NCBI RefSeq assembly: GCF_002556545.1
Contig: NZ_CP022685.1
Location: forward strand, 7,914,001 to 7,978,000
Source: Streptomyces formicae
GTDB lineage: Bacteria; Actinomycetota; Actinomycetes; Streptomycetales; Streptomycetaceae
Length of the DNA: 64,000 nt
Direction of reading: 5' to 3'
The notes below the pieces were generated by a model. That model ran no database searches and was not told the origin of the DNA. It was given only the letters and a program-made list of their open reading frames with translations. The position numbers were made by a program, and so were the translations under genes. This document shows positions 1 through 64,000 of this stretch, in pieces (the stretch's first letter is position 1; each line of letters opens with the position of its first letter).

Positions 1-2
1 CG

Positions 3-374
3 CTCGTCCTGCTCCTCAACCACCGGGACGCGCCGCGCTGCGCGGCGGCGGCGTACGCGCTCGCCCGGCTCGGCGACCCCCGCACGGCGCGCGCGGCGGC
101 CGCCCTCGCGACCAACGAACTCCGCGTCGCCTATGCCCTCCACCCGGTGCGCCTCCTGACGGAGCTGCGCGCCCCGGAGTCGGCGCCCGCGCTCATCACG
201 ACGCTGCGGCGGCGCCTCGCCCCGCACGACCCGTTCGGCAAGATCGCGCTCGCCTGCGTGGAGGGCCTGGGCGCGCTCGGTGATCCCCGGGCCAGACCGG
301 TCCTGACCGCGGCGCGGGCCCACCCCCGGCTCGCGGCGGCGGCCTCGGCGGCGCTGGCGCGGTTGCCGGAGTGA
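3..374 (+). CDS. HEAT-repeat protein, C-terminal fragment
   Basis: The reading frame is open from the left edge, so this is the 3' end of a longer gene whose start lies outside the window. The visible 123 residues are leucine- and alanine-rich helical pairs with the 'ALARLGDPR' and 'GLGALGDPRARP' pattern of HEAT or PBS-lyase-like repeats. Such repeats form an alpha solenoid used for protein binding. No catalytic motif is visible in this part. The stop is 22 bp from the convergent ridA-like gene. The specific role cannot be told from the fragment. Confidence 0.75.
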   Translation, partial: LVLLLNHRDAPRCAAAAYALARLGDPRTARAAAALATNELRVAYALHPVRLLTELRAPESAPALITTLRRRLAPHDPFGKIALACVEGLGALGDPRARPVLTAARAHPRLAAAASAALARLPE

Positions 375-395
375 GCGCCCGGGTGGGCGCGGCGC

Positions 396-794
396 CTACT
401 CGGCCACCACCGCGAACGCCTCGATCTCCATCAGGTACTCGGGGGCGACGAGCGCGCCCACCTGCATCGCCGATGCCGCGGGGAGTCGCCCGGGGTCCAG
501 GAAGGCGTCCCTGGCGGCGCGGATCGCGGGCATGTGCGCCATGTCCGTCACGAAGTACGTCAGCTTCACGACGTCGTCGAACGTCGCGCCCGCCGCGGCG
601 AGGCAGCGCCGCAGGTTCTCGAACACCCGCAGGGCCTGCACCGCCGCGTCACCCTCGCCGACCAGCTTGCCGTCCTCGTCCAGGGCCAACTGCCCCGATA
701 TCGCGATGAATCGGCCCGTGCCCATCACGACGTGGGTGTACGCGGTGGCGGGGGCGACGCCCTCGGGGGCGCGGATGTGGGTCAGTCTGCTCAT
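396..794 (-). CDS. RidA family (YjgF/YER057c/UK114) protein
   Basis: A 132-residue protein beginning MSRLTHIRAPEG. It has the RidA trimeric fold signature: a central ISGQLALDEDG segment, then NLRRCLAAAGATFDDVVKLTYFVTD and a C-terminal VAPEYLMEIEAFAVV. RidA members hydrolyse reactive enamine/imine intermediates released by PLP enzymes. Many actinobacterial paralogues have other, uncharacterised roles. The usual arginine and glutamate of the active pocket were not all confirmed here, so the 2-iminobutanoate deaminase activity is inferred only. The frame stays open 29 codons further upstream, but homologues start at this ATG. Confidence 0.85.
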   Translation of the reverse strand: MSRLTHIRAPEGVAPATAYTHVVMGTGRFIAISGQLALDEDGKLVGEGDAAVQALRVFENLRRCLAAAGATFDDVVKLTYFVTDMAHMPAIRAARDAFLDPGRLPAASAMQVGALVAPEYLMEIEAFAVVAE

Positions 795-832
795 GGCCCC
801 ATGGTGGACCACGGGTGTGACAACGCGACCCG

Positions 833-1087
833 TCAGATCAGCTCTTCGGCCAGCAGGTCCGTCAGCAAGGCGTCCTGCCACGCGCCGGTCGCGTGGTCAC
901 GGGCGTACGACCGCATGATTCCGACCGGCTTGAACCCCGCCTTGCCGTAGCTGCGGATCGCCGTGAGGAAGATGTCGATGCCCGCGTGCCGGAACTCCGG
1001 GTCGTCCTCCTCCTCGTACTGCACCGCCCCGATGACCTCGCCGTCGTGCACGGGGCGTAGCCGTACTTTCTCACCGTTGAGTTCCAC
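833..1087 (-). pseudogene. Decayed AAC(6')-like GNAT acetyltransferase
   Basis: The frame keeps recognisable pieces of an aminoglycoside 6'-acetyltransferase-like GNAT protein. These are an N-terminus VELNGEKVRLRP, then DGEVIGAVQYEEEDDP and HAGIDIFLTA, then GKAGFKPVGIMRSYARD and a C-terminus ending LLTDLLAEEL. Family members are about 170-190 residues; this is 84. Two blocks are missing in frame, one after VRLRP and one after DIFLTA. The second would have carried the R/Q-x-x-G-x-G acetyl-CoA loop. Without that loop it cannot bind cofactor in the usual way, so I treat it as a remnant. The GTG start matches the family N-terminus. Confidence 0.7.
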
Positions 1088-1179
1088 TCCCGCATGGTGT
1101 CCGGGACCGCGCCTGCGGATGCAGCAGTTTCGATCAGCCCGCATGCTGAAGGTGACGGCTCGAACCGAGGAGGCCGACG

Positions 1180-1368
1180 ATGTCCGTGATGGACAAGCTC
1201 AAGCAGATGCTCAAGGGGCATGAGGACCAGGCGGGGAAGGGCGTCGACAAGGCCGGCGACTTCGTCGACGACAAGACCCAGGGCAAGTACAGCTCCCAGG
1301 TGGACACGGCCCAGGACAAGCTCAAGGAGCAGCTGGGCAGGGACCAGGACCAGCCGCCCCAGTCGTGA
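1180..1368 (+). CDS. MT0933-type antitoxin-like small protein
   Basis: A 62-residue hydrophilic helical protein, MSVMDKLKQMLKGHEDQ, rich in Lys, Asp and Gln. It matches the short actinobacterial family (MT0933/Rv0909 antitoxin type) with its 'KGVDKAGDFVDDKT..KYSSQVD' core. In mycobacteria Rv0909 pairs with the START-fold toxin Rv0910. No toxin gene adjoins here, although an SRPBCC-fold protein lies 1.4 kb downstream. It is preceded by CGAGGAGG, a strong ribosome binding site. Streptomyces carry many orphan copies, so toxin-antitoxin function here is uncertain. Its stop codon lies inside a short tandem duplication. Confidence 0.7.
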   Translation: MSVMDKLKQMLKGHEDQAGKGVDKAGDFVDDKTQGKYSSQVDTAQDKLKEQLGRDQDQPPQS

Positions 1369-1399
1369 CGCGGAGCCTCCCGTCGTGACGCGGAGCCTC
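1362..1399 (+). repeat. Tandem 18-bp direct repeat over a stop codon
   Basis: GTCGTGACGCGGAGCCTC occurs at 1362-1379 and again at 1382-1399, a 20-bp period. The first copy contains the TGA of the antitoxin-like gene. It looks like a recent local duplication just before the terminator. Confidence 0.9.
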
Positions 1400-1408
1400 T
1401 AGGGCGGA

Positions 1409-1446
1409 CATCGGGGGCGGCGCGCGCCGCGCCGCCGCCCCCGATG
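1409..1446 (+). terminator. Strong GC hairpin terminator
   Basis: Perfect 14-bp arms (CATCGGGGGCGGCG and its complement) flank a 10-nt loop. It lies between the antitoxin-like gene and the permease gene, 13 bp before the latter's start. There is no T-run, as is common in Streptomyces. Confidence 0.75.
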
Positions 1447-1459
1447 CATGATCTGACCC

Positions 1460-2707
1460 ATGCTCGTGGAGTCCCTGTCCGTCGCGGCCCTGGCCGTGGT
1501 CCTCGTCTGCGCCGTCGTCCGGCCGTTCCGCTGGCCGGAGGCGGCCTTCGCCGTACCCGCCGCCGGTGTCGTGATCCTCAGCGGCGCGATCCCGCTCGAC
1601 GCCGTGCGCGACGAGGCCGCGCGGCTCGGCCCGGTGATCGGCTTCCTCGCGGGCGTCCTCGTGCTCGCCAAGCTCTGCGCCGACGAGGGACTCTTCCACG
1701 CCTGCGGTACATGGATGGCGCGTTGGGCCCGACGGCGCCCGCGCCGACTCCTGACCGCCGTCTTCGGACTCGCCTCGGTGATCACCGCGGCGCTGAGCCT
1801 GGACGCCACCGTGGTCCTGCTGACCCCGGTGGTCTTCGCCACGGCCGCCCGCATGGGCGCCCCGCCCAAGCCGCACGTCTACGCGAGCGCCCATCTGTCC
1901 AACACCGCGTCGCTCCTGCTGCCCGTGTCGAACCTGACGAACCTGCTCGCGTTCACCGCGACGGGGCTGAGCTTCACGCGCTTCGCCCTGCTCATGACGC
2001 TGCCCTGGCTGGCCGCCATCGCCGTCGAGTACGCCGTCTTCCGGCGGTTCTTCGCCGCGGAACTCGACGAGCCCGTCGACGGCGGCGACACGGCGGAGCC
2101 GCCCGAGATGCCGCTGTTCGCCCTGGTGACCGTCGTCGCCACGCTCGCCGGGTTCGCCGTCGCCTCGGCCGTCGGCGTCGACCCGGCCTGGGCCGCGGCG
2201 GCCGGAGCGCTCGTCCTCGGCGTACGGGCCCTGGTACGCGGTCGTACGACCCCGGTGGCGATCCTGCGCTCGGCGTCCCTGCCCTTCCTCGCCTTCGTCC
2301 TGGCGCTCGGCGTCGTCGTCAGGGCCGTCGTCGACAACGGCCTCGGCGACGCGCTCGGCCACGTCCTGCCGGACGGCGCCTCGCTGCCCGCCCTGCTCGG
2401 CACCGCGGCCGTCGCCGGGCTGCTCGCCAACCTGATCAACAACCTGCCCGCGGTCCTCGCCCTGGTCCCGCTGGCCGCGCCGTCCGGCCCCGGCGCCGTC
2501 CTCGCCGTACTGATCGGCGTGAACATCGGACCCAACCTCACCTACGCGGGCTCCCTCGCCACGCTCCTGTGGCGGCGCATCGCGCACCAGCACGAACACG
2601 ACGTCGACCTCGGGGAGTTCACCCGCCTCGGTCTCCTCACCACGCCCGCGGCCCTCACCCTGTCGACCCTCGCGCTCTGGGTGTCCCTGCGGCTGCTGCC
2701 GGTCTGA
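1460..2707 (+). CDS. ArsB/SLC13-like arsenite or anion permease
   Basis: A 415-residue membrane protein with about ten to twelve hydrophobic segments. It shows the features of the arsenical pump/ion transporter superfamily: an N-terminal VIGFLAGVLVLAKLCADEGLF, the motif ALSLDATVVLLTPVV around residues 114-128, and a second half-repeat with LLANLINNLPAVL and NIGPNLTYAGSLATLL. The family moves arsenite, antimonite or dicarboxylate-like anions across the cytoplasmic membrane. No arsR or arsC gene is adjacent, so the substrate is not settled by context. It appears monocistronic behind the hairpin at 1409-1446. Confidence 0.8.
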   Translation: MLVESLSVAALAVVLVCAVVRPFRWPEAAFAVPAAGVVILSGAIPLDAVRDEAARLGPVIGFLAGVLVLAKLCADEGLFHACGTWMARWARRRPRRLLTAVFGLASVITAALSLDATVVLLTPVVFATAARMGAPPKPHVYASAHLSNTASLLLPVSNLTNLLAFTATGLSFTRFALLMTLPWLAAIAVEYAVFRRFFAAELDEPVDGGDTAEPPEMPLFALVTVVATLAGFAVASAVGVDPAWAAAAGALVLGVRALVRGRTTPVAILRSASLPFLAFVLALGVVVRAVVDNGLGDALGHVLPDGASLPALLGTAAVAGLLANLINNLPAVLALVPLAAPSGPGAVLAVLIGVNIGPNLTYAGSLATLLWRRIAHQHEHDVDLGEFTRLGLLTTPAALTLSTLALWVSLRLLPV

Positions 2708-2804
2708 GCCCGCCGTCGAGCACGGACCCGATTTGGGAGGCCGGTGGGCAGGGTGGTTGGCTTTCCGTGAACTCCCCGAAAAACCAAGTGCTGGAGGAAG
2801 TGCA

Positions 2805-3248
2805 ATGGCGCAGGTCGAGGCGACCACGGAGCGGATCATCGCGGCACAGCCTGACGATGTCTTCGACGCACTGGCCGACTACAACGGCACGCGCGAGAAG
2901 GTCCTTTCCGACCACTTCAGCGAGTACGAGGTGCGCGAGGGCGGCGACGGCGAGGGCACCCTCGTCCACTGGAAGCTGCAGGCCACCAGCAAGCGCATCA
3001 GGGACTGCCTGCTGGAGGTCAGCGAGCCGAACGACGGCGAACTGGTCGAGAAGGACCGCAACTCCTCGATGGTCACCACCTGGACCGTGACCCCGGCGGG
3101 CGAGGGCAAGTCCCGCGTGGTCGTCTCCACCGTGTGGAACGGCGCGGGCGGCATCGGCGGCTTCTTCGAGAAGACGTTCGCGCCCAAGGGCCTCGGGCGG
3201 ATCTACGACACCGTGCTCGGCAAGCTCGCCGCCGAGGTCGAGAAGTAG
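2805..3248 (+). CDS. SRPBCC-fold (polyketide cyclase/START-like) protein
   Basis: A 147-residue protein starting MAQVEATTERIIAAQPDDVFDALADY, the usual beginning of a polyketide-cyclase/dehydrase-like SRPBCC domain. The fold is a hydrophobic-cavity helix-grip that binds lipids or aromatic ligands. The end, 'GFFEKTFAPKGLGRIYDTVLGKLAAEV', matches the long C-terminal helix. The start has GGAGGAAG six bases upstream; an in-frame ATG 72 bases earlier lacks one. The ligand is unknown. Possible link: related proteins act as toxins with MT0933-type antitoxins, but the two genes are separated by the permease. Confidence 0.8.
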   Translation: MAQVEATTERIIAAQPDDVFDALADYNGTREKVLSDHFSEYEVREGGDGEGTLVHWKLQATSKRIRDCLLEVSEPNDGELVEKDRNSSMVTTWTVTPAGEGKSRVVVSTVWNGAGGIGGFFEKTFAPKGLGRIYDTVLGKLAAEVEK

Positions 3249-3253
3249 CCCCA

Positions 3254-3278
3254 ACCCCCGCGTGACCCATCGGGGTTG
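3254..3278 (+). terminator. Hairpin terminator after SRPBCC gene
   Basis: AACCCC at 3254-3259 pairs with GGGGTT at 3273-3278 and is followed by a pyrimidine-rich GTTCTCCC stretch. It begins 6 bp after the stop codon. Confidence 0.5.
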
Positions 3279-3451
3279 TTCTCCCGCTCACCGTTTCGAG
3301 TGGTTTTCGTTCCGGCTCCGTTGTACGCCGTAGGGCTCCGACCGGCAGTTACGCCGGTGAGGCCCGGCGAGAGGGCGACTCGTCGCGCTTGCTCCCAGTT
3401 GTCGCGTAATGCGAGAAATGGGCGGCGCAAGCGCGACGAGGGGAGCAGTAC

Positions 3452-5887
3452 GTGGGCGGGACGACGCTGGTGAAGGCCGTCGAGCGGGACGGCACGGACG
3501 CCGTCGGGACGGCCGACGCACCTCCCGAGCGGGGTGCGGCACAGGCCCCGCCGCCCCCCGCTCCAGGAGCCGCGGCGCACGGGCTCAGCCCCCGCCGGGT
3601 CCGGATGGTCTTCGTCGGGCTGATGCTCGCCCTGCTGCTCGCCGCCCTGGAGCAGATGATCGTCGCCACCGCGCTCCCCAAGATCGTCGGGGAGCTGCAC
3701 GGCCTGGACAAGATGTCCTGGGCGATCACCGCCTACCTGCTGACCTCGACCGTCGGACTGCCCATCTACGGCAAGCTCGGCGACCTCTTCGGCCGCAAGG
3801 GCGTCTTCCAGTTCGCGATCGTCATCTTCGTCATCGGCTCGGCGCTGGCGGGCTGGTCGCGGACCATGGACCAGCTCATCGCGTTCCGCGCCCTCCAGGG
3901 CGTCGGCGCGGGCGGACTCATGATCGGCGTACAGGCGATCATCGCCGACATCGTGCCGCCCCGGCAGCGCGGCCGCTACATGGGCCTCATCGGCGCCTCC
4001 TTCGGCCTCGCCTCGGTGGCGGGCCCGCTGCTCGGCGGCTTCTTCGCCGACCACGCCTCCTGGCGCTGGTGCTTCTACTTCAACGTGCCCTTCGGCCTGG
4101 TCACGCTCGTCGTCGTCAGCCTGGTCCTGAAGCTGCCCAAGCCCGCGGCGCGGTGCAGGCTCGACGTCCTCGGTGCGCTGCTGCTCGCCGCCGCCTCCAC
4201 CTGTCTGGTGCTGCTCACCAGCTGGGGCGGCACCGAGTACGCCTGGAGCGACCGCGTCATCCTGGGGCTCGGCGCGGGAGCCGTCGTCTCGACGCTGCTC
4301 TTCCTCGTCACCGAGCGCTTCGCGGCAGAACCGATCATTCCGCTGCGCCTGTTCCGCGATCCGGTCTTCGCCGTCACCGGTCTGGTGGGCATGGTCGTCG
4401 GCATCGCCCTCTTCGGAGCGGCCAGCTATCTGCCGACCTTCCTGCAGATGGTCGACGGGGCCAGCGCGACCGAGTCGGGCCTCCTGATGCTGCCGATGAT
4501 GGGCGGCATCGTCGGCGCGTCGATCATCTCCGGCCAGCTGATCAGTCACACCGGGCGCTACAAGATCTACCCGGTGCTCGGCGGCGCCCTCTCCGTAGTC
4601 GGCATGTGGCTGCTCTCACGCCTCGAAGTCGACACGCCCCGGCTGCACTACAGCATCTGGATGGCCGTGCTCGGCGCCGGTATCGGCATGGTCATGCCGG
4701 TCCTGGTCCTCGCCGTGCAGAACGCGGTGGGGCCCGCGGACCTCGGCACCGCCACCAGCGCCAACAACTACTTCCGGCAGATCGGCGGCAGCGTCGGAGC
4801 CGCCGTCTTCGGCACGCTCTTCGCCAACCGGCTCGCCGACGCGCTCGCCGACCGGATCCCGGCGGACGCGGGCGCGGCCCTGCCCGACGCCGAGTCCATC
4901 ACCCCGCAGCTCGTCCACGCGCTGCCCGCGCCGCTGCGCGACGGCTACATCCAGGCATACGCCGACGCGATGCCGCGGATCTTCCTCTACCTGGTGCCGG
5001 TGCTCGTCCTCGGCATGCTGATCGCCTTCTTCCTCAAGGAGACACCCCTGTTGTCCAGCGCAGCTTCCCAGAACGCACCCGTCGCCGAGCCCGCGCCCAT
5101 CCCTCAGGCCCGTACGGCGGCGTACACCGCGGGCGTCCCGGTGTGCGGCACCGTGCAGCACCCCGACGGCACCGTGGTGCCCCGCGCGGCCCTGACCCTC
5201 ATCGACGTCGCGGGACAACAGATCGGCAGGGGCGCGAGCGGCGAGGACGGCCGGTACGCCCTGTCCACGCCGGGATCGGGATCGTTCGTGCTCATCGCGG
5301 CCGCGGGCGGGCACCAGCCGCAGGCCGTCACCGTCACCGTCGGCGAGCGCCCCGTCGACCTCGACGTGGTCCTCGGCGGCGCGGGCCGCCTCGCGGGAAC
5401 CGTCGTCACCGCCGACGGGACGCCCGTCAGGGACGCCGCCGTCACCCTCACCGACGTCCGCGGCGAGGTCGTCGCCACCACCCGCAGCGGGCGCGAAGGC
5501 AGCTATGTGATCACGGAGTTGGTGGCGGGCGAGTACACCCTCGCGGCCAGCGCCCCCGCCTTCCGCCCCGCCGCGCTGCCCGTCTCCGTGCAGGCGTCCA
5601 GGGAGACCCGCCAGGACGTGGAGCTCGCGGGCGGTGCCGTGCTGCGGGGCACCGTACGGGCCGGCGGCGGGCGGGCCGTGGAGGACGCGCGCGTGACGCT
5701 GCTCGACGCCGCGGGCAACGTCGTCGACACCCTGACCACGGGAGCGGACGGCACGTTCCGCTTCGTCGACCTGTCGTCGGGCGAGTACACCGTCATCGCG
5801 GCGGGTTACCCGCCGGTCGCCACGGTCCTGCAGGTCGCCGGCGGTGGCCGCACCGAGCGTGACCTCCAGCTGGGGCACGAGGACTGA
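3452..5887 (+). CDS. DHA2-type MFS drug transporter with three C-terminal carboxypeptidase-regulatory-like domains
   Basis: An 811-residue fusion. Residues about 45-530 form a 14-segment MFS drug:H+ antiporter, including the motif [11 protein letters not shown] between helices 2 and 3 and [21 protein letters not shown]. Residues about 558-805 hold three tandem beta-sandwich repeats of the carboxypeptidase D regulatory type: [16 protein letters not shown], then [16 protein letters not shown], then [16 protein letters not shown], each followed by a 'DGxY/F...GEYT' strand. These repeats would sit outside the last helix and could bind a ligand, peptidoglycan or partner protein. The GTG start follows GAGGGGAGC. 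The first 40 residues are Pro/Ala-rich. The substrate is unknown. Confidence 0.85.
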
Positions 5888-6028
5888 GCGCGGGGCGGGC
5901 CGGGGGGCGTGCGCCGGAGGCCGTGTCCGCGGCCAATTCCCGTATTGCGCCGCACGGCAACCTGCCCCGGTCGTACGGTGGTTGGTGGCGGCTCAGATCT
6001 TGCGCTGCCACGGGAAGGGGCAAGGGCC

Positions 6029-8512
6029 ATGGAACAAGGCACTCCGGGCAGCGGGCCTGTGGCGCAGCGTGCCATGGCCGGGCGCATCCCGCTGGCCGTG
6101 GTCGTCGTCGACGGCAGCGGTCTCGTCTCCCACTGGAGCACCGGCGCGCGACGCCTTTTCGGGTACGCCAAGGAGGCGGCCGTAGGACGTCCCGTGGGCG
6201 ACCTGCTCCCCGTGCACGGCGCCATACCGGACGCTGCGGCGCCCTACGGGGAGTACGACGGACTCGGCCCCGACCTGGAGACCTCCCTCGACGGACGCAT
6301 CTCCTACCCGGCGGCAGGACGCGCCCGGCTCGACGAGCCGGACGGCGGCTCCGCCCGCCGTCTCGACGTGCTGTGGTGGGCGTACCCCCTGGTCGGCCCC
6401 GGGCCCGAGCGGCTGCTCGTGCTCGCCGCCGACGCCGCCGCGCTGACCGACGCCCACCGCCCGGAGGACCAGGGCGAGCAGGGTGCGCGGGAGGACGGGA
6501 CCCAGGGGAGCGCGGCCTTCAGGCAGTGGGGGAGCATCGCTCCCGGGTTCGCCCTGCACACGGACTTCCCCGGCGCGGACCGGCTCGCCGACCGGCTGCC
6601 CGAGATCCTGCCCAGCATGAGCGTCGGCGAGAGCTCCCGCATCGTCGCGCAGGTCCTCGAACTGGGCTATCCGGTCCTGGAGTTCAGCCAGCACGACCGG
6701 GTGCCCGTCACCCCCGACTGGGGCGTGGCCCGGCGCGCCGAGCGCAAGGAGCGCAGGCAGCGGGCCGAGTGGGCCGCGGCGCACGGCCTGCCCGCCGCCG
6801 AGGCCACGGCCGACGACGAGGGCGACGACATCGAGTACACCGCCGTGCGCGAGCGCCTGGAGTTCCTGAACGAGGTCAGCGGGCGCATCGGCTCCTCGCT
6901 CGACCTGTCGCAGACGATCGTGGAGGTCAGCAAGGCGGTCGTGCCGCGCTTCACGGACGTCGCGGGCACCTACCTGCGGGAACAGGTCGTCGCGGGCGAG
7001 GGGTTCCCCGACGGCGTGCCGGACGAGACCACGATGTGGCACCGGGTCGCCCTGGAGCACACGGACGAGCCGGGCCGCTGGGACGACGTGGTGCCGGTCG
7101 GCGAGTCCATGCCGTTCCCCGCGCACACGCCGTTCTTCCAGTGCATGACCTCCGGGGACCCGGTGCTCGTGCCGCGCATCACCGAGGAGATGGGCAATGC
7201 CATCGCCTCCCAGTTCGAGAAGCGCGACATCCGGCCGCTGATCAACCACCGCTCGATGCTCGTCGTCCCGCTCAAGGCGCGCAACGTGGTGCTCGGCTTC
7301 ATGATCCTGCTCCGCCACCGGGAGCGCCCCGTCTTCAACGACATGGACCGCGTCACCGGCGCCGAACTGGCGGCCCGCGCGGGCCTCGTGCTCGACAACG
7401 CCCGCATGTACACGTACCAGGAGAGCGTCGCCGACACCCTCCAGGACAGCATGCTGCCGCACATCCAGCCCCGCATGCCCGGCGGCGACATCGCCACCCG
7501 CTATCTGCCGGGCACGCTGCTCGGCCGGGTCGGCGGCGACTGGTTCGACTCCGTGAAGCTCCCGGGGTCCAGGACCGCGCTCGTCGTCGGCGACGTGATG
7601 GGCCACGGCCTGAACTCGGCGGCGATGATGGGCCAGTTGCGGACGGCGGTGCAGACGATGGCCGCCCTCGACCTGCCGCCCGAGCAGCTCCTGCGCAACC
7701 TCGACGACCTCGCCCAGCGACTCGGCGAGCACTACCTGGCGACCTGCCTCTACGCGGTGTACGACCCCATCGCGAGCGAGCTGATCCTCGCCAACGCCGG
7801 GCACATCCCGCCCGTCCTGGTGCGCGCGGCGGACGGCCGCAGCGAGCTGCTCGACCTGCCGACGGGCGCGCCCATCGGTGTCGGCGGCGTCCCCTTCGAA
7901 TCCGTACGCGTCAGGGTCGAGCCCGGCGACCGGCTGCTGATGTGCACCGACGGGCTCGTCGAGGTCCGCGGCGAGGACATCGGCGTCGGCCTGGCCACGC
8001 TCACCGAGTCCGCCGCGCACCCCGCCGCCTCCATGGACGACGCCTGCGACACGATCATCCGGGCGCTCAACACCCGCGGCGGCCGCAAGGACGACGTGGC
8101 GCTCCTGATGGCCAGGCTCAACGGCATCGCCGCCGAGGACATCGCGCACTGGCGGCTCGAGACCGGGCCCGGCGAGGTGCGCAGGGCCCGCGAGCTGGTC
8201 GGCGCACAGCTGCGGGACTGGTCCCTCGGCGCGCTCGCCGAGACCGCGGAGCTGCTCGTCAGCGAGCTCGTCACCAACGTCGTACGCCACGCCCGCAGCG
8301 AGCGGCTCGAACTGCGTCTGGTCCGTTCCGCCGTGCTGATGTGCGAGGTCGAGGACGACGACCACGCGCTGCCGACGCTCATGAGCGCGGGCGGCGGCGA
8401 CGAGTTCGGGCGCGGCCTGCGGGTCGTCAGCGCGCTCGCCAAGGAGTGGGGCACGAGCCGTACGAACGCGGGGAAGACCGTCTGGTTCGAACTGCCGCTG
8501 CCCCGGCGGTAG
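6029..8512 (+). CDS. PAS-GAF-SpoIIE phosphatase with anti-sigma-type ATPase domain
   Basis: An 827-residue multidomain regulator. The order is: N-terminal PAS domain (about 15-130, with VVVDGSGLVSHWSTGARRLFGY), a linker, GAF domain (about 275-455, starting RLEFLNEVSGRIGSSLDLSQT), PP2C/SpoIIE serine phosphatase (about 490-700, with VGGDWFDSVKL and ALVVGDVMGHGLNSAAMM), and a HATPase_c domain (about 710-825, N-box ELVTNVVRHARSE and G-box GRGLRVV). Streptomyces carry dozens of these. They are thought to set the phosphorylation of anti-anti-sigma factors in response to a sensed ligand. The frame is open further upstream, but ATG 6029 has GGAAGGGG nearby and matches related N-termini. Confidence 0.9.
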   Translation: MEQGTPGSGPVAQRAMAGRIPLAVVVVDGSGLVSHWSTGARRLFGYAKEAAVGRPVGDLLPVHGAIPDAAAPYGEYDGLGPDLETSLDGRISYPAAGRARLDEPDGGSARRLDVLWWAYPLVGPGPERLLVLAADAAALTDAHRPEDQGEQGAREDGTQGSAAFRQWGSIAPGFALHTDFPGADRLADRLPEILPSMSVGESSRIVAQVLELGYPVLEFSQHDRVPVTPDWGVARRAERKERRQRAEWAAAHGLPAAEATADDEGDDIEYTAVRERLEFLNEVSGRIGSSLDLSQTIVEVSKAVVPRFTDVAGTYLREQVVAGEGFPDGVPDETTMWHRVALEHTDEPGRWDDVVPVGESMPFPAHTPFFQCMTSGDPVLVPRITEEMGNAIASQFEKRDIRPLINHRSMLVVPLKARNVVLGFMILLRHRERPVFNDMDRVTGAELAARAGLVLDNARMYTYQESVADTLQDSMLPHIQPRMPGGDIATRYLPGTLLGRVGGDWFDSVKLPGSRTALVVGDVMGHGLNSAAMMGQLRTAVQTMAALDLPPEQLLRNLDDLAQRLGEHYLATCLYAVYDPIASELILANAGHIPPVLVRAADGRSELLDLPTGAPIGVGGVPFESVRVRVEPGDRLLMCTDGLVEVRGEDIGVGLATLTESAAHPAASMDDACDTIIRALNTRGGRKDDVALLMARLNGIAAEDIAHWRLETGPGEVRRARELVGAQLRDWSLGALAETAELLVSELVTNVVRHARSERLELRLVRSAVLMCEVEDDDHALPTLMSAGGGDEFGRGLRVVSALAKEWGTSRTNAGKTVWFELPLPRR

Positions 8513-8644
8513 CGCGCGGGCCGGCGCGCGCCCGTCGAACGAGCGGTGAAGGATCGCGCGGGTGCCTTGTCCGCGCGCCCCGGGCGCGATAGACCGATCT
8601 CGCCGTCGGTTCGACGGCTCTCGTCGCACCCTGGGGAGCTGGTC

Positions 8645-9367
8645 ATGAGCGTCACGAGTAAGTACCGGGCCGCCTGGGAATCGTTCTGGAGCGACGCGCC
8701 CGGCGAAGAGGGAGCCGTGTTCTGGGACGCGGAGCCCGCGCTGACCGCGGGACTCCACCTCGCTCTCTTCGAGCCGCACCTGGCCGCCGCGGGGCTGCCC
8801 GTCGTCGATCTTGGCTGCGGCAACGGCACGCAGACCCGGTTCCTCGCCGACCGCTATCCACGCGTCCTCGGTGTCGACATCTCCGCCGCCGCGCTGGAGC
8901 ACGCCCGGCAGGCGGACCCCGCGGGGCAGGCCGACTTCCGGCAGCTCGACATCGCCGAGTGGAGCGTCGCCGAGCAGCTGCACGCGGAACTGGGCGACGT
9001 GAACGTCTACATGCGCGGCGTGCTCCACCAGTGCGACGCGGACGACAGGCAGCCGCTGCTCGACAACATCGCGCGCCTGGTGGGGGAGCGCGGCAGAGCC
9101 TTCGTCGTCGAACTGTCCGAGGCCGCCAAGCCCGTCCTCATGGGCCTGGCGCAGAGCCCCGCGGGCCCGCCGCCGAAGCTGGCGCCGGTCTTCTCGCACG
9201 GCCTCGCCCCCGCCGAGGTCGTGGACGCCGCGGTGCGGGAGTACGTCGCGGCCGCGGGCCTCGCGGTCCTTGCCGAGGGGGAACTCCCGCTGACCACCAC
9301 CGAGTTCACGCCCGACGGCACGCGGATCGAACTGCCGTCGTGGTGGCTGGTCCTCGGCCTGGAGTGA
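8645..9367 (+). CDS. Class I SAM-dependent methyltransferase
   Basis: A 240-residue protein with the glycine-rich SAM-binding motif I, LPVVDLGCGNGTQTRFLADRYP (about 50-71), followed by the acidic post-motif GVDIS. It ends in the ELPSWWLVLGLE strand. The N-terminus 'KYRAAWESFWSD' resembles small-molecule methyltransferases of Streptomyces. The substrate is not deducible. It starts after TGGGGAGC and is followed by an unlinked NTF2-like gene 88 bp downstream. Confidence 0.8.
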   Translation: MSVTSKYRAAWESFWSDAPGEEGAVFWDAEPALTAGLHLALFEPHLAAAGLPVVDLGCGNGTQTRFLADRYPRVLGVDISAAALEHARQADPAGQADFRQLDIAEWSVAEQLHAELGDVNVYMRGVLHQCDADDRQPLLDNIARLVGERGRAFVVELSEAAKPVLMGLAQSPAGPPPKLAPVFSHGLAPAEVVDAAVREYVAAAGLAVLAEGELPLTTTEFTPDGTRIELPSWWLVLGLE

Positions 9368-9455
9368 GCGGGCCTGACGTTCCCGGCCCCTGTCTCGTCG
9401 GATCACTGGGAGCAGCCACCGGGGCCGCCCCGGGAACCGAGGGACGGAGGCCGCT

Positions 9456-9884
9456 ATGACCAGGGACGAGATCGAGGTCAGGGCGCTGCTGGAGAGCCGT
9501 GTCGATGCGGCGCAGGCGAAGGACATCGACCGGCTCATGCCGCTGTTCGCCTCCGACGTCGTCTACTTCGACGTCGTGCCGCCGATGCGGTTCGCGGGGC
9601 ACGACGAGGTGCGCAAGAACTTCGTGCGGTGGTTCGACGGCTATGAGGGGCCCATCACGCTGGAGACGCGGGAGTTCACCTTCGCGGTCGGGGCCGACGT
9701 CGCGTTCGCCCACATGCTGCACCTGGACTCCGGGACCCGTACGAACGGGATGCGGAGTTCGATGCTCGTGCGGTCGACCGTGTGCTGTCGCCGGGTGAGC
9801 GGCACGTGGCTGATCACGCACGAGCACATCTCGCTGCCGATCGACCCGGAGACCCTGCGTGTCTGGCTGCCGCCGGAGGAGTGA
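9456..9884 (+). CDS. SnoaL/NTF2-like protein (YybH type)
   Basis: A 142-residue cone-shaped alpha+beta barrel candidate. It has the N-terminal helix EIEVRALLESRVDAAQAKDIDRLMPLFASDVVYFDV and the later strands GTWLITHEHISLPID that define SnoaL-like ketosteroid-isomerase folds. The family contains hydrolases, isomerases and ligand-binding proteins. No specific catalytic pair was identified. GGACGGAGG precedes the ATG. It ends 25 bp from the convergent nadE. Confidence 0.75.
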   Translation: MTRDEIEVRALLESRVDAAQAKDIDRLMPLFASDVVYFDVVPPMRFAGHDEVRKNFVRWFDGYEGPITLETREFTFAVGADVAFAHMLHLDSGTRTNGMRSSMLVRSTVCCRRVSGTWLITHEHISLPIDPETLRVWLPPEE

Positions 9885-9909
9885 GCGGGGACCGCTCGTC
9901 GGCGCGCGG

Positions 9910-10746
9910 TCAGGCCGTGGGCGCGATCGGCAGCCGGCGCTTGTGGTCGGTGAGGCGGTAGCGGCCGACGATCGACCGGAACGCCGTGTCGGACACCGGC
10001 TTCCCCTCCAGGAAGTCGTCGATCTCGTCGTACGTCACGCCGAGCGCGTCCTCGTCCGGCTTGCCGGGATCGAGCGTCTCCAGGTCCGCCGTCGGGACCT
10101 TCCACACCAGCTCGGCCGGGGCGCCGAGCGCGTCGGCCACCGCCCGCACCCGGCGCTTGGTCAGACCGGTCAGCGGCACGACGTCGGCCGCGCCGTCTCC
10201 GAACTTCGTGAAGAACCCGGACACCGCCTCGGCCGCGTGATCGGTGCCCACGACCAGGCCGTCCCGCGCGCCCGCGACCGCGTACTGCGCGATCATCCGC
10301 TGCCTGGCCTTGATGTTGCCCTGCACGAAGTCCTGGTGGCGCTCGTCCCTGAAGACGACCCCGCCGGCGAGCGCGGCCGCCAGCGCGGCGTCGCTCGCGG
10401 CCTTCACGTCCACGGTCAGGACCTGGTCGGCGGCGATGAAGCCCAGCGCGAGCTGGGCGTCCTTCTCGTCGGCCTGGACGCCGTAGGGCAGGCGCATGGC
10501 GTAGAAGGTCGCCTCGTGCCCTGCCGTGCGGGCCCGCTCGACGGCGAGCTGGCACAGCCGCCCCGCGGTCGTGGAGTCCACCCCGCCGCTGATGCCGAGC
10601 ACCAGCGAGCGCAGCCCCGTCGAGGTCAGCCGCTCGGTGAGGAACGCGACGCGGCGCTCGATCTCGTGCTCCGGGTCGAAGCTCGCGGACACCTGGAGAT
10701 CCCTGGCGATCTCCTGCTGCAGTGCGGTGGACGCCGGGTCGGTCAC
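9910..10746 (-). CDS. nadE: Ammonia-dependent NAD+ synthetase
   Basis: A 278-residue enzyme that amidates deamido-NAD with ammonia and ATP, the last step of NAD synthesis. The ATP pyrophosphatase P-loop SGGVDST sits in LVLGISGGVDSTTAGRLCQLA (about residues 49-69). Other family blocks are GTDHAAEAVSGFFTKFGDGAADVVPLTGL and the C-terminal VGRYRLTDHKRRLPIAP. The length fits the NH3-dependent form, with no N-terminal glutaminase (nitrilase) domain. It is divergent from the methyltransferase gene at 10951. Confidence 0.95.
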   Translation of the reverse strand: MTDPASTALQQEIARDLQVSASFDPEHEIERRVAFLTERLTSTGLRSLVLGISGGVDSTTAGRLCQLAVERARTAGHEATFYAMRLPYGVQADEKDAQLALGFIAADQVLTVDVKAASDAALAAALAGGVVFRDERHQDFVQGNIKARQRMIAQYAVAGARDGLVVGTDHAAEAVSGFFTKFGDGAADVVPLTGLTKRRVRAVADALGAPAELVWKVPTADLETLDPGKPDEDALGVTYDEIDDFLEGKPVSDTAFRSIVGRYRLTDHKRRLPIAPTA

Positions 10747-10873
10747 GGCTGCTCCTCGTGGTCGGTCGCGGTGGTGAACGCGGGGCCCGCCGATGAAGGG
10801 GCGGCGGGACTCGCACCCCGACTCTATGCCGCAGGCGGATCAAGGCCGATTGCGACCCCGTAGGGGCCGCCGG

Positions 10874-10892
10874 GAGAGTTAGCCTTCCCTCA
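10874..10892. promoter_or_regulatory. Weak DtxR/DmdR-like iron-box candidate
   Basis: GAGAGTTAGCCTTCCCTCA matches 12 of 19 positions of the actinobacterial iron box TTAGGTTAGSCTAACCTAA, with the centre GTTAGCCT exact. It lies 58 bp before the methyltransferase start, in the 204-bp divergent nadE/methyltransferase gap. The outer half-sites are poor, so this is tentative. Confidence 0.25.
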
Positions 10893-10950
10893 CTTGCACG
10901 GCGAGCCGTGTCGGCCGCCGCGCACCGTCCGGAGCGGAAGGGGAACGACT

Positions 10951-12024
10951 GTGGCGAACGGTGGAACCGGAGCGGCGGATGCCGGGGGCGTGGCGGGGGA
11001 GCGGGACGGGGCGGACCCCAGGCAACTGGTCCAGCTCGTCTTCGGAAGCATGGCGGCGCAGACGCTGCGCGCGGCCACGCGGATGCGGGTGGTCGAGCTG
11101 ATCGGCGACAAGGAGCGGACCGCCGCCGAGGTCGCCGCCGAGGCCGGGGCCCGCCCCGAGGGCATGATCCGGCTGCTGCGCGCGCTCGCGGGCCTCGGCG
11201 TGGTGGAGGAGCGCGCGCCGGGCACCTTCGCGGTGACGCCCGTGGGCGCGCTGCTCGACTCGGGACGCCCCGGCAACGTCGCGGCCCTGGTGCTCGCGAT
11301 GGCCGACCCGACGATGCTGCGCGGCTGGGAGCACCTCGACGAGGCCGTGAGGACGGGTGAGCCCACCTTCGACACGGTGTTCGGAACGGACTTCTTCGGC
11401 CATCTCAGGGAGCACCCCGAGGAGTCCGTCCGGTTCAACGCGGCGATGAGCCAGAGCACCAGGGCGACGGCCACCACGCTGCCCCGCGCCTTCGACTTCG
11501 CCAGGTTCCGCACGATCGCCGACATCGGCGGCGGCGACGGCACCCTGCTCTCCGCCGTACTCATGGAGCACCCGGGCCTCACGGGCATCATCTACGACAC
11601 CGAGGAGGGCGTGGCACAGGCCCCCGCGACGCTGGAGCGGCACGGGCTCACCGAGCGCTGTTCGACGGTGGCGGGGGACTTCTTCCGCTCGGCCCCGGAG
11701 GGCGCCGACCTCTACCTCCTGAAGAGCATCGTGCACGACTGGTCGGACGAGCGGGCGGTGACCATCCTGAGCAACTGCCGCGCGGTGCTGCCGCCCGATG
11801 GCCGGGTGCTGATCCTGGAGCACGTCCTGCCCGAGGCCGTCGATCCGGAGGCCCCGGGGTTCGCGTACCTGAGCGATCTGAACATGCTCGTGAACCTGGG
11901 CGGCAGGGAACGCACCCGCGCCGACTTCGACGAGCTCTGCGGCAGGGCCGGGCTCGCCGTGGTGTCCGTGACGCCGCTGGGGGCGCCGAACCCGCTCTCG
12001 ATGATCGAGGTGGCGGCCGCCTGA
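10951..12024 (+). CDS. Plant-type O-methyltransferase (methyltransf_2 family)
   Basis: A 357-residue SAM-dependent enzyme. An N-terminal winged-helix dimerisation domain (about 20-110, with ERTAAEVAAEAGARPEGMIRLLRALAGLGVV) is followed by the Rossmann methyltransferase domain. That domain has motif I ADIGGGDGTLLSAV and the catalytic region LLKSIVHDWSDERAVTIL, with a conserved His-Asp and ILEHVLP. Relatives methylate hydroxyl groups of polyketides, carotenoids or flavonoids. There are no biosynthetic neighbours. GTG 10951 follows GGAAGGGG. A weak iron-box-like sequence lies upstream. Confidence 0.85.
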   Translation: MANGGTGAADAGGVAGERDGADPRQLVQLVFGSMAAQTLRAATRMRVVELIGDKERTAAEVAAEAGARPEGMIRLLRALAGLGVVEERAPGTFAVTPVGALLDSGRPGNVAALVLAMADPTMLRGWEHLDEAVRTGEPTFDTVFGTDFFGHLREHPEESVRFNAAMSQSTRATATTLPRAFDFARFRTIADIGGGDGTLLSAVLMEHPGLTGIIYDTEEGVAQAPATLERHGLTERCSTVAGDFFRSAPEGADLYLLKSIVHDWSDERAVTILSNCRAVLPPDGRVLILEHVLPEAVDPEAPGFAYLSDLNMLVNLGGRERTRADFDELCGRAGLAVVSVTPLGAPNPLSMIEVAAA

Positions 12025-12044
12025 CGGGACGTCCGCCACCCCCT

Positions 12045-12076
12045 CCGCGGGGCGGGCCCTAGGGCCCGCCCCGCGG
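12045..12076. terminator. Bidirectional 32-bp perfect palindrome terminator
   Basis: Two 16-bp arms (CCGCGGGGCGGGCCCT and its exact complement) meet with no loop. It starts 21 bp after the methyltransferase stop and faces the convergent mmsB-type gene. Confidence 0.8.
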
Positions 12077-12103
12077 ATCATGGCGCTGTCGCGGGGTCTG
12101 GCA

Positions 12104-12285
12104 CGCCCTCCCCCAAGCTCTCGGCTCCGCTCGAGCAGGGAGGTACCCCCTCCGGCGTTGTCGTCGGTTGCCAATGCTCCGCGTTGCCGCCCTCCTCCGC
12201 CTTGCAGCTGGACGCACCAGACCCCGCTTGCCTGCACCGGACGGTGGACGCCACCCGAGCGCGCCCTGATCCGCCGGACAAGGCC
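12104..12285. repeat. Composite palindromic intergenic element, Streptomyces type
   Basis: The stretch begins with CCCTCCCCCAAGCTC, a TCGGCTCCG centre, then GAGCAGGGAGG. This is a REP-like hairpin whose outer (CCTCCC/GGGAGG) and inner (GCTC/GAGC) arms pair. After it come GTACCCCCTCCGG and a GC-rich segment through CTTGCAGCTGGACGC. From memory, sequences of this kind recur between Streptomyces genes; no copy count can be given here. It fills the gap between convergent genes and has no plausible reading frame of its own. Confidence 0.5.
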
Positions 12286-13527
12286 CTAGCGGCCCGCCTT
12301 GCGCTTGTTCCAGACGTCGAAGCCGACCGCGGCGAGCAGCACGAGCCCCTTGATGACCTGCTGGTAGTCCGTGCCGATGCCGACCAGCGACATGCCGTTG
12401 TTCAGGACGCCGAGGACGAGGCCGCCGATGACCGCGCCCATCACCGTGCCGACGCCGCCGCTCATCGAGGCGCCGCCGATGAACGAGGCGGCGATCGCCT
12501 CCAGTTCGAAGTTGAGACCGGCCTGCGGCGTGCCCGCGTTCAGGCGTGCCGCGTACACGCAGCCCGCGAGCGCCGCGAGGACGCCCATGTTCACGAAGAC
12601 CAGGAAGGTGACCCGCTTGTCCTTGACGCCCGACAGCTTCGCCGCGGCCTTGTTGCCGCCGAGGGCGTACACGTGGCGGCCGATGACGGCGTTGCGCATG
12701 ACGTAGCCGAGCGCGATGAGCAGGCCGCACATGATGAGCATGACGACGGGCACGCCGTGGAAGCTGGCGAGGGTGAGGGTGAACGCCACCACGGCCGCGG
12801 TCATCGCCACGCACTTCGCCGCCCACAGACCGGTCGGCAGGACGTCGAGTTCGTAGGCCAACTGCCGCTTGCGGTCGCGCCGTTCACGCAGCAGCAGGAA
12901 GGCGACGGCGAGCAGGCCGAGGACCAGCGTCGGGTTGTGGTACTGGGTGTAGGGGCCCATCTCGGGGATGAAGCCCTTGGCGATGTTCTGGAAGCCCTCG
13001 GGGAACGGCGCGAGGGACTGGCCCTCCAGGACGATCTGGGTGAGTCCGCGGAAGAGCAGCATCCCGGCCAGCGTCACGATGAAGGACGGGATGCCGACGT
13101 AGGCGATGAAGAAGCCCTGCCAGGCCCCCGCGACCGCGCCGATCAGGAGCGAGAGGACCAGGGCGAGCACCCAGGGCATGTCGTGCTTGACCATCATGAC
13201 CGCCGACACGGCGCCGACGAAGGCGACCAGCGAGCCCACGGAGAGGTCGATGTGGCCCGCGATGATGACGATCATCATGCCGATGGCCAGGATGAGGATG
13301 TAGCCGTTCTGCTGGATCAGGTTGGAGACGTTGTTCGGGAGCAGCAGCGTGCCGTCGGTCCAGATCTGGAAGAGGACGACGATGAACGCCAGGGCGATGA
13401 GCATGCCGTACTGGCGCATGTTGGAGCGCACGCTCCGCAGCAGCAGCGCGCCCGCCGAACGCCGCGCGGGCGGCGGGGCGGCGGACGCGTCCCTGGAGGA
13501 GCCCGGGGGAGTGGTCGTGGTCGTCAT
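12286..13527 (-). CDS. mmsB: Multiple-sugar ABC transporter permease (GguB/MmsB/XylH type)
   Basis: A 413-residue inner-membrane permease. It carries the family block GHIDLSVGSLVAFVGAVSAVMM early and SFIGGASMSGGVGTVMGAVIGGLVLGVLNNGMSL late, typical of ribose/xylose-type (CUT2) permeases. The length above 400 and the mid-protein charged loop RERRDRKRQLAYEL are typical of GguB/MmsB rather than RbsC. It is the last gene of the chvE-mmsA-mmsB import operon, 7 bp after mmsA. Substrate choice is set by the binding protein. Confidence 0.9.
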   Translation of the reverse strand: MTTTTTPPGSSRDASAAPPPARRSAGALLLRSVRSNMRQYGMLIALAFIVVLFQIWTDGTLLLPNNVSNLIQQNGYILILAIGMMIVIIAGHIDLSVGSLVAFVGAVSAVMMVKHDMPWVLALVLSLLIGAVAGAWQGFFIAYVGIPSFIVTLAGMLLFRGLTQIVLEGQSLAPFPEGFQNIAKGFIPEMGPYTQYHNPTLVLGLLAVAFLLLRERRDRKRQLAYELDVLPTGLWAAKCVAMTAAVVAFTLTLASFHGVPVVMLIMCGLLIALGYVMRNAVIGRHVYALGGNKAAAKLSGVKDKRVTFLVFVNMGVLAALAGCVYAARLNAGTPQAGLNFELEAIAASFIGGASMSGGVGTVMGAVIGGLVLGVLNNGMSLVGIGTDYQQVIKGLVLLAAVGFDVWNKRKAGR

Positions 13528-13534
13528 GGCGGCC

Positions 13535-15100
13535 TCAGCTCTTGGTGCTTCTGGTCTGGGTCATGTGGCGCATCAGGAGTTCCTGGGTGGCCTCCGCGCG
13601 CGTGACCTCACCGGTCAGGCGGCCCTCGGCCATCGTGTAGATCCGGTCGCACATCCCGAGCAGCTCGGGAAGTTCGGAGGAGATGAACAGGACCGCCTTG
13701 CCCTGCGCGGCGAGCGTGTCGATGACCGTGTAGATCTCGTACTTCGCGCCCACGTCGATGCCGCGCGTCGGCTCGTCGAGGATCAGGACCTCGGGGTCGG
13801 CGTGGATCCACTTGCTCAGGACGACCTTCTGCTGATTGCCGCCGGAGAGCCTGCCCACCTCCTCGAAGACGGTGGGCGCCTTGATGTTCATGGTCTTGCG
13901 GTAGCGCTCGGAGACCGAGCGTTCGTGGTGCCCGTCCACGACGCCGCGGCGCCGCATGCCGGGCAGCGAGGCCAGCGAGATGTTGCGGTTGATGTCGTCG
14001 ATCAGGTTGAGCCCGTACCGCTTGCGGTCCTCGGTGACGTACGCGATGCCCGCGTCGACCGCGGCGGGCACAGTCCGCGTCACCACCCGGCGGCCGTTGA
14101 CCGCCACCTCCCCGGCGACGTAGACGCCGTACGAGCGGCCGAAGACGGACATCGCGAGCTCGGTGCGGCCCGCGCCCATCAGGCCCGCGATGCCGACGAT
14201 CTCGCCGCGCCGCACGGTGAGCGACACGTCGTCGACGACCGTGCGCTGGTGGTCGACCGGGTGCCGCACCGTCCAGCCCGCCACGGACAGCGCGGGCGAG
14301 CCCGCGTCCTCGCCCGCATAGGGCGTACGGTCGGGGAAGCGGTGGTCGAGGTCGCGCCCCACCATGCCCCGGATGATGCGGTCCTCCGACAACTCGGCCT
14401 GGGCGCCCGGGGATTCGCGGACCGTCAGGGTCTCGATGGTCCGCCCGTCGCGCAGGATGGTCACCGCGTCGGTGACGGCCCGGATCTCGTTCAGCTTGTG
14501 CGAGATGATGATGCAGGCGATGCCCTGCTCGCGCAGTTCCACGATGAGGTCGAGCAGCTTCGCGCTGTCGTCGTCGTTGAGCGCGGCCGTCGGCTCGTCC
14601 AGGATGAGCAGCCGCACCTCCTTCGACAGGGCCTTGGCGATCTCCACGAGCTGCTGTTTGCCCACGCCGATGTCGGCGACCGGCGTCTGCGGCTTCTCGC
14701 GCAGGCCGACCCGCTTCAGGAGCGCGTCCGCCCTGCGCAGCGTGCCGTTCCAGTCGACGAAGCCGCCGCGCGCCTGCTCGTTGCCGAGGAAGATGTTCTC
14801 CGCGATCGACAAGTAGGGGACGAGTGCCAGCTCCTGATGGATGATCACGATGCCCCGGCGCTCGCTGGCCCGGATGTCCTTGAAGGCCACCGGCTCGCCC
14901 TCGAAGAGGATCTCCCCGTCGTAACTCCCGTGCGGATGGACGCCGCTGAGGACCTTCATCAGCGTCGACTTGCCCGCGCCGTTCTCCCCGCAGATCGCGT
15001 GGATCTCCCCGGGCCGCACGGTCAGGTGCACGTCGGAGAGCGCCGTGACGCCGGGGAACGTCTTGGTGATGGCGCGCATCTCCAGGATCGGCGCGCTCAC
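13535..15100 (-). CDS. mmsA: Multiple-sugar ABC transporter ATP-binding protein (MmsA/GguA type)
   Basis: A 521-residue double ATPase that powers CUT2 sugar import. The first domain has Walker [11 protein letters not shown] and Walker [13 protein letters not shown]. The second domain has the degenerate Walker [11 protein letters not shown], the signature [15 protein letters not shown] and Walker [21 protein letters not shown]. The open frame runs far upstream, but the GTG at 15100 overlaps the chvE stop (GTGA) and places Walker A at a normal position. This overlap implies translational coupling. Confidence 0.92.
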
Positions 15101-16206
15101 CTGAGCTGCCCCGCGGTGAAGTAGCCCTCGTCCACGAGGAGTCGGGTGTTCTTCTTGTCGACGCTGACCGGTTCGAGCAGGAAGGCGGGCACGGTCTTCT
15201 CGCCGTTGTCGTAGTCCGTGGTGTTGTTGACCTCGACCTTCTTGCCCGTCAGGACCGCGTCGCCCATCTTCACCGTCTGTGCGGCGAGCTTGCGGGTGTC
15301 CTTGAAGACGGTCTGCGTCTGCTCGCCCCGGATGATCGACTTCACCGACGCCAGCTCGGCGTCCTGCCCGGTGATGACCGGCAGCGGCTCGCTCCTGGTC
15401 CCGTAACCGGCGCTCTTGAGGGCCGAGATGACGCCGATGGAGATCCCGTCGTACGGCGAGAGGACCGCGTCGACGCGCCGCTCGCCGTAGCTCTTGCTGA
15501 TCAGGTCGTCCATGCGCTTCTGCGCGGTGCCGCCGTCCCAGCGCAGCGTGGTCGCCTGGTTCATCCGCGTCTGTTTGCTGCGTACGACGAGCTGCCCGCT
15601 GTCCAGGTACGGCTTCAGCACCTTCATGGCGCCGTTCCAGAAGTACTTGGTGTTGTTGTCGTCGGGGGAGCCCGCGAACAGCTCGACGGAGTAGGAGTCC
15701 CCGGAGTCCTCGTCCGGCTTGCCGAGCTTCAACTTGTCGACGAGGTACTGGCCTTGGAGCCTTCCCACGCGCTCGTTGTCGAACGACGCGTAGTAGTCGA
15801 CGTTCTTGGTGCCGAGGACGAGACGGTCGTACGAGATCACGGGGATGCCCGCGTCGTGCGCGCGCCGCAGCACGTCGGTGAGCGCGGAGCCGTCGATCGC
15901 GGCGACCACCAGGAGCCGGTGCCCCTTGGTGATCATGTTTTCGAGCTGGGCGACCTGGTTCTCCACCTTGTCGTCGCCGTACTGGAGGTCGGTCGCGTAA
16001 CCGGCCTTCTTGAACTGCGACGCCATGTTCCTGCCGTCGGCTATCCACCGCTCGGACGCCTTGGTGGGCATCGCGAGTCCGATGGTGCCGCCCTTGCCGT
16101 CGGCGGGGCGGTAGCGGCTGCCGCCCTTGGCCTCCTGGCCGCAGGCGGTGAGCGACAGGGTGAGTACCGCGGCGGTCGCGGTGAGGGCGAGCGTGCGGGT
16201 GCGCAT
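15097..16206 (-). CDS. chvE: Sugar-binding lipoprotein of ABC importer (ChvE/XylF type)
   Basis: A 369-residue secreted lipoprotein: signal peptide with lipobox LSLTAC (Cys22), then a periplasmic-binding-protein domain beginning [22 protein letters not shown]. The long N-terminal match and the [24 protein letters not shown] block are typical of ChvE-like galactose/arabinose/xylose-binding proteins. It delivers sugar to MmsA/MmsB. It sits 3 bp after the TIM-barrel gene, so it is co-transcribed with the upstream catabolic genes. Confidence 0.88.
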
Positions 16207-16209
16207 GGG

Positions 16210-17178
16210 TCAGTCCCCTTCCGGGGTGGGGAATCGGGGCAGCTCGCCGGGGCTCCGCGAGCCGAGCGGCGACATGCCGCCGTCCGCGCCGTGCCGGGCG
16301 AGCAGATCGAGGACGAGGCGGCCGCGGCGCACGCGCTCGCGGGCGGTGGCGAGGGTGTGCTCGCGCAGGTGGGCACCGTAGGGATAGATGCCGGGCGACT
16401 TGCTGAGGCCGAACTTCACATAGAGCGGTGCGCCGCGCCGGATCAGCTCGGCGACCTCGTACATCCGGACGTAGCCGCCGAGGTCGTCGGGCGCCTCGAC
16501 GTACAGGTCCATGGGGGCGCTGCTGACCCGGCGGATCTCGGTGAGGTGATCCGACGTCAGATCGGACGGCACGTTCAGGGAGTCGGCGCCGAGCCGCTCG
16601 TACACCGCGTACGAGGCGGGATTGACCGGCCCCGTCAGGGCGGACAGCTTGAACGTGGTGTCGGCGGGCAGTACGCCCGCGGCGCGCATCCTGTGCAGGG
16701 TCCACAGCACGCCCTCATCGGCGACGAGCAGGCACCGCACGCCCAACTCGGCGGCGCGCAGGGCGTCTTCGACACACCCGGCGAGCGCGTCGTGGCCCCG
16801 GGCACGGAGCCCGCCACCACCGGATTCGGTGCGGGTCGAGCCCCCGATGTCCCAGGTGCCGCGCGGCCCGGTGAACAGACAGAGCTCGATGTCCCGCTCG
16901 GCGCAGGACTCCACCATCTCGGTGATCTCGGCATCGGTGAGCATCCAGACACCGCTGCCCTGACTGATCCGGTGCACGGGCACGTCGAGGCGCGCACTCT
17001 CCTTGAGCACGACGCCGAGCGCTTCGGGCCCCTCCACCGAGGGGATCTCGGTGCGCCAGGTGCCGCCGTCGGGAAAAGCGTGGGGCGAGGCGTCGGTGGG
17101 GTCGATGGCGGGCACGGGATGCCCGATACGGGTCAGGGCTGCGACGCCGGGGCGTCGGACGGTCGGGGGCGGGGGCAC
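16210..17178 (-). CDS. TIM-barrel protein, possibly U32-peptidase-related
   Basis: A 322-residue cytoplasmic protein. Alternating strands and helices suggest a TIM barrel: [22 protein letters not shown] near the end, [16 protein letters not shown] in the middle, and a [12 protein letters not shown] loop. It resembles conserved actinobacterial proteins sometimes labelled U32-like. I see no clear protease motif, so function is unknown. Its fixed place between sugar-acid catabolic genes and a sugar importer suggests a role in that sugar's metabolism, for example aldolase- or epimerase-like. GTG 17178 follows AGAGGAG; the upstream frame extension lacks an RBS. Confidence 0.6.
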
Positions 17179-17271
17179 GGCACTCCTCTGTTCGAGATGT
17201 CGGACTGCGTTCGGTTCATTGGGCAGGGGTGAGTGAGGGACGCGGGAGGCGCGGTCGCGGCGGGGGCGGTG

Positions 17272-17320
17272 CTTGGGGGTGCGGGGAACTGCGCGACCAG
17301 CCACCACCGGCCCGCACCCC
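17272..17320. repeat. GCGGGGAACTGCGCG-type intergenic repeat, copy 1
   Basis: GGGGGTGCGGGGAACTGCGC, a spacer, then CCCGCACCCC forms an imperfect hairpin between the alcohol dehydrogenase and TIM-barrel genes. The core GCGGGGAACTGCGCG (17281-17295) recurs exactly, inverted, at 49815-49829. From memory this core is frequent in Streptomyces intergenic DNA. Confidence 0.65.
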
Positions 17321-17325
17321 ACGGT

Positions 17326-18339
17326 TCAAGGGCGCAAAAGCACCTTCCCGGTCGCGGGATCACCCCCACCGACAAGAGCCACCGCCTCCCCGAACCGCTC
17401 CAGAGGAAACTCATGCGTGATCAGCGACGCGGGATCGATGAGCCCCACCCCGAACGCCCGCACCGCATCCGCCCAGTCCGCGGACGCCGCCCCGAACACG
17501 GACCGCACCTCCAGCTGACTAAGAGAAAGATGCACGGGATCGATCCCCACGGCCTCCTCCGTGAACATCCCGGTGAGCACGACCCGCCCGCCCCTGCGCG
17601 CGAGCAGACACGACGACGCGGCAGTGGTCGGCGCCCCCGCGGTCTCCACGACGAGGTCGAAGGCCCCCCGCGCGGACTCGGCCTCGCCGGGGGAGAGCGC
17701 CGAGGTCGCCCCGAACTCCCGCGCCCGCGCACCCCGCGCCCCGCGCGGATCGACCACCACCAGCTCACCGGGGCCGTAGGCCGCGAGCAACTGCACCGCG
17801 AGCAGCCCGAGCGTCCCCGCGCCGACCACGGCGATCCGCTCACCGGCCCGCGGCCGCCCCGCCCGGACCGCCGCCGCGACGACCGCGGCCGGTTCCAGAA
17901 GGGCGGCGGCCCGCAGGTCCGCGTCGTCGCGCAGGAGGTGCAACAGCCGTGCGGGCACGGTCAGATGGTCGGCGAAGGCGCCGGGTTCGGTGAAGCCGGT
18001 CTCCGCGTACCCGCCGGTGCACAGGCTCGTCTCCCCGCACCGGCACCGCTCGCAGACACCGCACGCCCGGAACCCCTCGGCGACGATCCCGCGCCCGAGC
18101 AGCCCGGGATCGACGCCCGCGCCGACCGCCGCGACGGTCCCGGACCACTCGTGGCCGGGGATCACGGGGTAGCGCACGTACGCCGCGTCGCGATGCCCGT
18201 CGTACACCTCGCGGTCGCTCATGCAGATGCCCGCGGCGGCCACCCGGACGAGGACCTCTCCGGGGCCCGGGGCGGGGATGTCCCTGTCGACCAGCCGGTG
18301 TTCACCCGGCCGCTCGACGACGATCGCGCGGCTGCTCAC
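17326..18339 (-). CDS. Zinc-dependent alcohol/polyol dehydrogenase
   Basis: A 337-residue medium-chain dehydrogenase/reductase. It has the catalytic zinc region GICMSDREVY and PGHEWSG, the four-cysteine structural zinc loop CGVCERCRCGETSLC, and the NAD(P) motif IAVVGAGTLGLLAVQLLAAYG. It likely oxidises a sugar alcohol or sugar-acid hydroxyl. GTG 18339 overlaps the dehydratase stop (GTGA), so the two are coupled. It is probably one step in the sugar-acid pathway of this locus. Confidence 0.88.
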   Translation of the reverse strand: MSSRAIVVERPGEHRLVDRDIPAPGPGEVLVRVAAAGICMSDREVYDGHRDAAYVRYPVIPGHEWSGTVAAVGAGVDPGLLGRGIVAEGFRACGVCERCRCGETSLCTGGYAETGFTEPGAFADHLTVPARLLHLLRDDADLRAAALLEPAAVVAAAVRAGRPRAGERIAVVGAGTLGLLAVQLLAAYGPGELVVVDPRGARGARAREFGATSALSPGEAESARGAFDLVVETAGAPTTAASSCLLARRGGRVVLTGMFTEEAVGIDPVHLSLSQLEVRSVFGAASADWADAVRAFGVGLIDPASLITHEFPLERFGEAVALVGGGDPATGKVLLRP

Positions 18340-19514
18340 TCCCCGCCCCCGTCCGCCGCCCCGCCCGGCGCCCGCTTCTCCCAGCCCTCGGCCCACAGGT
18401 CGAACCGCGCCTGCTGCTGCGGGAACTCCGCCGCCGCGTCGACGTCGAGCTCGACGCCGAGTCCTGGCGCGTGCGACAGCTCGAAGCAGCCCGTCTCCGG
18501 GTCGACCCGGGGGGCGCCCTTGACGACCTTCTTGATGTCGGCGTCCGCGAAGTCGTTGAAGTGCTCCAGGATCTTGAAGTTCGGTGCGGTGAAGCCGACG
18601 TGGAGGGAGGCGGCGGTCAGGACCGGGCCGCCGACGTTGTGCGGGGCGACGAGCAGGTAGTGCGTCTCGGCGGTGGCCGCGAGCTTGCGGGTCTCCCAGA
18701 TGCCGCCGATGTGGCCCACGTCGGGCTGGATGATGTCGGCCGCCTGGCTCTCGAACAGTTCGCGGAACTCGATCCGGTCGTGGATCCGCTCGCCCGTCGC
18801 CACCGGCATGTCCACCCGCGCCGCGACCTTCTCCAGGGCCTTGAGGTTCTCCGGCGGCACCGGCTCCTCCAGCCACGCGGGCCGGAACGGCGCGAGGTCG
18901 CGGGCGAGCCGGATCGCCGTGGCGGGCGAGAACCTGCCGTGCATCTCCAGCATCAGCTCGGCGTCGGGCCCGATCGCGTCGCGCACCGCCTCGATCAACG
19001 ACACGGCGTACCGGGTCCGTTCGTGGTCGAGCTCGTAGTGGCCCGTCCCGAAGGGGTCGATCTTCAGCGCCCGGTAGCCGCGCTCCATGACCCCGCGGGC
19101 GGCCTCGTGGTACGCCTCGGGGGTGCGCTCCGTGGTGTACCAGCCGTTCGCGTACGCCTTCACGCGGTCGGTGACCTTGCCGCCGAGCAGCTGCCACACG
19201 GGCACCCCGAGCGCCTTGCCCTTGATGTCCCAGCAGGCCATCTCGACCACGGCGATGCCGGACATGACGATCTCGCCCGCCCTGCCGTAGTCGCCGTACT
19301 TCATCCTGCGCACGAGATCCTCGATCGCGAACGGATCGGATCCGGCGATGTGGTGGGCCTCCGCCTCGCGGAGGTAGCCGATGAGCGCGTCGGTGCGGCC
19401 GAGCATGCGGGTCTCGCCGACACCGGTCAGACCCTCGTCGGTGTGCACCTGGACGTAGGTGAGATTGCGCCAGGGCGTGCCGACCACGTGCGTGCTGATT
19501 CCCGTAATGCGCAA
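18336..19514 (-). CDS. Enolase-superfamily sugar-acid dehydratase (galactonate dehydratase-like)
   Basis: A 392-residue mandelate racemase/muconate lactonizing enzyme family member. Motifs: KIDPFG (catalytic Lys region), LEMHGRFSP (first metal ligand with the His-Gly-Arg of galactonate-type dehydratases), WLEEPVPPENL, VATGERIHDR, and the C-terminal catalytic His in VAPHNVGGPVLTAA. These point to dehydration of a hexonate such as galactonate. Homologues start at RITGISTHVV, so I choose TTG 19514, with AAGGGA about nine bases upstream. An ATG 12 codons earlier is possible but less likely. Confidence 0.85.
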   Translation of the reverse strand: MRITGISTHVVGTPWRNLTYVQVHTDEGLTGVGETRMLGRTDALIGYLREAEAHHIAGSDPFAIEDLVRRMKYGDYGRAGEIVMSGIAVVEMACWDIKGKALGVPVWQLLGGKVTDRVKAYANGWYTTERTPEAYHEAARGVMERGYRALKIDPFGTGHYELDHERTRYAVSLIEAVRDAIGPDAELMLEMHGRFSPATAIRLARDLAPFRPAWLEEPVPPENLKALEKVAARVDMPVATGERIHDRIEFRELFESQAADIIQPDVGHIGGIWETRKLAATAETHYLLVAPHNVGGPVLTAASLHVGFTAPNFKILEHFNDFADADIKKVVKGAPRVDPETGCFELSHAPGLGVELDVDAAAEFPQQQARFDLWAEGWEKRAPGGAADGGGE

Positions 19515-19540
19515 GGCAGTTGTCCCTTGACTTGTTCGGT

Positions 19541-19561
19541 ATTTCGTCACACGTTCGAAAT
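19541..19561. promoter_or_regulatory. Candidate IclR operator in divergent promoter
   Basis: ATTTCG and CGAAAT form a perfect inverted repeat spaced by nine bases. A second, partly overlapping CGTCAC/GTGACG pair extends to 19573. It is 27 bp upstream of the dehydratase start and 172 bp from the iclR start, in the only divergent gap of the locus. Operator function is inferred from symmetry and position. Confidence 0.4.
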
Positions 19562-19732
19562 GGTGGCGTGACGGTATTCACGGCGGCAGGAAGGTGTCAA
19601 TGGGTCGCGCACAACGGCCCGGAGGGACCGTCGACGGCCATTGCGCCGCGAACTGCCGCGTGCCTACCCTGTGTTCGTCATACCGATCAGCGGCCGGTAT
19701 TCCGGACGCGCAGGGTGGGAGAGGCCGAACTC

Positions 19733-20500
19733 ATGGGACGACTGGTGCCCGCGGTGACCAGGTCGCTGGACATACTCGAACTGTTCCTGGAGGGCGAGGG
19801 AACGCTCTCCGCGCCCGAGGTCACCCGCAAGCTCCAGCTGCCGCGCACCACGGTGCACGAGCTGCTCACCACCCTGGCCGCCCGCTCCTACCTCGTCCAG
19901 ATCCCCGACCAGCCGGGCCGCTACCGCCTGGGCGTGCGCACCTACCAGCTCGGCAGCCGGTACGCGGAGCAGCTCGACCTCGCGGCCGAGGGGCAGCAGG
20001 TGGCCCGCGAGGTCGCCGAGACCTGCGACGAGACCGTGCACGTCGCCGTCCTGGAGGACACCGACGTCATCTACATCGCCAAGGTCGACTCCACGCACGC
20101 CGTGCGCATGGTCTCCGCGGCGGGCCGCAGGCTGCCCGCGCACTGCACGTCCGTCGGCAAGATGCTGCTCGCCTCGCTCCCCGGTGATCAGCTCGAATCG
20201 CGCCTGCGCGGAAGGGAGTTCACCGCGATGACCCCGGCCAGCATCACCGATCCGGCGGAGCTGCTCGCCGCGCTCACCGGAATCAGGGAGCGCGGCGTCG
20301 CGGTCGAGCACCAGGAGTCCAACCCGGACGTGAGCTGTGTGGCCGCGCCGGTGCGGGACCGCTCGGGCCGGGTCGTCGCGGCGCTCTCCATCTCCGTACC
20401 GATGATCCGCTGGAGCGAGGAGCGCGAGGGCGAACTGGCCGGACTCGCCGTCAAGGGCGCCGCCGACCTGTCCGTCCGCCTCGGCCACCGGGGCGCGTGA
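19733..20500 (+). CDS. IclR family transcriptional regulator
   Basis: A 255-residue regulator. The N-terminal winged helix-turn-helix (about 5-65: LSAPEVTRKLQLPRTTVHELLTTLAARSYL) is followed by the IclR effector-binding GAF-like domain (LPAHCTSVGKMLLASLPGDQL and VEHQESNPDVSCVAAPVRDRSGRVVAALSISVP). It probably represses or activates the divergent sugar-acid operon in response to a pathway intermediate. ATG 19733 follows GGGAGAGG. It is coupled to the SMP-30 gene by a TGATG overlap. Confidence 0.9.
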   Translation: MGRLVPAVTRSLDILELFLEGEGTLSAPEVTRKLQLPRTTVHELLTTLAARSYLVQIPDQPGRYRLGVRTYQLGSRYAEQLDLAAEGQQVAREVAETCDETVHVAVLEDTDVIYIAKVDSTHAVRMVSAAGRRLPAHCTSVGKMLLASLPGDQLESRLRGREFTAMTPASITDPAELLAALTGIRERGVAVEHQESNPDVSCVAAPVRDRSGRVVAALSISVPMIRWSEEREGELAGLAVKGAADLSVRLGHRGA

Positions 20501-21357
20501 TGGGCCGCGCGTACGAGGTGGCGGTGCGCGAGCAGGCCGTGCTCGGTGAGGGCCCCACCTGGGACCCCGCCGCCGGACACCTCGTCTGGGTCGACATCCT
20601 CGCCTCCCGCGTCCACACGTATGCCCCCGCGACCGGCAGGCGCACGGTCATGGCCACGGAGCAGCACGTCGGCGCGGCCAAGCCGCGCGCGGGCGGCGGC
20701 CTGGTGGTCAACCTCAGGGACGGCGTCGGCCTGTACGGCCCCGGAGGGGCGTCCTTCGACTGGCTGGTGCGCGACCCGGTGCCCGGCAGGCGCGGCAACG
20801 ACGCGGCGGTCGCCCCCGACGGCGCGCTCTGGGCGGGCACGATGCGCTACGACGAGGCGCCGGGCGGCGGCGGCCTCGCCCGGGTCGCCCCCGACGGCAC
20901 CGTCACCGCACAGCCCGGCGAGGTCACCGTCAGCAACGGCACGGGCTGGAGCCCGGACGGACGGCTCATGTACTACGTCGACAGCCCCACCCGCCGCGTC
21001 GACGTCTTCGACTACGACCCTGACTCCCAACGCTCCCTGAACCGCCGCCCGTTCGCGTCCATCGAGGAGGGTGAGGGCTTCCCCGACGGGCTCACGGTCG
21101 ACGCCGAGGGGCGCGTCTGGGTGGCGCTGTGGGACGGCGCCGAGGTCCGCGCGTACGCCCCGGACGGCCGGCTCGACCACGCCGTCGCGCTTCCGGTGCG
21201 CCGCCCCACCGCCTGCGCCTTCGGCGGCCGGGACCTGCGGGACCTCTACGTCACCACGGCCCGCACCGGGCTCGACCGCCCGCACCCCTTGTCGGGCTCG
21301 GTCCTGGTCGTGCCGGACGCGGGCCGCGGCATGCCGGGCGTCGCCTTCGCGGGCTAG
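20500..21357 (+). CDS. SMP-30/gluconolactonase family lactonase
   Basis: A 285-residue six-bladed beta-propeller. Metal-ligand blocks of the regucalcin/gluconolactonase family are present: EGPTWDPAAGHLVWVDI (Glu ligand), RGNDAAVAPDGALWAGT (Asn-Asp), SNGTGWSPDGRLMYYVDS (Asn), and EGFPDGLTVDAEGRVWVA (Asp). It likely opens a sugar lactone to the acid used by the dehydratase. The ATG overlaps the iclR stop by one base (a GTG three bases earlier is also possible). It ends 1 bp from the convergent lipoprotein gene. Confidence 0.88.
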   Translation: MGRAYEVAVREQAVLGEGPTWDPAAGHLVWVDILASRVHTYAPATGRRTVMATEQHVGAAKPRAGGGLVVNLRDGVGLYGPGGASFDWLVRDPVPGRRGNDAAVAPDGALWAGTMRYDEAPGGGGLARVAPDGTVTAQPGEVTVSNGTGWSPDGRLMYYVDSPTRRVDVFDYDPDSQRSLNRRPFASIEEGEGFPDGLTVDAEGRVWVALWDGAEVRAYAPDGRLDHAVALPVRRPTACAFGGRDLRDLYVTTARTGLDRPHPLSGSVLVVPDAGRGMPGVAFAG

Positions 21358-21358
21358 C

Positions 21359-22357
21359 TCAGCCCTTGAGCTCTCGGAGGTACTTCCCGAACTTCTCCAG
21401 GCCGTCGATGTCGCGCGGCCCGCTGATGCCCTCGTTGTAGTCGAGGACGAAGAAGTTGTTCTTCCTGACGGCGGGCAGCTCCTTGGTGTGCGGGGAGTTC
21501 TTCAGGAACTCGATCTTCTCCTTCGCGGGCTTGTCGCCGTAGTCGAAGATGATGACGACCTCGGGCTCGGCCTTGGTCACGGACTCCCAACTCACCTGCG
21601 TCCAGCGCTCGTCGAGGCCGTCGAAGACGTTCCTGCCCCCCGCCGTCTTGATGATGTCGTTGGGCGGCACCTGGCTGCCCGCCGTGAACGGCTTGTCCGT
21701 GCCGGAGTCGTAGAGGAAGACCGGCACGGGACTGCCGCCCTTGGGCGCCTTCGCCGCCACCGCCGCCACGCGCTTCTTCAGGTCGCCGACGACCCGGTCC
21801 GCCCTCTTCTCGACCTGGAAGATCTTCCCGAGCCGCTCCAGATCGCTGTAGAGCGCGTTGAACGGGGTGACCTTCTGCGGGAACCCCGGGTAGTTGAAGC
21901 AGCTCTCCGTGTGCAGGAAGCTCTGGATGCCGAGCTTGTCCAGGATCTTCGGGGTGATGCCGCGCTGGTCGCTGAAGCCGGAGTTCCAGCCCGCGACGAC
22001 GAAGTCGGACTTGGCCTGGACGACGAGTTCCTTGTTGAGCAGGTCGTCGCCGAGCATCTTCACCTTGGCGTACTCGGACGCCCAGGGGGACTCGCTCACG
22101 GGCGGGTTGGCGGGCGGCATCACGTATCCGTGCACGTGCTCGGTCAGGCCCAGGCTGAACAGCTTGTCGGCGCTGCCGCCCTCGTACGCCACCGCGCGCT
22201 GAGGGACCTTGTACGCGACGTCCTCGCCGCAGCGCTGCACGGTGGTCGTCTTCGAGCCCTCGGCGTCGGCGTCGGACGCGACGTCGGCGCCGCAGCCGCT
22301 GAGGACCAGGGTGGCCGCGAGCGCGGAGCCCAGGGCGATGGATCGGGTGTGGTGCAT
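21359..22357 (-). CDS. FecB/FepB-type metallophore-binding lipoprotein
   Basis: A 332-residue cluster A-8 substrate-binding protein: signal peptide with lipobox LVLSGC (Cys22), then the two-lobed domain beginning KVPQRAVAYEGGSADKLFSLGL. This type binds iron-siderophores, cobalamin or other chelated metals, and lacks the His-rich loop of ZnuA-type free-zinc receptors. It is the last gene of the leftward operon that starts at 27401, 15 bp after the ATPase gene. Under the Zur-box model it would bind a zinc-loaded metallophore on the cell surface. Confidence 0.88.
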   Translation of the reverse strand: MHHTRSIALGSALAATLVLSGCGADVASDADAEGSKTTTVQRCGEDVAYKVPQRAVAYEGGSADKLFSLGLTEHVHGYVMPPANPPVSESPWASEYAKVKMLGDDLLNKELVVQAKSDFVVAGWNSGFSDQRGITPKILDKLGIQSFLHTESCFNYPGFPQKVTPFNALYSDLERLGKIFQVEKRADRVVGDLKKRVAAVAAKAPKGGSPVPVFLYDSGTDKPFTAGSQVPPNDIIKTAGGRNVFDGLDERWTQVSWESVTKAEPEVVIIFDYGDKPAKEKIEFLKNSPHTKELPAVRKNNFFVLDYNEGISGPRDIDGLEKFGKYLRELKG

Positions 22358-22372
22358 GGGAGTCGGTGCCTT

Positions 22373-23146
22373 TCAGGGGGTGGAGTGCAGGGAGTACAGA
22401 AGCTGCGGGTCGCCCGTCAGCGGATGCGGCACGACGGTGGCCCGGACGCCGAACACCTCGGCCACCAGCTCCTCCGTGAGGACCTGCGCGGGCGTCCCCG
22501 ACGCGACGAGGCGTCCCTGTGACAGCACGCCGAGCCGGTCGCAGGCGGCCGCCGCGAGGTTCAGGTCGTGCAGCACGACCAGGACGGTGGGCGCCGCGCC
22601 GCGCAGGTGGGAGAGGACCTCGACCTGGTGGCGCACGTCGAGGTGGTTGGTCGGCTCGTCGAGCACCAGGATCTTTGGCTCCTGGACGAGCGCACGGGCC
22701 AGCAGCACGCGCTGGCGCTCCCCGCCGGACAGGGTGAGGACGCCGCGCCCCGCCAGGTGGTGGATGCCGAGCCGCTCCATCGCCCGGACGCACAGGGCCC
22801 GTTCACGCTCGCCGAGTGCCTGGTTGCCCCGCTGGTGCGGCGCACGGCCGAGCGCGACGACCTCCTCGACGGTGAAGTCCAGGTCGACGGCGCCGTCCTG
22901 CGTCATGGCGGCGACGAACTGCGCGCTGCGGCGCATCGGCAGACGGCTGATGTCGTCGTCACCGACCCGGACGGTGCCCCGGTCCTGGCGCAGCGCGCGG
23001 TACACGCAGCGCAGCGCTGTGGACTTGCCGCTGCCGTTCGGTCCTACGAGGCCCACCACCTCGCCGCAGCGCACGTCGAGAGAGAGGTCGTGCACCAGGC
23101 TCATCCCGTCGATGTCGACACCGAGCCCTTCGATGCGCAGGTCCAT
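22373..23146 (-). CDS. FecE-type metallophore ABC transporter ATPase
   Basis: A 257-residue ATPase with Walker A GLVGPNGSGKSTALR (about 33-47), signature LSGGERQRVLLARAL, and Walker B ILVLDEPTNHLDVRHQVEVL. This arrangement is typical of FecE/FepC/BtuD. It energises uptake through the adjacent FecCD permease. The ATG lies one base after the permease stop codon. The metal-complex substrate is inferred from the operon. Confidence 0.9.
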   Translation of the reverse strand: MDLRIEGLGVDIDGMSLVHDLSLDVRCGEVVGLVGPNGSGKSTALRCVYRALRQDRGTVRVGDDDISRLPMRRSAQFVAAMTQDGAVDLDFTVEEVVALGRAPHQRGNQALGERERALCVRAMERLGIHHLAGRGVLTLSGGERQRVLLARALVQEPKILVLDEPTNHLDVRHQVEVLSHLRGAAPTVLVVLHDLNLAAAACDRLGVLSQGRLVASGTPAQVLTEELVAEVFGVRATVVPHPLTGDPQLLYSLHSTP

Positions 23147-23147
23147 C

Positions 23148-24257
23148 TCAACGCCCCCCGAAGACATGGCCCTTGCGGCGCATGAGCGTGATGAACACCG
23201 GCACCCCGACGAGAGCGGTGATGACGCCGAGCGGCAGTTCACGCGGCGCGACCACCGTCCGGGACAGCAGATCGACCCAGACCATGAACACCGCGCCGAC
23301 CAGCGGCGCGACGGCAAGCACCCGCGCGTGCGTGGTGCCGACCACCATCCGCACCAGGTGCGGCATGACGAGCCCCACGAAGCTGATGGCGCCGCTGACG
23401 GCGACCATCACGCCGGTGATCAGCGACACCAGGACGAGCAGCGACGTGCGCTGCCGGTCGGGGCTGACACCGAGGCTCGCGGCGGTCTCGTCGCCGAGCG
23501 AGAGGACGTCCAGGGAGCGGGCGTGGCGGTACAGCACGGCGAGCCCGAGCAGGACCACCGCGGACACGACGGGCAGCGCGCCCCAACTGGCAGCGCCGAA
23601 GCCGCCCATCGTCCAGTACAGGACCATGCCGGTCGCCTCGCTGTCGGGCGCGAAGTAGATGATCACGCTCATCACGGCCTGGAAGCCGAGGGACAGGGCG
23701 ACCCCCGTGAGCACCAGGCGCAGCGGTGAGAGGGCGCCCCTGCTGGCCGAGGCGGCGTACACGAGGAAGGAGGCGACGAGCGCACCGGCGAAGGCACCCG
23801 CGGACACGGCGTACACGCCGAGCGCGGCGAGCCCTCCGGTGACGGTCACCGCGACGGCGCCCACCGACGCGCCCGACGAGACACCGAGGACGAAGGGGTC
23901 GGCGAGCGCGTTGCGGACCATCGCCTGGATGGCCACGCCGACGGCGCTCAGACCGGCCCCGACAAGCGCGGCCAGGAGTACGCGCGGCGTCCGGATCTGC
24001 CAGATGATCTGGTACGTCGTGCTCTCGTCGGCGCCGATCCGGCCGCCGGTGAGCGCGGCCCACAGATAGCGGGCGGTCTCGCCGGGGGTGACCACCGCGG
24101 CACCGAGCCCGATCGCCACCACGACGGAGACGGCCAGGAGCAGGAAGAGAAGGACACAGGTCAGCAGGAGCGCCCCGGGGGAGGCCAGCCGGCCCCGTAC
24201 GCCGGAAGGTCCGACGCGCGGGACGGACCGGGCGGGCGCTTCGACGGTCGTGCTCAC
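23148..24257 (-). CDS. FecCD/BtuC-type metallophore permease
   Basis: A 369-residue permease of the FecCD family with about ten membrane segments. Typical blocks are RTPRVLLAALVGAGLSAVGVAIQAMVRNALADPFVLGVSSGASVGA, the cytoplasmic LGVSPDR region, and GAISFVGLVMPHLVR near the ATPase-contact loop. It works as a homodimer with the ATPase and lipoprotein. The frame is open beyond its start, but GTG 24257 overlaps the MFS stop (GTGA). Confidence 0.9.
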   Translation of the reverse strand: MSTTVEAPARSVPRVGPSGVRGRLASPGALLLTCVLLFLLLAVSVVVAIGLGAAVVTPGETARYLWAALTGGRIGADESTTYQIIWQIRTPRVLLAALVGAGLSAVGVAIQAMVRNALADPFVLGVSSGASVGAVAVTVTGGLAALGVYAVSAGAFAGALVASFLVYAASASRGALSPLRLVLTGVALSLGFQAVMSVIIYFAPDSEATGMVLYWTMGGFGAASWGALPVVSAVVLLGLAVLYRHARSLDVLSLGDETAASLGVSPDRQRTSLLVLVSLITGVMVAVSGAISFVGLVMPHLVRMVVGTTHARVLAVAPLVGAVFMVWVDLLSRTVVAPRELPLGVITALVGVPVFITLMRRKGHVFGGR

Positions 24258-25522
24258 GCGGCCTCCGCCTCCTTGCGGGCGGGACCGGCGCGCAGCACGA
24301 GCACGGCCGCTCCGACGGCGGCGACGACGAGCGCCCCGAACACCGCGGCGACCCCCGGATATCCGGCGAGCCCGAGGCCCGCGCCGCCGAGCGCGGCGCC
24401 GACGAAGACGCCGAGGCTCATCCCCGCGGCGTTGATGCCCAGCGCCGCACCGCGCAGCCCAGGCCCGCAGCGCCGTACGACCAGGCTCACCGCGCAGGCC
24501 GCGACGACGGCGTGGCTCGCCGCGTGCAGCGAGGTCAGCGCGAGGGCGAGCGGCAGCCAGTGCGTGAAGTAGAAGCCCACGACGGACACGAGCGCCGCCA
24601 ACAGGCCGATGAACAGCAGCCGTTCGGTGCCGAGGCGCGGCTCGGCCGCGTTGGTGAGCCGCCCGGTGAGGAGGTTGCTGACGAAGAACGACGCGCCGCT
24701 CAGCGTCCAGACGAACGCGAAGAGCCCGGCGTCCAGGTCGAACCGCTCCTCGTAGAACGCCGCGAGATACGACAGGTATCCCATGAACACGGCGGTGCGC
24801 AGGAGCGCGATCAGGAGCAGCGGTACGACGCCGCGCACGGCGCCGAGAGCCCTGAACGAGGCTATGTAGCCCAGGCGTTGACCGCCGGAAGCGGTCTCGT
24901 CCGCGACCGAGGTGTCCTCGCGGCGCAGCACGAACACCACCGCGAGCAGCAGCGAGAGCACGGTCACCGCGAACAGGTCGCCCCGCCAGCCCCAGATCAG
25001 CGCGGGCAGCGCGATCACCGGGGCCGCGAGCATCGCCGTCATCGACTGGGTGGCGGTCACCAGGGTCGCCGCACGGCCCGCCGCCCTGCCGGTGCCGAAG
25101 CGGTCGGCGGCCGCGGCGGTGAGCGCCGGGTTCAGGACGGACGTACTGGCGCCGACGAGCAGACAGAACACGGCGAGCAGCAGGAAGTCGCCGCTCGCGC
25201 CGAGCGCCGAGGAGAGCCCGAGCGCGGCGAGTCCGCCCGCCACCGCCCACCGCCTGGGCACCCGGTCGATCAGCGGCGCGAGCGCGGTACCCACCAACAG
25301 GGCGGCCAGACCGCCGAGTCCGCGCAGTCCGCCCATCGCGGCGACGCCGCTGCCCGCCTCGTCGGCGATGGGCACCAGATACGTACTGAAGACGGTGAAG
25401 GGCAGCAGGCCCACGGCGGAGGCGAGGAGCACGGGCCACAGCGTCCGTGCCATGCGCAGATCGCCGGGCAGGGGCTCGTCGGCTTCGTTTCCCGCGGGGT
25501 TCTTGACGGCGTCGACGCTCAC
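24254..25522 (-). CDS. MFS exporter of the metallophore locus
   Basis: A 422-residue major facilitator protein with twelve predicted helices, for example LWPVLLASAVGLLPFTVFSTYLVP and LLFIGLLAALVSVVGFYFTHWLPLALAL. Sitting between a presumed biosynthetic pair and an A-8 importer, it best fits the exporter of the chelator, as CntE does in the staphylopine system. The start is GTG 25522, which overlaps the DUF364 stop (GTGA). The substrate is inferred from context only. Confidence 0.85.
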   Translation of the reverse strand: MSVDAVKNPAGNEADEPLPGDLRMARTLWPVLLASAVGLLPFTVFSTYLVPIADEAGSGVAAMGGLRGLGGLAALLVGTALAPLIDRVPRRWAVAGGLAALGLSSALGASGDFLLLAVFCLLVGASTSVLNPALTAAAADRFGTGRAAGRAATLVTATQSMTAMLAAPVIALPALIWGWRGDLFAVTVLSLLLAVVFVLRREDTSVADETASGGQRLGYIASFRALGAVRGVVPLLLIALLRTAVFMGYLSYLAAFYEERFDLDAGLFAFVWTLSGASFFVSNLLTGRLTNAAEPRLGTERLLFIGLLAALVSVVGFYFTHWLPLALALTSLHAASHAVVAACAVSLVVRRCGPGLRGAALGINAAGMSLGVFVGAALGGAGLGLAGYPGVAAVFGALVVAAVGAAVLVLRAGPARKEAEAA

Positions 25523-26358
25523 GCACCCGCTCCGTTCGAGGCGAGGTCGGCGCGGTACCGGTACATGGGCGTGGGGTCGGCGCTGAACTGGGAGAACGTG
25601 AACGGTTCCGCGTTGAGTCCGGTGACGCCCGCGCCGAGGAAGGCGCGGGCCACCGCGCTGCCGCTCTGGGCGTAGACGACCAGCGGCACCTCGTGCTCGA
25701 CGCAGTGCGCGAGGATCAGGTCGAAGGTGCCGTTGCTGAGCGTCATGCCGGTGGCGACCACCGCGTCGGCGCTCGCGATGACCTCGGTCATGTCGTCGCT
25801 GACGGGCTCGCCCCACGCGGTCGTGCGCAGGTTCAGATCGCAGGGCAGGCAGACGCCGCCCCGCTCCCGTATCGCGGCGACCAAGGGGTTGACGACGCCG
25901 ATCAGGGCGACCCGCGCGCCGGGCGCGATGTCGAGGAGACCGGCGATCGCGGCGTCCCGGGCCTCGGCCCTGACCTCGGGCGTACCGGTGGGCAGGAGCA
26001 CGCGCTCGGCGTCGTCGGCGTCGCGGTGCGGCCGGACCCGGGCCAGGTAGGCGTCGAGCGCGGCGGTCCGCACGGGCGCGCACTCATGACGCAGGAGCTT
26101 GTCCAGGGAATGCCCCGAGGCGTTCTCGCAGAACTCCGGGGAGAGTTCACCGGCCTCGAAGGAGCAGGCGCCGAACGCGTCGCCGACGCGGAGCAGCAGG
26201 TAGTGGTTGTGGTACGTGACGTCGCCGCCTGCCAGCCGGGTCGTGTGGTACAGCCAGAAGGCGCTGGTGACCGTCAGGTCCCTGGGGTCGGGGCCGTGGG
26301 CGCCCGCGAGGACGGCGTCGGTGAGTTCGGCGACGGTCCGGGGTGGGGAGTGCGGCAT
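25519..26358 (-). CDS. DUF4213/DUF364 (heavy-metal chelation fold) protein
   Basis: A 279-residue cytoplasmic protein. The N-terminal part (about 1-110, WLYHTTRLAGGDVTYHNHYLLLRVGDAFGACSFE) fits DUF4213. The C-terminal part (about 130-275) is a Rossmann-like DUF364 domain: GARVALIGVVNPLVAAIRE, then DAVVATGMTLSNGTFDLIL. Pfam describes DUF364 as a putative heavy-metal chelation domain on structural grounds; no enzyme activity is established. In this operon it might bind the metal complex or perform a tailoring or release step. Confidence 0.75.
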   Translation of the reverse strand: MPHSPPRTVAELTDAVLAGAHGPDPRDLTVTSAFWLYHTTRLAGGDVTYHNHYLLLRVGDAFGACSFEAGELSPEFCENASGHSLDKLLRHECAPVRTAALDAYLARVRPHRDADDAERVLLPTGTPEVRAEARDAAIAGLLDIAPGARVALIGVVNPLVAAIRERGGVCLPCDLNLRTTAWGEPVSDDMTEVIASADAVVATGMTLSNGTFDLILAHCVEHEVPLVVYAQSGSAVARAFLGAGVTGLNAEPFTFSQFSADPTPMYRYRADLASNGAGA

Positions 26359-26408
26359 GTGGGTGCTCTCTGTGGTCTCTGTGCTGTCTTGAGGGGCGGG
26401 TCGGCGGG

Positions 26409-27401
26409 TCAGGAGGCGGTGGCGGGCCACGGCGCGGTGGACCAGGGGTGGCGCAGCTGGTCGAGCGAGGTGATCTCGTGCGGCTTCAACGTGTCGATGT
26501 CCAGGGCCTGTTCGTGCCGGGCGTAGGCGCTCTCGACGTAGCGGTGACCGGTGTCGGCCGCGATGAAGACGTAGGTGCGCGAGTCGTCCCCGCGCCGCTC
26601 CCACAGCGCGCCGAGGTAGGCGGCGCCCGCCGAGAGCCCGGCGAAGATGCCGCTGGTGCGCAGGAGCGCGACCGCGCCGGACAGGGCGCACTCGAAGTTG
26701 ACCCAGTGCACCCGGTCGTACAGCTCGTGCCGCACGTTGCGGAACTCGATGGCGCTGCCGATCCCGGCGATGATCATGTCCGGGTCGGCGACGTGCTCGG
26801 AGCCGAAGGTGACGCTGCCGAAGGGCTGCACGCCGACGAGCGAGACATCGCGGCCCGCCGCGCGCAGATAGGTGGCGAGGGCGCCGGTCGACGCACCCGA
26901 GCCCACGCCGCCGACCAGTGCCAGCGGCCCGGTGGGCAGGTCCTGGTCGATGGCGTCGGCGACCTCGCGGTAGCCGGTGTAGTGGATGTCGTCGTGGTAC
27001 TGCCGCATCCAGTGGTACGAGGGGTTGTCGGCCAGGATCTCGGCGATCCTGCGCACCCTCAGCTCCTGGTCGAGGCGGAGGTTCCGGGACGGCGGGACCT
27101 GTTCGAGGGTGGCGCCGAGTATCTCCAACTGGACGCGGGTGGAGCGGTCCACGGTCGTGGAGCCCACGATGTGGCACTTCATTCCGTAGCGGTGGCAGGC
27201 CAGGGCGAGGGCCTGCGCGTAGATGCCGCTGGAGCTGTCGACGAGGGTGTCGCCCGGTTCGACGGCGCCCGATTCGAGCAGTTGCCGGACGGCGCCGAGG
27301 GCCGAGTAGATCTTCATGGTCTCGAAGCGGAGGCAGGCCAGGTCCGGCGCGAGGGATATGAGGTCGGGCTTCTTCACCGCTTCGGCGATGTGCGCGTGCA
27401 T
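26409..27401 (-). CDS. Fold-type-II PLP-dependent enzyme (cysteine synthase/SbnA-like)
   Basis: A 330-residue member of the tryptophan synthase beta/cysteine synthase superfamily. The probable PLP lysine is Lys30 in FETMKIYSALGAV. The carboxylate-binding loop is DSSSGIYAQA (55-64), close to the SSSGN loop of SbnA-like 2,3-diaminopropionate precursor synthases, with Ile replacing Asn. The phosphate-binding loop is GGVGSGASTG (164-173). Such enzymes do beta-replacement on O-phospho- or O-acetylserine. The gene is first in the leftward operon, directly under the Zur-like box, opposite an amino-acid kinase gene that could supply its phosphorylated substrate. Confidence 0.85.
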   Translation of the reverse strand: MHAHIAEAVKKPDLISLAPDLACLRFETMKIYSALGAVRQLLESGAVEPGDTLVDSSSGIYAQALALACHRYGMKCHIVGSTTVDRSTRVQLEILGATLEQVPPSRNLRLDQELRVRRIAEILADNPSYHWMRQYHDDIHYTGYREVADAIDQDLPTGPLALVGGVGSGASTGALATYLRAAGRDVSLVGVQPFGSVTFGSEHVADPDMIIAGIGSAIEFRNVRHELYDRVHWVNFECALSGAVALLRTSGIFAGLSAGAAYLGALWERRGDDSRTYVFIAADTGHRYVESAYARHEQALDIDTLKPHEITSLDQLRHPWSTAPWPATAS

Positions 27402-27489
27402 GACGGAGATCCCCCAGAGGGACGTGGTGAGGGCAGGAGGTGCCTGGGGGAGGGCGTCGCTGCGTGTGCCGCTCCCCGGGACGCCGAGA

Positions 27490-27518
27490 GCATCACACTA
27501 GATGAAAATGATTGTCAA
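27490..27518 (-). promoter_or_regulatory. Candidate promoter of the leftward metallophore operon
   Basis: On the minus strand a perfect -35 TTGACA (27518-27513) is followed after 17 bp by TGATGC (27495-27490). The Zur-like box covers the -35 hexamer, so a bound repressor would block RNA polymerase. The start codon is about 90 bp downstream. Confidence 0.45.
27503..27517. promoter_or_regulatory. Zur box (zinc-uptake repressor operator)
   Basis: TGAAAATGATTGTCA differs by one base from TGAAAATGATTTTCA, the 7-1-7 palindrome known for Streptomyces Zur. Its arms pair at six of seven positions. It lies midway between the divergent PLP-enzyme and kinase genes, over the -35 positions of both candidate promoters. 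An AT-rich site like this stands out in such GC-rich DNA. A Fur-family site of another specificity is the main alternative. Confidence 0.75.
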
Positions 27519-27531
27519 GACCGTGTAGGGT
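27503..27531 (+). promoter_or_regulatory. Candidate promoter of the kinase gene
   Basis: TAGGGT at 27526-27531 can serve as a -10, with the weak -35 TGAAAA at 27503-27508, 17 bp upstream and inside the Zur-like box. The GTG start is 30 bp further on. Confidence 0.35.
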
Positions 27532-27561
27532 CGGCGCATCGCCGTACGAGGGAGGAATCGC

Positions 27562-28545
27562 GTGACGCTGTACCAGGAGGCCCCGGCCCGGCCCCGCCGA
27601 TCGGACCGAGGCCCCGTACGAACGGGAGTGGGCACCGCGTTCGGCACCTTCGGCGAACTGCTCCAGGGGCAACTGCCCGAGCGGGACGGGGACTTCCTCG
27701 TGACCCTGCCGGTCGCCCGCTGGACCATGGCGACCTTCAGATCCGGCTCCGCGTCCGGCGATATCGAGGTCCGCCCGCACCACAAGACCAAGGCGCTCGG
27801 GCTCGCCCGGATGATCGCGGAGGCGGCACCGGTGGGCGCGCGGCCGGTAGGGGGCGGCGTGCTCACGGTGAGCAGCGTGATTCCCGAGGGCAAGGGGCTC
27901 GCCAGCTCCTCCGCCGACCTCGTCGCCACCGCGCGGGCGGTCGGCAGGGCCCTCGGCGTTCCCATGCCGCCCGCCAGGATCGAGCGCCTGCTCTCCAGGA
28001 TCGAACCCACCGACGGCGTGCTCTACCCCGCGATCGTCGCCTTCCACCACCGCACCGTGCGCCTCCGCGCAGTCCTCGGCTCGCTGCCCGCCATGGCCGT
28101 GGTCGGCATCGACGAGGGTGGCTCGGTCGACACCGTGGACTTCAACCGCATCCCCAAACCGTTCACGCCCGCCGACCGGCGCGCCTACGCCGACCTGCTC
28201 GGACGGCTCACCGACGCGGTGCGCACGCACGACCTCGCGGAGGTCGGCAGGGTCGCGACCCGCAGTGCGCTGCTGAACCAACGCCTCAGGCACAAGCGCG
28301 CGTTGGAGCCGATGCGGGCGATCTGTCGCGAGGTCGGCGGCCTGGGCGTCGCCGTCGGACACAGCGGTACGACACTGGGCGTACTGCTCGACGCCACGGA
28401 CCCCTCGTACACGCGCCGCGTCACGGCGGCGGCCCAGGCGTGCGAGGAGGTCGCGGGGGTCGGTGGCGGGGGAGGGGGCGTGCAGGTCTACCGGACCTTG
28501 AGTTTCCGCACCGGGGGCGACCCCTCGGACTCAGCGCGTACGTGA
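27562..28545 (+). CDS. GHMP kinase, PduX-like (L-threonine/serine kinase candidate)
   Basis: A 327-residue GHMP-superfamily kinase. The ATP loop PEGKGLASSSAD lies at 108-119, matching the PduX pattern (P-x-G-K-G-x-A-S-S). The N-terminal GTFGELLQGQLP (28-39) is also PduX-like. PduX phosphorylates free L-threonine for cobalamin assembly. Here no cobalamin genes are nearby; the gene shares the Zur-boxed promoter region with a PLP enzyme that could use an O-phospho amino acid. The substrate is therefore inferred to be Ser, Thr or homoserine. GTG follows GAGGGAGGAAT. Its last 15 bp overlap the convergent NQO-type gene. Confidence 0.8.
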   Translation: MTLYQEAPARPRRSDRGPVRTGVGTAFGTFGELLQGQLPERDGDFLVTLPVARWTMATFRSGSASGDIEVRPHHKTKALGLARMIAEAAPVGARPVGGGVLTVSSVIPEGKGLASSSADLVATARAVGRALGVPMPPARIERLLSRIEPTDGVLYPAIVAFHHRTVRLRAVLGSLPAMAVVGIDEGGSVDTVDFNRIPKPFTPADRRAYADLLGRLTDAVRTHDLAEVGRVATRSALLNQRLRHKRALEPMRAICREVGGLGVAVGHSGTTLGVLLDATDPSYTRRVTAAAQACEEVAGVGGGGGGVQVYRTLSFRTGGDPSDSART

Positions 28546-29367
28546 GCCCGCGAGGGCGCCCGCCCGCTCGTGCTCGCGCGGGCCCGGCGGGATCTCGCCG
28601 TCCCGCGCGCGGTGCGCCGCGACTCCCGTGAGATCCGGCGCGATGTCAGGGCGCAGCACCAGATGCTCGTCGTACTCCCCGCCGTTCTCGTGCCGAAAGG
28701 GCAGCGGCTCCGTGGTGTCCAGGGTGCGCAGGCGTTCACGCAGGGCCGCCGTGGTGCGCGAGAAGCCCGCCTCCGTGAGCCGGTCGGCGCCGTACACCAC
28801 GAACGGCGGGAGCGCGGCCATGCCGGTGTACCAGAACGTGCCGTGCAGCAGCGGGAACAGCACCTCCTCCATCGACCCGTGGATGCCGCGCGGGCCGAAG
28901 CCCGACTCCCGGGCGCCGACCGAGGTGACGATCAGTGCGCGCTTGCCCGCGAGGCCCCCGTCGCCGTACCGCAGGGTCCGCCCGTCCGGCCCCTCGACGC
29001 CGAATCCGAAGCCCTGGACCAGGACGCGGTCGAACCAGCCCTTGAGGATCGCGGGCGGCCCGAACCACCAGAGCGGGAACTGGAAGACGAGTGTGTCCGC
29101 CCAGGCGATCTTCTCCTGTTCGGCGCGAATGTCCCGGCTCAACTGCCTTTCCCGGTAGGCGCGTTCCTGTTCCCGTCCCACGAAGAGCCGCTCGTGCGCG
29201 CCGTCCCCGAAGTCCTCGCCGTCCACGACGGGCTTCCAGCCCATGGCGTACAGGTCGCTGACGCGGTGCTCGTGCCCGAGGCCGGTCAGCGTGCGCAGGC
29301 CCTCGGCCATCAGGGAGCCGTTCAGGGAGCACTGTTCGGGATGGGCGAATACCCAGAGAATCTTCAT
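28531..29367 (-). CDS. NQO1-family NAD(P)H:quinone oxidoreductase (flavodoxin-like)
   Basis: A 278-residue flavodoxin-fold reductase. It starts MKILWVFAHPEQCSLNGSLMAEGL, the FMN/FAD phosphate-binding start of NQO1/MdaB enzymes. It also has FQFPLWWFGPPAILKGWFDRVLVQGFGFG, the conserved isoalloxazine-binding region. It would perform two-electron quinone reduction using NAD(P)H. It lies 87 bp downstream of the merR-like gene in the same direction, so MerR may control it. The tail overlaps the convergent kinase gene. Confidence 0.88.
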   Translation of the reverse strand: MKILWVFAHPEQCSLNGSLMAEGLRTLTGLGHEHRVSDLYAMGWKPVVDGEDFGDGAHERLFVGREQERAYRERQLSRDIRAEQEKIAWADTLVFQFPLWWFGPPAILKGWFDRVLVQGFGFGVEGPDGRTLRYGDGGLAGKRALIVTSVGARESGFGPRGIHGSMEEVLFPLLHGTFWYTGMAALPPFVVYGADRLTEAGFSRTTAALRERLRTLDTTEPLPFRHENGGEYDEHLVLRPDIAPDLTGVAAHRARDGEIPPGPREHERAGALAGSRTR

Positions 29368-29454
29368 GCCCCCGATCCTGCGCGGGGCTCCCGCGCAGCG
29401 ACGACCGGCCGGATGGACATGGTCCGCAAGGATCTGGCCATGACCCCTGAGAAG

Positions 29455-29814
29455 CTAGGCCGCCCGCCGCTCGGTCGCTTCGATGAAGTCGTGGAGGACG
29501 TCGCGCGAGCGGGTCAGCGTGTCGATGGTGTCGTCGAGCCCGCGCAGGCGCCCCCGGAGCACGTCGAGCAGGTCGGGGCAGAAGTAGAAGTCCGGGCCCG
29601 AACCCACGGCGCAGGGCAGCATGTACGCGATCTCCTGCGTCGAGAGACCGGCTTCGAGCAGGCTCCTGATCTGCCGCACGGTCAGCACGGCGTCGTCGCC
29701 GTAGTCGCGGTAGCCGTTGCTGCCCCGGTCGGGTGTGAGCAGGCCCTGGGCCTCGTAGTACCGCAGTTGGTGCGCGTGCACTCCGGTCCGTCTGCTCAGT
29801 TCTCCGATCAGCAC
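29455..29814 (-). CDS. MerR family transcriptional regulator
   Basis: A 119-residue regulator with the N-terminal MerR helix-turn-helix LIGELSRRTGVHAHQLRYYEAQGLL and the second-wing YRDYGDDAVLTVRQIRSLLEAGLS. A coiled-coil dimerisation helix follows. The effector region holds one Cys after a DFYFC motif; no paired metal-site cysteines were seen, so an organic or redox signal is more likely than a metal. The MerR-type operator 12-37 bp upstream suggests autoregulation and control of the divergent oxidoreductase. Confidence 0.88.
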   Translation of the reverse strand: MLIGELSRRTGVHAHQLRYYEAQGLLTPDRGSNGYRDYGDDAVLTVRQIRSLLEAGLSTQEIAYMLPCAVGSGPDFYFCPDLLDVLRGRLRGLDDTIDTLTRSRDVLHDFIEATERRAA

Positions 29815-29826
29815 GCCACATCCCCC

Positions 29827-29858
29827 TTGACCTTCACACCGGTATGAAGGTTGACGAT
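29827..29858 (+). promoter_or_regulatory. MerR-type promoter/operator
   Basis: A near-perfect inverted repeat, ACCTTCACACC and GGTATGAAGGT (29830-29851, 10 of 11 pairs), starts within the -35 TTGACC (29827-29832). With a 19-20 bp spacer a weak -10 falls at 29852-29858. The long spacer with a dyad is the hallmark of MerR-activated promoters. It rules out the in-frame ATG at 29844, which lies inside the operator. Confidence 0.75.
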
Positions 29859-29894
29859 TCTGCCATGCCCGACAACCCCTCTACGAAAGGGCGC

Positions 29895-30812
29895 ATGATG
29901 CGGAACCACGAGACCGAGCAGACCCCGGTGACCGTCATCGGCCTGGGCCTCATGGGCCAGGCACTCGCCGGGGCGTTCCTGCGCGCGGGACACCCCACGA
30001 CCGTATGGAACCGGACGACGGCGAAGACCGAACGGCTCGTCGCCGACGGCGCGAAGAGCGCGGGATCGGTCGCCGAAGCGGTCGCGGCCAGTCCGCTCGT
30101 GGTCGTCTGCGTCTCGGACTACGACGCCGTGCACGCGCTCCTCGACCCGCTCGACGACACGGCCCTGCGGGGACGCACCCTGGTGAACCTGACCTCGGGC
30201 ACCTCCAGCCAGGCCCGCGACAGCGGCGCGTGGGCCGGTGACCTGGGCGCCGACTACCTCGACGGCGCGATCATGGCCGGACCCGCCGCGATCGGCACGG
30301 CGGACGCCGTCGTCCTGCTGAGCGGGCCGAAGTCGGCCTTCGACCCGCACGCGACCGCCCTCGGCTCCCTCGGCGCGGGAACGACGTTCCTCGGCGCCGA
30401 CCACGGCCTCGCCTCCCTGTACGACGCGGCGGGCCTCGTCATGATGTGGAGCATCCTCAACGGCTTCCTGCAAGGTGCCGCGCTGCTCGGCACGGCAGGG
30501 GTGGACGCCACGACGTTCGCCCCCTTCATCACGCAGGGAATAGGAACCGTCGCCGACTGGTTGCCCGGCTACGCGCGACAGATCGACGACGGCGCGTACC
30601 CCGCCGACGACGCCGCCATCGACACCCATCTGGCCACGATGGAACACCTCATCCACGAGAGCGAGTTCCTCGGAGTGAACGCCGAACTCCCCAGGTTCAT
30701 CAAGGCCCTTGCCGACCGGGCGGTGGCCGAAGGGCACGGTGGCAGCGGCTATCCGGCGCTGATCGAACAGTTCCGTAAGCACTCAGGGATCCGCACGCAC
30801 TCAGGGAAGTGA
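29895..30812 (+). CDS. NADPH-dependent imine reductase-like / beta-hydroxyacid dehydrogenase-type oxidoreductase
   Basis: A 305-residue Rossmann enzyme. It has an N-terminal dinucleotide motif VTVIGLGLMGQALAGAFLRAGH, then WNRTTAKTERL (the Arg suggests NADPH), then a C-terminal helical domain. LTSGTSSQARDSGAWAGDLGADYLDGAIMAGPAAIGT matches imine reductases better than classical hydroxyisobutyrate dehydrogenases, whose catalytic Lys motif is absent. ATG 29895 is chosen because GAAAGGG precedes it and the earlier ATG is inside the operator. It likely belongs to the MerR regulon and is coupled to the next gene. Confidence 0.82.
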   Translation: MMRNHETEQTPVTVIGLGLMGQALAGAFLRAGHPTTVWNRTTAKTERLVADGAKSAGSVAEAVAASPLVVVCVSDYDAVHALLDPLDDTALRGRTLVNLTSGTSSQARDSGAWAGDLGADYLDGAIMAGPAAIGTADAVVLLSGPKSAFDPHATALGSLGAGTTFLGADHGLASLYDAAGLVMMWSILNGFLQGAALLGTAGVDATTFAPFITQGIGTVADWLPGYARQIDDGAYPADDAAIDTHLATMEHLIHESEFLGVNAELPRFIKALADRAVAEGHGGSGYPALIEQFRKHSGIRTHSGK

Positions 30813-30814
30813 CC

Positions 30815-31246
30815 ATGACCTCGACACCCTTCAGCCCGCGCGCCCTCCTCGCCGGGAGCAGGCTCGGCGTGCTCGCCACGATCAAGTCCGACGGCCGCCC
30901 GCAGCTCTCGCCCGTCACGCCCTTCTACGACGAGGAGGCGGGCGTCCTCTACGTCTCGATGACCGAGGGGCGGGCCAAGACCGCGAACCTGCGCAGGGAC
31001 CCCCGGGCCACGCTGGAGGTGACGGGGCCCGGCGGCAAGGAGTGGGCCACCGCCGAGGGCGTCGCCACCCTGACGGGACCTTCTCGGGACCCGCACGGCG
31101 CCGAGGTCGACGCACTGGTGGACTACTACCGCCGCGCCGCCGGTGAGCACCCGGACTGGGACGAGTACCGGTCGGTCATGGTGGCCGACCGCAGGGTGCT
31201 CATGGTGATGACCGTCGACCACGTCTACGGCGCTCGCCTCGGCTGA
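30815..31246 (+). CDS. PPOX-class F420-dependent oxidoreductase
   Basis: A 143-residue split-barrel protein. The N-terminal RLGVLATIKSDGRPQLSPVTPFYDEEAGVLYVSM and the later AKTANLRRDPRATLEV match actinobacterial PPOX-class F420-binding enzymes (Rv1155-like). The physiological substrate is unknown. An in-frame GTG six bases earlier exists, but ATG 30815 has GGGAAG at good spacing. It nearly overlaps the preceding stop, so both are one transcript. Confidence 0.85.
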   Translation: MTSTPFSPRALLAGSRLGVLATIKSDGRPQLSPVTPFYDEEAGVLYVSMTEGRAKTANLRRDPRATLEVTGPGGKEWATAEGVATLTGPSRDPHGAEVDALVDYYRRAAGEHPDWDEYRSVMVADRRVLMVMTVDHVYGARLG

Positions 31247-31282
31247 CGCCGCGCGCCCCAGCGATGACGCGGAACGTTCTGC

Positions 31283-32437
31283 TCAGTCGACCGGCTTGCC
31301 CGGCTCGTCGTGCGTGGAGCAGTGGATGCCGCCGCCACCGGAGGCGATGGTGTCGATGTTGATCTGCACCACGTCGCGCTTGGGGAAGTGCTCCTGGAGC
31401 ATGCTCTTCGCCCGCTTGTCGGCCTTGCGGTCGCCGAACTCGGGGAGGAACACCGAGCCGTTGGCGACGTAGAAGTTGGCGTACGTCGACACGAAGTCGT
31501 CGCCCTCGCCGGTGATCTCGTACAGGTCGGGCTGCGGCAGGTCGATGATCTCGAAGGGCCTGCCCTTGGCGTCGGTCGCCTTGCTCAGCACGGACTTCGC
31601 CTGGTCGGCGGCGCGCGACCAGGAGTCGGCGGGCGTGTCGGGGTGCGCCCGGTCCAGGAGCACCACGCCGGGCGCGGTGAAGCGTACGAGGCTGTCCACG
31701 TGCGCGTCGGTGATGTCCTGCCCGCGCACACCGGCCAGCCAGATGACCTTCTTGATCCCGAGCGTCCGCTTGAGCTCGTCCTCGATCTGGTCCCGGCTCT
31801 TGCCGCGGTTGCGGTTGTCGTTGACGATCGAGCTCTCGGTGATCAGGAGCGTGCCCTCGCCGTCGGTCTCGAACGAGCCGCCCTCGGCGACCAGCGGGGC
31901 CTTCTTGCGGGGGATGTCGTACTCGGCCAGGAGCTTGCGGCCCACCTGGCCGTCGTTGCCGTGCTCCTGCTTGTCGCCCCACCCGTTGAAGTTGAAGTCG
32001 ATGCCGGTGACCTTGCCGTCGTCCTCCACGAACACCGGCACGGTGTCGCGGGCCCACAGGTCGTCCACGGCCAGCGGGATGACCTCGACGTCGCGTCCGC
32101 ACGCCTTCTGGGCGGCCTTCAGCTGGTCGGGCCTCGCCATCATCACGACGTACTCGTACTCCGCGACGGCACGGGCGATGCGGGCGATGTCCTCGCGTAC
32201 GTAGCGGAGGTCGTCCTCCCACACCGACTCCAGGGCGGGCCACGACATGAAGGTGCGCGCGTGGCTCTCCCACTCGGCGCCCATCCGGCGTCCCTCGGTC
32301 GCCGCGTCCTCGTCGCCCGCGGGGCTCGCACCGGCCACGGAGTCGCCGGGGCCGCAGGCCGAGGCGCCCAGGACGACGGCGCCGATTCCGGCGGTCGTAC
32401 GCAGGGCGGAACGGCGGGAGGGGAGGAAGCGGCGCAC
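31283..32437 (-). CDS. Exported agmatine/peptidyl-arginine deiminase family protein
   Basis: A 384-residue protein. The leader has twin arginines (SRRSALRTTAGIGAVVLG) and a lipobox-like ASAC, suggesting Tat export and lipid anchoring. The catalytic domain has the agmatine deiminase pattern: GAEWESHARTFMSWP, then EGGSFETDGEGTLL, DAHVDSLVRF (His-Asp) and the nucleophilic Cys in GGGGIHCSTHDEPG. It would hydrolyse agmatine or a related guanidine to a ureido product outside the membrane. GTG 32437 follows GGAG at seven bases. No polyamine genes adjoin, apart from the arginase-fold gene at 42 kb. Confidence 0.88.
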   Translation of the reverse strand: MRRFLPSRRSALRTTAGIGAVVLGASACGPGDSVAGASPAGDEDAATEGRRMGAEWESHARTFMSWPALESVWEDDLRYVREDIARIARAVAEYEYVVMMARPDQLKAAQKACGRDVEVIPLAVDDLWARDTVPVFVEDDGKVTGIDFNFNGWGDKQEHGNDGQVGRKLLAEYDIPRKKAPLVAEGGSFETDGEGTLLITESSIVNDNRNRGKSRDQIEDELKRTLGIKKVIWLAGVRGQDITDAHVDSLVRFTAPGVVLLDRAHPDTPADSWSRAADQAKSVLSKATDAKGRPFEIIDLPQPDLYEITGEGDDFVSTYANFYVANGSVFLPEFGDRKADKRAKSMLQEHFPKRDVVQINIDTIASGGGGIHCSTHDEPGKPVD

Positions 32438-32676
32438 GGTGAACTCCGATGATCGTGAGGGGGGGGGGACGAGTCTGCCGTCGGCGCGCGAGGGCGCCTC
32501 AGGACAAGCTTGCTCAAGACGTACGCCAGGACACTCCTTTTGTGCCCGTTCGTGCCTCGGAGGTGCCCCTGAGTCTCTGGAGAGGGGCGAGCCCGAAGCG
32601 TCACGATGGAACGGTCGGTTCGCCCCATTTCCGCGTGTGACCAGCGCGGAACGGGCCGACGAGCAAGGAGTCAACC

Positions 32677-32946
32677 ATGAAGTCCTGGCGCACCCGTGTC
32701 GGTATCGGTCTCGCCGTCGGAGCGGCGGCGATCGCCATCCCGCTGACCAGCTCCACCGCCTTCGCCGCGGGCCCCCCGCCCGGCGACGGCTGGCAGCCCG
32801 TCGGCGGCGAGTCGTACGACTCCTGGCAGGCCTGCTACGACCAGATGCAGAGCGACCTGGCACTGAACCCCCAGTACCACGAGGCCACCTGCGTCAGCGA
32901 CCCCCAGCCCGGCCTCCCCAACTTCTACTCGGAATGGATGCGCTGA
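32677..32946 (+). CDS. Small secreted protein of unknown function
   Basis: An 89-residue protein with a clear Sec signal peptide (MKSWRTRVGIGLAVGAAA...TAFA, cleavage likely after AFA at about 31). The mature part is about 58 residues, with PPPGDGWQPVGGESYDSWQACYDQ and two cysteines (in QACYD and EATCVS) that could form a disulfide. AAGGAGTCAACC precedes the ATG. I do not recognise a domain. The preceding 239 bp hold only leader sequence for the two divergent genes. Confidence 0.75.
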   Translation: MKSWRTRVGIGLAVGAAAIAIPLTSSTAFAAGPPPGDGWQPVGGESYDSWQACYDQMQSDLALNPQYHEATCVSDPQPGLPNFYSEWMR

Positions 32947-33012
32947 GCCTGATCGCCCGGCACGCGAACTGACCGTGGCCCGGGAATCCGGCGGCGAGTA
33001 CGGTGGGGCGCC

Positions 33013-33846
33013 ATGAAGATCCTCATCAGCGCCGACATGGAGGGCGCCACGGGAGTGACCTGGCCGGCCGACGTGCTGCCCGGCACCGCTCAATGGGAGC
33101 GGTGCCGGTCGCTGTTCACCTCGGACGTCAACGCCGCCGTGCTCGGCTTCTTCGACGGCGGCGTCGACGAGGTGCTCATCAACGAGGCGCACTGGACCAT
33201 GCGCAATCTGCTCCTCGAAGAGCTGGACGAACGGGCCGAGATGCTCACCGGGCGGCACAAGTCGCTGTCCATGGTGGAGGGCGTGCAGCACGGTGACGTG
33301 GACGGCATCGCGTTCATCGGCTACCACGCGGGCGCGGGCATGGAGGGCGTCCTCGCGCACACCTACCTGGCCAACCAGATCACCGGCGTGTGGCTCAACG
33401 GCGTGCGCGCCAGCGAGGGGCTCCTGAACGCGCGCGTCGTCGCCGAGTACGGCGTGCCCGTCGTGCTCGTCACCGGCGACGACCTGGCCTGCGAGGACGC
33501 GCTCGGCTACGCGCCCGGCGCGCTGAAGGTCGCCGTCAAGGACCACGTCTCGCGGTACGCGGCGGTCTGCCGCACCCCGGCCCGCACCGCCGCCGACATC
33601 AGGGCGGCGGCGAAGGAGGCGGCCGCGCTCGCCGGACGCGGGACACCGGCCGCCGAAGGGCCGTTCACCGTGGAGGTCGAGTTCGACGCGGAACACCTGT
33701 CGATGGCGGCGACCGTGGTACCCGGTGTGCGCCGTACGGGGGAGCGCAAGGTCGCCTACGTCAGCGAGACGATGTACGAGGGGATCCGTACCTTCAAGGC
33801 GGTTACCACGATCGCCTCTGCCGCCGTGGAGGAGCAGTATGGCTGA
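33013..33846 (+). CDS. M55 family D-aminopeptidase (DppA-like)
   Basis: A 277-residue zinc D-aminopeptidase. All main ligands of Bacillus DppA align: Asp8 and Glu10 in SADMEGATG, His60 in NEAHW, His105 in GYHAGAG, and the Glu in RASEGLLNA. The family releases N-terminal D-Ala from short peptides and forms decameric barrels. It is first of four overlapping peptidase genes; the next gene starts 8 bp inside this one. This points to use or detoxification of D-amino-acid peptides, such as cell-wall fragments. Confidence 0.92.
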   Translation: MKILISADMEGATGVTWPADVLPGTAQWERCRSLFTSDVNAAVLGFFDGGVDEVLINEAHWTMRNLLLEELDERAEMLTGRHKSLSMVEGVQHGDVDGIAFIGYHAGAGMEGVLAHTYLANQITGVWLNGVRASEGLLNARVVAEYGVPVVLVTGDDLACEDALGYAPGALKVAVKDHVSRYAAVCRTPARTAADIRAAAKEAAALAGRGTPAAEGPFTVEVEFDAEHLSMAATVVPGVRRTGERKVAYVSETMYEGIRTFKAVTTIASAAVEEQYG

Positions 33847-35197
33847 CCAGCAGCAGGCCCAGGAGCAGGACAGCGACCCCTCGGTGGACGCCCGCGCCCT
33901 CGACGAGGTCGTGACGTTCACCTCCGACCTGATCCGCATCGACACCACCAACCGGGGCAGCGGCGACTGCCGCGAACGGCCCGCCGCCGAGTACGCCGCC
34001 GAGCGTCTCGCCGACGTCGGCCTGGCCCCCACCCTCCTGGAGCGCACCCCGGGACGCACCAACGTCGTCGCCCGCATCGAGGGCACCGACCCGTCGGCCG
34101 ACGCGCTGCTCGTCCACGGCCACCTGGACGTGGTGCCCGCGGAGGCCGCCGACTGGAGCGTGGACCCCTTCTCCGGGGAGGTCCGCGACGGCGTCGTCTG
34201 GGGCCGCGGCGCGATCGACATGAAGAACATGGACGCGATGATCCTCTCCGTCGTACGGGGGTGGGCGCGCGCCGGTGTGCGGCCCAGGCGCGACATCGTG
34301 ATCGCCTTCACCGCCGACGAGGAGGCCAGTGCCGAGGACGGCTCCGGCTTCCTCGCCGACCGGCACGCCGCGCTCTTCGAGGGCTGCACGGAAGGCATCA
34401 GCGAGTCGGGGGCCTTCACCTTCCACGACGGGCGTGGCAACCGGATCTACCCCATCGCGGCGGGCGAGCGCGGCACCGGCTGGCTCAAGCTCACCGCGCG
34501 CGGCACCGCGGGCCACGGCTCGAAGGTCAACCGGGCCAACGCCGTGAGCAGGCTCGCCGCCGCCGTCACCCGCATCGGGGAGTACCGCTGGCCGGTGCGG
34601 CTCACCCCGACCGTGCGCGCCTCGCTCGTCGAACTCGCCACGCTCTACGGCCTGGAGACCGACCCGGAGGCGCCCGGATTCGACGTGGACGCACTGCTCG
34701 AGAAGCTCGGTCCGACCGCCGCGCTCGTCGAGCCGACCGTCCGCAACAGCGCCAACCCGACGATGCTGCAGTCGGGTTACAAGGTGAATGTGGTCCCCGG
34801 GGAAGCGGTGGCCTATGTCGACGGCCGCTTTCTGCCCGGCGGCGAGGAAGAGTTCCGCAGCACGCTTGACCGGCTCACGGGCCCTGACGTCGACTGGGAG
34901 TTCCACCACCGCGAGGTGGCGCTGCAGGCGCCGGTCGACTCGCCGACGTACGCGAAGATGCGCGCGGCCGTCGAGGAGTTCGCGCCCGAGGGACACGTCG
35001 TGCCGTACTGCATGTCGGGCGGCACGGACGCCAAGCAGTTCTCGAGGCTCGGCATCACCGGCTACGGCTTCTCGCCGCTGAGGACACCGGAGGACTTCGA
35101 CTACCAGGCGCTCTTCCACGGAGTCGACGAACGCGTCCCCGTCGACGCGCTGCACTTCGGCGTCCGTGTCCTCGACCGCTATCTGCGCACGGCCTAG
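33839..35197 (+). CDS. M20/ArgE family metallopeptidase
   Basis: A 452-residue binuclear zinc peptidase. Catalytic blocks: VHGHLDVVPAEAADWSVDPF (His and Asp), WGRGAIDMKNMDAM (bridging Asp), AFTADEEASAEDGSGF (catalytic Glu-Glu), and a late SGGTDAKQFSRLGITGYGFSPL. The domain order is catalytic, dimerisation lid, catalytic, as usual for CPG2/ArgE/DapE relatives. The ATG overlaps dppA by eight bases. It probably trims dipeptides released by the neighbouring enzymes. Confidence 0.9.
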   Translation: MADQQQAQEQDSDPSVDARALDEVVTFTSDLIRIDTTNRGSGDCRERPAAEYAAERLADVGLAPTLLERTPGRTNVVARIEGTDPSADALLVHGHLDVVPAEAADWSVDPFSGEVRDGVVWGRGAIDMKNMDAMILSVVRGWARAGVRPRRDIVIAFTADEEASAEDGSGFLADRHAALFEGCTEGISESGAFTFHDGRGNRIYPIAAGERGTGWLKLTARGTAGHGSKVNRANAVSRLAAAVTRIGEYRWPVRLTPTVRASLVELATLYGLETDPEAPGFDVDALLEKLGPTAALVEPTVRNSANPTMLQSGYKVNVVPGEAVAYVDGRFLPGGEEEFRSTLDRLTGPDVDWEFHHREVALQAPVDSPTYAKMRAAVEEFAPEGHVVPYCMSGGTDAKQFSRLGITGYGFSPLRTPEDFDYQALFHGVDERVPVDALHFGVRVLDRYLRTA

Positions 35198-35220
35198 GAA
35201 AAATGGGGGAAGTAAAGGAC

Positions 35221-37209
35221 ATGATGCAGACCCGGGCGTACGGATCATGGCCGTCACCCATCGACGCCGAGCTCGCCGCCACCCATGACGGCGCGCCGGG
35301 GTTCGCGGGATTCGTCGGCGCCGAGGCGTGGTGGACCGAGCCACGGCCGGTCGAGGCGGGACGGCGGGCCCTCGTGCGGCGGCTGCCCGACGGCACGGAG
35401 CAGTCCGTGCTGCCCGCGCCGTGGAACGTGCGCAGCAGGGTCGTGGAGTACGGCGGCCGCCCCTGGGCGGGCACCGAGCTCCCCGATGGCCCGCTCGTGG
35501 TCTTCGTGAACTTCGCCGACCAGCGTCTGTACGCGTACGAACCCGACACGCCCGGCGCCGGACCGCGCCCCCTCACCCCGCTCTCCGCCGTGGGCGGCGG
35601 GCTGCGCTGGGCCGATCCGGTGCTGCGCGCGGAGCGGGGCGAAGTGTGGTGCGTCCTGGAGGAGTTCACCGGGCCCGCGCCCACCGACGTGCGCCGCGTC
35701 ATCGCCGCGGTGCCGCTCGACGGCTCGGCGGCCGACGACCGGGACGCGGTGCGTGAACTCTCCGACGGGCGGCACCGGTTCGTCACCGGGCCGCGCCTCT
35801 CGCCCGACGGCTCCCACGCGGCCTGGCTCGCCTGGGACCACCCGCGGATGCCCTGGGACGGCACCGAGCTGATGCTCGCCGAGGTGCGGCAGGACGGCAC
35901 CTTCGGCGCGGCGCGGACGTTCGCGGGCGGCCCCGAGGAGTCCGTCGCGCAGGTGGAGTGGGCGCAGGACGGGCGGCTGCTCTTCTCCAGCGACCGCACC
36001 GGCTGGTGGAACCTGTACCGCGCGGCGCCCGACGACAGCGCACGCGCCGACGCGCTCTGTCCGCGCCAGGAGGAGTTCGCGGGGCCGCTCTGGATGATCG
36101 GCCTGAGCTGGTTCGCGCCGCTGGAGAGCGGCCTGATCGCCGTCGTGCACGGCAAGGGCGCCACCGCGCTCGGCATACTCGACCCCGAGACCGGCGAGGT
36201 CGTCGACGCGGCGGGCCCCTGGACGGAGTGGGCGGCCACCGTCGTCGCGCACGGCTCCCGCGTCGTCGGCGTCGCGGCGAGCCCGCGCAGCGCGTACGAA
36301 GTGGTGGAACTGGACACCGGCACGGGACGCGCCCGCGTGATCGGCGCCGCCCACGACGACCCGGTGGACCCCACGTACTACCCGGAGCCGCGGATCCGCA
36401 CTTTCGCGGGCCCCGCCGGACGCGAGATCCACGCGCACGTCTACCCGCCGCACCACCCAGGACACGTCGCCCCCGACGACGAACTGCCGCCCTACGTGGT
36501 GTGGGCGCACGGCGGGCCCACCAGCCGCTCGCCGCTCGTGCTCGACCTGGCCATCGCCTACTTCACCTCGCGCGGCATCGGCGTCGCCGAGGTCAACTAC
36601 GGCGGCTCGACCGGGTACGGGCGCGCCTACCGCAACCGGCTGCGCGAGCAGTGGGGCATCGTCGACGTCGACGACTGCGCGGCGGTCGCCCTCGCCCTCG
36701 CCGACGAGGGCACCGCCGACCGCGACCGCCTCGCGATCCGCGGCGGCAGCGCGGGCGGCTGGACCACGGCGGCCTCGCTGACCGGCACCGACGTCTACGC
36801 CTGCGGGACGATCATCTACCCCGTCCTCGATCTCACCGCGTTCGGTTCGGGGGAGACCCACGACTTCGAGTCGCAGTACCTGCACTCCATCGTGGGCCCG
36901 CTCGACGAGGTGCCGGGGCGGTACGCGGAGCGCTCGCCGGTCACCCAGGCCGACCGGATCACCGCGCCGTTCCTGCTCCTCCAGGGGCTCGACGACGTGA
37001 TCTGCCCGCCCGGACAGTCCGAGCGGTTCCTCGCCAGGATCGAGGGGCGCGGCATCCCGCACGCCTACATCGCCTTCGAGGGGGAGGGGCACGGCTTCCG
37101 TCGCGCCGACACCATGATCCGCGCCCTGGAGGCCGAACTCTCCCTGTACGCGCAGGTGTTCAGGATCGACCTGGCGGGGCGCGTGCCGACCCTGGAGCTC
37201 GCCAAGTGA
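35221..37209 (+). CDS. S9 prolyl oligopeptidase family serine peptidase
   Basis: A 662-residue enzyme. The first 400 residues look like a beta-propeller gate (repeats such as GPRLSPDGSHAAWLAWDHPRMPWDGTELMLAEV). The C-terminal alpha/beta-hydrolase has nucleophile GGSAGGWTT, the Asp in LLLQGLDDVICPPGQSERF and the His in EGEGHGF. It resembles acylaminoacyl/dipeptidyl peptidases of the S9C type. The start ATG ATG at 35221 has GGGGGAAG eight bases before; an earlier ATG at 35203 lacks spacing. GTGA overlap links it to the S66 gene. Confidence 0.9.
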   Translation: MMQTRAYGSWPSPIDAELAATHDGAPGFAGFVGAEAWWTEPRPVEAGRRALVRRLPDGTEQSVLPAPWNVRSRVVEYGGRPWAGTELPDGPLVVFVNFADQRLYAYEPDTPGAGPRPLTPLSAVGGGLRWADPVLRAERGEVWCVLEEFTGPAPTDVRRVIAAVPLDGSAADDRDAVRELSDGRHRFVTGPRLSPDGSHAAWLAWDHPRMPWDGTELMLAEVRQDGTFGAARTFAGGPEESVAQVEWAQDGRLLFSSDRTGWWNLYRAAPDDSARADALCPRQEEFAGPLWMIGLSWFAPLESGLIAVVHGKGATALGILDPETGEVVDAAGPWTEWAATVVAHGSRVVGVAASPRSAYEVVELDTGTGRARVIGAAHDDPVDPTYYPEPRIRTFAGPAGREIHAHVYPPHHPGHVAPDDELPPYVVWAHGGPTSRSPLVLDLAIAYFTSRGIGVAEVNYGGSTGYGRAYRNRLREQWGIVDVDDCAAVALALADEGTADRDRLAIRGGSAGGWTTAASLTGTDVYACGTIIYPVLDLTAFGSGETHDFESQYLHSIVGPLDEVPGRYAERSPVTQADRITAPFLLLQGLDDVICPPGQSERFLARIEGRGIPHAYIAFEGEGHGFRRADTMIRALEAELSLYAQVFRIDLAGRVPTLELAK

Positions 37210-38150
37210 GACCGCTCGTCCGGCCCGCGCGCCTCGTTCCCGGCGCGCGGGTCGCCGTCGTGGCACCCAGCGGCCCCGTCCCCGAGGACGCGCTCCAGAC
37301 GGGCCTCGACATCCTGCGCGGCTGGGACCTCGACCCCGTCGTCATGCCCCATGTCCTGGACGGGCACCCAGAGTTCGCGTACCTCGCGGGCTCCGACGCG
37401 GCCCGTGCCGGGGACCTGACGCGGGCCTGGTGCGATCCGTCGGTGTCCGCGGTGTTCTGTGCCAGGGGCGGGTACGGGGCCCAGCGGATGGTCGACCTCG
37501 TCGACTGGTCCGCGATGCGGGCGGCGACGCGGAGCCACGGGCCGAAGGTGTTCCTCGGCTACAGCGACATCACCCCGCTGCACGAGGCCTTCGCCAACCG
37601 GCTCGGCGTCGCCACGCTGCACGGGCCCATGACGGCCGTGCTCGACTTCCTCAAGAACGCGCGGACCCAGGAGCACTTGCGTACGACGCTGTTCGCGCCG
37701 CAGGAGGCGCGGGTGATCCGGGCCGCGTCCCCCGGCGCTCGCGCGCTGGTCGGCGGCCGGGCCCGGGGCGTCACGCTCGGCGGCTGCGTGTCGCTGCTCG
37801 CCGCCGAACTCGGCACCCCGCACGCGCGCGCCTCCGCACGCGGCGGCCTGCTGTGCGTCGAGGACATCGGGGAAGAGGCGTACAGCCTGGACCGCGTCCT
37901 CACCCAGCTCCTGCGCGCCCGCTGGCTGGCGGGCGTCGCGGGCGTCGTGCTCGGCTCCTGGAAGGAGTGCGAGCCGTACGACGAGGTGCGGGCGCTCTTC
38001 GCCGACCGGCTCGGCGGGCTCGGCGTGCCGGTGGTCGAGGAGTTCGGCTTCGGGCACTGCGACGGGGCGCTGACGGTGCCGTTCGGGGTGCCGGGCGAAC
38101 TGGACGCGGACGCGCGGACGTTGACGCTCGACGTGCCCGCGCTCGTGTGA
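37206..38150 (+). CDS. S66 family LD-carboxypeptidase (LdcA/MccF-like)
   Basis: A 314-residue serine peptidase. The nucleophile is Ser120 in FLGYSDITPLH, which follows FCARGGYGAQRM. The catalytic Glu lies in LLCVEDIGEEAYSLDRVL and the His in GFGHCDGALTVPFG. LdcA cleaves the L,D bond releasing D-Ala from murein tetrapeptide; MccF relatives inactivate microcin C-type peptide nucleotides. It is the last of the four-peptidase operon, with the GTG overlapping the S9 stop. A hairpin terminator follows. Confidence 0.9.
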   Translation: MRPLVRPARLVPGARVAVVAPSGPVPEDALQTGLDILRGWDLDPVVMPHVLDGHPEFAYLAGSDAARAGDLTRAWCDPSVSAVFCARGGYGAQRMVDLVDWSAMRAATRSHGPKVFLGYSDITPLHEAFANRLGVATLHGPMTAVLDFLKNARTQEHLRTTLFAPQEARVIRAASPGARALVGGRARGVTLGGCVSLLAAELGTPHARASARGGLLCVEDIGEEAYSLDRVLTQLLRARWLAGVAGVVLGSWKECEPYDEVRALFADRLGGLGVPVVEEFGFGHCDGALTVPFGVPGELDADARTLTLDVPALV

Positions 38151-38159
38151 CGTGCGCCG

Positions 38160-38191
38160 AGGGCCCGCCCGTTCACCACGGGGGCGGCCCT
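38160..38191 (+). terminator. Hairpin terminator after the peptidase operon
   Basis: AGGGCCCGCCCGT pairs imperfectly with ACGGGGGCGGCCCT around a TCACC loop, 10 bp after the S66 stop codon. Confidence 0.65.
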
Positions 38192-38228
38192 TCACGGAAT
38201 CTCCCGACAGAAACCGCTGTCACGGTCG

Positions 38229-38258
38229 TTGACCTCCCCCTGACACGTGTCACAGCAT
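38229..38258 (+). promoter_or_regulatory. Candidate promoter with TGACACGTGTCA palindrome in the spacer
   Basis: TTGACC (38229-38234) is a good -35; 18 bp later CAGCAT is a weak -10. A perfect 12-bp palindrome, TGACACGTGTCA (38241-38252), sits in the spacer. It could be an operator independent of the one at 38271. Confidence 0.35.
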
Positions 38259-38270
38259 GACTTCGGCCGG

Positions 38271-38286
38271 TACTGACCGGTCAGTA
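38271..38286. promoter_or_regulatory. 16-bp perfect palindrome, TetR-type operator
   Basis: TACTGACCGGTCAGTA is its own reverse complement. The GACCGGTC core is typical of TetR-family operators. It lies just downstream of the candidate promoter and 49 bp upstream of the TTG start chosen for the hydrolase, where a bound repressor would block transcription. No tetR gene is adjacent. Confidence 0.6.
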
Positions 38287-38334
38287 GCCACCGGTGACCG
38301 CCCGTCGTCGGCCGCCCTCAGCGTGGAGGTCTCC

Positions 38335-40104
38335 TTGTCCCGTCGCCGTGCCCTGACCCTCGCCGCAGCGGCCGCGCTCGCCGCGCCGCTCGCCGTCGCC
38401 GCACCCGCACCGGCGGGCGCGACGGGCCAGTACACCGTCACCGCCCTGAAGTTCACCGTGCAGGCGGGCGGCAGGAGCTGCACGGTCGACGCCGATCTGT
38501 ACCGGCCCGCGGGCGTGGACGCCGCGCACCCCGCGCCCGCCGTGCTCTCCACCAACGGCTTCGGCGGCAGCAAGTCCGACGGGTCGACCGCCGCGGTCGG
38601 CAAGGCGTTCGCCGAGCGCGGCTACGTCGGGCTCGTCTACTCGGGCCTCGGCTTCGGCAGGTCTGGCTGCCTCATCACCCTCGACGACCCCGAGATCGAC
38701 GGCAGGGCGGCCTCCGGCCTCCTCGACTTCCTCGGTGGGAAGCGGTCCGCTGACGACGGCACCGAGGTCGACTACGTGACCTCCGACGGCAAGGGCGACC
38801 CGCGCGTCGGCATGCTCGGCGGCTCATACGGCGGGGCCGTCCAGATGGCGACCGCCGCCGTGGACCACCGCGTCGACGCCCTCGTCCCGATGATCACCTG
38901 GAACGACCTCGCGTACTCGCTCGACCCCAACAACGCCGCCGACCGGAGCGTGCCGGGCGCCGCCAAGTGGCAGTGGATGAACGGCTTCTACCTCATCGGC
39001 GAGGGCCAGCCGCTGCTCGAACCGAGCCTCGACCCCTCCCGCATCAACCGCCTCGACTGCCTGCACTTCGCCACCGGGGCCTGCGAGACGATCCGCACGC
39101 TCAACTCGGGACGCTACCCGGCCGACAGGACCGAGGCCCTCCAGAAGTACGCGCGGAGCGTCTCCCCGGTCTCGTACCTGAGCAAGGTGAAGGCGCCGAC
39201 GCTGCTCGTGCAGGGCCAGGCCGACACCCTCTTCAACCTCAACGAGGCCGAGGCCACGTACAAGACGCTCACGAAACAGGGCACCACCGCCAAGATGATC
39301 TGGCAGTCCTGGGGGCACAGCGGCGGCATGAAGGACCCGGCATCCGGTGAACTCGACCTGAGCAAGGGCAACTTGGAGTCCTCCTACGTCGGCAAGCGCA
39401 TCCTCGCTTGGTTCGACCGCTACCTCCAGCAGAAGAAGGGCGTCGACACCGGGCCCGCCTTCGCCTACTACCGCGACTGGATCGGCGACCCGGACAGCAC
39501 CTACGCGACCGCCGCCAAGGTCCCCGCGTTGAGCCGCAAGCTGTACCTCTCCGGCGACGGCAAGCTGGTCGACGACCGCGCCAAGGTGGCGCGCGGCAGC
39601 CGTGAGTACCGCAACTGGCTGATCCCCACGAGCCACTCCGAATCCTCCCTCGCCGGGCTCATCGGCCTGCCCGACCCCGCGCCGCGCGACACCAGGGGCA
39701 CCTACCTCGACTGGACGACCGAGCCCTTCGCCGACGCGGTGGACGTGGTGGGCGCGCCCAGGGCCACCCTGGAGGTGATCTCGCCGAAGACCGAGCGCGT
39801 GCAGCACTCCGGCGACGCGGCCGACAAGCTGGTCCTCTTCGCCAAGCTCTACGACGTCGCGCCCGACGGCAAGAAGACCCTGGTGCACCGGCTCGTCTCG
39901 CCGGTGCGGGTGCCGGACGTGACCAAGCCGTTCACCGTCTCGCTGCCGGGCGTCGTGCACCGGTACGAGAAGGGGCACAGGCTCCAGTTCGTGGTGGCCG
40001 CGAGCGACGGGGCGTACGGCGGGAACAGGGGCGTCAAGCCGGTCACGGTGACCAGTGCGCCCGGGGACACCGGCGTCCTGGACCTGCCGGTCGTCACCGA
40101 CTGA
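38335..40104 (+). CDS. Exported CocE/X-Pro dipeptidyl-peptidase-type alpha/beta hydrolase
   Basis: A 589-residue secreted esterase or peptidase. The leader MSRRRALTLAAAAALAAPLAVA looks like a Tat signal (three arginines). The catalytic Ser is in MLGGSYGGAVQM, the Asp in LLVQGQADTLFN and the His in QSWGHSGGMK. A C-terminal jelly-roll (TEPFADAVDVVGAPRATLEV onward) is typical of CocE/PepX. I chose TTG 38335 because GTGGAGG lies five bases upstream. The ATG at 38257 has no RBS and would put the 16-bp operator inside the coding sequence. Confidence 0.85.
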   Translation: MSRRRALTLAAAAALAAPLAVAAPAPAGATGQYTVTALKFTVQAGGRSCTVDADLYRPAGVDAAHPAPAVLSTNGFGGSKSDGSTAAVGKAFAERGYVGLVYSGLGFGRSGCLITLDDPEIDGRAASGLLDFLGGKRSADDGTEVDYVTSDGKGDPRVGMLGGSYGGAVQMATAAVDHRVDALVPMITWNDLAYSLDPNNAADRSVPGAAKWQWMNGFYLIGEGQPLLEPSLDPSRINRLDCLHFATGACETIRTLNSGRYPADRTEALQKYARSVSPVSYLSKVKAPTLLVQGQADTLFNLNEAEATYKTLTKQGTTAKMIWQSWGHSGGMKDPASGELDLSKGNLESSYVGKRILAWFDRYLQQKKGVDTGPAFAYYRDWIGDPDSTYATAAKVPALSRKLYLSGDGKLVDDRAKVARGSREYRNWLIPTSHSESSLAGLIGLPDPAPRDTRGTYLDWTTEPFADAVDVVGAPRATLEVISPKTERVQHSGDAADKLVLFAKLYDVAPDGKKTLVHRLVSPVRVPDVTKPFTVSLPGVVHRYEKGHRLQFVVAASDGAYGGNRGVKPVTVTSAPGDTGVLDLPVVTD

Positions 40105-40225
40105 CGTCACCCGCTTGGCCCACCGGCCCACCCCGGAGACACGCCCACCGCGCGCGAACCCGGCCCAGCTGCCCATGCTGGTGCCGGGGGAGGCCGGACG
40201 TACCTCCGACGGAAGGGTCCACACC

Positions 40226-40471
40226 ATGAGCCCCAACACCTCCACGGGTGGCTCCAAGAGCGGCGGCGCGGGCGGCGGGCTGATGACGCCCGGCAGGGTG
40301 GCCGTCGCCGCGATCGCCGTCCTCACCCTGGTCTTCATCTTCGAGAACACCCGCAGCACCAAGATCCGCCTGCTGATCCCCGAAGTGACCCTGCCGCTGT
40401 GGATGGCACTGCTCGGCACGGCACTGATCGGTGCCCTGTGCGGGGCCTACTTCGTCCGGAGGCGCAAGTGA
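40226..40471 (+). CDS. LapA-domain small membrane protein
   Basis: An 81-residue protein. A Gly/Ser-rich N-terminus is followed by two membrane segments, VAVAAIAVLTLVFIFENT and LWMALLGTALIGALCGAYF, ending in a basic RRRK. The IFENTRSTKIRLLIPEVTLPLW linker fits the LapA family (lipopolysaccharide assembly protein A domain). Gram-positive members have no known role. GGAAGGG precedes the ATG. Its stop overlaps the next gene (GTGA). Confidence 0.75.
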   Translation: MSPNTSTGGSKSGGAGGGLMTPGRVAVAAIAVLTLVFIFENTRSTKIRLLIPEVTLPLWMALLGTALIGALCGAYFVRRRK

Positions 40472-40794
40472 GGATGTCGGTGGGGCCGCGGGTGCGGCGC
40501 GCGGGCGTGGTCGTGGGCGGCGCGGCCGCCGCGACCCTGATGGCGGTGACCACGGCGGCCGCCGCGGGCCCGCCGATGCCGGAGCTCAGAGGGCGGGGCC
40601 TGATGCACGTCTTCTCGACCCTGGACTACCGCACCCGCGTCGACGTGCGCGACATCGGCGGAGCCCACCGGCACGTCCTGTGGCCGCTGAGCTGGAAGGT
40701 GTGCACCCAGTCCCCGGCCGCGGGGCAGCGGCTCGACGGCGGCCCCGTCACCATCGGCGTCGTGAAGAACGGCGAGAGGTGCCCGAAGAAGTAG
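40468..40794 (+). CDS. Secreted PASTA-like small protein
   Basis: A 108-residue protein. An N-terminal signal region (AGVVVGGAAAATLMAVTTAAAAG) is followed by a roughly 65-residue domain. The pattern W-K-V-C-x-Q-S-P-A-A-G and the final V-K-N-G-E-R-C-P recall a single PASTA domain, with two cysteines that could pair. PASTA modules bind peptidoglycan fragments or beta-lactams. GTG 40468 follows GGAGG and overlaps the LapA stop, so the two are coupled. Confidence 0.6.
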   Translation: MRMSVGPRVRRAGVVVGGAAAATLMAVTTAAAAGPPMPELRGRGLMHVFSTLDYRTRVDVRDIGGAHRHVLWPLSWKVCTQSPAAGQRLDGGPVTIGVVKNGERCPKK

Positions 40795-40908
40795 CCGGTC
40801 AGGGCGCCCGAGCAGTGTCGTTTCGGCGGTGAAATCCTTCCCTCGGACGGGTGGGTTCCGGTTCGCTGGCATTCCGGAACCTGCCCTTTGCCCGATACAC
40901 CCTGCTCC

Positions 40909-41394
40909 GTGACAAAGAACCTGATGCGCGGCATGGCCGCGCTCGTCTTCGCTGCCCTGCCCCTCCTCGCCACCACGCAGTCCGGCTACGCGGCCGAGCA
41001 CGCACCCGCGGCGATCGCGGGCGACTTCGAGATCCACAGCGGCCTGCACGGCAAGTGCCTGGCCTCCAACGGCGACAACGTGGAAGTACAGGGCTGCCGG
41101 GGCACCGGCAACCAGCTCTGGTTCTGGCAGGGCAGGACGCTGCGCAACCGCGCGGAGCTGCACTGCCTCGACGTGCGCAACGGCGAGCCCAACGCCCCCG
41201 CCCAGGTCGTCGGCGACTGCCACGGCCAGGCCAACCAGCGCTGGGACGTGGCCAATTCGCATCTGACCACCCAGGTCAACGGCCAGTGCCTGAGCATCCA
41301 GAACGACGGCGACCCCAGCGAGCACGCCGGGATCAACCTGCGCAACTGCGCGGAGGTGGCCTGGCAGCGCTGGGACGTGCCCGCGCCCGCGTGA
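40909..41394 (+). CDS. Secreted ricin-type beta-trefoil lectin
   Basis: A 161-residue exported protein: signal peptide (MRGMAALVFAALPLLATTQSGYA), then one RICIN domain. Three QxW-type repeats are visible: GNQLWFWQG, NQRWDVANS and WQRWDVP, each preceded by a C-L motif (GKCLASN, HCLDVRN, QCLSIQN). It would bind galactose-type glycans outside the cell. It is free-standing rather than fused to a glycosidase. GTG 40909 and ATG 40924 are both possible starts, neither with a strong RBS. Confidence 0.85.
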   Translation: MTKNLMRGMAALVFAALPLLATTQSGYAAEHAPAAIAGDFEIHSGLHGKCLASNGDNVEVQGCRGTGNQLWFWQGRTLRNRAELHCLDVRNGEPNAPAQVVGDCHGQANQRWDVANSHLTTQVNGQCLSIQNDGDPSEHAGINLRNCAEVAWQRWDVPAPA

Positions 41395-41437
41395 CGCCCG
41401 GCGCGTGAGGGCCGACCGCTGCGGATAGCGTGGCCGG

Positions 41438-41983
41438 ATGTCCGACCGCGCAAACTACCTCGCCACAGGCCCCCGCGTGGGCATACGCCACTTCACCCAG
41501 GCGGACTCCGCCGAGTTCACCGCCCGTGCGCGAGAGAGCCGGGACCTGCACAGGCCCTGGCTCTTTCCGCCGTCCGGGGACGACGCCTATCGCGCCTACG
41601 CCCGGGTGCTCGTCGAGGACCCGACGAAGGCCGGGTTCCTGGTCTGCGCGCGCGACAGCGGCGCCATCGGCGGCTTCATCAACATCAACAACATCGTCCG
41701 GGGCGCGTTCCGCTGCGGCGCCCTGGGATACGGCGCGTTCGCTCACGCCGCGGGGCGCGGTCTGATGTCCGAGGGGCTCGACCTCGTCAAGGCGTACGCC
41801 TTCGGCCCCCTCGACCTGCACCGCCTGGAGGCCAACATCCAGCCGGGCAACGCCGCCTCCCTCGCGCTCGCCCGACGCGGCGGCTTCCGCCTCGAAGGCT
41901 TCTCGCCGGACTTCCTCTTCATCGACGGGGCCTGGCGCGACCACGAACGCTGGGCCGTCACCGCCGGGCCGGAAAGGTCTTGA
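41438..41983 (+). CDS. RimJ/RimL-type GNAT N-acetyltransferase
   Basis: A 181-residue acetyltransferase with the RimJ-like start RVGIRHFTQADSAEFTARARES and the middle VCARDSGAIGGFININNIVRGAF. The late LHRLEANIQPGNAASLALARRGGFRLEG is the classic RimJ/RimL block. The acetyl-CoA loop is HAAGRGLMSEGL (G-R-G-L). The substrate may be a protein N-terminus, an amino acid or an antibiotic; context does not say. Confidence 0.88.
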   Translation: MSDRANYLATGPRVGIRHFTQADSAEFTARARESRDLHRPWLFPPSGDDAYRAYARVLVEDPTKAGFLVCARDSGAIGGFININNIVRGAFRCGALGYGAFAHAAGRGLMSEGLDLVKAYAFGPLDLHRLEANIQPGNAASLALARRGGFRLEGFSPDFLFIDGAWRDHERWAVTAGPERS

Positions 41984-42016
41984 AGGCCCAAGGCCGTGTG
42001 CCGCAGGATGAGCCGC

Positions 42017-42913
42017 ATGCGGAACATCGTGGTCGTCGACGCCCCCTCCAACCTGGGCCTGCGCCCACCCGCCCCCGGCACCGTGCCCGGCTGCTACAAG
42101 CTGGCCGGGGCCATGCGGGAGCGGGGGATCCTGCGCAGGCTCGGCGCCTTCGAGGGCGGGGTCGTGGTGCCGCCGCGCTACGACAGGGGGGACTGGCAGG
42201 AGGGCGACGGCGTCTTCAACGCGGACGCCATCGCCTCCTACACGGTGCGGCTCGCCGACCGGATCGAACACCACGTACGCGCCGGTGACTTCCTCGTCGT
42301 GCTCGGCGGCGACTGCTCCATCCAGCTCGGCGCGGCACTCGCACTGCGCCGCATGGGGCGGTACGGCATCGCGGCCGTCGACGGCTCCGCGGACTTCCGG
42401 CACACCGGCAACTCCCCGAGCGTCGGCGCCGCGGGCGGCGAGGAACTCGCCCTCGCCACCGGGCGCGGCCAGGCCGACCTCACCGACATCGAGGGGCTGC
42501 GGCCCTATCTGCGCGACGAGGACGTACGCCTCTTCGGGATGCGGGACGACGACGAGGACCGCGCCGAGTTCAGGGACCTGAAGATCTCCAACGCCACCGT
42601 CGGCGAGATCAGGCAGTGGGGCCCCGACACCGTCGCCCGCGCCGTCGTGCAGACCCTCGAAGTGCCCGTCCTCGACGGCTTCTGGGTGCACCTGGACGCC
42701 GACGTGCTCGACCCGACCGTGATGCCCGCCGTCGACAGCCCCGACGACGGTGGACTGTTCCCCGACGAACTCCTCGCGCTGCTGCGGCCGTTGGTGAACT
42801 CGCCGCGCTGCGTCGGCCTGAACCTCACCATCTACGACCCCGACCTCGACCCGTCGGGCGCGGCGGGCGACCTCCTCGCGGACCTCCTCGTGGCCGCCTT
42901 TGCGGAATCCTGA
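42017..42913 (+). CDS. Arginase/agmatinase-fold protein with altered metal site
   Basis: A 298-residue ureohydrolase-fold protein. The three metal-binding blocks are present but changed. The first is GGDC at 97-100, where arginases have GGDH. The second is DGSAD at 122-126 in place of DAHAD. The third, HLDADVLDP (225-233), keeps both aspartates (227, 229). Both histidine ligands are thus replaced, by Cys100 and Ser124. It may bind other metals, be inactive, or act on another substrate. I prefer ATG 42017, with AGGATGAG upstream; ATG 42008 and GTG 41996 are alternatives. Confidence 0.8.
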   Translation: MRNIVVVDAPSNLGLRPPAPGTVPGCYKLAGAMRERGILRRLGAFEGGVVVPPRYDRGDWQEGDGVFNADAIASYTVRLADRIEHHVRAGDFLVVLGGDCSIQLGAALALRRMGRYGIAAVDGSADFRHTGNSPSVGAAGGEELALATGRGQADLTDIEGLRPYLRDEDVRLFGMRDDDEDRAEFRDLKISNATVGEIRQWGPDTVARAVVQTLEVPVLDGFWVHLDADVLDPTVMPAVDSPDDGGLFPDELLALLRPLVNSPRCVGLNLTIYDPDLDPSGAAGDLLADLLVAAFAES

Positions 42914-42953
42914 CCGGGAGAACCCCTGGTCGCCGCCCGGTCGAACGTGTTCC

Positions 42954-44927
42954 ATGGTGATCGTGAAGACCACCGTGCGCCGTGACGTACTGACCCTGCC
43001 CGCCGCCCCGTTGGGTCCGGAGAACCCCCTGCCCGCGCTGCGGCCGCTCGACGAAGTGCACACCCTGGACGAGCGTGCCAAGGAAGGGCTGCCGCGCGAC
43101 ATGGCGCGCCAGCTCGGCTACGAGCCGCTGCGCGGCATCCTGCCCGTACGGCTCCTCGACGGATACGGCCGGGAACGGACCGAGACGCCGATCGACACGC
43201 TCGTCATCGAGAACGACCGGCTGCGCGCCACCGTCCTGCCCGGCTACGGCGGCCGCGTCCACTCCCTCTTCCACAAGCCCGCCGGGCGCGAACTCCTCTA
43301 CCGCAACCCGGTGTTGCAGCCCGCCGCCTTCGCGCTCAACGGCGCCTGGTTCTCCGGCGGCATCGAGTGGAACATCGGTGCCACCGGGCACACCACGCTG
43401 TCCTGCGCGCCGCTGCACGCCGCCCGCGTGACCGCCCCCGACGGCGGCGAGATGCTGCGCCTGTGGGAGTGGGAGCGGCTGCGCGACCTGCCCTTCCAGG
43501 TGGACCTGTGGCTGCCCGAAGGCTCCGACTTCCTGCACGTCGGCGTGCGGATCCGCAATCCGCACGAGCGGCCCGCGCCCGTCTACTGGTGGTCGAACAT
43601 CGCGGTGCCCGAGGAGCGCAGGGTGCTCGCGCCCGCCGACGAGGCGTGGCGGTTCGCGTACGCGGGCGGCCTCGACCGGGTGCCGGTGCCCGAGTGCGAC
43701 GGCGTCGACCGGACGTATCCGGCGCGCAGCGAATACCCCGCCGACTACTTCTACGACGTGCCGGACGGCACCCGGCGCTGGATCGCCGCGCTCGACGCCG
43801 AGGGGCACGGTCTCGCGCAGACCTCGACGGACCGGCTGCGCGGCCGCAAGCTCTTCGTCTGGGGCACGGGCACCGGCGGCAGGCGCTGGCAGGAGTGGCT
43901 CACCGAGCCGGGCACCCCGGGCTACGCCGAGATCCAGGCGGGCCTCGCGCGCACCCAGCTCGAACACGTACGCCTCGACGCCGAGAGCGAGTTCAGCTGG
44001 CTGGAGTCGTACGGACCGCTGTCCGCCGACCCCTCCCTCGTGCACGGCGACTGGGCTGGCGCCCGGGGCGAGGCCGAGGCGCGGCTCGCCGAAGCGCTGC
44101 CGCGCGAGGCCGTCGACGCCGCCTACGAGGCGTGGCTGACCTGCGCCGACACCGAGCCCGGCGAGTCGCTCGCCACCGGCTCGGGTTGGGGCGCGCTCGA
44201 AGTGCTGCGCGCCGAGTACAAGATGCCGGGCACGCCCTTCGCCGAGTCGACGCTCGGCCCCGAGCAGGCGCCCTGGCTCGAACTGCTGCACACCGGGGCC
44301 GTGCCCGAGCCCCGCCGCGTCGCCCCGCCGGGCCCGACCCTGGTCTCGCCCCACTGGCGCGACATGCTGGAGACCGCGCCCGCGCGGCCGCAGGCCGAGT
44401 ACCACCTCGGCATCGCGCAGTGGCACGCGGGCGACCGGGCGCAGGCCGTCCGCAGCTGGGAGCGCGGCCTCGAACTCGCCCCGTCCCGCTGGCCGTTGCT
44501 GCGCTGCCTCGCCGTCGCCGACCAGGCCGAGGGGCACGCGGAGCGGGCCGCCGACAGCTACGCGGCCGCCTTCGACGACCTCTGCGAGGAGCGCAGGGAC
44601 GACGGTGAGCTCTGGACGGCCGCGACCGCGGCGCTCGGCAGGGAGGCGATGGCCGCGCTGCTCGCGGTGGGGCGGACCGAGGCGGCCCGCGCGGTGTGGG
44701 AACGGCTGCACGCGCGGACGCGGAACGAGGGGAGGTTCCGCCTCGTCGAGGCCCAACTGCTCTTCGCCGAGGGGGACATGGACGGCGTGCGGGCCGTCTT
44801 CGAAGCGGGCTTCGAGGCGGCCGACCTGCGGGAGGGCGCGGAGACCGTGGGCGCGCTGTGGGCCGCGGCGACCGGCGAGGAGATACCGGCGCGGTACGAC
44901 TTCCGGATGCGGCCGCCGGGGGAGTGA
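42954..44927 (+). CDS. DUF5107 (aldose-epimerase-like) protein with TPR tail
   Basis: A 657-residue protein. The first 330 residues match DUF5107, a galactose-mutarotase-like beta-sandwich: VIENDRLRATVLPGYGGRVHSLFHKPAGRELLYRNP and WFSGGIEWNIGATGHT. The remaining half is alpha-helical TPR-type repeats: AEYHLGIAQWHAGDRAQAVRSWERGLELAPSRWPLLRCLAVADQAEG. It likely binds carbohydrate with a protein-interaction arm. It is cytoplasmic with no signal peptide. No obvious RBS precedes ATG 42954, so the start is uncertain. Confidence 0.8.
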   Translation: MVIVKTTVRRDVLTLPAAPLGPENPLPALRPLDEVHTLDERAKEGLPRDMARQLGYEPLRGILPVRLLDGYGRERTETPIDTLVIENDRLRATVLPGYGGRVHSLFHKPAGRELLYRNPVLQPAAFALNGAWFSGGIEWNIGATGHTTLSCAPLHAARVTAPDGGEMLRLWEWERLRDLPFQVDLWLPEGSDFLHVGVRIRNPHERPAPVYWWSNIAVPEERRVLAPADEAWRFAYAGGLDRVPVPECDGVDRTYPARSEYPADYFYDVPDGTRRWIAALDAEGHGLAQTSTDRLRGRKLFVWGTGTGGRRWQEWLTEPGTPGYAEIQAGLARTQLEHVRLDAESEFSWLESYGPLSADPSLVHGDWAGARGEAEARLAEALPREAVDAAYEAWLTCADTEPGESLATGSGWGALEVLRAEYKMPGTPFAESTLGPEQAPWLELLHTGAVPEPRRVAPPGPTLVSPHWRDMLETAPARPQAEYHLGIAQWHAGDRAQAVRSWERGLELAPSRWPLLRCLAVADQAEGHAERAADSYAAAFDDLCEERRDDGELWTAATAALGREAMAALLAVGRTEAARAVWERLHARTRNEGRFRLVEAQLLFAEGDMDGVRAVFEAGFEAADLREGAETVGALWAAATGEEIPARYDFRMRPPGE

Positions 44928-44934
44928 GGCGGCA

Positions 44935-44958
44935 GGGGCCCGCCTGTCGGCGGGCCCC
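44935..44958. terminator. Bidirectional hairpin terminator
   Basis: GGGGCCCGCC (44935-44944) and GGCGGGCCCC (44949-44958) form a perfect 10-bp stem around TGTC. It lies between the convergent DUF5107 and amidohydrolase genes. Confidence 0.85.
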
Positions 44959-44981
44959 AACTGCTCTTCGGGCAGTGCGAG

Positions 44982-46280
44982 TTACACCAGCTTGCCGTTC
45001 CTGGCCACGACGCGGCCGCCGTGCACCACCATGTCCCGCTGCGGCATGTCCACCACGACCTGCGGCAGGCACTCGGCGCGGACGAGGACGAAGTCGGCGG
45101 GGGCGCCCGGCTCCAGGTCGGCGCGGTCGAGGCCCATCACGTCGGAGCCGCCGTGCGCGCCCACGCGGTAGCAGTCCGCGAGTTCCTCGTCGAGGCGCAC
45201 ATCGGTGACCCAGCCGAGCAGGTGCGTGCGGTGCAGCATGTCCGCGTTGCCGAACGGGCTCCACGCGTCGCGCACGCCGTCCGAACCGAGCCCGACCCGC
45301 ACCCCGTGCTCGCGCAGTTTCGCGATGGGCAGGACCAGCGACTCGCTGGGCGCCACCGTGGTGAGGGAGATGTCCAGATCGCCCAAGTCGGCCGCCATGG
45401 CGGCCAGTTCGCGGTCGGCGAGCTTGGGCAGGCAGAAGACGTGGCTGACCGTGACCTTGCCGCGCAGGGAGAGCGCGCGGGTGCGGTCGATGATGGCCCG
45501 CAGGACCTTCGTGCCCTTCTCGTCCCGGTCGTGCAGGTGGATGTCGACGCCCACCCCGTGCCGGTCCGCGAGGCCGAAGACCAGGTCGAGCTGCTCGTCC
45601 ATGGCGTGGTCGAAGCTGATCGGGTCGATGCCGCCGACCAGGTCGATCCGCCCCGAGCGGGCCGCCTCCTCGAGGAGCTCGGCCGTGCCGGGGGTCCGTA
45701 CGACGCCGTGCTGCGGGAACGCCACGATCTGTACGTCCAGCGCGTGCCGCAGACGGTCGCGGGCCGTGTCGACGCCCTCCACGCCGGCCAGGTCGTAGGC
45801 GGGCGCCACGTCCACGTGGGCGCGCATCGCGCGGGTGCCGCGGGTCACGGCGTGCGCCATCAGGCCGTACGCGCGCTCGCCGACCGGACGGGGCTGGCTC
45901 TTGAACAGCTCCACGTCCTGCGCGACGTAGTCGGCGATGCCGCTCGCGGGCTTCCGCGTCACCCAGTCCCCGCCCCAGGTGGTCTTGTCCGGGTGGATGT
46001 GGGCGTCCACCAGCGAGGGCAGCGCGACGCGCCCGTCGCAGTCGACCACCTCGGCGCCGTGCGGCGCGCGGCCGCCGGTGATCCTGCCGTCGACCACCGT
46101 CAGGTCCACGGGTGTCCGCGCGCCGAAGGGGCGCACGTCGCGGAAGACCACGGCCTTGCGGCGCTTGTCGTCGCGCGCGCCGGGCGCGGCCGCCGCGGAC
46201 GGCGCGGCCGAGGCGGCGGCTCCCGTGCCGGCCAGGGCGGCGGCTCCGGCGAGCATGCCGCGGCGGGACAGTGGCGTCAT
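44982..46280 (-). CDS. Tat-exported amidohydrolase (cytosine-deaminase-like)
   Basis: A 432-residue metal-dependent hydrolase. The Tat leader is LSRRGMLAGAAALAGTGAAA. The amidohydrolase barrel has the metal site in LVDAHIHPD, then VDIHLHDRDEKGTKVL, VSHVFCLPKL and the catalytic Asp in VGLGSDGVRDAWSPFG. This block set resembles CodA-type cytosine deaminases and related N-acyl hydrolases. AGGAG precedes the ATG. It follows a second Tat amidohydrolase by 88 bp in the same direction, probably under the GntR regulator. The substrate is unknown. Confidence 0.85.
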   Translation of the reverse strand: MTPLSRRGMLAGAAALAGTGAAASAAPSAAAAPGARDDKRRKAVVFRDVRPFGARTPVDLTVVDGRITGGRAPHGAEVVDCDGRVALPSLVDAHIHPDKTTWGGDWVTRKPASGIADYVAQDVELFKSQPRPVGERAYGLMAHAVTRGTRAMRAHVDVAPAYDLAGVEGVDTARDRLRHALDVQIVAFPQHGVVRTPGTAELLEEAARSGRIDLVGGIDPISFDHAMDEQLDLVFGLADRHGVGVDIHLHDRDEKGTKVLRAIIDRTRALSLRGKVTVSHVFCLPKLADRELAAMAADLGDLDISLTTVAPSESLVLPIAKLREHGVRVGLGSDGVRDAWSPFGNADMLHRTHLLGWVTDVRLDEELADCYRVGAHGGSDVMGLDRADLEPGAPADFVLVRAECLPQVVVDMPQRDMVVHGGRVVARNGKLV

Positions 46281-46368
46281 GGGGACTCCTTCGGGGTGCG
46301 GGCGGAGGTGGGGCGGAAGGGGCGGAAGGGACGAGATGTGGACGGGAGGCGGCCGGGAGGCGGCCGGG

Positions 46369-47664
46369 TCAGACCGGGACGCCCGCGCGGACCACGCGGA
46401 CGGGCTTCTTGAGGACCGAGACATCGGCCAGCGGGTCGCCGTCGAGGAGGACCGCGTCACCGGCGAAGCCGCGCGCGAGACGTCCTGCCGTGCCCTGGAG
46501 GCCCAGGAGGCGCGCGGCACCTGTGGTGGCCGTGCGGATCGCGTCGAGCGCGGGCAGGCCCGCCGCGCGCATCAGCTCCACCTCGCCGCCGATCGGGTCC
46601 ACCGTGCCGCCGGAGGAGTCCGTGCCCGCGGCGAGCGGCACCCCGAGCTCGTGGGCGGCGCGCACCGCGCGCTTGAGCACCGGCAGATAGGTGCGGCCGC
46701 GCTCGGCGAGCACCGGGTCGTCGGACTCGGCGAGCCCGGCGATGGCGGTGAGCGTCGGCGTGAAGTACGTGCCCCTGCGGCGCATCTCGCGCAGGGTGCG
46801 CTCGCCGACGAACACGCCGTGCTCCAGTGACCGGATGCCCGCCATGACGGCGTCGTGACAGCCCTTCTCGCTGTAGCTGTGGCAGAGCACGCCCTTGCCG
46901 CCGCGCCGGGCGGCCGCGACGACGGCGGACAACTGCTCGCGGTCGTACACCTGCGCGAGCGGGTCCTGCTCGGGCAGCCCGGCGCGCTCGTTCACACGGG
47001 TCTTGATGACGTCGGCGCCCCGGGCGAGATTGACCTCGACGACGCGGCGCAGGGCCTCGGGCGAGCGCACGCCCTCCTTGAGCCCGGCGAGCGGGGTCAG
47101 GTCCGGGTCGGCGAGGACCGTGTCGCCGAGGTCGGGCGTGACGAAGATGCCCGCGGCGCGCAGCCGGGGCGCGAGCTCGGGCACCTGGCGGGCCAACTCC
47201 CGTACGGCGATGTCCTGGTAGAAGTTGGTCGAACCGCTGCGGGCGGTGGTCGCGCCCTTGCGTACGGCGTCCCGTGCCTCGGCGGCGGTGTTCAGGTGGA
47301 TGTGCGCCTCGACGAGTCCGGGCAGGACCCACGTGCCGTGCGCGTCGAGCACCTCGGTGCCCTCGGGCACCCGGGTCCTGCCGCGCGCGCCCGCCGCGCG
47401 GACCACGCCGCCGACGATGACGACCACCGCGTCCTCGGTGACCTCGCCGGTCGCGGGGTCGAGCAGGGTGCCGCCCTCGATGACGAGGTCCCCGCCGACG
47501 CCGCGGCGCCCCGTCCTCTCTTCCGGCCTCTCCTCCGTCCTCTCCGCGGCCGCCGACGGCGTCGCCGAGAGTGCCGCCGCGGTGCCCGCCAGCGCCGCGG
47601 CGCCCGCGAGGATGCCGCGCCGGGTGAGGCGGGAGGAGGGCGGCGGGGTGTTCTCAACGCACAT
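46369..47664 (-). CDS. Tat-exported amidohydrolase (imidazolonepropionase-like)
   Basis: A 431-residue exported amidohydrolase. The leader LTRRGILAGAAALAGTAAAL is nearly the same as that of the downstream amidohydrolase. The mature domain differs: LPGLVEAHIHLN metal site, GVLCHSYSEKGCHDAVMAGIRSLEHGVFV, and the late LAAGTDSSGGTV. This is the imidazolonepropionase/prolidase-like branch, acting on cyclic amides or dipeptides. AGGAG precedes the ATG. Palindromic GTATAC sites just upstream imply GntR control. Confidence 0.85.
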   Translation of the reverse strand: MCVENTPPPSSRLTRRGILAGAAALAGTAAALSATPSAAAERTEERPEERTGRRGVGGDLVIEGGTLLDPATGEVTEDAVVVIVGGVVRAAGARGRTRVPEGTEVLDAHGTWVLPGLVEAHIHLNTAAEARDAVRKGATTARSGSTNFYQDIAVRELARQVPELAPRLRAAGIFVTPDLGDTVLADPDLTPLAGLKEGVRSPEALRRVVEVNLARGADVIKTRVNERAGLPEQDPLAQVYDREQLSAVVAAARRGGKGVLCHSYSEKGCHDAVMAGIRSLEHGVFVGERTLREMRRRGTYFTPTLTAIAGLAESDDPVLAERGRTYLPVLKRAVRAAHELGVPLAAGTDSSGGTVDPIGGEVELMRAAGLPALDAIRTATTGAARLLGLQGTAGRLARGFAGDAVLLDGDPLADVSVLKKPVRVVRAGVPV

Positions 47665-47710
47665 CTGGTGACTCCTGGGGAGGGCGAGCGGAGGGGAGGC
47701 GTCCGCCAGT

Positions 47711-47721
47711 TTGTATACCAA
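47711..47721. promoter_or_regulatory. GntR-type operator site 1
   Basis: TTGTATACCAA (TTGGTATACAA on the coding strand) is a near-perfect palindrome of the GntR/FadR operator type. It is 47 bp upstream of the amidohydrolase start and includes a -10-like TATACA, so binding would cover the promoter. Confidence 0.65.
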
Positions 47722-47805
47722 GAGTGAGGTGCCTGCAAGGGCGGGTGCGGAGCTTGCGGGATATTGCGGGGTAATTACCGGGAGGGGTGGGTGGTGGAAC
47801 CGTCG

Positions 47806-47818
47806 TTGGTATACCGAA
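47806..47818. promoter_or_regulatory. GntR-type operator site 2
   Basis: TTGGTATACCGAA shares the GGTATACC core with site 1, 85-95 bp away. Two GTATAC palindromes in one 192-bp gap of a high-GC genome point to a paired operator, possibly looped. Confidence 0.6.
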
Positions 47819-47856
47819 GTGGATTGGGGTGACCCTGTGGGGCGGCGCTCGGCCGC

Positions 47857-48555
47857 TCAGGCCGACCCGCTCTCCTCGAAGAGCGCCCGCAGCGCCACCG
47901 CCCGGCTGTCCCGCACGTGCAGCAGCGTGCTCGCCGCCGCCGTCTCCTCGTCGCCCGCCGCGATGTGCCGGTAGACCAGGCGGTGCTGGGACCGCATGTG
48001 GTCCGGCTCCGCGCGCATCCCGAAGAGCAGCTGGAGCTGCCAGCTCAGCTGTTCCATGGTGCGTACGAGCAGGGGATTGCCGGTGAGCGCCACGATGCCC
48101 TCGTGGAAAGCCGTGTGCGCGGCGGTCTCGCGCGGACCGTCGTCGGCCCGCGACGCCGCCTCCGCGTGGTCGAGCGTGGCCCGCAGCGCGGCGAGCCCCG
48201 GAGGCTCGGCCGGGGAGCTCTCCGCCACCCGGCGCGCCGCGATCCTGGACGCCTGGACGGCGAGCGGTTCCCACACCTCGTACAGATGCCGTACGTCGGC
48301 GGGCTCCAGACGGCGCACCCGTACGCCGCTGTGCGGCAGGAGTTCGAGGAGGCCCTCGGCGACCAGCGCGCGCAACGCCTCGCGGACCGGCACGCGGGAC
48401 ATCCGCAACTCCTCGGCGACCTCGCGCTCGACCAGGCGCGCGCCCAGGGCGTAGCGGCGGTCGATGATGCGCTGCCGGACGGCCTCGCGTGCCTGGACGC
48501 TCAACGACGTCCGTTCCGCACTGCCCGTCGTACCGTCCGCCGTGCTGCCCGCCAC
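47857..48555 (-). CDS. GntR/FadR-family transcriptional regulator
   Basis: A 232-residue regulator. The winged helix-turn-helix (about 15-75: REAVRQRIIDRRYALGARLVEREVAEELRMSRVPVREALRAL) is followed by an FCD-type all-helical effector domain (AHTAFHEGIVALTGNPLLVRTMEQL, with His residues that usually hold a metal). It lies directly upstream of the two amidohydrolase genes. It likely represses them through the GTATAC sites until a substrate-derived ligand binds. GTG 48555 is favoured by GGAGG spacing; GTG 48561 is close behind. Confidence 0.9.
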   Translation of the reverse strand: MAGSTADGTTGSAERTSLSVQAREAVRQRIIDRRYALGARLVEREVAEELRMSRVPVREALRALVAEGLLELLPHSGVRVRRLEPADVRHLYEVWEPLAVQASRIAARRVAESSPAEPPGLAALRATLDHAEAASRADDGPRETAAHTAFHEGIVALTGNPLLVRTMEQLSWQLQLLFGMRAEPDHMRSQHRLVYRHIAAGDEETAAASTLLHVRDSRAVALRALFEESGSA

Positions 48556-48578
48556 GTGCACCGTCCTCCGTTCGGTCA

Positions 48579-48593
48579 GGGGCAGCCTGCCCC
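48579..48593 (-). terminator. Short hairpin after the VOC gene
   Basis: GGGGCA and TGCCCC pair around a 3-nt loop, 18 bp past the VOC-gene stop (reading leftward). It could end that transcript before the gntR promoter. It is short and has no T-run. Confidence 0.35.
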
Positions 48594-48610
48594 GCCGTGG
48601 AGGATACGGG

Positions 48611-48967
48611 TCAGTCCGTGCCGCCGCGGCGGTCCACGTACTCGAAGACGGCGCCGTCCGGGTGCATCGCGATCAGATTGCGGCCGACCGGGGTCGGGAC
48701 CGGGCCCGCGATGACGCGGGCGCCGGAGGCGTTCAGGACGGCGTACGCCTCGTCCACGTCCTGCACCGCGATGGTCGCCGACACCTTGCGGAGCACTTCG
48801 AGCTCCGCCTCGGGGCCGCTCATCAGCAGGAAGCAGCCCACCGCGGCCACGGACACGCCGCCGCGCTCGAAGCGCATGGCCTTGCCGCCCGCGAGCCGCT
48901 CGTAGAACACGACCGAGGACTCCAGGTCCTCGACGCAGATCCGCAGCGTGGTTCCCAGGATCTCCAT
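48611..48967 (-). CDS. VOC (glyoxalase/bleomycin-resistance) family protein
   Basis: A 118-residue protein with one paired beta-alpha-beta-beta-beta fold: LGTTLRICVEDLESSVVFYERLAGG, then GPEAELEVLRKVSATIAVQDVDEAYAVLNASGA and a final MHPDGAVFEYVDR. The C-terminal Glu in VFEYV is the usual metal ligand position. Function could be dioxygenase-, glyoxalase- or antibiotic-binding-type; nothing nearby decides. Confidence 0.85.
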   Translation of the reverse strand: MEILGTTLRICVEDLESSVVFYERLAGGKAMRFERGGVSVAAVGCFLLMSGPEAELEVLRKVSATIAVQDVDEAYAVLNASGARVIAGPVPTPVGRNLIAMHPDGAVFEYVDRRGGTD

Positions 48968-49162
48968 GATTGGAACGCCCTCACCTCTTCGACCAGCCCC
49001 ACCGGCTCCGCAACGATTTCATGATTGCCCGTGCTCCCGCCACCGGCATCGGCGACTGCGTCCCGCCGACTTCCGGGCTCGCCTCCCGGGCCAACTCCCG
49101 CGTCCGGAAAGGCCGTCGGGGGCGGCACCGTCCGGTGCCGCCCCCGACCGTCACGCCCGCCC

Positions 49163-49240
49163 TCAGGACTGGGGACGGCTGCCGTGGTTCGCGCCGTTCT
49201 TGCGGCGGGCCTTCTTCTTGCGGCGTCGCTTCGAGGACAT
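49163..49240 (-). CDS. bL37-like 25-residue ribosomal protein
   Basis: A tiny gene with an excellent RBS (GGAGGT four bases before ATG). The 25-residue product starts MSSKRRRKKKARRKN and ends GANHGSRPQS, with nearly half its residues Lys or Arg. The basic N-terminal stretch and ANHG-x-RP tail match bL37, the small extra protein found in the mycobacterial 50S subunit near the peptidyl-transferase region. The match is from memory of that short sequence. The hairpins at 49269-49286 and 49306-49319 lie upstream of it. Confidence 0.7.
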   Translation of the reverse strand: MSSKRRRKKKARRKNGANHGSRPQS

Positions 49241-49268
49241 GGATACCTCCGTGGTTCCGATGGTGCTT

Positions 49269-49319
49269 CCCGGGTGCGAACCCGGGCGATCACGCGCCGC
49301 CTACCCCGGGGAAAACCCC
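49269..49319. other. Two adjacent GC hairpins in a divergent gap
   Basis: CCCGGG-TGCGAA-CCCGGG (49269-49286) and CGGGG-AAAA-CCCCG (49306-49319) are perfect short stems. They lie between the bL37-like gene (leftward) and the holin-like gene (rightward). In the leftward sense both fall in the likely leader of the bL37-like mRNA. Confidence 0.5.
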
Positions 49320-49410
49320 GTCATGGCGTGGCCTTCGTCACACGCGCCTCGTGGGCATCAGCCGACGTCTCGGACCGTTACCCGTCCAAGGCCCCGGGTA
49401 CCCGGGCGCC

Positions 49411-49785
49411 ATGACTGGCCTCGAGAAACCTCTGACCGACGAACTGGTCCGCACGATCCGCGCCGAACTCCGCGAGGAGTTGCGGGAGTCGCTCCGCGAG
49501 GCGACCAGGAAGCAGCGTCGCGCGGCCACGCTCTACGCCGCCGCCGGTGCCGCCGCGTTCTACGCGGGCGCCGCGTCGGCGCTGGCCGTCGGCCTTGTCA
49601 TCGGGCTCGGACTGCCCGACTGGGCGGCCGCGCTGATCGTGGCGGGGCTGCTCGGGCTCGGTGCGGTGCTTTTGCGGAGGGCCGCGAGGGGTGGGAGCGT
49701 CGCGCCTGCGTCTTCGGCTGCGGCGTCACCTGTGCCGCCTGTGCCCTCCGCGCCGCCGACTGTGCCGCCGCAGCGACAGCGGTGA
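49411..49785 (+). CDS. Phage-holin-family-like membrane protein (Holin-X type)
   Basis: A 124-residue protein. A charged helical N-terminus (TDELVRTIRAELREELRESLREATRKQRR) is followed by two membrane segments (ATLYAAAGAAAFYAGAASALAVGLVIGLGL and WAAALIVAGLLGLGAVLL) and a Pro/Ser/Ala-rich tail. This matches the actinobacterial 'phage holin family' (Holin-X) proteins, common on chromosomes and not tied to prophage. Function is unknown. No RBS close to ATG 49411 is strong. Confidence 0.65.
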   Translation: MTGLEKPLTDELVRTIRAELREELRESLREATRKQRRAATLYAAAGAAAFYAGAASALAVGLVIGLGLPDWAAALIVAGLLGLGAVLLRRAARGGSVAPASSAAASPVPPVPSAPPTVPPQRQR

Positions 49786-49805
49786 TCGGATCGTGCGGGA
49801 GCGTG

Positions 49806-49850
49806 GGGGCTGGGCGCGCAGTTCCCCGCGCCCCTTATGGGGCGCCGTTG
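49806..49850. repeat. GCGGGGAACTGCGCG-type repeat, copy 2, with terminator hairpin
   Basis: CGCGCAGTTCCCCGC (49815-49829) is the exact inverse of the 15-bp core at 17281-17295. It runs into GCGCCCC-TTAT-GGGGCGC (49828-49845), a perfect 7-bp stem, at the junction of the convergent holin-like and P-loop genes. The hairpin includes the last codons of the P-loop gene. Confidence 0.75.
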
Positions 49851-50392
49851 GTTTGCCAGCCCGTTGCTTTCACCACCTCCGCCGCGATGTCGCTCACGTC
49901 GCGGTCGTCCGTGGCGACGCGGTACGCGTCCGGTGGGGTGTGTCGGGTCAAGTGGTGGGCCATGAACTCGCTGCGGCGCAGCTGCTGTTCGAGTTCCGAG
50001 CCTTGTTCGCGGGCCGTCAGGCGCCGTTCCACCGTCGCGTCCGTCGCCGTGAGCAGGACGCGGATGATGCGCGGCCCTCGCAGGGCCCGCGTGAAGAGTC
50101 CCTCCTCGCTGCCGAGCACGCTCGCCGTGTTCGTGTAGACGAGCCGACGGCAGCCGAGCTCCGCGTAGTGGGACCAGATCGCCGCCAGGTTCCGCTCGGT
50201 GATCCGCGAGCGGTCCGGGTCGTCGGGCGGTGCCGGGTGGACCACGTCGAGGAGGTCTCCCTCGATCAGCGCGTGGCCGATGTCCGCGGCCCGGAGCCGG
50301 GCCGCGACCTCCCAGCCGACGGACGTCTTGCCGACCCCCGACCGGCCCCCGATGAGCAGTACTTCGGCGCTTTCGGCGCGCGGATTCTCCAT
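49835..50392 (-). CDS. P-loop NTPase/kinase-like protein
   Basis: A 185-residue cytoplasmic protein with Walker A GGRSGVGKTSVGWEV (15-29), then ALIEGDLLDVVHP. The later LLTATDATVERRLTAREQGSELEQQLRRSE looks like the lid of a small-molecule kinase such as shikimate, adenylylsulfate or nucleoside kinases. The Asp after ALIEGD probably binds the phosphate acceptor. The acceptor is unknown. Confidence 0.78.
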   Translation of the reverse strand: MENPRAESAEVLLIGGRSGVGKTSVGWEVAARLRAADIGHALIEGDLLDVVHPAPPDDPDRSRITERNLAAIWSHYAELGCRRLVYTNTASVLGSEEGLFTRALRGPRIIRVLLTATDATVERRLTAREQGSELEQQLRRSEFMAHHLTRHTPPDAYRVATDDRDVSDIAAEVVKATGWQTNGAP

Positions 50393-50420
50393 GCGCGGAG
50401 CGTGCCAGGTGCGCGGGCGC

Positions 50421-51515
50421 TCACGCGACCCGGAATTCCTCCACGTCGCCCGTGCGCAGTTCGAGGCCGTGCCCGATGCCGCCGTCCGGACGGACGACGC
50501 CGCCGGTCGGGTCGAGCGCCCCGGCGAAGAACATCGACTCGATCCGCACGTGGTCGTGGAACCATTCGATGTGCCGCAGGTTCGGCACGCACGCGGCCAC
50601 CGCGGCGTGCGCGTGCGGCGCGCAGTGCGCGGAGACCTCCAGGCCGTGTGCCTGGGCGAGGGCGGCGGCGCGCAACCACTCGGTGAGCCCGCCGCACCGC
50701 GTCGCGTCGACCTGGAGGCAGTCCACCGAGGGGATCATGCGCGCGAAGTAGGGCAGGTCGTGGCCGTACTCGCCCGCCGCCACGTCGCACGCCAGCGCGT
50801 CCCTGACCAGCGCGAGTCCACGCAGGTCGTCCGACGCCACCGGCTCCTCGAACCAGCCGACCCCGTGCTCGGCGAGCGCCCTGCCCACCCGTACCGCCTG
50901 CTTGCGCGTGTAGCCGCCGTCGGCGTCGACGTACAACTCGGCGCGGGGGCCGATGACGTGGCGTGCGGTACGCACCCGGGACACGTCGCGGGCCGCCGCG
51001 CGGCCCCTGCCCTCACCGACCTTGATCTTGACGCGGGGGATGTGCTGGCCGTGCACCCAGCCGTTCAGCTGCGCCGCGAGATGGGTGTCGTGGTACGTCG
51101 TGAAGCCGCCGCTCCCGTAGACGGGGACCTCGTCGCGGGCCGCGCCGAGCAGGCGTACGAGGGGGAGTTCGACGAGGCGGGCCTTGAGGTCCCACAGGGC
51201 GATGTCCACCGCCGAGATCGCGCAGGCGGCGGCGGGGCGTCCGGTGTTGCGGACCGCCTTCGTCAGCGCGTCGTGCGCGGCGGGGATGTCGAGGGCGTCG
51301 AGTCCCGTGACGACGGGGCCGAGCTGCTCGTCCACGAGAGCGGCAGTGGAGGCGGGCGCATAGGTCCAGCCCGTGCCCGTCGCGTCGCCCGCGGTGATCT
51401 CGACGACGACGATGGTCGTGGCGTCCCAGGCGAAGGTGCCGTCGGCCTCCGGCGCGTCGGCGGGCACGGTGTAGGCGGAGACGGCGGGCCGTTCGATGGA
51501 GACTGCGTCCTTCAT
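50421..51515 (-). CDS. Mandelate racemase/enolase superfamily enzyme
   Basis: A 364-residue enolase-superfamily protein. Catalytic features: KIKVGEGRGRAAARDVSRV (KxK motif of racemase-type members), the metal ligands AELYVDADGGYT, WFEEPVASDDL and DVAAGEYGHDL, and LEVSAHCAPHAHAAVAAC near the end. It probably acts on a sugar acid or dipeptide as dehydratase, racemase or epimerase. GGGAAAG precedes the ATG. It is divergent from the NDH-2-like gene across a 308-bp gap. Confidence 0.85.
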   Translation of the reverse strand: MKDAVSIERPAVSAYTVPADAPEADGTFAWDATTIVVVEITAGDATGTGWTYAPASTAALVDEQLGPVVTGLDALDIPAAHDALTKAVRNTGRPAAACAISAVDIALWDLKARLVELPLVRLLGAARDEVPVYGSGGFTTYHDTHLAAQLNGWVHGQHIPRVKIKVGEGRGRAAARDVSRVRTARHVIGPRAELYVDADGGYTRKQAVRVGRALAEHGVGWFEEPVASDDLRGLALVRDALACDVAAGEYGHDLPYFARMIPSVDCLQVDATRCGGLTEWLRAAALAQAHGLEVSAHCAPHAHAAVAACVPNLRHIEWFHDHVRIESMFFAGALDPTGGVVRPDGGIGHGLELRTGDVEEFRVA

Positions 51516-51754
51516 CGGATCTTTCCCAGGTCGCGGTGCGCGGTGCGCACGCGGTGTGCCGGTCGGCGGTGCCGGTCGGTCTGCCGCGCGGGCGTGGTGC
51601 CGGGTCGTGGTCCCGCTCGCGGTGTGCCACGGGACGCGGCTGCTCCTGCCGATGCGGATACGGCTCCGGGTAACCCCGACGCGCGGGGACAAACGGCTCC
51701 GGTCTCCGCCACCCCGGAGTTTGGCGGCCGCCGCGCGGGGGCACGCGGGAAGCT

Positions 51755-51816
51755 CCGACCGCACCGGACCCGACCGCACCGGACCCGACCACCGCCGGAT
51801 CCGACCATCGCCGGAG
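51755..51816 (+). repeat. About four tandem 15-bp repeats in a divergent gap
   Basis: CCGACCGCACCGGAC occurs twice exactly (51755-51769 and 51770-51784). Two diverged copies follow (CCGACCACCGCCGGAT, then CCGACCATCGCCGGAG). The last one supplies the GGAGG ribosome binding site of the NDH-2-like gene. The rest of the 308-bp gap (51516-51754) shows no other clear signal. Confidence 0.8.
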
Positions 51817-51823
51817 GCGCACC

Positions 51824-53146
51824 GTGAGCCGATCCCGCATAGTCGTCGTCGGAGCCGGATTCGCCGGCTACCGCACCGCGCGCACCCTGTCCCGGCTGAC
51901 CCGTGGCAGGGCGGACATCACCCTGCTCAACCCGACCGACTACTTCCTCTACCTGCCGCTGCTGCCGCACGTCGCGGCGGGCGTCCTGGAACCGCGCCGC
52001 GTCACCGTCTCGCTCACCGGCACGCTGCCGCGCGTACGCCTGGCACTCGGCGAGGCCGACGGCATCGACCTGGAGCGGCGCGAGGTGACGTACACCGACC
52101 CGGAGGGGGCGCGCGGGCGGCTGGCGTACGACCGGCTCGTGCTCTCGGTGGGCAGTGTGAACAAGCTCCTGCCGGTGCCGGGCGTCGCCGAGCACGCGCA
52201 CGGGTTCCGCGGCATGCCCGAGGCGCTGTACCTGCGCGACCACATCACCCGCCAGATGGAGCTCGCCGCCGCCGCGCGGGACGCGGGGACGTGCCGGGCC
52301 CGCTGCACGTTCGTGGTCGTCGGCGCGGGCTACACCGGCGTCGAACTCGCCGCGCACGGAAAGCTGTTCACCGACGCGCTGACGCGCGCGCGGCCGCCCC
52401 GGCACGGCCTGCGCCCCCGCTGGCTGCTGCTCGACATCGCGGAGCGCGTGCTGCCCGAACTCGATCCGCGCCTTTCGGTCACCGCCGACCGCGTCCTGCG
52501 GCGGCGCGGCGTCGACGTACGCACCAAGACCTCCGTGAAGGAGGCCACCGCGGACGGAGTGCTCTTGGACGACGGGGAGTTCGTCGACACCCGCACCCTC
52601 GCCTGGTGCGTCGGCGTGCGGCCCGATCCGCTCGTCGAGGGACTGCACCAGCCGCTCGAGCGGGGCAGGCTGTGCGTCGACCCCTACCTCAACGTGCCGG
52701 GACACCCGGAGGTGTTCGCCTGCGGGGACGCCGCGGCCGTGCCCGACCCGCGCAGGCCCGGACAGTACACACCCATGACCGCGCAGCACGCCTGGCGGCA
52801 GGGCGCCACCGCGGGGCGCAACGTCGCGGCCTCGCTCGGCCGCGGGACCCGCGTCCCCTACAGCCACCGCGACCTGGGCTTCACCGTCGACCTCGGCGGC
52901 GCCCAGGCCGCCGCCAACCCGCTCGGCGTCCCGCTGTCAGGGCCGCTCGCCGGGGCCGTCACGCGCGGCTATCACCTGGCCGCGATGCCCGGCAACCGCG
53001 TGCGCGTCGCCGCCGACTGGCTCCTGGACGCCGTACTGCCGCGCCAGGCCGTGCAGTTGGGCCTGGTCCGCTCGTGGACCGTGCCCCTGGACACCGGTTC
53101 GCCCGAGGTGCCCAAGGTGCCGAGCCCCCGCTCTGGCGGTGGCTGA
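51824..53146 (+). CDS. NDH-2-like NAD(P)H:quinone oxidoreductase (FAD)
   Basis: A 440-residue two-dinucleotide-fold flavoprotein. The FAD motif is IVVVGAGFAGYRTARTL (5-21); the NADH motif is CTFVVVGAGYTGVELA; the second FAD motif is HPEVFACGDAAAVPDP. The C-terminal helices (AVTRGYHLAAMPGNRVRVAADWLLDAVL) suggest peripheral membrane attachment as in type II NADH dehydrogenases. It would pass electrons from NADH to menaquinone. GTG follows GGAGG at six bases. Transketolase follows after 56 bp. Confidence 0.87.
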   Translation: MSRSRIVVVGAGFAGYRTARTLSRLTRGRADITLLNPTDYFLYLPLLPHVAAGVLEPRRVTVSLTGTLPRVRLALGEADGIDLERREVTYTDPEGARGRLAYDRLVLSVGSVNKLLPVPGVAEHAHGFRGMPEALYLRDHITRQMELAAAARDAGTCRARCTFVVVGAGYTGVELAAHGKLFTDALTRARPPRHGLRPRWLLLDIAERVLPELDPRLSVTADRVLRRRGVDVRTKTSVKEATADGVLLDDGEFVDTRTLAWCVGVRPDPLVEGLHQPLERGRLCVDPYLNVPGHPEVFACGDAAAVPDPRRPGQYTPMTAQHAWRQGATAGRNVAASLGRGTRVPYSHRDLGFTVDLGGAQAAANPLGVPLSGPLAGAVTRGYHLAAMPGNRVRVAADWLLDAVLPRQAVQLGLVRSWTVPLDTGSPEVPKVPSPRSGGG

Positions 53147-53202
53147 GGGCCCGGGCCGACCGCGAGCGGCCACCAGACCCCACGCAGCAAGGAGGACCCC
53201 GC

Positions 53203-55053
53203 ATGACCAGCAGCAGTGAACACGCCGACGTGGCACGGCAGTTGCGCGTCGACTCCATCCGGGCCGCGGCCGCCGCGGGCTCCGGACACCCCACCTCGTC
53301 GATGTCCGCCGCCGATCTGATGGCGGTGCTCATCGGCCGCCACTTCTCCTACGACTTCGACCGGCCCGACCACCCCGGAAACGACCGGTTCATCCTCTCC
53401 AAGGGGCACGCCTCACCGCTGCTCTACGCCGCGTACAAGGCGGCGGGCGCCCTCACCGACGAGGAACTCCTCACCTTCCGTAAGGAGGGCAGCAGGCTCG
53501 AAGGGCACCCGACGCCACGGGCCCTGCCCTGGGTCGAGGTCGCCACCGGGTCGCTCGGACAGGGGCTGCCCGTCGGCGTCGGCATGGCGCTCTCCGGCAA
53601 GCGGCTCGACCGGATCCCCTACCGCGTCTGGGTGCTGTGCGGCGACAGCGAACTGGCCGAGGGCTCGGTCTGGGAGGCGGCCGAACACGCCGGGTACGAA
53701 CACCTCGACAACCTCACCGCGATCGTCGACGTCAACCGCCTGGGCCAGCGCGGCCCGACCCGCCACGAATGGCGCCTCGACGCCTACGCCGACCGCTTCG
53801 CCGCGTCCGGCTGGCACGTCGTCGAGATCGACGGGCACGACATCGACGACATCGGCCGCGCCTACGACGAGGCCGCGTCCACGGCGGGCCAGCCCACCGT
53901 GATCCTCGCGCGCACCCTCAAGGGCAAGGGCGTCGCCGCCACCGAGGACCGCGAGGGCCTGCACGGCAAGCCGCTGCGGGACCCCGAGGCGGCGATCCAG
54001 GAGCTGGGCGGGGCGCGCGACGTCCGCGTCGAGGTCCGCGCACCGGCCGCCGCGCGCACGATGCACGCCGTGCGCAGTGGACACCTGGAACTGCCGCGCC
54101 ACGAGCTGGGCGACACCGTCGCCACCCGCACCGCCTACGGCCAGGCGCTCGCCGCACTCGGCACCGCGCGCGGCGACGTCGTCGCCCTGGACGGCGAGGT
54201 CAGCGACTCGACCCGGGCCGAGTACTTCGCCAAGGAACACCCCGACCGCTTCTTCGAGTGCTACATCGCCGAACAGCAACTCGTCGCGGCAGCCGTCGGG
54301 TTGGCGGCACGCGGCTGGGTCCCGTACGCGTCGACGTTCGCCGCGTTCCTCACCCGCGCCCACGACTTCGTCCGCATGGCGGCGATCAGCGACGCGGGCA
54401 TCAACCTGGTCGGCTCGCACGCGGGCGTGGCCATCGGCCAGGACGGCCCCTCCCAGATGGGCCTGGAGGACCTGGCGCTCTTCCGCGCCGTGCACGGCTC
54501 CACCGTCCTGTACCCCTGCGACGCCCACCAGACGGGGCGGCTCGTGGCCGAGATGGCCGGGCTCGAAGGCGTGCGCTATCTGCGCACGTCACGCGGCGAC
54601 ACACCCGTCATCTACGGTCCCGGCGAGGAGTTCCCCGTCGGCGGCTCCAAGGTGCTCCGCTCCAGCGACGCGGACCGGCTGACCGTCGTCGCCGCGGGGG
54701 CGACCGTCCACGAGGCGCTGGCCGCCGCGGACGCGCTCGACGCGGCGGGCATCCAGGTCCGCGTCATCGACCTGTACTCGGTCAAGCCCGTCGACCGGCG
54801 GACCCTGCGCGAGGCGGCCGAGCGCACCGGGTGTCTGCTCACCGTCGAGGACCACAGGCCCGAGGGCGGCATCGGGGACGCGGTGCTCGACGCGTTCACC
54901 GACGGCAGTCCCGTGCCGCGCCTGGTGCGGCTCGCGGTGCGGACGATGCCGGGCTCCGCGTCGCCCGCCGAGCAGTTGCGCTCGGCGGGCATCGACGCCG
55001 ACTCGATCGCGGCGGCCGCGCGGCTCCTCGTGGAGCAGGGGGTCGTGCGATGA
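53203..55053 (+). CDS. tkt: Transketolase
   Basis: A 616-residue thiamine-diphosphate enzyme. N-terminal domain: AGSGHPTSSMSAADLMAVL, the TPP/Mg motif GDSELAEGSVWEAAEHAGYEHLDNLTAIVDVNRLG (GD...N). Middle pyrimidine domain: ECYIAEQQLVAAAVGLAARGWVPYASTFAAFLTRAHDFVRM (catalytic Glu). C-terminal domain: RVIDLYSVKPVDRRTL. It moves two-carbon ketol units in the pentose phosphate pathway. It is shorter than the roughly 700-residue housekeeping enzyme, closer to mammalian/DXS-like transketolases, so it may be an accessory isozyme. AAGGAGG precedes the ATG. Confidence 0.92.
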   Translation: MTSSSEHADVARQLRVDSIRAAAAAGSGHPTSSMSAADLMAVLIGRHFSYDFDRPDHPGNDRFILSKGHASPLLYAAYKAAGALTDEELLTFRKEGSRLEGHPTPRALPWVEVATGSLGQGLPVGVGMALSGKRLDRIPYRVWVLCGDSELAEGSVWEAAEHAGYEHLDNLTAIVDVNRLGQRGPTRHEWRLDAYADRFAASGWHVVEIDGHDIDDIGRAYDEAASTAGQPTVILARTLKGKGVAATEDREGLHGKPLRDPEAAIQELGGARDVRVEVRAPAAARTMHAVRSGHLELPRHELGDTVATRTAYGQALAALGTARGDVVALDGEVSDSTRAEYFAKEHPDRFFECYIAEQQLVAAAVGLAARGWVPYASTFAAFLTRAHDFVRMAAISDAGINLVGSHAGVAIGQDGPSQMGLEDLALFRAVHGSTVLYPCDAHQTGRLVAEMAGLEGVRYLRTSRGDTPVIYGPGEEFPVGGSKVLRSSDADRLTVVAAGATVHEALAAADALDAAGIQVRVIDLYSVKPVDRRTLREAAERTGCLLTVEDHRPEGGIGDAVLDAFTDGSPVPRLVRLAVRTMPGSASPAEQLRSAGIDADSIAAAARLLVEQGVVR

Positions 55054-55059
55054 AAGGGC

Positions 55060-55620
55060 TCAGGCGTGTCGGGCCGCCCTGAACCAGGCGTTCGCGGCGG
55101 GGCGGAACATCAGCGCCACCGCCGTGAGGACCGCTGCCAGATGCAGCACGCGGCTCGCGCCGAACAGCACGTCGAGGGCGTTCAGGTCCCGGAACACGTC
55201 ACCGGGCGCATGCCCGTCGGCGAGCCACTGGACGGGGCCGACCACCAGGGACAACGTGCCCAGTACGCCGAGTCCACCGGCCAGCGTCAGACGCGCCCAG
55301 TTCGCGCCGCGGCGCATCCGCACCGCGACCAGGACGGCCGCCGAGAACACGGCCATGCGCAGCGCGATGCCGCCCGCGATGCCGCCGCCGGACCCGTCGC
55401 CCTCGGTCACCGCGCGGATGACAGCGAGCACCGTCTCGAAGGCGCCCGCGGCGACCGCGGTGAGCCAGAGCGCGAAGGCCGCCCTGACGGCGGTGGGGGC
55501 CGGTGGTTCGTCCTGGCCGAGGAGCATGCGGGGCAGCAACCGCGTCTCCTTGGCGTGCGGGAGCGGCCGGGGACGGGGGCGGGGCGCGTGGTGAAGATCG
55601 GCGTTCTGGTGCGGGTTCAT
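55060..55620 (-). CDS. Four-helix membrane protein of unknown function
   Basis: A 186-residue protein. A His/Pro-rich cytoplasmic start is followed by four membrane segments: AAFALWLTAVAAGAFETVLAVI, GGIALRMAVFSAAVLVAVRM, LTLAGGLGVLGTLSLVVGPV and VLHLAAVLTAVALMF. It resembles uncharacterised Streptomyces membrane proteins. No domain or active site is recognised. It is convergent with transketolase (6 bp) and divergent from the LigD-type gene. Confidence 0.7.
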   Translation of the reverse strand: MNPHQNADLHHAPRPRPRPLPHAKETRLLPRMLLGQDEPPAPTAVRAAFALWLTAVAAGAFETVLAVIRAVTEGDGSGGGIAGGIALRMAVFSAAVLVAVRMRRGANWARLTLAGGLGVLGTLSLVVGPVQWLADGHAPGDVFRDLNALDVLFGASRVLHLAAVLTAVALMFRPAANAWFRAARHA

Positions 55621-55801
55621 GGCGGGCCTCGCGGTCGGATCGGCGGTCTGTGGGACACCACGGATCCTTCCGGCCGCGGCGCCCCGGCACACGCCCGCCG
55701 CCCCCCGACTTCCGGGTGGTGCCAGCCACCCTCCCCACCAGGGTGAACACCACCCCGGCCAGCGGGCGAACCCCACAGCGCACCGACCCGAAGGGAATGC
55801 C

Positions 55802-56743
55802 ATGGACGACGTACGGAAGGTGCGGGCAGGGCGCCGCACCGTACGGCTGAACCGGCCGGACAAGATCCTCTTCCCGGCCTCCGGGGACGGCAACGGCCGC
55901 GCGGACGGCGGCCGGGAGTACACGAAGGCCGACCTCTTCGACTACTACCGGTCCGTCGCCCCCTTCATGCTGCCGCACCTGCGCGGCCGCCCCCTGATGC
56001 TGGAGCGCCACCCCGACGGCCTTGAGGGCCCCCGCTTCATGCAGAAGGACACCCCCGACCACTACCCGGACTGGATCACCCGCGCCGAGGTGGCCAAGCG
56101 GGGCGGCACCGTCACGCACATCGTGTGCGACGACACCGCGACGCTCCTCTTCCTCGCCGACCAGGCCTGTCTGACCCTGCACCGCTGGCTCTCGCGCACC
56201 GGCCGCGTCGAGCACCCCGACCGGCTCGTCTTCGACCTCGACCCCGCCAAGGACGACTTCGGCGCCGTGCGTGTCGCGGCCCTGCTGCTCGGCGAGCTCC
56301 TCGACCAGGTGGGCCTGCCGTCCGCCCTGATGACGACGGGCTCGCGCGGGCTGCACGTCGTCGTGCCGCTCAACGGCCACCACGACTTCGACGACGTGCG
56401 CGCCTTCGCGAAGGACGTCGCGGAGACGCTCGCCGCCGCCCGTCCCGAGGCGCTCACCACGGCCGTACGCAAAGAGGAGCGCGGCGACCGGCTCTACCTC
56501 GACGTGCAGCGCAACGCCTACGCGCAGACCGCCGTCGCCCCCTTCTCGGTGCGCTCCGCGCCGGGCGCGCCGGTCGCCGTGCCGCTCGCCTGGGAGCAGC
56601 TCGACGCCCCCGCGACGCACGCCCGCCGCTGGAACATCGAGGACGCCGTCGAGCAGGCCCGCACCGATCCGTGGGCGGGCGTCCCGCGCTCGGGGCGCGC
56701 CCTCGGCCCGGCCCGCCGCAAGCTGCGCGCGCTGCGCGACTGA
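55802..56743 (+). CDS. LigD-type polymerase/primase domain protein (NHEJ)
   Basis: A 313-residue stand-alone LigD polymerase domain of the archaeo-eukaryotic primase fold. Key blocks: the N-terminal NRPDKILFP, PLMLERHPDGLEGPRFMQKD, the metal-binding RLVFDLDPAKDDFGAVR (two Asp), the TTGSRGLHVVVPL (His) motif, and DVQRNAYAQTAVAPFSVR. It would fill gaps or add nucleotides at breaks with Ku and an ATP ligase, which are not in this window. GAAGGG precedes the ATG. It lies just before the gas vesicle operon, but there is no evidence of functional linkage. Confidence 0.9.
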   Translation: MDDVRKVRAGRRTVRLNRPDKILFPASGDGNGRADGGREYTKADLFDYYRSVAPFMLPHLRGRPLMLERHPDGLEGPRFMQKDTPDHYPDWITRAEVAKRGGTVTHIVCDDTATLLFLADQACLTLHRWLSRTGRVEHPDRLVFDLDPAKDDFGAVRVAALLLGELLDQVGLPSALMTTGSRGLHVVVPLNGHHDFDDVRAFAKDVAETLAAARPEALTTAVRKEERGDRLYLDVQRNAYAQTAVAPFSVRSAPGAPVAVPLAWEQLDAPATHARRWNIEDAVEQARTDPWAGVPRSGRALGPARRKLRALRD

Positions 56744-56809
56744 GCTGCCGTCACCGGACCGACGAGGTTTGGCCAAGGCCCGGCGGGTCACCCGGACCAG
56801 GAGGTGGCC

Positions 56810-57136
56810 ATGGCGAACACACCACGCAAGACGACGGACGCACAACGTGACGCGGAGCAGGAGCTGCCCGGCCCCATGGTCGTGCTGCGACACGCGCGCG
56901 ACCAGCTCGCCGAACTCACCGGCATGACGACCGAGTCGGTGTCGTCCTTCGAACGCACCGAGGAGGGCTGGGTGTTGGAGATCGAGGTGCTCGAACTGGC
57001 CCGGGTCCCCGACACCATGAGCCTGCTCGCGAGCTACGAGGTGCAGCTCGACCCGCGCGGCGAACTCACCGGCTACCGGCGGCTGCGCCGGTACGAGCGG
57101 GGACGCTCCGAGCCGCGCGGCACCGGCCGCCAGTAG
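56810..57136 (+). CDS. gvpO: Gas vesicle protein GvpO
   Basis: A 108-residue protein. The N-terminal tail is charged; the core [51 protein letters not shown] segment is the GvpO signature, followed by [28 protein letters not shown]. GvpO is required for, or regulates, gas vesicle production in haloarchaea and is the usual first gene in Streptomyces clusters. AGGAGGT precedes ATG 56810. It is separated from gvpA by a 113-bp repeat-bearing gap, so gvpA may have its own promoter. Confidence 0.93.
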
Positions 57137-57144
57137 GCCGCCGC

Positions 57145-57221
57145 ACACGTACCGAGAAGACGTACACGTACCGAGAAGACGCACACCAGAAGACACGTAT
57201 CGAGAAGCACACGTACCGAAG
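57145..57221 (+). repeat. Five degenerate ACACGTACCGAGAAGAC repeats upstream of gvpA
   Basis: The 17-bp unit is exact at 57145-57161 and 57164-57180. Shortened or mutated copies follow at 57183-57194, 57193-57207 and 57209-57221. The block fills most of the gvpO-gvpA gap and ends about 14 bp before the AAGGAGG of gvpA. It is A-rich for this genome. Confidence 0.85.
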
Positions 57222-57249
57222 CACCCCAAGACAAGGAGGATCGGTCGGC

Positions 57250-57675
57250 ATGACCGTTGTCCCGGCACAACAGTCCGGCGGCGGAGGCGGCTCCAGTGGC
57301 CTGTACGACGTCGTGGAGCTCATCCTCGACCGAGGACTGGTCATCGACGCCTTCGTCCGCGTCTCCCTCGTCGGCATCGAGATCCTGAAGGTCGACATAC
57401 GTGTCGTCGTTGCGAGCGTCGACACGTATCTGCGCTTCGCCGAGGCGTGCAACCGCCTGGACCTGGAGTCCGGGCCGCACAAGAGCCCCGGCCTGCCCGA
57501 CCTGGTGGGTGAGGTGACCGAGTCCGGCGCCCGCGGCAAGTCCAAGGGGGCGCTGTCCGGCGCAGCGGAGACCATCTCCGACGCCTTCAAGCAGGCCCGC
57601 GAGGAGGGCCAGGGCGAGGAACGCCCGCGCGCCCGGCGCTCCACCACCTCCCGCAGGAAGGAGGAGAAGGAGTGA
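57250..57675 (+). CDS. gvpA: Gas vesicle structural protein GvpA
   Basis: A 141-residue protein. Residues about 18-70 form the GvpA shell-protein core ([55 protein letters not shown]). It polymerises into the rib helix of the gas vesicle wall. Unlike the roughly 70-residue haloarchaeal GvpA, it has a 65-residue basic/Ser-rich C-terminal extension (KSPGLPDLV...RRKEEKE). Streptomyces have the genes but no clearly shown flotation. GTGA overlap with gvpF. Confidence 0.93.
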
Positions 57676-58412
57676 GCACCTACATCTACGGCATCGCGGG
57701 CAGCAAGCACCCGGCGCTGCCCGAGGGCATGGGGGGCATCGGCGAACCGGCCTGCCCCGTGCGCGTGCTGACCCACGGAGAGCTCGCCGCCATCGTCAGC
57801 GACGCTCCCGAGGACCTCAAGCCCAAGCGGCGCGACCTGCTCGCGCACCAGAACGTGCTCTCCGAGGCGGGCGCCGCGGGCGCTGTGCTCCCGATGCGCT
57901 TCGGCAGCCTCGCACCGGACGACGACGCGGTCGTCGCCGTCCTCGGGGAGCGGGCCGACCACTACGAGGAGCGCCTCAAGACCCTCGACGGCAAGGTCGA
58001 GTACAACGTGAAGGCCGCCCACAACGAACAGGCCGTGCTGCACCAGGTCCTCGCGGAGAACCCGGAACTGCGGGCCATGGTGGAGGCCAACCAGCGCCAG
58101 GGCGGCGGCAGTTACGAAGAGAAGCTGCAGCTCGGCGAGATGATCACCAACGCCGTGCGGGCCCGCGAGGCGAGCGACGGCATCGAGGTGCGCCGCGCCC
58201 TCGAACCGGTCGCCGAAGCGGTCGGCGCGGGCCCCGAGGGCACCGGCTGGCTGGCCAACCTCTCGTTCCTCGTGGTCCGCAAGTCCGCTGACGGATTCCT
58301 CGCCGCGGTGGAGGAACTCCGCGCCAGGGAACCGCACCTGGACCTGCGGGTGCACGGCCCGCTGCCCCCGTACAGCTTCGTCGATCCGGGGCCCGCCGCC
58401 CCCGCGGAGTGA
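57672..58412 (+). CDS. gvpF: Gas vesicle protein GvpF (GvpF/GvpL family)
   Basis: A 246-residue GvpL/GvpF-family protein, starting [18 protein letters not shown]. The N-terminal domain resembles a modified ferredoxin-like fold; the middle ([45 protein letters not shown]) is the family signature. GvpF binds GvpA and helps nucleate the vesicle. GTG overlaps the gvpA stop by four bases. GvpG follows 4 bp later. Confidence 0.93.
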
Positions 58413-58416
58413 CCCC

Positions 58417-58656
58417 ATGGGACTGCTCGGCGAACTGCTCCTGCTGCCCCTGGCCCCGGCCCGCGGCTCCCTCTGGGTGCTGAGACAAGTGGTCACCGAG
58501 GCCGAACGGCAGTACTACGACCCCTCGGCCATCCGGCGCGAACTCTCCCTCCTCGAAGAACGCCTGGAGGCGGGCGAGATCGACGAGGCCGAGTTCGATC
58601 GGTGCGAGGACGAGCTCCTCGCCCGCCTGCAACACAGGACAGGACAGGACTTCTAG
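58417..58656 (+). CDS. gvpG: Gas vesicle protein GvpG
   Basis: A 79-residue amphipathic helical protein, MGLLGELLLLPLAPARGSLWVLRQVV, followed by a charged coiled region (AIRRELSLLEERLEAGEIDEAEFDRCEDELLARL). This is the GvpG pattern and length. It is an accessory protein of vesicle initiation. The next gene starts one base after its stop. Confidence 0.92.
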   Translation: MGLLGELLLLPLAPARGSLWVLRQVVTEAERQYYDPSAIRRELSLLEERLEAGEIDEAEFDRCEDELLARLQHRTGQDF

Positions 58657-58657
58657 G

Positions 58658-59377
58658 ATGAACCGACTGGCAGTGGGCCTCGCCGTGGGTGCGGGGTATG
58701 TGCTCGGACGTACGAAGAAGGCGAAGTTCGCGTTCGCCGTGGGCTCGATGGTGGCGGGCAAGAAGCTGCATCTGAGCCCCAAGGCGCTGGGCGCCCTGGT
58801 CAATCAACAGCTGCAGAACAACCCGCAGTTCAAGGAGATCGGCGACCAGCTGCGCCAGGACCTGCGGGGCGTCGGCAAGGCCGCGACGGGCTCGCTCGTC
58901 AACCGGCAGCTCGAAGGTCTCGCCGACCGTCTGCACGACCGTACCCAGGGCGTCCAGGACCGCCTCTCCGGGGTAGTGCCCGACGAGGCCGAGGACACCG
59001 CGAAGAGCGCCGCGAAGGGCGCCAAGAGCGCCAAGGGCAAGATCAGCGGCCGGGACGAGCACGAAGAGGACGAGGGGCGCGCGGAGCGCGAAGAGGCAGA
59101 GGGGGAGGGAGAAGAGCAGGCGGACGCGGAGGAGTCCGAGCGGCCCCAGCGGCGCAGGAAGGCACCGGCCAAGAAGACGTCCGCCTCGAAGCCCGCCGCC
59201 AAGTCCGCTGCGAAGACCGCCGCGAAGAAGCCCCCGGCGAAGCGGTCCCAGGGCGCCAAGTCCGCCCAGAGCGGCACCAGGAAGAAGACCGCGGCGGCCC
59301 GCGGCGCCGCCCGCGGAACGGCGTCGTCGGCCCGTACGGGCGGCGGCAGGACGAAGGGAGACCGCGACCATGGCTGA
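58658..59377 (+). CDS. gvpY: GvpY, Streptomyces-type gas vesicle cluster protein
   Basis: A 239-residue protein. The N-terminus MNRLAVGLAVGAGYVLGRTKKAKFAFAVGSMVAG could touch membrane or the shell interior. A helical middle (about 45-110) comes next, then an acidic stretch (EHEEDEGRAEREEAEGEGEE), then a histone H1-like Lys/Ala/Arg tail (APAKKTSASKPAAKSAAKTA onward). Its place between gvpG and the SRPBCC gene is as in the S. coelicolor order O-A-F-G-Y-Z-J-L-S-K. Function is unknown. It overlaps gvpZ by eight bases. Confidence 0.82.
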   Translation: MNRLAVGLAVGAGYVLGRTKKAKFAFAVGSMVAGKKLHLSPKALGALVNQQLQNNPQFKEIGDQLRQDLRGVGKAATGSLVNRQLEGLADRLHDRTQGVQDRLSGVVPDEAEDTAKSAAKGAKSAKGKISGRDEHEEDEGRAEREEAEGEGEEQADAEESERPQRRRKAPAKKTSASKPAAKSAAKTAAKKPPAKRSQGAKSAQSGTRKKTAAARGAARGTASSARTGGGRTKGDRDHG

Positions 59378-60533
59378 GTCACCCCTGAGCAACATCGCGC
59401 GCGGCCCCGCCGTCGACCGCCTGAAGGACGAGGCGCAGGCCTACCTCATGGCCCAGGCGGAGCGCGCGCTCGTCGGCCTCGGCCACCGGCTCGGCGACGC
59501 CACCGGAAAGCTGAACGACATCGCGGAAGGAAAGAGCCCGGGCTTCGGCAAGCTGGCGCTCGACGCGGGCCGCAAGGTCGCCGAGGGCAAGGGCCCGGTG
59601 CGCAGCGCGGTCGAACTGGGCGGCAGCCACCTCAAGGACTCCGTGAAGGGCGCCTTCAAGAGCCTCGGCGGCAAGCGCAAGAAGGGCGGCGCGGGCCAGA
59701 AGCCGACGGTCATCATGGAGTTCATCGACGTCGGTGTGCCCCTCCGCGAGGCGTACGACCAGTGGACCCAGTACCAGGAGTTCTCCACCTTCGCCAAGGG
59801 CGTCAAGGGCGCCACCGTGGCGAGCGACACGGACTCCGACTGGAAGCTCAAGGTCTTCTGGTCCAACCGGAGCTGGAAGGCGCACACCACCGAACAGGTG
59901 CCTGACCAGCGCATCACCTGGACGTCCGAGGGTGGCAAGGGCACCACGAAGGGCGTCGTCACCTTCCACCCGCTCGCCGAGAACCTCACCCGGGTGCTGC
60001 TCGTCATCGAGTACTACCCGAAGGGCCTCTTCGAGAAGACGGGCAACATCTGGCGCGCCCAGGGCCGCAGGGCCCGCCTGGACCTCAAGCACTTCGCCCG
60101 GCACATCTCGCTGCGCGGCGAGGCGAGCGACGGCTGGCGCGGCGAGATCCGCGACGGCGAGGTCGTCCGCAGCCACGAGGACGCGGTGGCGGAGGAAGAG
60201 GGCGACGAGGAGCAGCAGGGGCAGGAGCAGGAGCCCGAGGGCGAGCACGACGAGCAGGCCGGGCCGGAAGAGGAGTACGACGAGGAGGACGACGCGGAAC
60301 GGGACGAGGAGCGGGACCCCGAGGGCGAGTTCGACGAGGAGGAGACCGAGCCGGAGGGCGAGTACGAGGACGAGGACGAAGAAGAGGCGGAAGAAGAGGC
60401 CGAGCCCGAGTCCGAGTACGAAGACGAGGAAGAGCCCGAGGAAGCGCCCGAGGACGAGGTCGACGCCGAGGAGGACGAGCAGCGCGAGTACGCCGAGGCC
60501 GGCAGCGGCGGTGGCGGACGGGGCCGCCGATGA
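59370..60533 (+). CDS. gvpZ: GvpZ, SRPBCC-domain protein with long acidic tail
   Basis: A 387-residue protein. After a helical N-terminus (1-110), residues about 112-245 form an SRPBCC/polyketide-cyclase-like domain (VIMEFIDVGVPLREAYDQWTQYQEFSTFAKGVK). Residues about 272-380 are almost only Glu, Asp, Tyr, Pro and Gly (EEEGDEEQQGQEQEPEG and similar). The acidic tail is the opposite of the basic GvpY tail encoded next door. Its role in the vesicle is unknown. The ATGA overlap leads into gvpJ. Confidence 0.82.
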   Translation: MAESPLSNIARGPAVDRLKDEAQAYLMAQAERALVGLGHRLGDATGKLNDIAEGKSPGFGKLALDAGRKVAEGKGPVRSAVELGGSHLKDSVKGAFKSLGGKRKKGGAGQKPTVIMEFIDVGVPLREAYDQWTQYQEFSTFAKGVKGATVASDTDSDWKLKVFWSNRSWKAHTTEQVPDQRITWTSEGGKGTTKGVVTFHPLAENLTRVLLVIEYYPKGLFEKTGNIWRAQGRRARLDLKHFARHISLRGEASDGWRGEIRDGEVVRSHEDAVAEEEGDEEQQGQEQEPEGEHDEQAGPEEEYDEEDDAERDEERDPEGEFDEEETEPEGEYEDEDEEEAEEEAEPESEYEDEEEPEEAPEDEVDAEEDEQREYAEAGSGGGGRGRR

Positions 60534-60952
60534 CAGCGGCTCCCGGACGGCTGCCCGACCCCTACGGACGTGACGGCGGCGGCGCCAACCTCGCCGACAT
60601 CCTCGAACGCGTCCTGGACAAGGGCATCGTCATCGCCGGTGACATCAAGATCAACCTGCTCGACATCGAACTGCTCACCATCAAGCTCCGCCTCATCGTC
60701 GCCTCCATCGACAAGGCCAAGGAGATGGGCATCGACTGGTGGGAGGACGACCCGGCGCTCTCCTCGGGGGCGCGCCGCGCCGAACTCTCGCGTGAGAACG
60801 CCGAGTTGCGGCGTCGCGTGGCGGAGCTCGAGCAACTGGAGGAGCCGGGCTCCCTGGAGCCCGCGGAGAAGGAGCGGTCCGCCGACGAGAAGTCGTCCGC
60901 CCGCGAGAAGTCGTCCGCAGAGAAGGAGCCACGTGAGCGACGCAAACGATGA
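60530..60952 (+). CDS. gvpJ: Gas vesicle protein GvpJ (GvpA paralogue)
   Basis: A 140-residue protein with a GvpA-like core (NLADILERVLDKGIVIAGDIKINLLDIELLTIKLRLIVASIDKAKEMGIDWWEDDP). The DWW motif is typical of GvpJ. A Glu/Lys-rich coiled tail follows. GvpJ is a minor wall or tip component involved in shape and nucleation. Its last 20 bp overlap gvpL. Confidence 0.92.
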   Translation: MTAAPGRLPDPYGRDGGGANLADILERVLDKGIVIAGDIKINLLDIELLTIKLRLIVASIDKAKEMGIDWWEDDPALSSGARRAELSRENAELRRRVAELEQLEEPGSLEPAEKERSADEKSSAREKSSAEKEPRERRKR

Positions 60953-61775
60953 CCTGCGCTACGTCTACGCGGTGTGCCACCCGCTCACCGCCCCCCTCGC
61001 CGCCGACCTCACCGGGGTCGGCGGCGTCCCGCCGCGTCAGGTCTCCCACGAGGGGCTGACCGCGCTGGTCGGTGCCGTGCCGGTGCGGGACTTCGCGGCG
61101 GAGCCGCTGCGCGCGCACCTGGAGGACCTGGACTGGCTCGCCGAGACGGCCCGCGCCCACCAGCGGGTGATCGCGGCCCTCACCACCGTCACCTGCCCGC
61201 TGCCGCTGCGGCTCGCGACCGTCTTCCGGGACGACAGCGGCGTGCGCGCCATGTTGCAGGACGGCTCGGAGCGCTTCCGGCACGTACTGGAGCGGATCGA
61301 CGGACGCGTCGAGTGGGGCGTGAAGGTCTTTCTGGACAGCGAGGACGGGAGTGGGGGAGAGGTGGGCGGAGGGCCGCGGGAACCGGCGCGGGACAAGCCC
61401 CGTACCGGGCGGGACTATCTGCGGCAGCGGCGCAGTCAGCGTACGGCGCGGGAGGCGGGCTGGGAGCGTGCCGAGGGGTTCGCGCGGCGGCTGCACGAGA
61501 CGCTGTCGCTGCGGTCGGACGACGCGCGGCTGCACGCCCCGCAGAACTCCGCGCTGTCCCGCGCGCCCGGCAGGAACGTCCTCAACGCCGCCTATCTGGT
61601 GCCCCGTTCGCACTCCGAGGAGTTCGTCGAGCTCGTGGACCGCACGAAGGACGAGGAGCGGGACACGACGGGTCTGCGGGTGGAGCTGACGGGGCCCTGG
61701 GCGGCGTACTCCTTCACCGGCGACTCCAGCGGCGATTCCAACGGCGACGAGATCGAAAGGGAGGACGGCGCATGA
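60933..61775 (+). CDS. gvpL: Gas vesicle protein GvpL (GvpF/GvpL family)
   Basis: A 280-residue second GvpF/L-family protein: DLRYVYAVCHPLTAPLAADLTGVGGVPPRQV at the N-terminus, then TVTCPLPLRLATVFRDDSGVRAML, and a late NVLNAAYLVPRSHSEEFVELV. Compared with GvpF it has a basic insertion (RTGRDYLRQRRSQRTAREAG). GvpL acts as a hub binding GvpA and other accessory Gvps. GTG 60933 follows AGAAGGAG and lies inside gvpJ. ATGA overlap with gvpS. Confidence 0.9.
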   Translation: MSDANDDLRYVYAVCHPLTAPLAADLTGVGGVPPRQVSHEGLTALVGAVPVRDFAAEPLRAHLEDLDWLAETARAHQRVIAALTTVTCPLPLRLATVFRDDSGVRAMLQDGSERFRHVLERIDGRVEWGVKVFLDSEDGSGGEVGGGPREPARDKPRTGRDYLRQRRSQRTAREAGWERAEGFARRLHETLSLRSDDARLHAPQNSALSRAPGRNVLNAAYLVPRSHSEEFVELVDRTKDEERDTTGLRVELTGPWAAYSFTGDSSGDSNGDEIEREDGA

Positions 61776-61960
61776 CGGTCGTCGAGCGCCGTGAAGTCGC
61801 CCTGGTGGACCTGCTCGACCGGCTGCTCGCCGGTGGGGTCGTCATCGCGGGGGACATCACCCTGCGGATCGCGGACGTCGACCTCGTCCGCATCGATCTC
61901 AACGCCCTGATCAGCTCGGTGAACGAACAAGTGCCGTCGCCCTGGCCGGAGCTGGAGTGA
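61772..61960 (+). CDS. gvpS: Gas vesicle protein GvpS (GvpA paralogue)
   Basis: A 62-residue GvpA-family protein consisting almost only of the core: VALVDLLDRLLAGGVVIAGDITLRIADVDLVRIDLNALISSV. With GvpA and GvpJ it makes three GvpA paralogues in the operon. ATG follows AAAGGGAGG and overlaps the gvpL stop. Confidence 0.9.
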   Translation: MTVVERREVALVDLLDRLLAGGVVIAGDITLRIADVDLVRIDLNALISSVNEQVPSPWPELE

Positions 61961-61989
61961 AGGCCGGAGACGGAGCGAAGGAGTCAACC

Positions 61990-62277
61990 GTGGCCGCCGA
62001 TCGCCGCAACCGCATGGACCTCGACCCCGACACCGTGGAGCGGGACCTGGTGAAACTGGTCCTGACCGTCGTCGAACTCCTCCGTCAGCTGATGGAGCGG
62101 CAGGCCGTGCGCCGCTTCGACACCGGTGATCTGACCGAGGACCAGGAGGAGCGCATCGGCCTCACGCTGATGCTCCTGGAGGATCGGATGGCGGAGCTCA
62201 GGGACCGGTACGGGTTGCGGCCCGAGGACCTGAATCTGGACCTCGGGCCGCTGGGCCCCCTGCTGCCCAGGGACTGA
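61990..62277 (+). CDS. gvpK: Gas vesicle protein GvpK
   Basis: A 95-residue protein with the GvpK signature RMDLDPDTVERDLVKLVLTVVELLRQLMERQAVRRFDTGDLTEDQEERIGLTLMLLEDRM. GTG 61990 is chosen for its AAGGAG seven bases upstream; the GTG at 61957, which would overlap gvpS, has no RBS. It ends the ten-gene operon. Confidence 0.92.
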   Translation: MAADRRNRMDLDPDTVERDLVKLVLTVVELLRQLMERQAVRRFDTGDLTEDQEERIGLTLMLLEDRMAELRDRYGLRPEDLNLDLGPLGPLLPRD

Positions 62278-62331
62278 CGGGCTCCGTGCCTCAACAGCCC
62301 TTGGGCGGGGGGTGGTTACCGCATGTGCCGA

Positions 62332-62502
62332 CTACCACCTGTACCAACGGGACCTGGACCCCGTGGCGGTCGTGCTGCGCATCAGGAAGCCGAGCAGCCA
62401 GATGACGAGCACGGCGATGGCGATCCACCAGAGTACCTTCACGGCGAATCCCGCTCCGAAGAGGAGAAGGGCCAGCAGAAGGACCAGCAGAATAGGAACC
62501 AT
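62332..62502 (-). CDS. Small hydrophobic membrane protein
   Basis: A 56-residue protein with a nearly continuous hydrophobic stretch (MVPILLVLLLALLLFGAGFA, then VLWWIAIAVLVIWLLGFLM) and a basic tail SRSRWYRW. It forms one or two membrane helices. Proteins of this type recur in Streptomyces as 'hydrophobic protein' with unknown role, perhaps stress-linked. AGGAGGTAG precedes the ATG. It is convergent with gvpK. Confidence 0.72.
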   Translation of the reverse strand: MVPILLVLLLALLLFGAGFAVKVLWWIAIAVLVIWLLGFLMRSTTATGSRSRWYRW

Positions 62503-62544
62503 AGTGTCTACCTCCTGCCGACCGGGTGTCCCCAAACGACAGTT

Positions 62545-63375
62545 CTACGCGTCCCGTCGATGCCGCTCCTTCCGGCAGAGGACCTCGCCGTGCAGCACCG
62601 CGAACCAGGCGTCGTCCTGCTCGCCCCACTCCCGCCAGGCGTCGGAGACGGTCCGCAGGAGTTCCCCGTCCGCGTGGCCGCTCTCCACCGCGCGCTCGGC
62701 GTACGCGGAGGCGAGGGTGCGGTCCGCCCACAGGCCGCTCCACCAGGCGCGCTCGTCCGCGGAGGCGTAGCACCAGGTGGCGGCCGTCGCGGTGATGTCC
62801 GTGAAACCGGCCTCCAGGGCCCAGGACTTGAGACGGCGCCCCGCGTCGGGCTCGCCGCCGTTCGCACGGGCCACGCGCCGGTAGAGGTCCAGCCAGTCGT
62901 CCATGGCCGGGATGTCGGGGTACCAGGTCATCGCCGCGTAGTCCGAGTCGCGCACGGCCACGATGCCGCCCGGCTTGCAGACCCGCCGCATCTCGCGCAG
63001 CGCCCGCACCGGATCGCCCACGTGCTGGAGCACCTGGTGCGCGTGGACCACGCAGAAGCTGTCGTCGGGATAGTCCAGGTCGTGCACGTCGGCGACCGCG
63101 AACTCGACGTTGTCCAGGCCGCGTTCGGCGGCCGTGGCGCGTGCCTGGTCCAGGATGCCCGGCGCGTGGTCCACGCCCGTGACGTGGCCCTCGGGGACCA
63201 GCGCGGCCAGGTCGGCGGTGATGGTGCCGGGGCCGCAGCCGATGTCGAGGACGCGCATGTGCGGCTTCAGCGAACCCACGAGGTACGCGGCCGAGTTGGC
63301 GGCGGTGCGCCAGGTGTGCGAACGCAGCACGGACTCGTGGTGTCCGTGCGTGTAGACGGCGGTCTCCTTCGGCAT
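62545..63375 (-). CDS. Class I SAM-dependent methyltransferase (UbiE/Tam-like)
   Basis: A 276-residue methyltransferase with motif I RVLDIGCGPGTITADLAALVPEG, the acidic GVDHAPGIL, motif II VEFAVADVHDLDYPDDSF and VVHAHQVLQHVGDPVRALREMRRVCKPGG. The N-terminal YTHGHHESVLRSHTWRTAANSA is common to a set of actinobacterial methyltransferases with unknown substrates. It lies between the small hydrophobic protein gene and a lipid kinase, all leftward. Confidence 0.87.
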   Translation of the reverse strand: MPKETAVYTHGHHESVLRSHTWRTAANSAAYLVGSLKPHMRVLDIGCGPGTITADLAALVPEGHVTGVDHAPGILDQARATAAERGLDNVEFAVADVHDLDYPDDSFCVVHAHQVLQHVGDPVRALREMRRVCKPGGIVAVRDSDYAAMTWYPDIPAMDDWLDLYRRVARANGGEPDAGRRLKSWALEAGFTDITATAATWCYASADERAWWSGLWADRTLASAYAERAVESGHADGELLRTVSDAWREWGEQDDAWFAVLHGEVLCRKERHRRDA

Positions 63376-63464
63376 GGCGGCAGCTCCTTCGGTGTGCGTG
63401 TGTCAGGAACCGTACGCCGCCATGCCGAATGATGAGACCCGCGTATCAATATGTGGTCAGACGG

Positions 63465-64000
63465 TCAGCGGACGGGCGACAGCGGCCGGTAGACGGTCAG
63501 CGCCTCCGGCAGCTTGTCCAGGAGCAGCGAGCCGTGGACGTGCCGCACCTCGCCGTCGTACGCGATCGCGGTGCCCGCTCCGAGGCCGTCCACCCGCAGC
63601 CGGGGCAGCCGCGCGGCCGCCTGGGCGGGGGAGCGCACCTCGGGTCCCGTCAGGGCGGCGGCGAGGAGCCGCGTGCCCGGCCTGCGCCCGCCGTGCACGA
63701 TCCGCACGTCGAGCAGCCCGTCCGCCAGGTCGAGCCGGCGACCGGGGGTGAAGCCCGGCCTGTGGTACGTGCAGTTGCCCGCGAAGAGCAGCCACAGCGC
63801 CCGCTCCTTGCCGCGGAACTGGGCGACCATCGGCCGTTCGTCGGAGCGCAGCACCTTCAGCGCCGCGAGCACGGAGGCGGGCTTGCCGCCGACGCGGGGC
63901 CCCCAGCGCTCGCGCAGCCGCACCAGCTCCGGGTACACACCCAGGCTGAACGTGTTGAGGAAGTACCCCTCCACGGGCTGCTCCTGGGCCGGGTCCCCGG
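63465..64000 (-). CDS. Diacylglycerol/lipid kinase family protein, partial
   Basis: The frame is open to the right edge of the window, so only the C-terminal 177 or so residues are present. They contain the second domain of DagK/YegS-type lipid kinases: YFLNTFSLGVYPELVRLRERWG, ALKVLRSDERPMVAQFRGKERALWLLFAGNCTYHRPGFTPG, and the metal-site region AYDGEVRHVHGSLLL. The nucleotide-binding GGDGT part would lie outside the window. It likely phosphorylates a lipid such as diacylglycerol. Confidence 0.85.
   Translation of the reverse strand, partial: GDPAQEQPVEGYFLNTFSLGVYPELVRLRERWGPRVGGKPASVLAALKVLRSDERPMVAQFRGKERALWLLFAGNCTYHRPGFTPGRRLDLADGLLDVRIVHGGRRPGTRLLAAALTGPEVRSPAQAAARLPRLRVDGLGAGTAIAYDGEVRHVHGSLLLDKLPEALTVYRPLSPVR

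Follow-up and report, generated by a model that had tools for sequence, protein, structure and literature searches.

A seven-gene block at 21359–28545 of the window, the whole 64,000-nucleotide stretch of Streptomyces formicae DNA analysed here, is best read as a zinc-starvation locus that is repressed by Zur and specifies a zincophore, a reading to which we assign a probability of roughly 70%. The original prediction had described a leftward operon diverging from a GHMP kinase gene with a Zur box between them, and gene coordinates, Pfam matches and an exact motif match all agree with that layout. Six genes run co-directionally on the minus strand and one diverges on the plus strand; counted from the end of the lipoprotein gene, the operon junctions are 15 bp, 1 bp, two successive 4-bp overlaps and 50 bp. 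Curated Pfam cut-offs were passed by six of the seven genes, the exception being the MFS transporter. The importer consists of a lipoprotein substrate-binding protein (21359–22357, minus; PF01497, Peripla_BP_2, 86.7 bits) with a lipobox-like LVLSGC in its sequence, the ABC ATPase of a FecBCD system (22373–23146, minus; PF00005, ABC_tran, 110 bits with the longer ORF scanned), whose start at 23146 was picked by coding score within a listed ORF that extends to 23317, and a FecCD-type permease (23148–24257, minus; PF01032, 300 bits). The presumed exporter, an MFS protein (24254–25522, minus), gave zero matches in a Pfam search at 1e-3 and two weak NCBIfam efflux/MFS matches under cut-off.

Upstream of the transport genes lie a DUF364 protein (25519–26358, minus; PF04016, 41.7 bits against a cut-off of 23) and a PLP enzyme of fold-type II with the SbnA/cysteine-synthase fold (26409–27401, minus; PALP above the curated cut-off), for which K30 is the predicted PLP lysine. 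A model of the DUF364 protein suggests an enolase-N-like plus Rossmann-like fold that matches 3l5o and 3npg, consistent with its membership of PF04016. The divergent gene (27562–28545, plus, with a start that may instead be at 27628) encodes a GHMP kinase with N- and C-terminal domains above cut-off (PF00288 and PF08544), presumed to be a Ser or Thr O-kinase; its earlier label of 'PduX-like' gained no support from Pfam and NCBIfam searches at 1e-3, a negative that would carry weight only if those libraries hold a PduX model. As predicted, the block is free of NRPS genes, with zero NRPS-type matches in the Pfam scan. Two other regions of the window were also noted: genes for a sugar-type ABC transporter and mandelate-racemase-like, dehydrogenase-like, IclR-like and SMP-30 proteins (12286–21357; two recognized by Pfam, the rest by eye), probably a sugar-acid catabolism region adjoining the locus, and a series of small genes (57250–62277) whose ORF translations look, by eye, like those of a gas-vesicle cluster.

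The Zur box, TGAAAATGATTGTCA, occupies 27503–27517 in the divergent promoter region and fits every specified base of tGaNNatSatNNtCa, the S. coelicolor Zur motif that the available text of PMC5472717 derives from ChIP and in which znuA is described as carrying two boxes. Scanning the window for this motif with at most one mismatch returned three sites against 0.11 expected, the only exact one being at 27503–27517. Exact matches occur at three places in the 9.61-Mb genome, the other two falling inside transporter-looking ORFs (L313 and L037). A narrower scan with TGAAAATNATTNTCA, allowing up to two mismatches, found its sole perfect site at the window box; the single one-mismatch site lay elsewhere, with a two-mismatch site 22 bp before it, directly against the start of a znuA-like gene, behind which come ABC ATPase, permease and Fur-family genes. 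Since these next-best sites fall at a znuA-like gene, they serve as an internal positive control for the box scan. With this box the locus carries, upstream of its genes, the 15-bp 7-1-7 motif expected of Streptomyces Zur regulon members. On the reverse strand, the box plus its next base contains, by eye, a −35-like TTGACA facing the PLP operon; a sigma-70 scan of 27380–27640 returned zero promoters.

Relatives of the PLP enzyme (E ≤ 1e-20) were present in 204 of 295 genomes of the genus. We compared 132 loci, namely the window, six plasmid regions and 125 neighbourhoods drawn mainly from the top of the PLP relative list with some weaker matches added, and assigned class letters by gene content, so that the kinase of class A and the lyase of class F are definitions and not findings. 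DUF364 is found in four classes. Class A (11 loci), to which the window locus conforms, has the kinase, PLP enzyme, DUF364, MFS and FecBCD; NRPS queries, taken from these loci only, matched in none of the 11, and nine other genomes of the genus with an uncut class A locus carry kinase relatives at 75–86% identity adjoining the PLP gene. Class B (8 loci) is without the kinase and mostly combines an Opp-type importer and a methyltransferase-like gene with the PLP enzyme, a PhyH oxygenase (7/8), DUF364 and MFS. Class C, the largest of the four with 39 loci, has DUF364, the PLP enzyme, a different MFS family, the kinase (37/39) and mostly FecBCD. Class G (6 loci), again without the kinase, has ATP-grasp, DUF364, PLP, MFS and Opp genes, and two of its members (L096 and L097) include an annotated dipeptide epimerase.

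The classes without DUF364 are D (49 loci, PLP enzyme plus ATP-grasp) and F (15 loci, with an argininosuccinate-lyase-type gene and NRPS matches in 14); four short or ambiguous loci (L044, L117, L127 and L170) were tallied with them. Among class D loci (L063, L066, L067, L100, L111, L113, L114 and others), many contain MFS, methyltransferase and second kinase-like genes and some contain FecBCD, and DUF364 and a Zur box of their own are absent; class D possibly specifies a peptide or metallophore under different control. On a Rhizobium gallicum plasmid (L099:5931–12214), a kinase-like gene and genes for a PLP enzyme, a lyase and an ATP-grasp protein lie side by side, much as in Streptomyces class F.

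The original prediction had proposed looking for conservation of the block next to Zur boxes, and such boxes followed DUF364. Under the strict rule TGANAATNATTNTCA with at most one mismatch, 35 of the 64 DUF364 loci had a site, compared with 2 of the other 68. A weight matrix trained on the class A and B boxes (threshold ≥15), built after the strict-rule result was known, placed a site upstream of a cluster-type gene in 62/64 DUF364 loci against 1/68 PLP loci without DUF364; that single positive (L044) is a locus of the window's own class A type truncated by a contig end. Counted at any position in the locus, the figures were 62/64 and 3/68. Matrix counts for classes A and B are partly circular, so that the clean test comes from classes C and G, where all 45 loci had a matrix site before a cluster gene, and from the five last-fetched loci, four of which belong to two families elsewhere in the class, where all five had a site before the cluster with scores of 25.5–40.5. 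In a separate scan of organism-named loci, covering the best 80 of at least 507 relatives (20 of the 80 duplicating earlier loci), 70 had an upstream site, and of the ten without one, at least five lack the upstream DNA. The compared loci are kin and their box counts are not independent events. Comparison across loci strongly supports the predicted control of the locus by zinc through Zur. DUF364 is the gene that accompanies zinc control over four architectures (A, B, C and G), while the kinase and the type of importer, FecBCD or Opp, vary. Two further Zur-like occurrences were noted: a site scoring 21.7 at L158:15287–15307, in a locus without DUF364 and about 3.8 kb from the nearest recognized gene, and, beside PLP clusters, by-eye sets of ZnuA-like lipoprotein, permease and ATPase genes with their own Zur-like site (L064:13231–18386 and L050, around 6415–7148).

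The PLP tree resolved DUF364-linked enzymes into two groups, A+B+C (SH-aLRT 93) and G (100), and required 3 changes of the DUF364 label against 42 in shuffles, one of the three being L117, a 3.5-kb contig. Of the 295 genomes of the genus, 122 matched a DUF364 subfamily profile (56 with E ≤ 1e-100 by a tally of the listed rows), as did 22 of 296 genomes sampled from the class, these 22 coming from 5 of 114 genera. Carriers among the best 80 organism-named loci include Amycolatopsis tucumanensis, Prauserella flavalba, Actinophytocola xanthii, Kribbella antibiotica and Kitasatospora aureofaciens, and Tsukamurella tyrosinosolvens and Rhodococcus have plasmid-borne copies. Of 1431 PLP homologues and 1028 DUF364 homologues, 120 each were listed, and none of the listed source names pointed to a pathway.

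Computation shows which genes are present, what folds they encode, that the box is conserved and that it goes with DUF364; repression, chemistry and transport are inferred. When zinc is replete, Zur bound to the box would shut off the promoters on both sides. Under zinc shortage, the GHMP kinase would phosphorylate Ser or Thr to an O-phospho amino acid, and the SbnA-fold PLP enzyme, a predicted O-phospho-amino-acid β-substituting synthase, would exchange its phosphate for the amino group of another amino acid, probably aspartate. It is plausible that kinase and PLP enzyme together produce an aminopolycarboxylate in this way, and such a product should be able to bind Zn(II). The MFS protein would then send the molecule out and FecBCD would bring the zinc complex back in. 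DUF364 is a candidate tailoring enzyme or zinc-handling protein, which would either complete the molecule or remove zinc from the imported complex; the role of finishing enzyme is slightly preferred because the DUF364 gene invariably accompanies the PLP gene. An MFS-type gene is present in all 64 DUF364 loci, and an argininosuccinate-lyase-type gene, whose product would cleave the predicted adduct, in none of the 64 compared with 15 of the 68 others.

Aminopolycarboxylate metallophores are already known from actinomycetes, and the locus could be a version of the Zur-controlled EDDS (aes) cluster. [S,S]-EDDS (aes, Amycolatopsis japonicum) and EDHA (Streptomyces scabies) are likewise small amino-acid-derived molecules of this type, EDDS production is under Zur control according to the available text of PMC9252823, as predicted for the window locus, and loci of the class C type are found in Amycolatopsis species. 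By contrast, EDHA is described as iron-responsive in the portion available of PMC10702961, unlike the zinc control predicted here. The aes/EDHA system, in the accounts available, has a four-gene aesA–D core with Streptomyces sp. MA5143a as reference and is found in Burkholderia, with reports from Corynebacterium and Nocardia. Neither DUF364 nor a GHMP kinase figures in the available parts of these cluster descriptions, with which the locus was compared by description and not by sequence, and we consider identity with aes unlikely.

A secreted, Zur-controlled chelator might also act mainly by starving or inhibiting neighbours, given that aspergillomarasmine-type molecules are metal-chelating fungal products of similar chemistry (PMC12751119, in the parts available). 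This we regard as improbable, however, as importer genes accompany 60/64 DUF364 loci (11/68 of the others), consistent with re-uptake. More doubtful still is a metallophore under Zur that chiefly carries cobalt, nickel or copper: aminopolycarboxylates bind several divalent metals, which counts in favour of another cargo, but the predicted control by a zinc repressor points to zinc. Cobalamin or amino-acid-phosphate salvage, the alternative offered by the original prediction, is hardly credible, for although GHMP-superfamily threonine kinases serve cobalamin synthesis and the importer matched many models below cut-off, those for BtuCDF included, an Rfam search of the window and seven related loci gave zero matches of any kind, and hence zero cobalamin riboswitches, at the gathering score and Zur boxes were found instead.

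We regard the putative Zur-repressed zincophore locus as probably a new variant among NRPS-independent zincophore clusters, the comparison with aes being by description. In the literature searched, where subscription papers were mostly outside reach, no account of this gene set came up, nor any paper that ties DUF364 to zincophores or to Zur. A broader proposal, which we hold tentatively and at slightly less than even odds, is that DUF364 marks a widespread, unnamed, NRPS-free class of Actinomycete zincophores, in which kinase–PLP, PLP/PhyH or PLP/ATP-grasp combinations would make aspergillomarasmine-like aminopolycarboxylates under Zur and DUF364 would perform the zinc-specific step, completing the chelator or releasing zinc inside the cell. 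If true, a type of zincophore would be present in a large share of Streptomyces genomes and would be missed by mining for NRPS or opine genes, and its products may resemble aspergillomarasmine-type zinc chelators. DUF364 would also gain a directly testable function, and the domain's label of 'putative heavy-metal chelation' beside metal-type importers would be explained.

Among known zinc-acquisition systems, staphylopine and pseudopaline are zinc chelators that are exported and then imported by ABC transporters, as we propose here. They are built by nicotianamine-synthase-like and opine dehydrogenase enzymes, neither of which is recognized among the Pfam matches of the window block alone. Coelibactin from S. 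coelicolor is also a Zur-controlled Streptomyces zincophore, according to the available text of PMC5472717; it is an NRPS product, whereas the window block has no NRPS. The SbnA/SbnB pathway to L-Dap (staphyloferrin B) has in common with the locus its PLP fold and the O-phospho-amino-acid chemistry predicted here. The window enzyme scored 128.2 bits against the SbnA model TIGR03945, far under the cut-off of 349.95. Of 30 genomes searched, 29 carry DUF364, and in none of these did an SbnB-type gene (PF02423, ornithine-cyclodeaminase) lie within 15 kb of it, although draft contigs could hide some; the nearest PF02423 match was about 15.3 kb away (G173), and in genome G000 the distance exceeds 170 kb. 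We rejected an SbnA–SbnB pathway at this locus, the above-cut-off SbnA and its SbnB-type neighbour sitting elsewhere in the genome. There, at about 4.1 Mb (L303:8338–14886), MbtH-like, SbnA, SbnB-type, TfdA-like and NRPS-like genes, partly recognized by eye, make up a diaminopropionate NRPS-type cluster that is distinct from the window locus.

The closest parallel in chemistry is fungal. As described in the available text of PMC12751119, SbnA couples O-phosphoserine with Glu, and aspergillomarasmine A synthase couples it with Asp without free Dap. The fungal enzyme belongs to a two-gene cluster and is likened to the window enzyme by description, not by sequence. As we propose for the window locus, a single PLP enzyme there makes a metal chelator from O-phosphoserine and aspartate.
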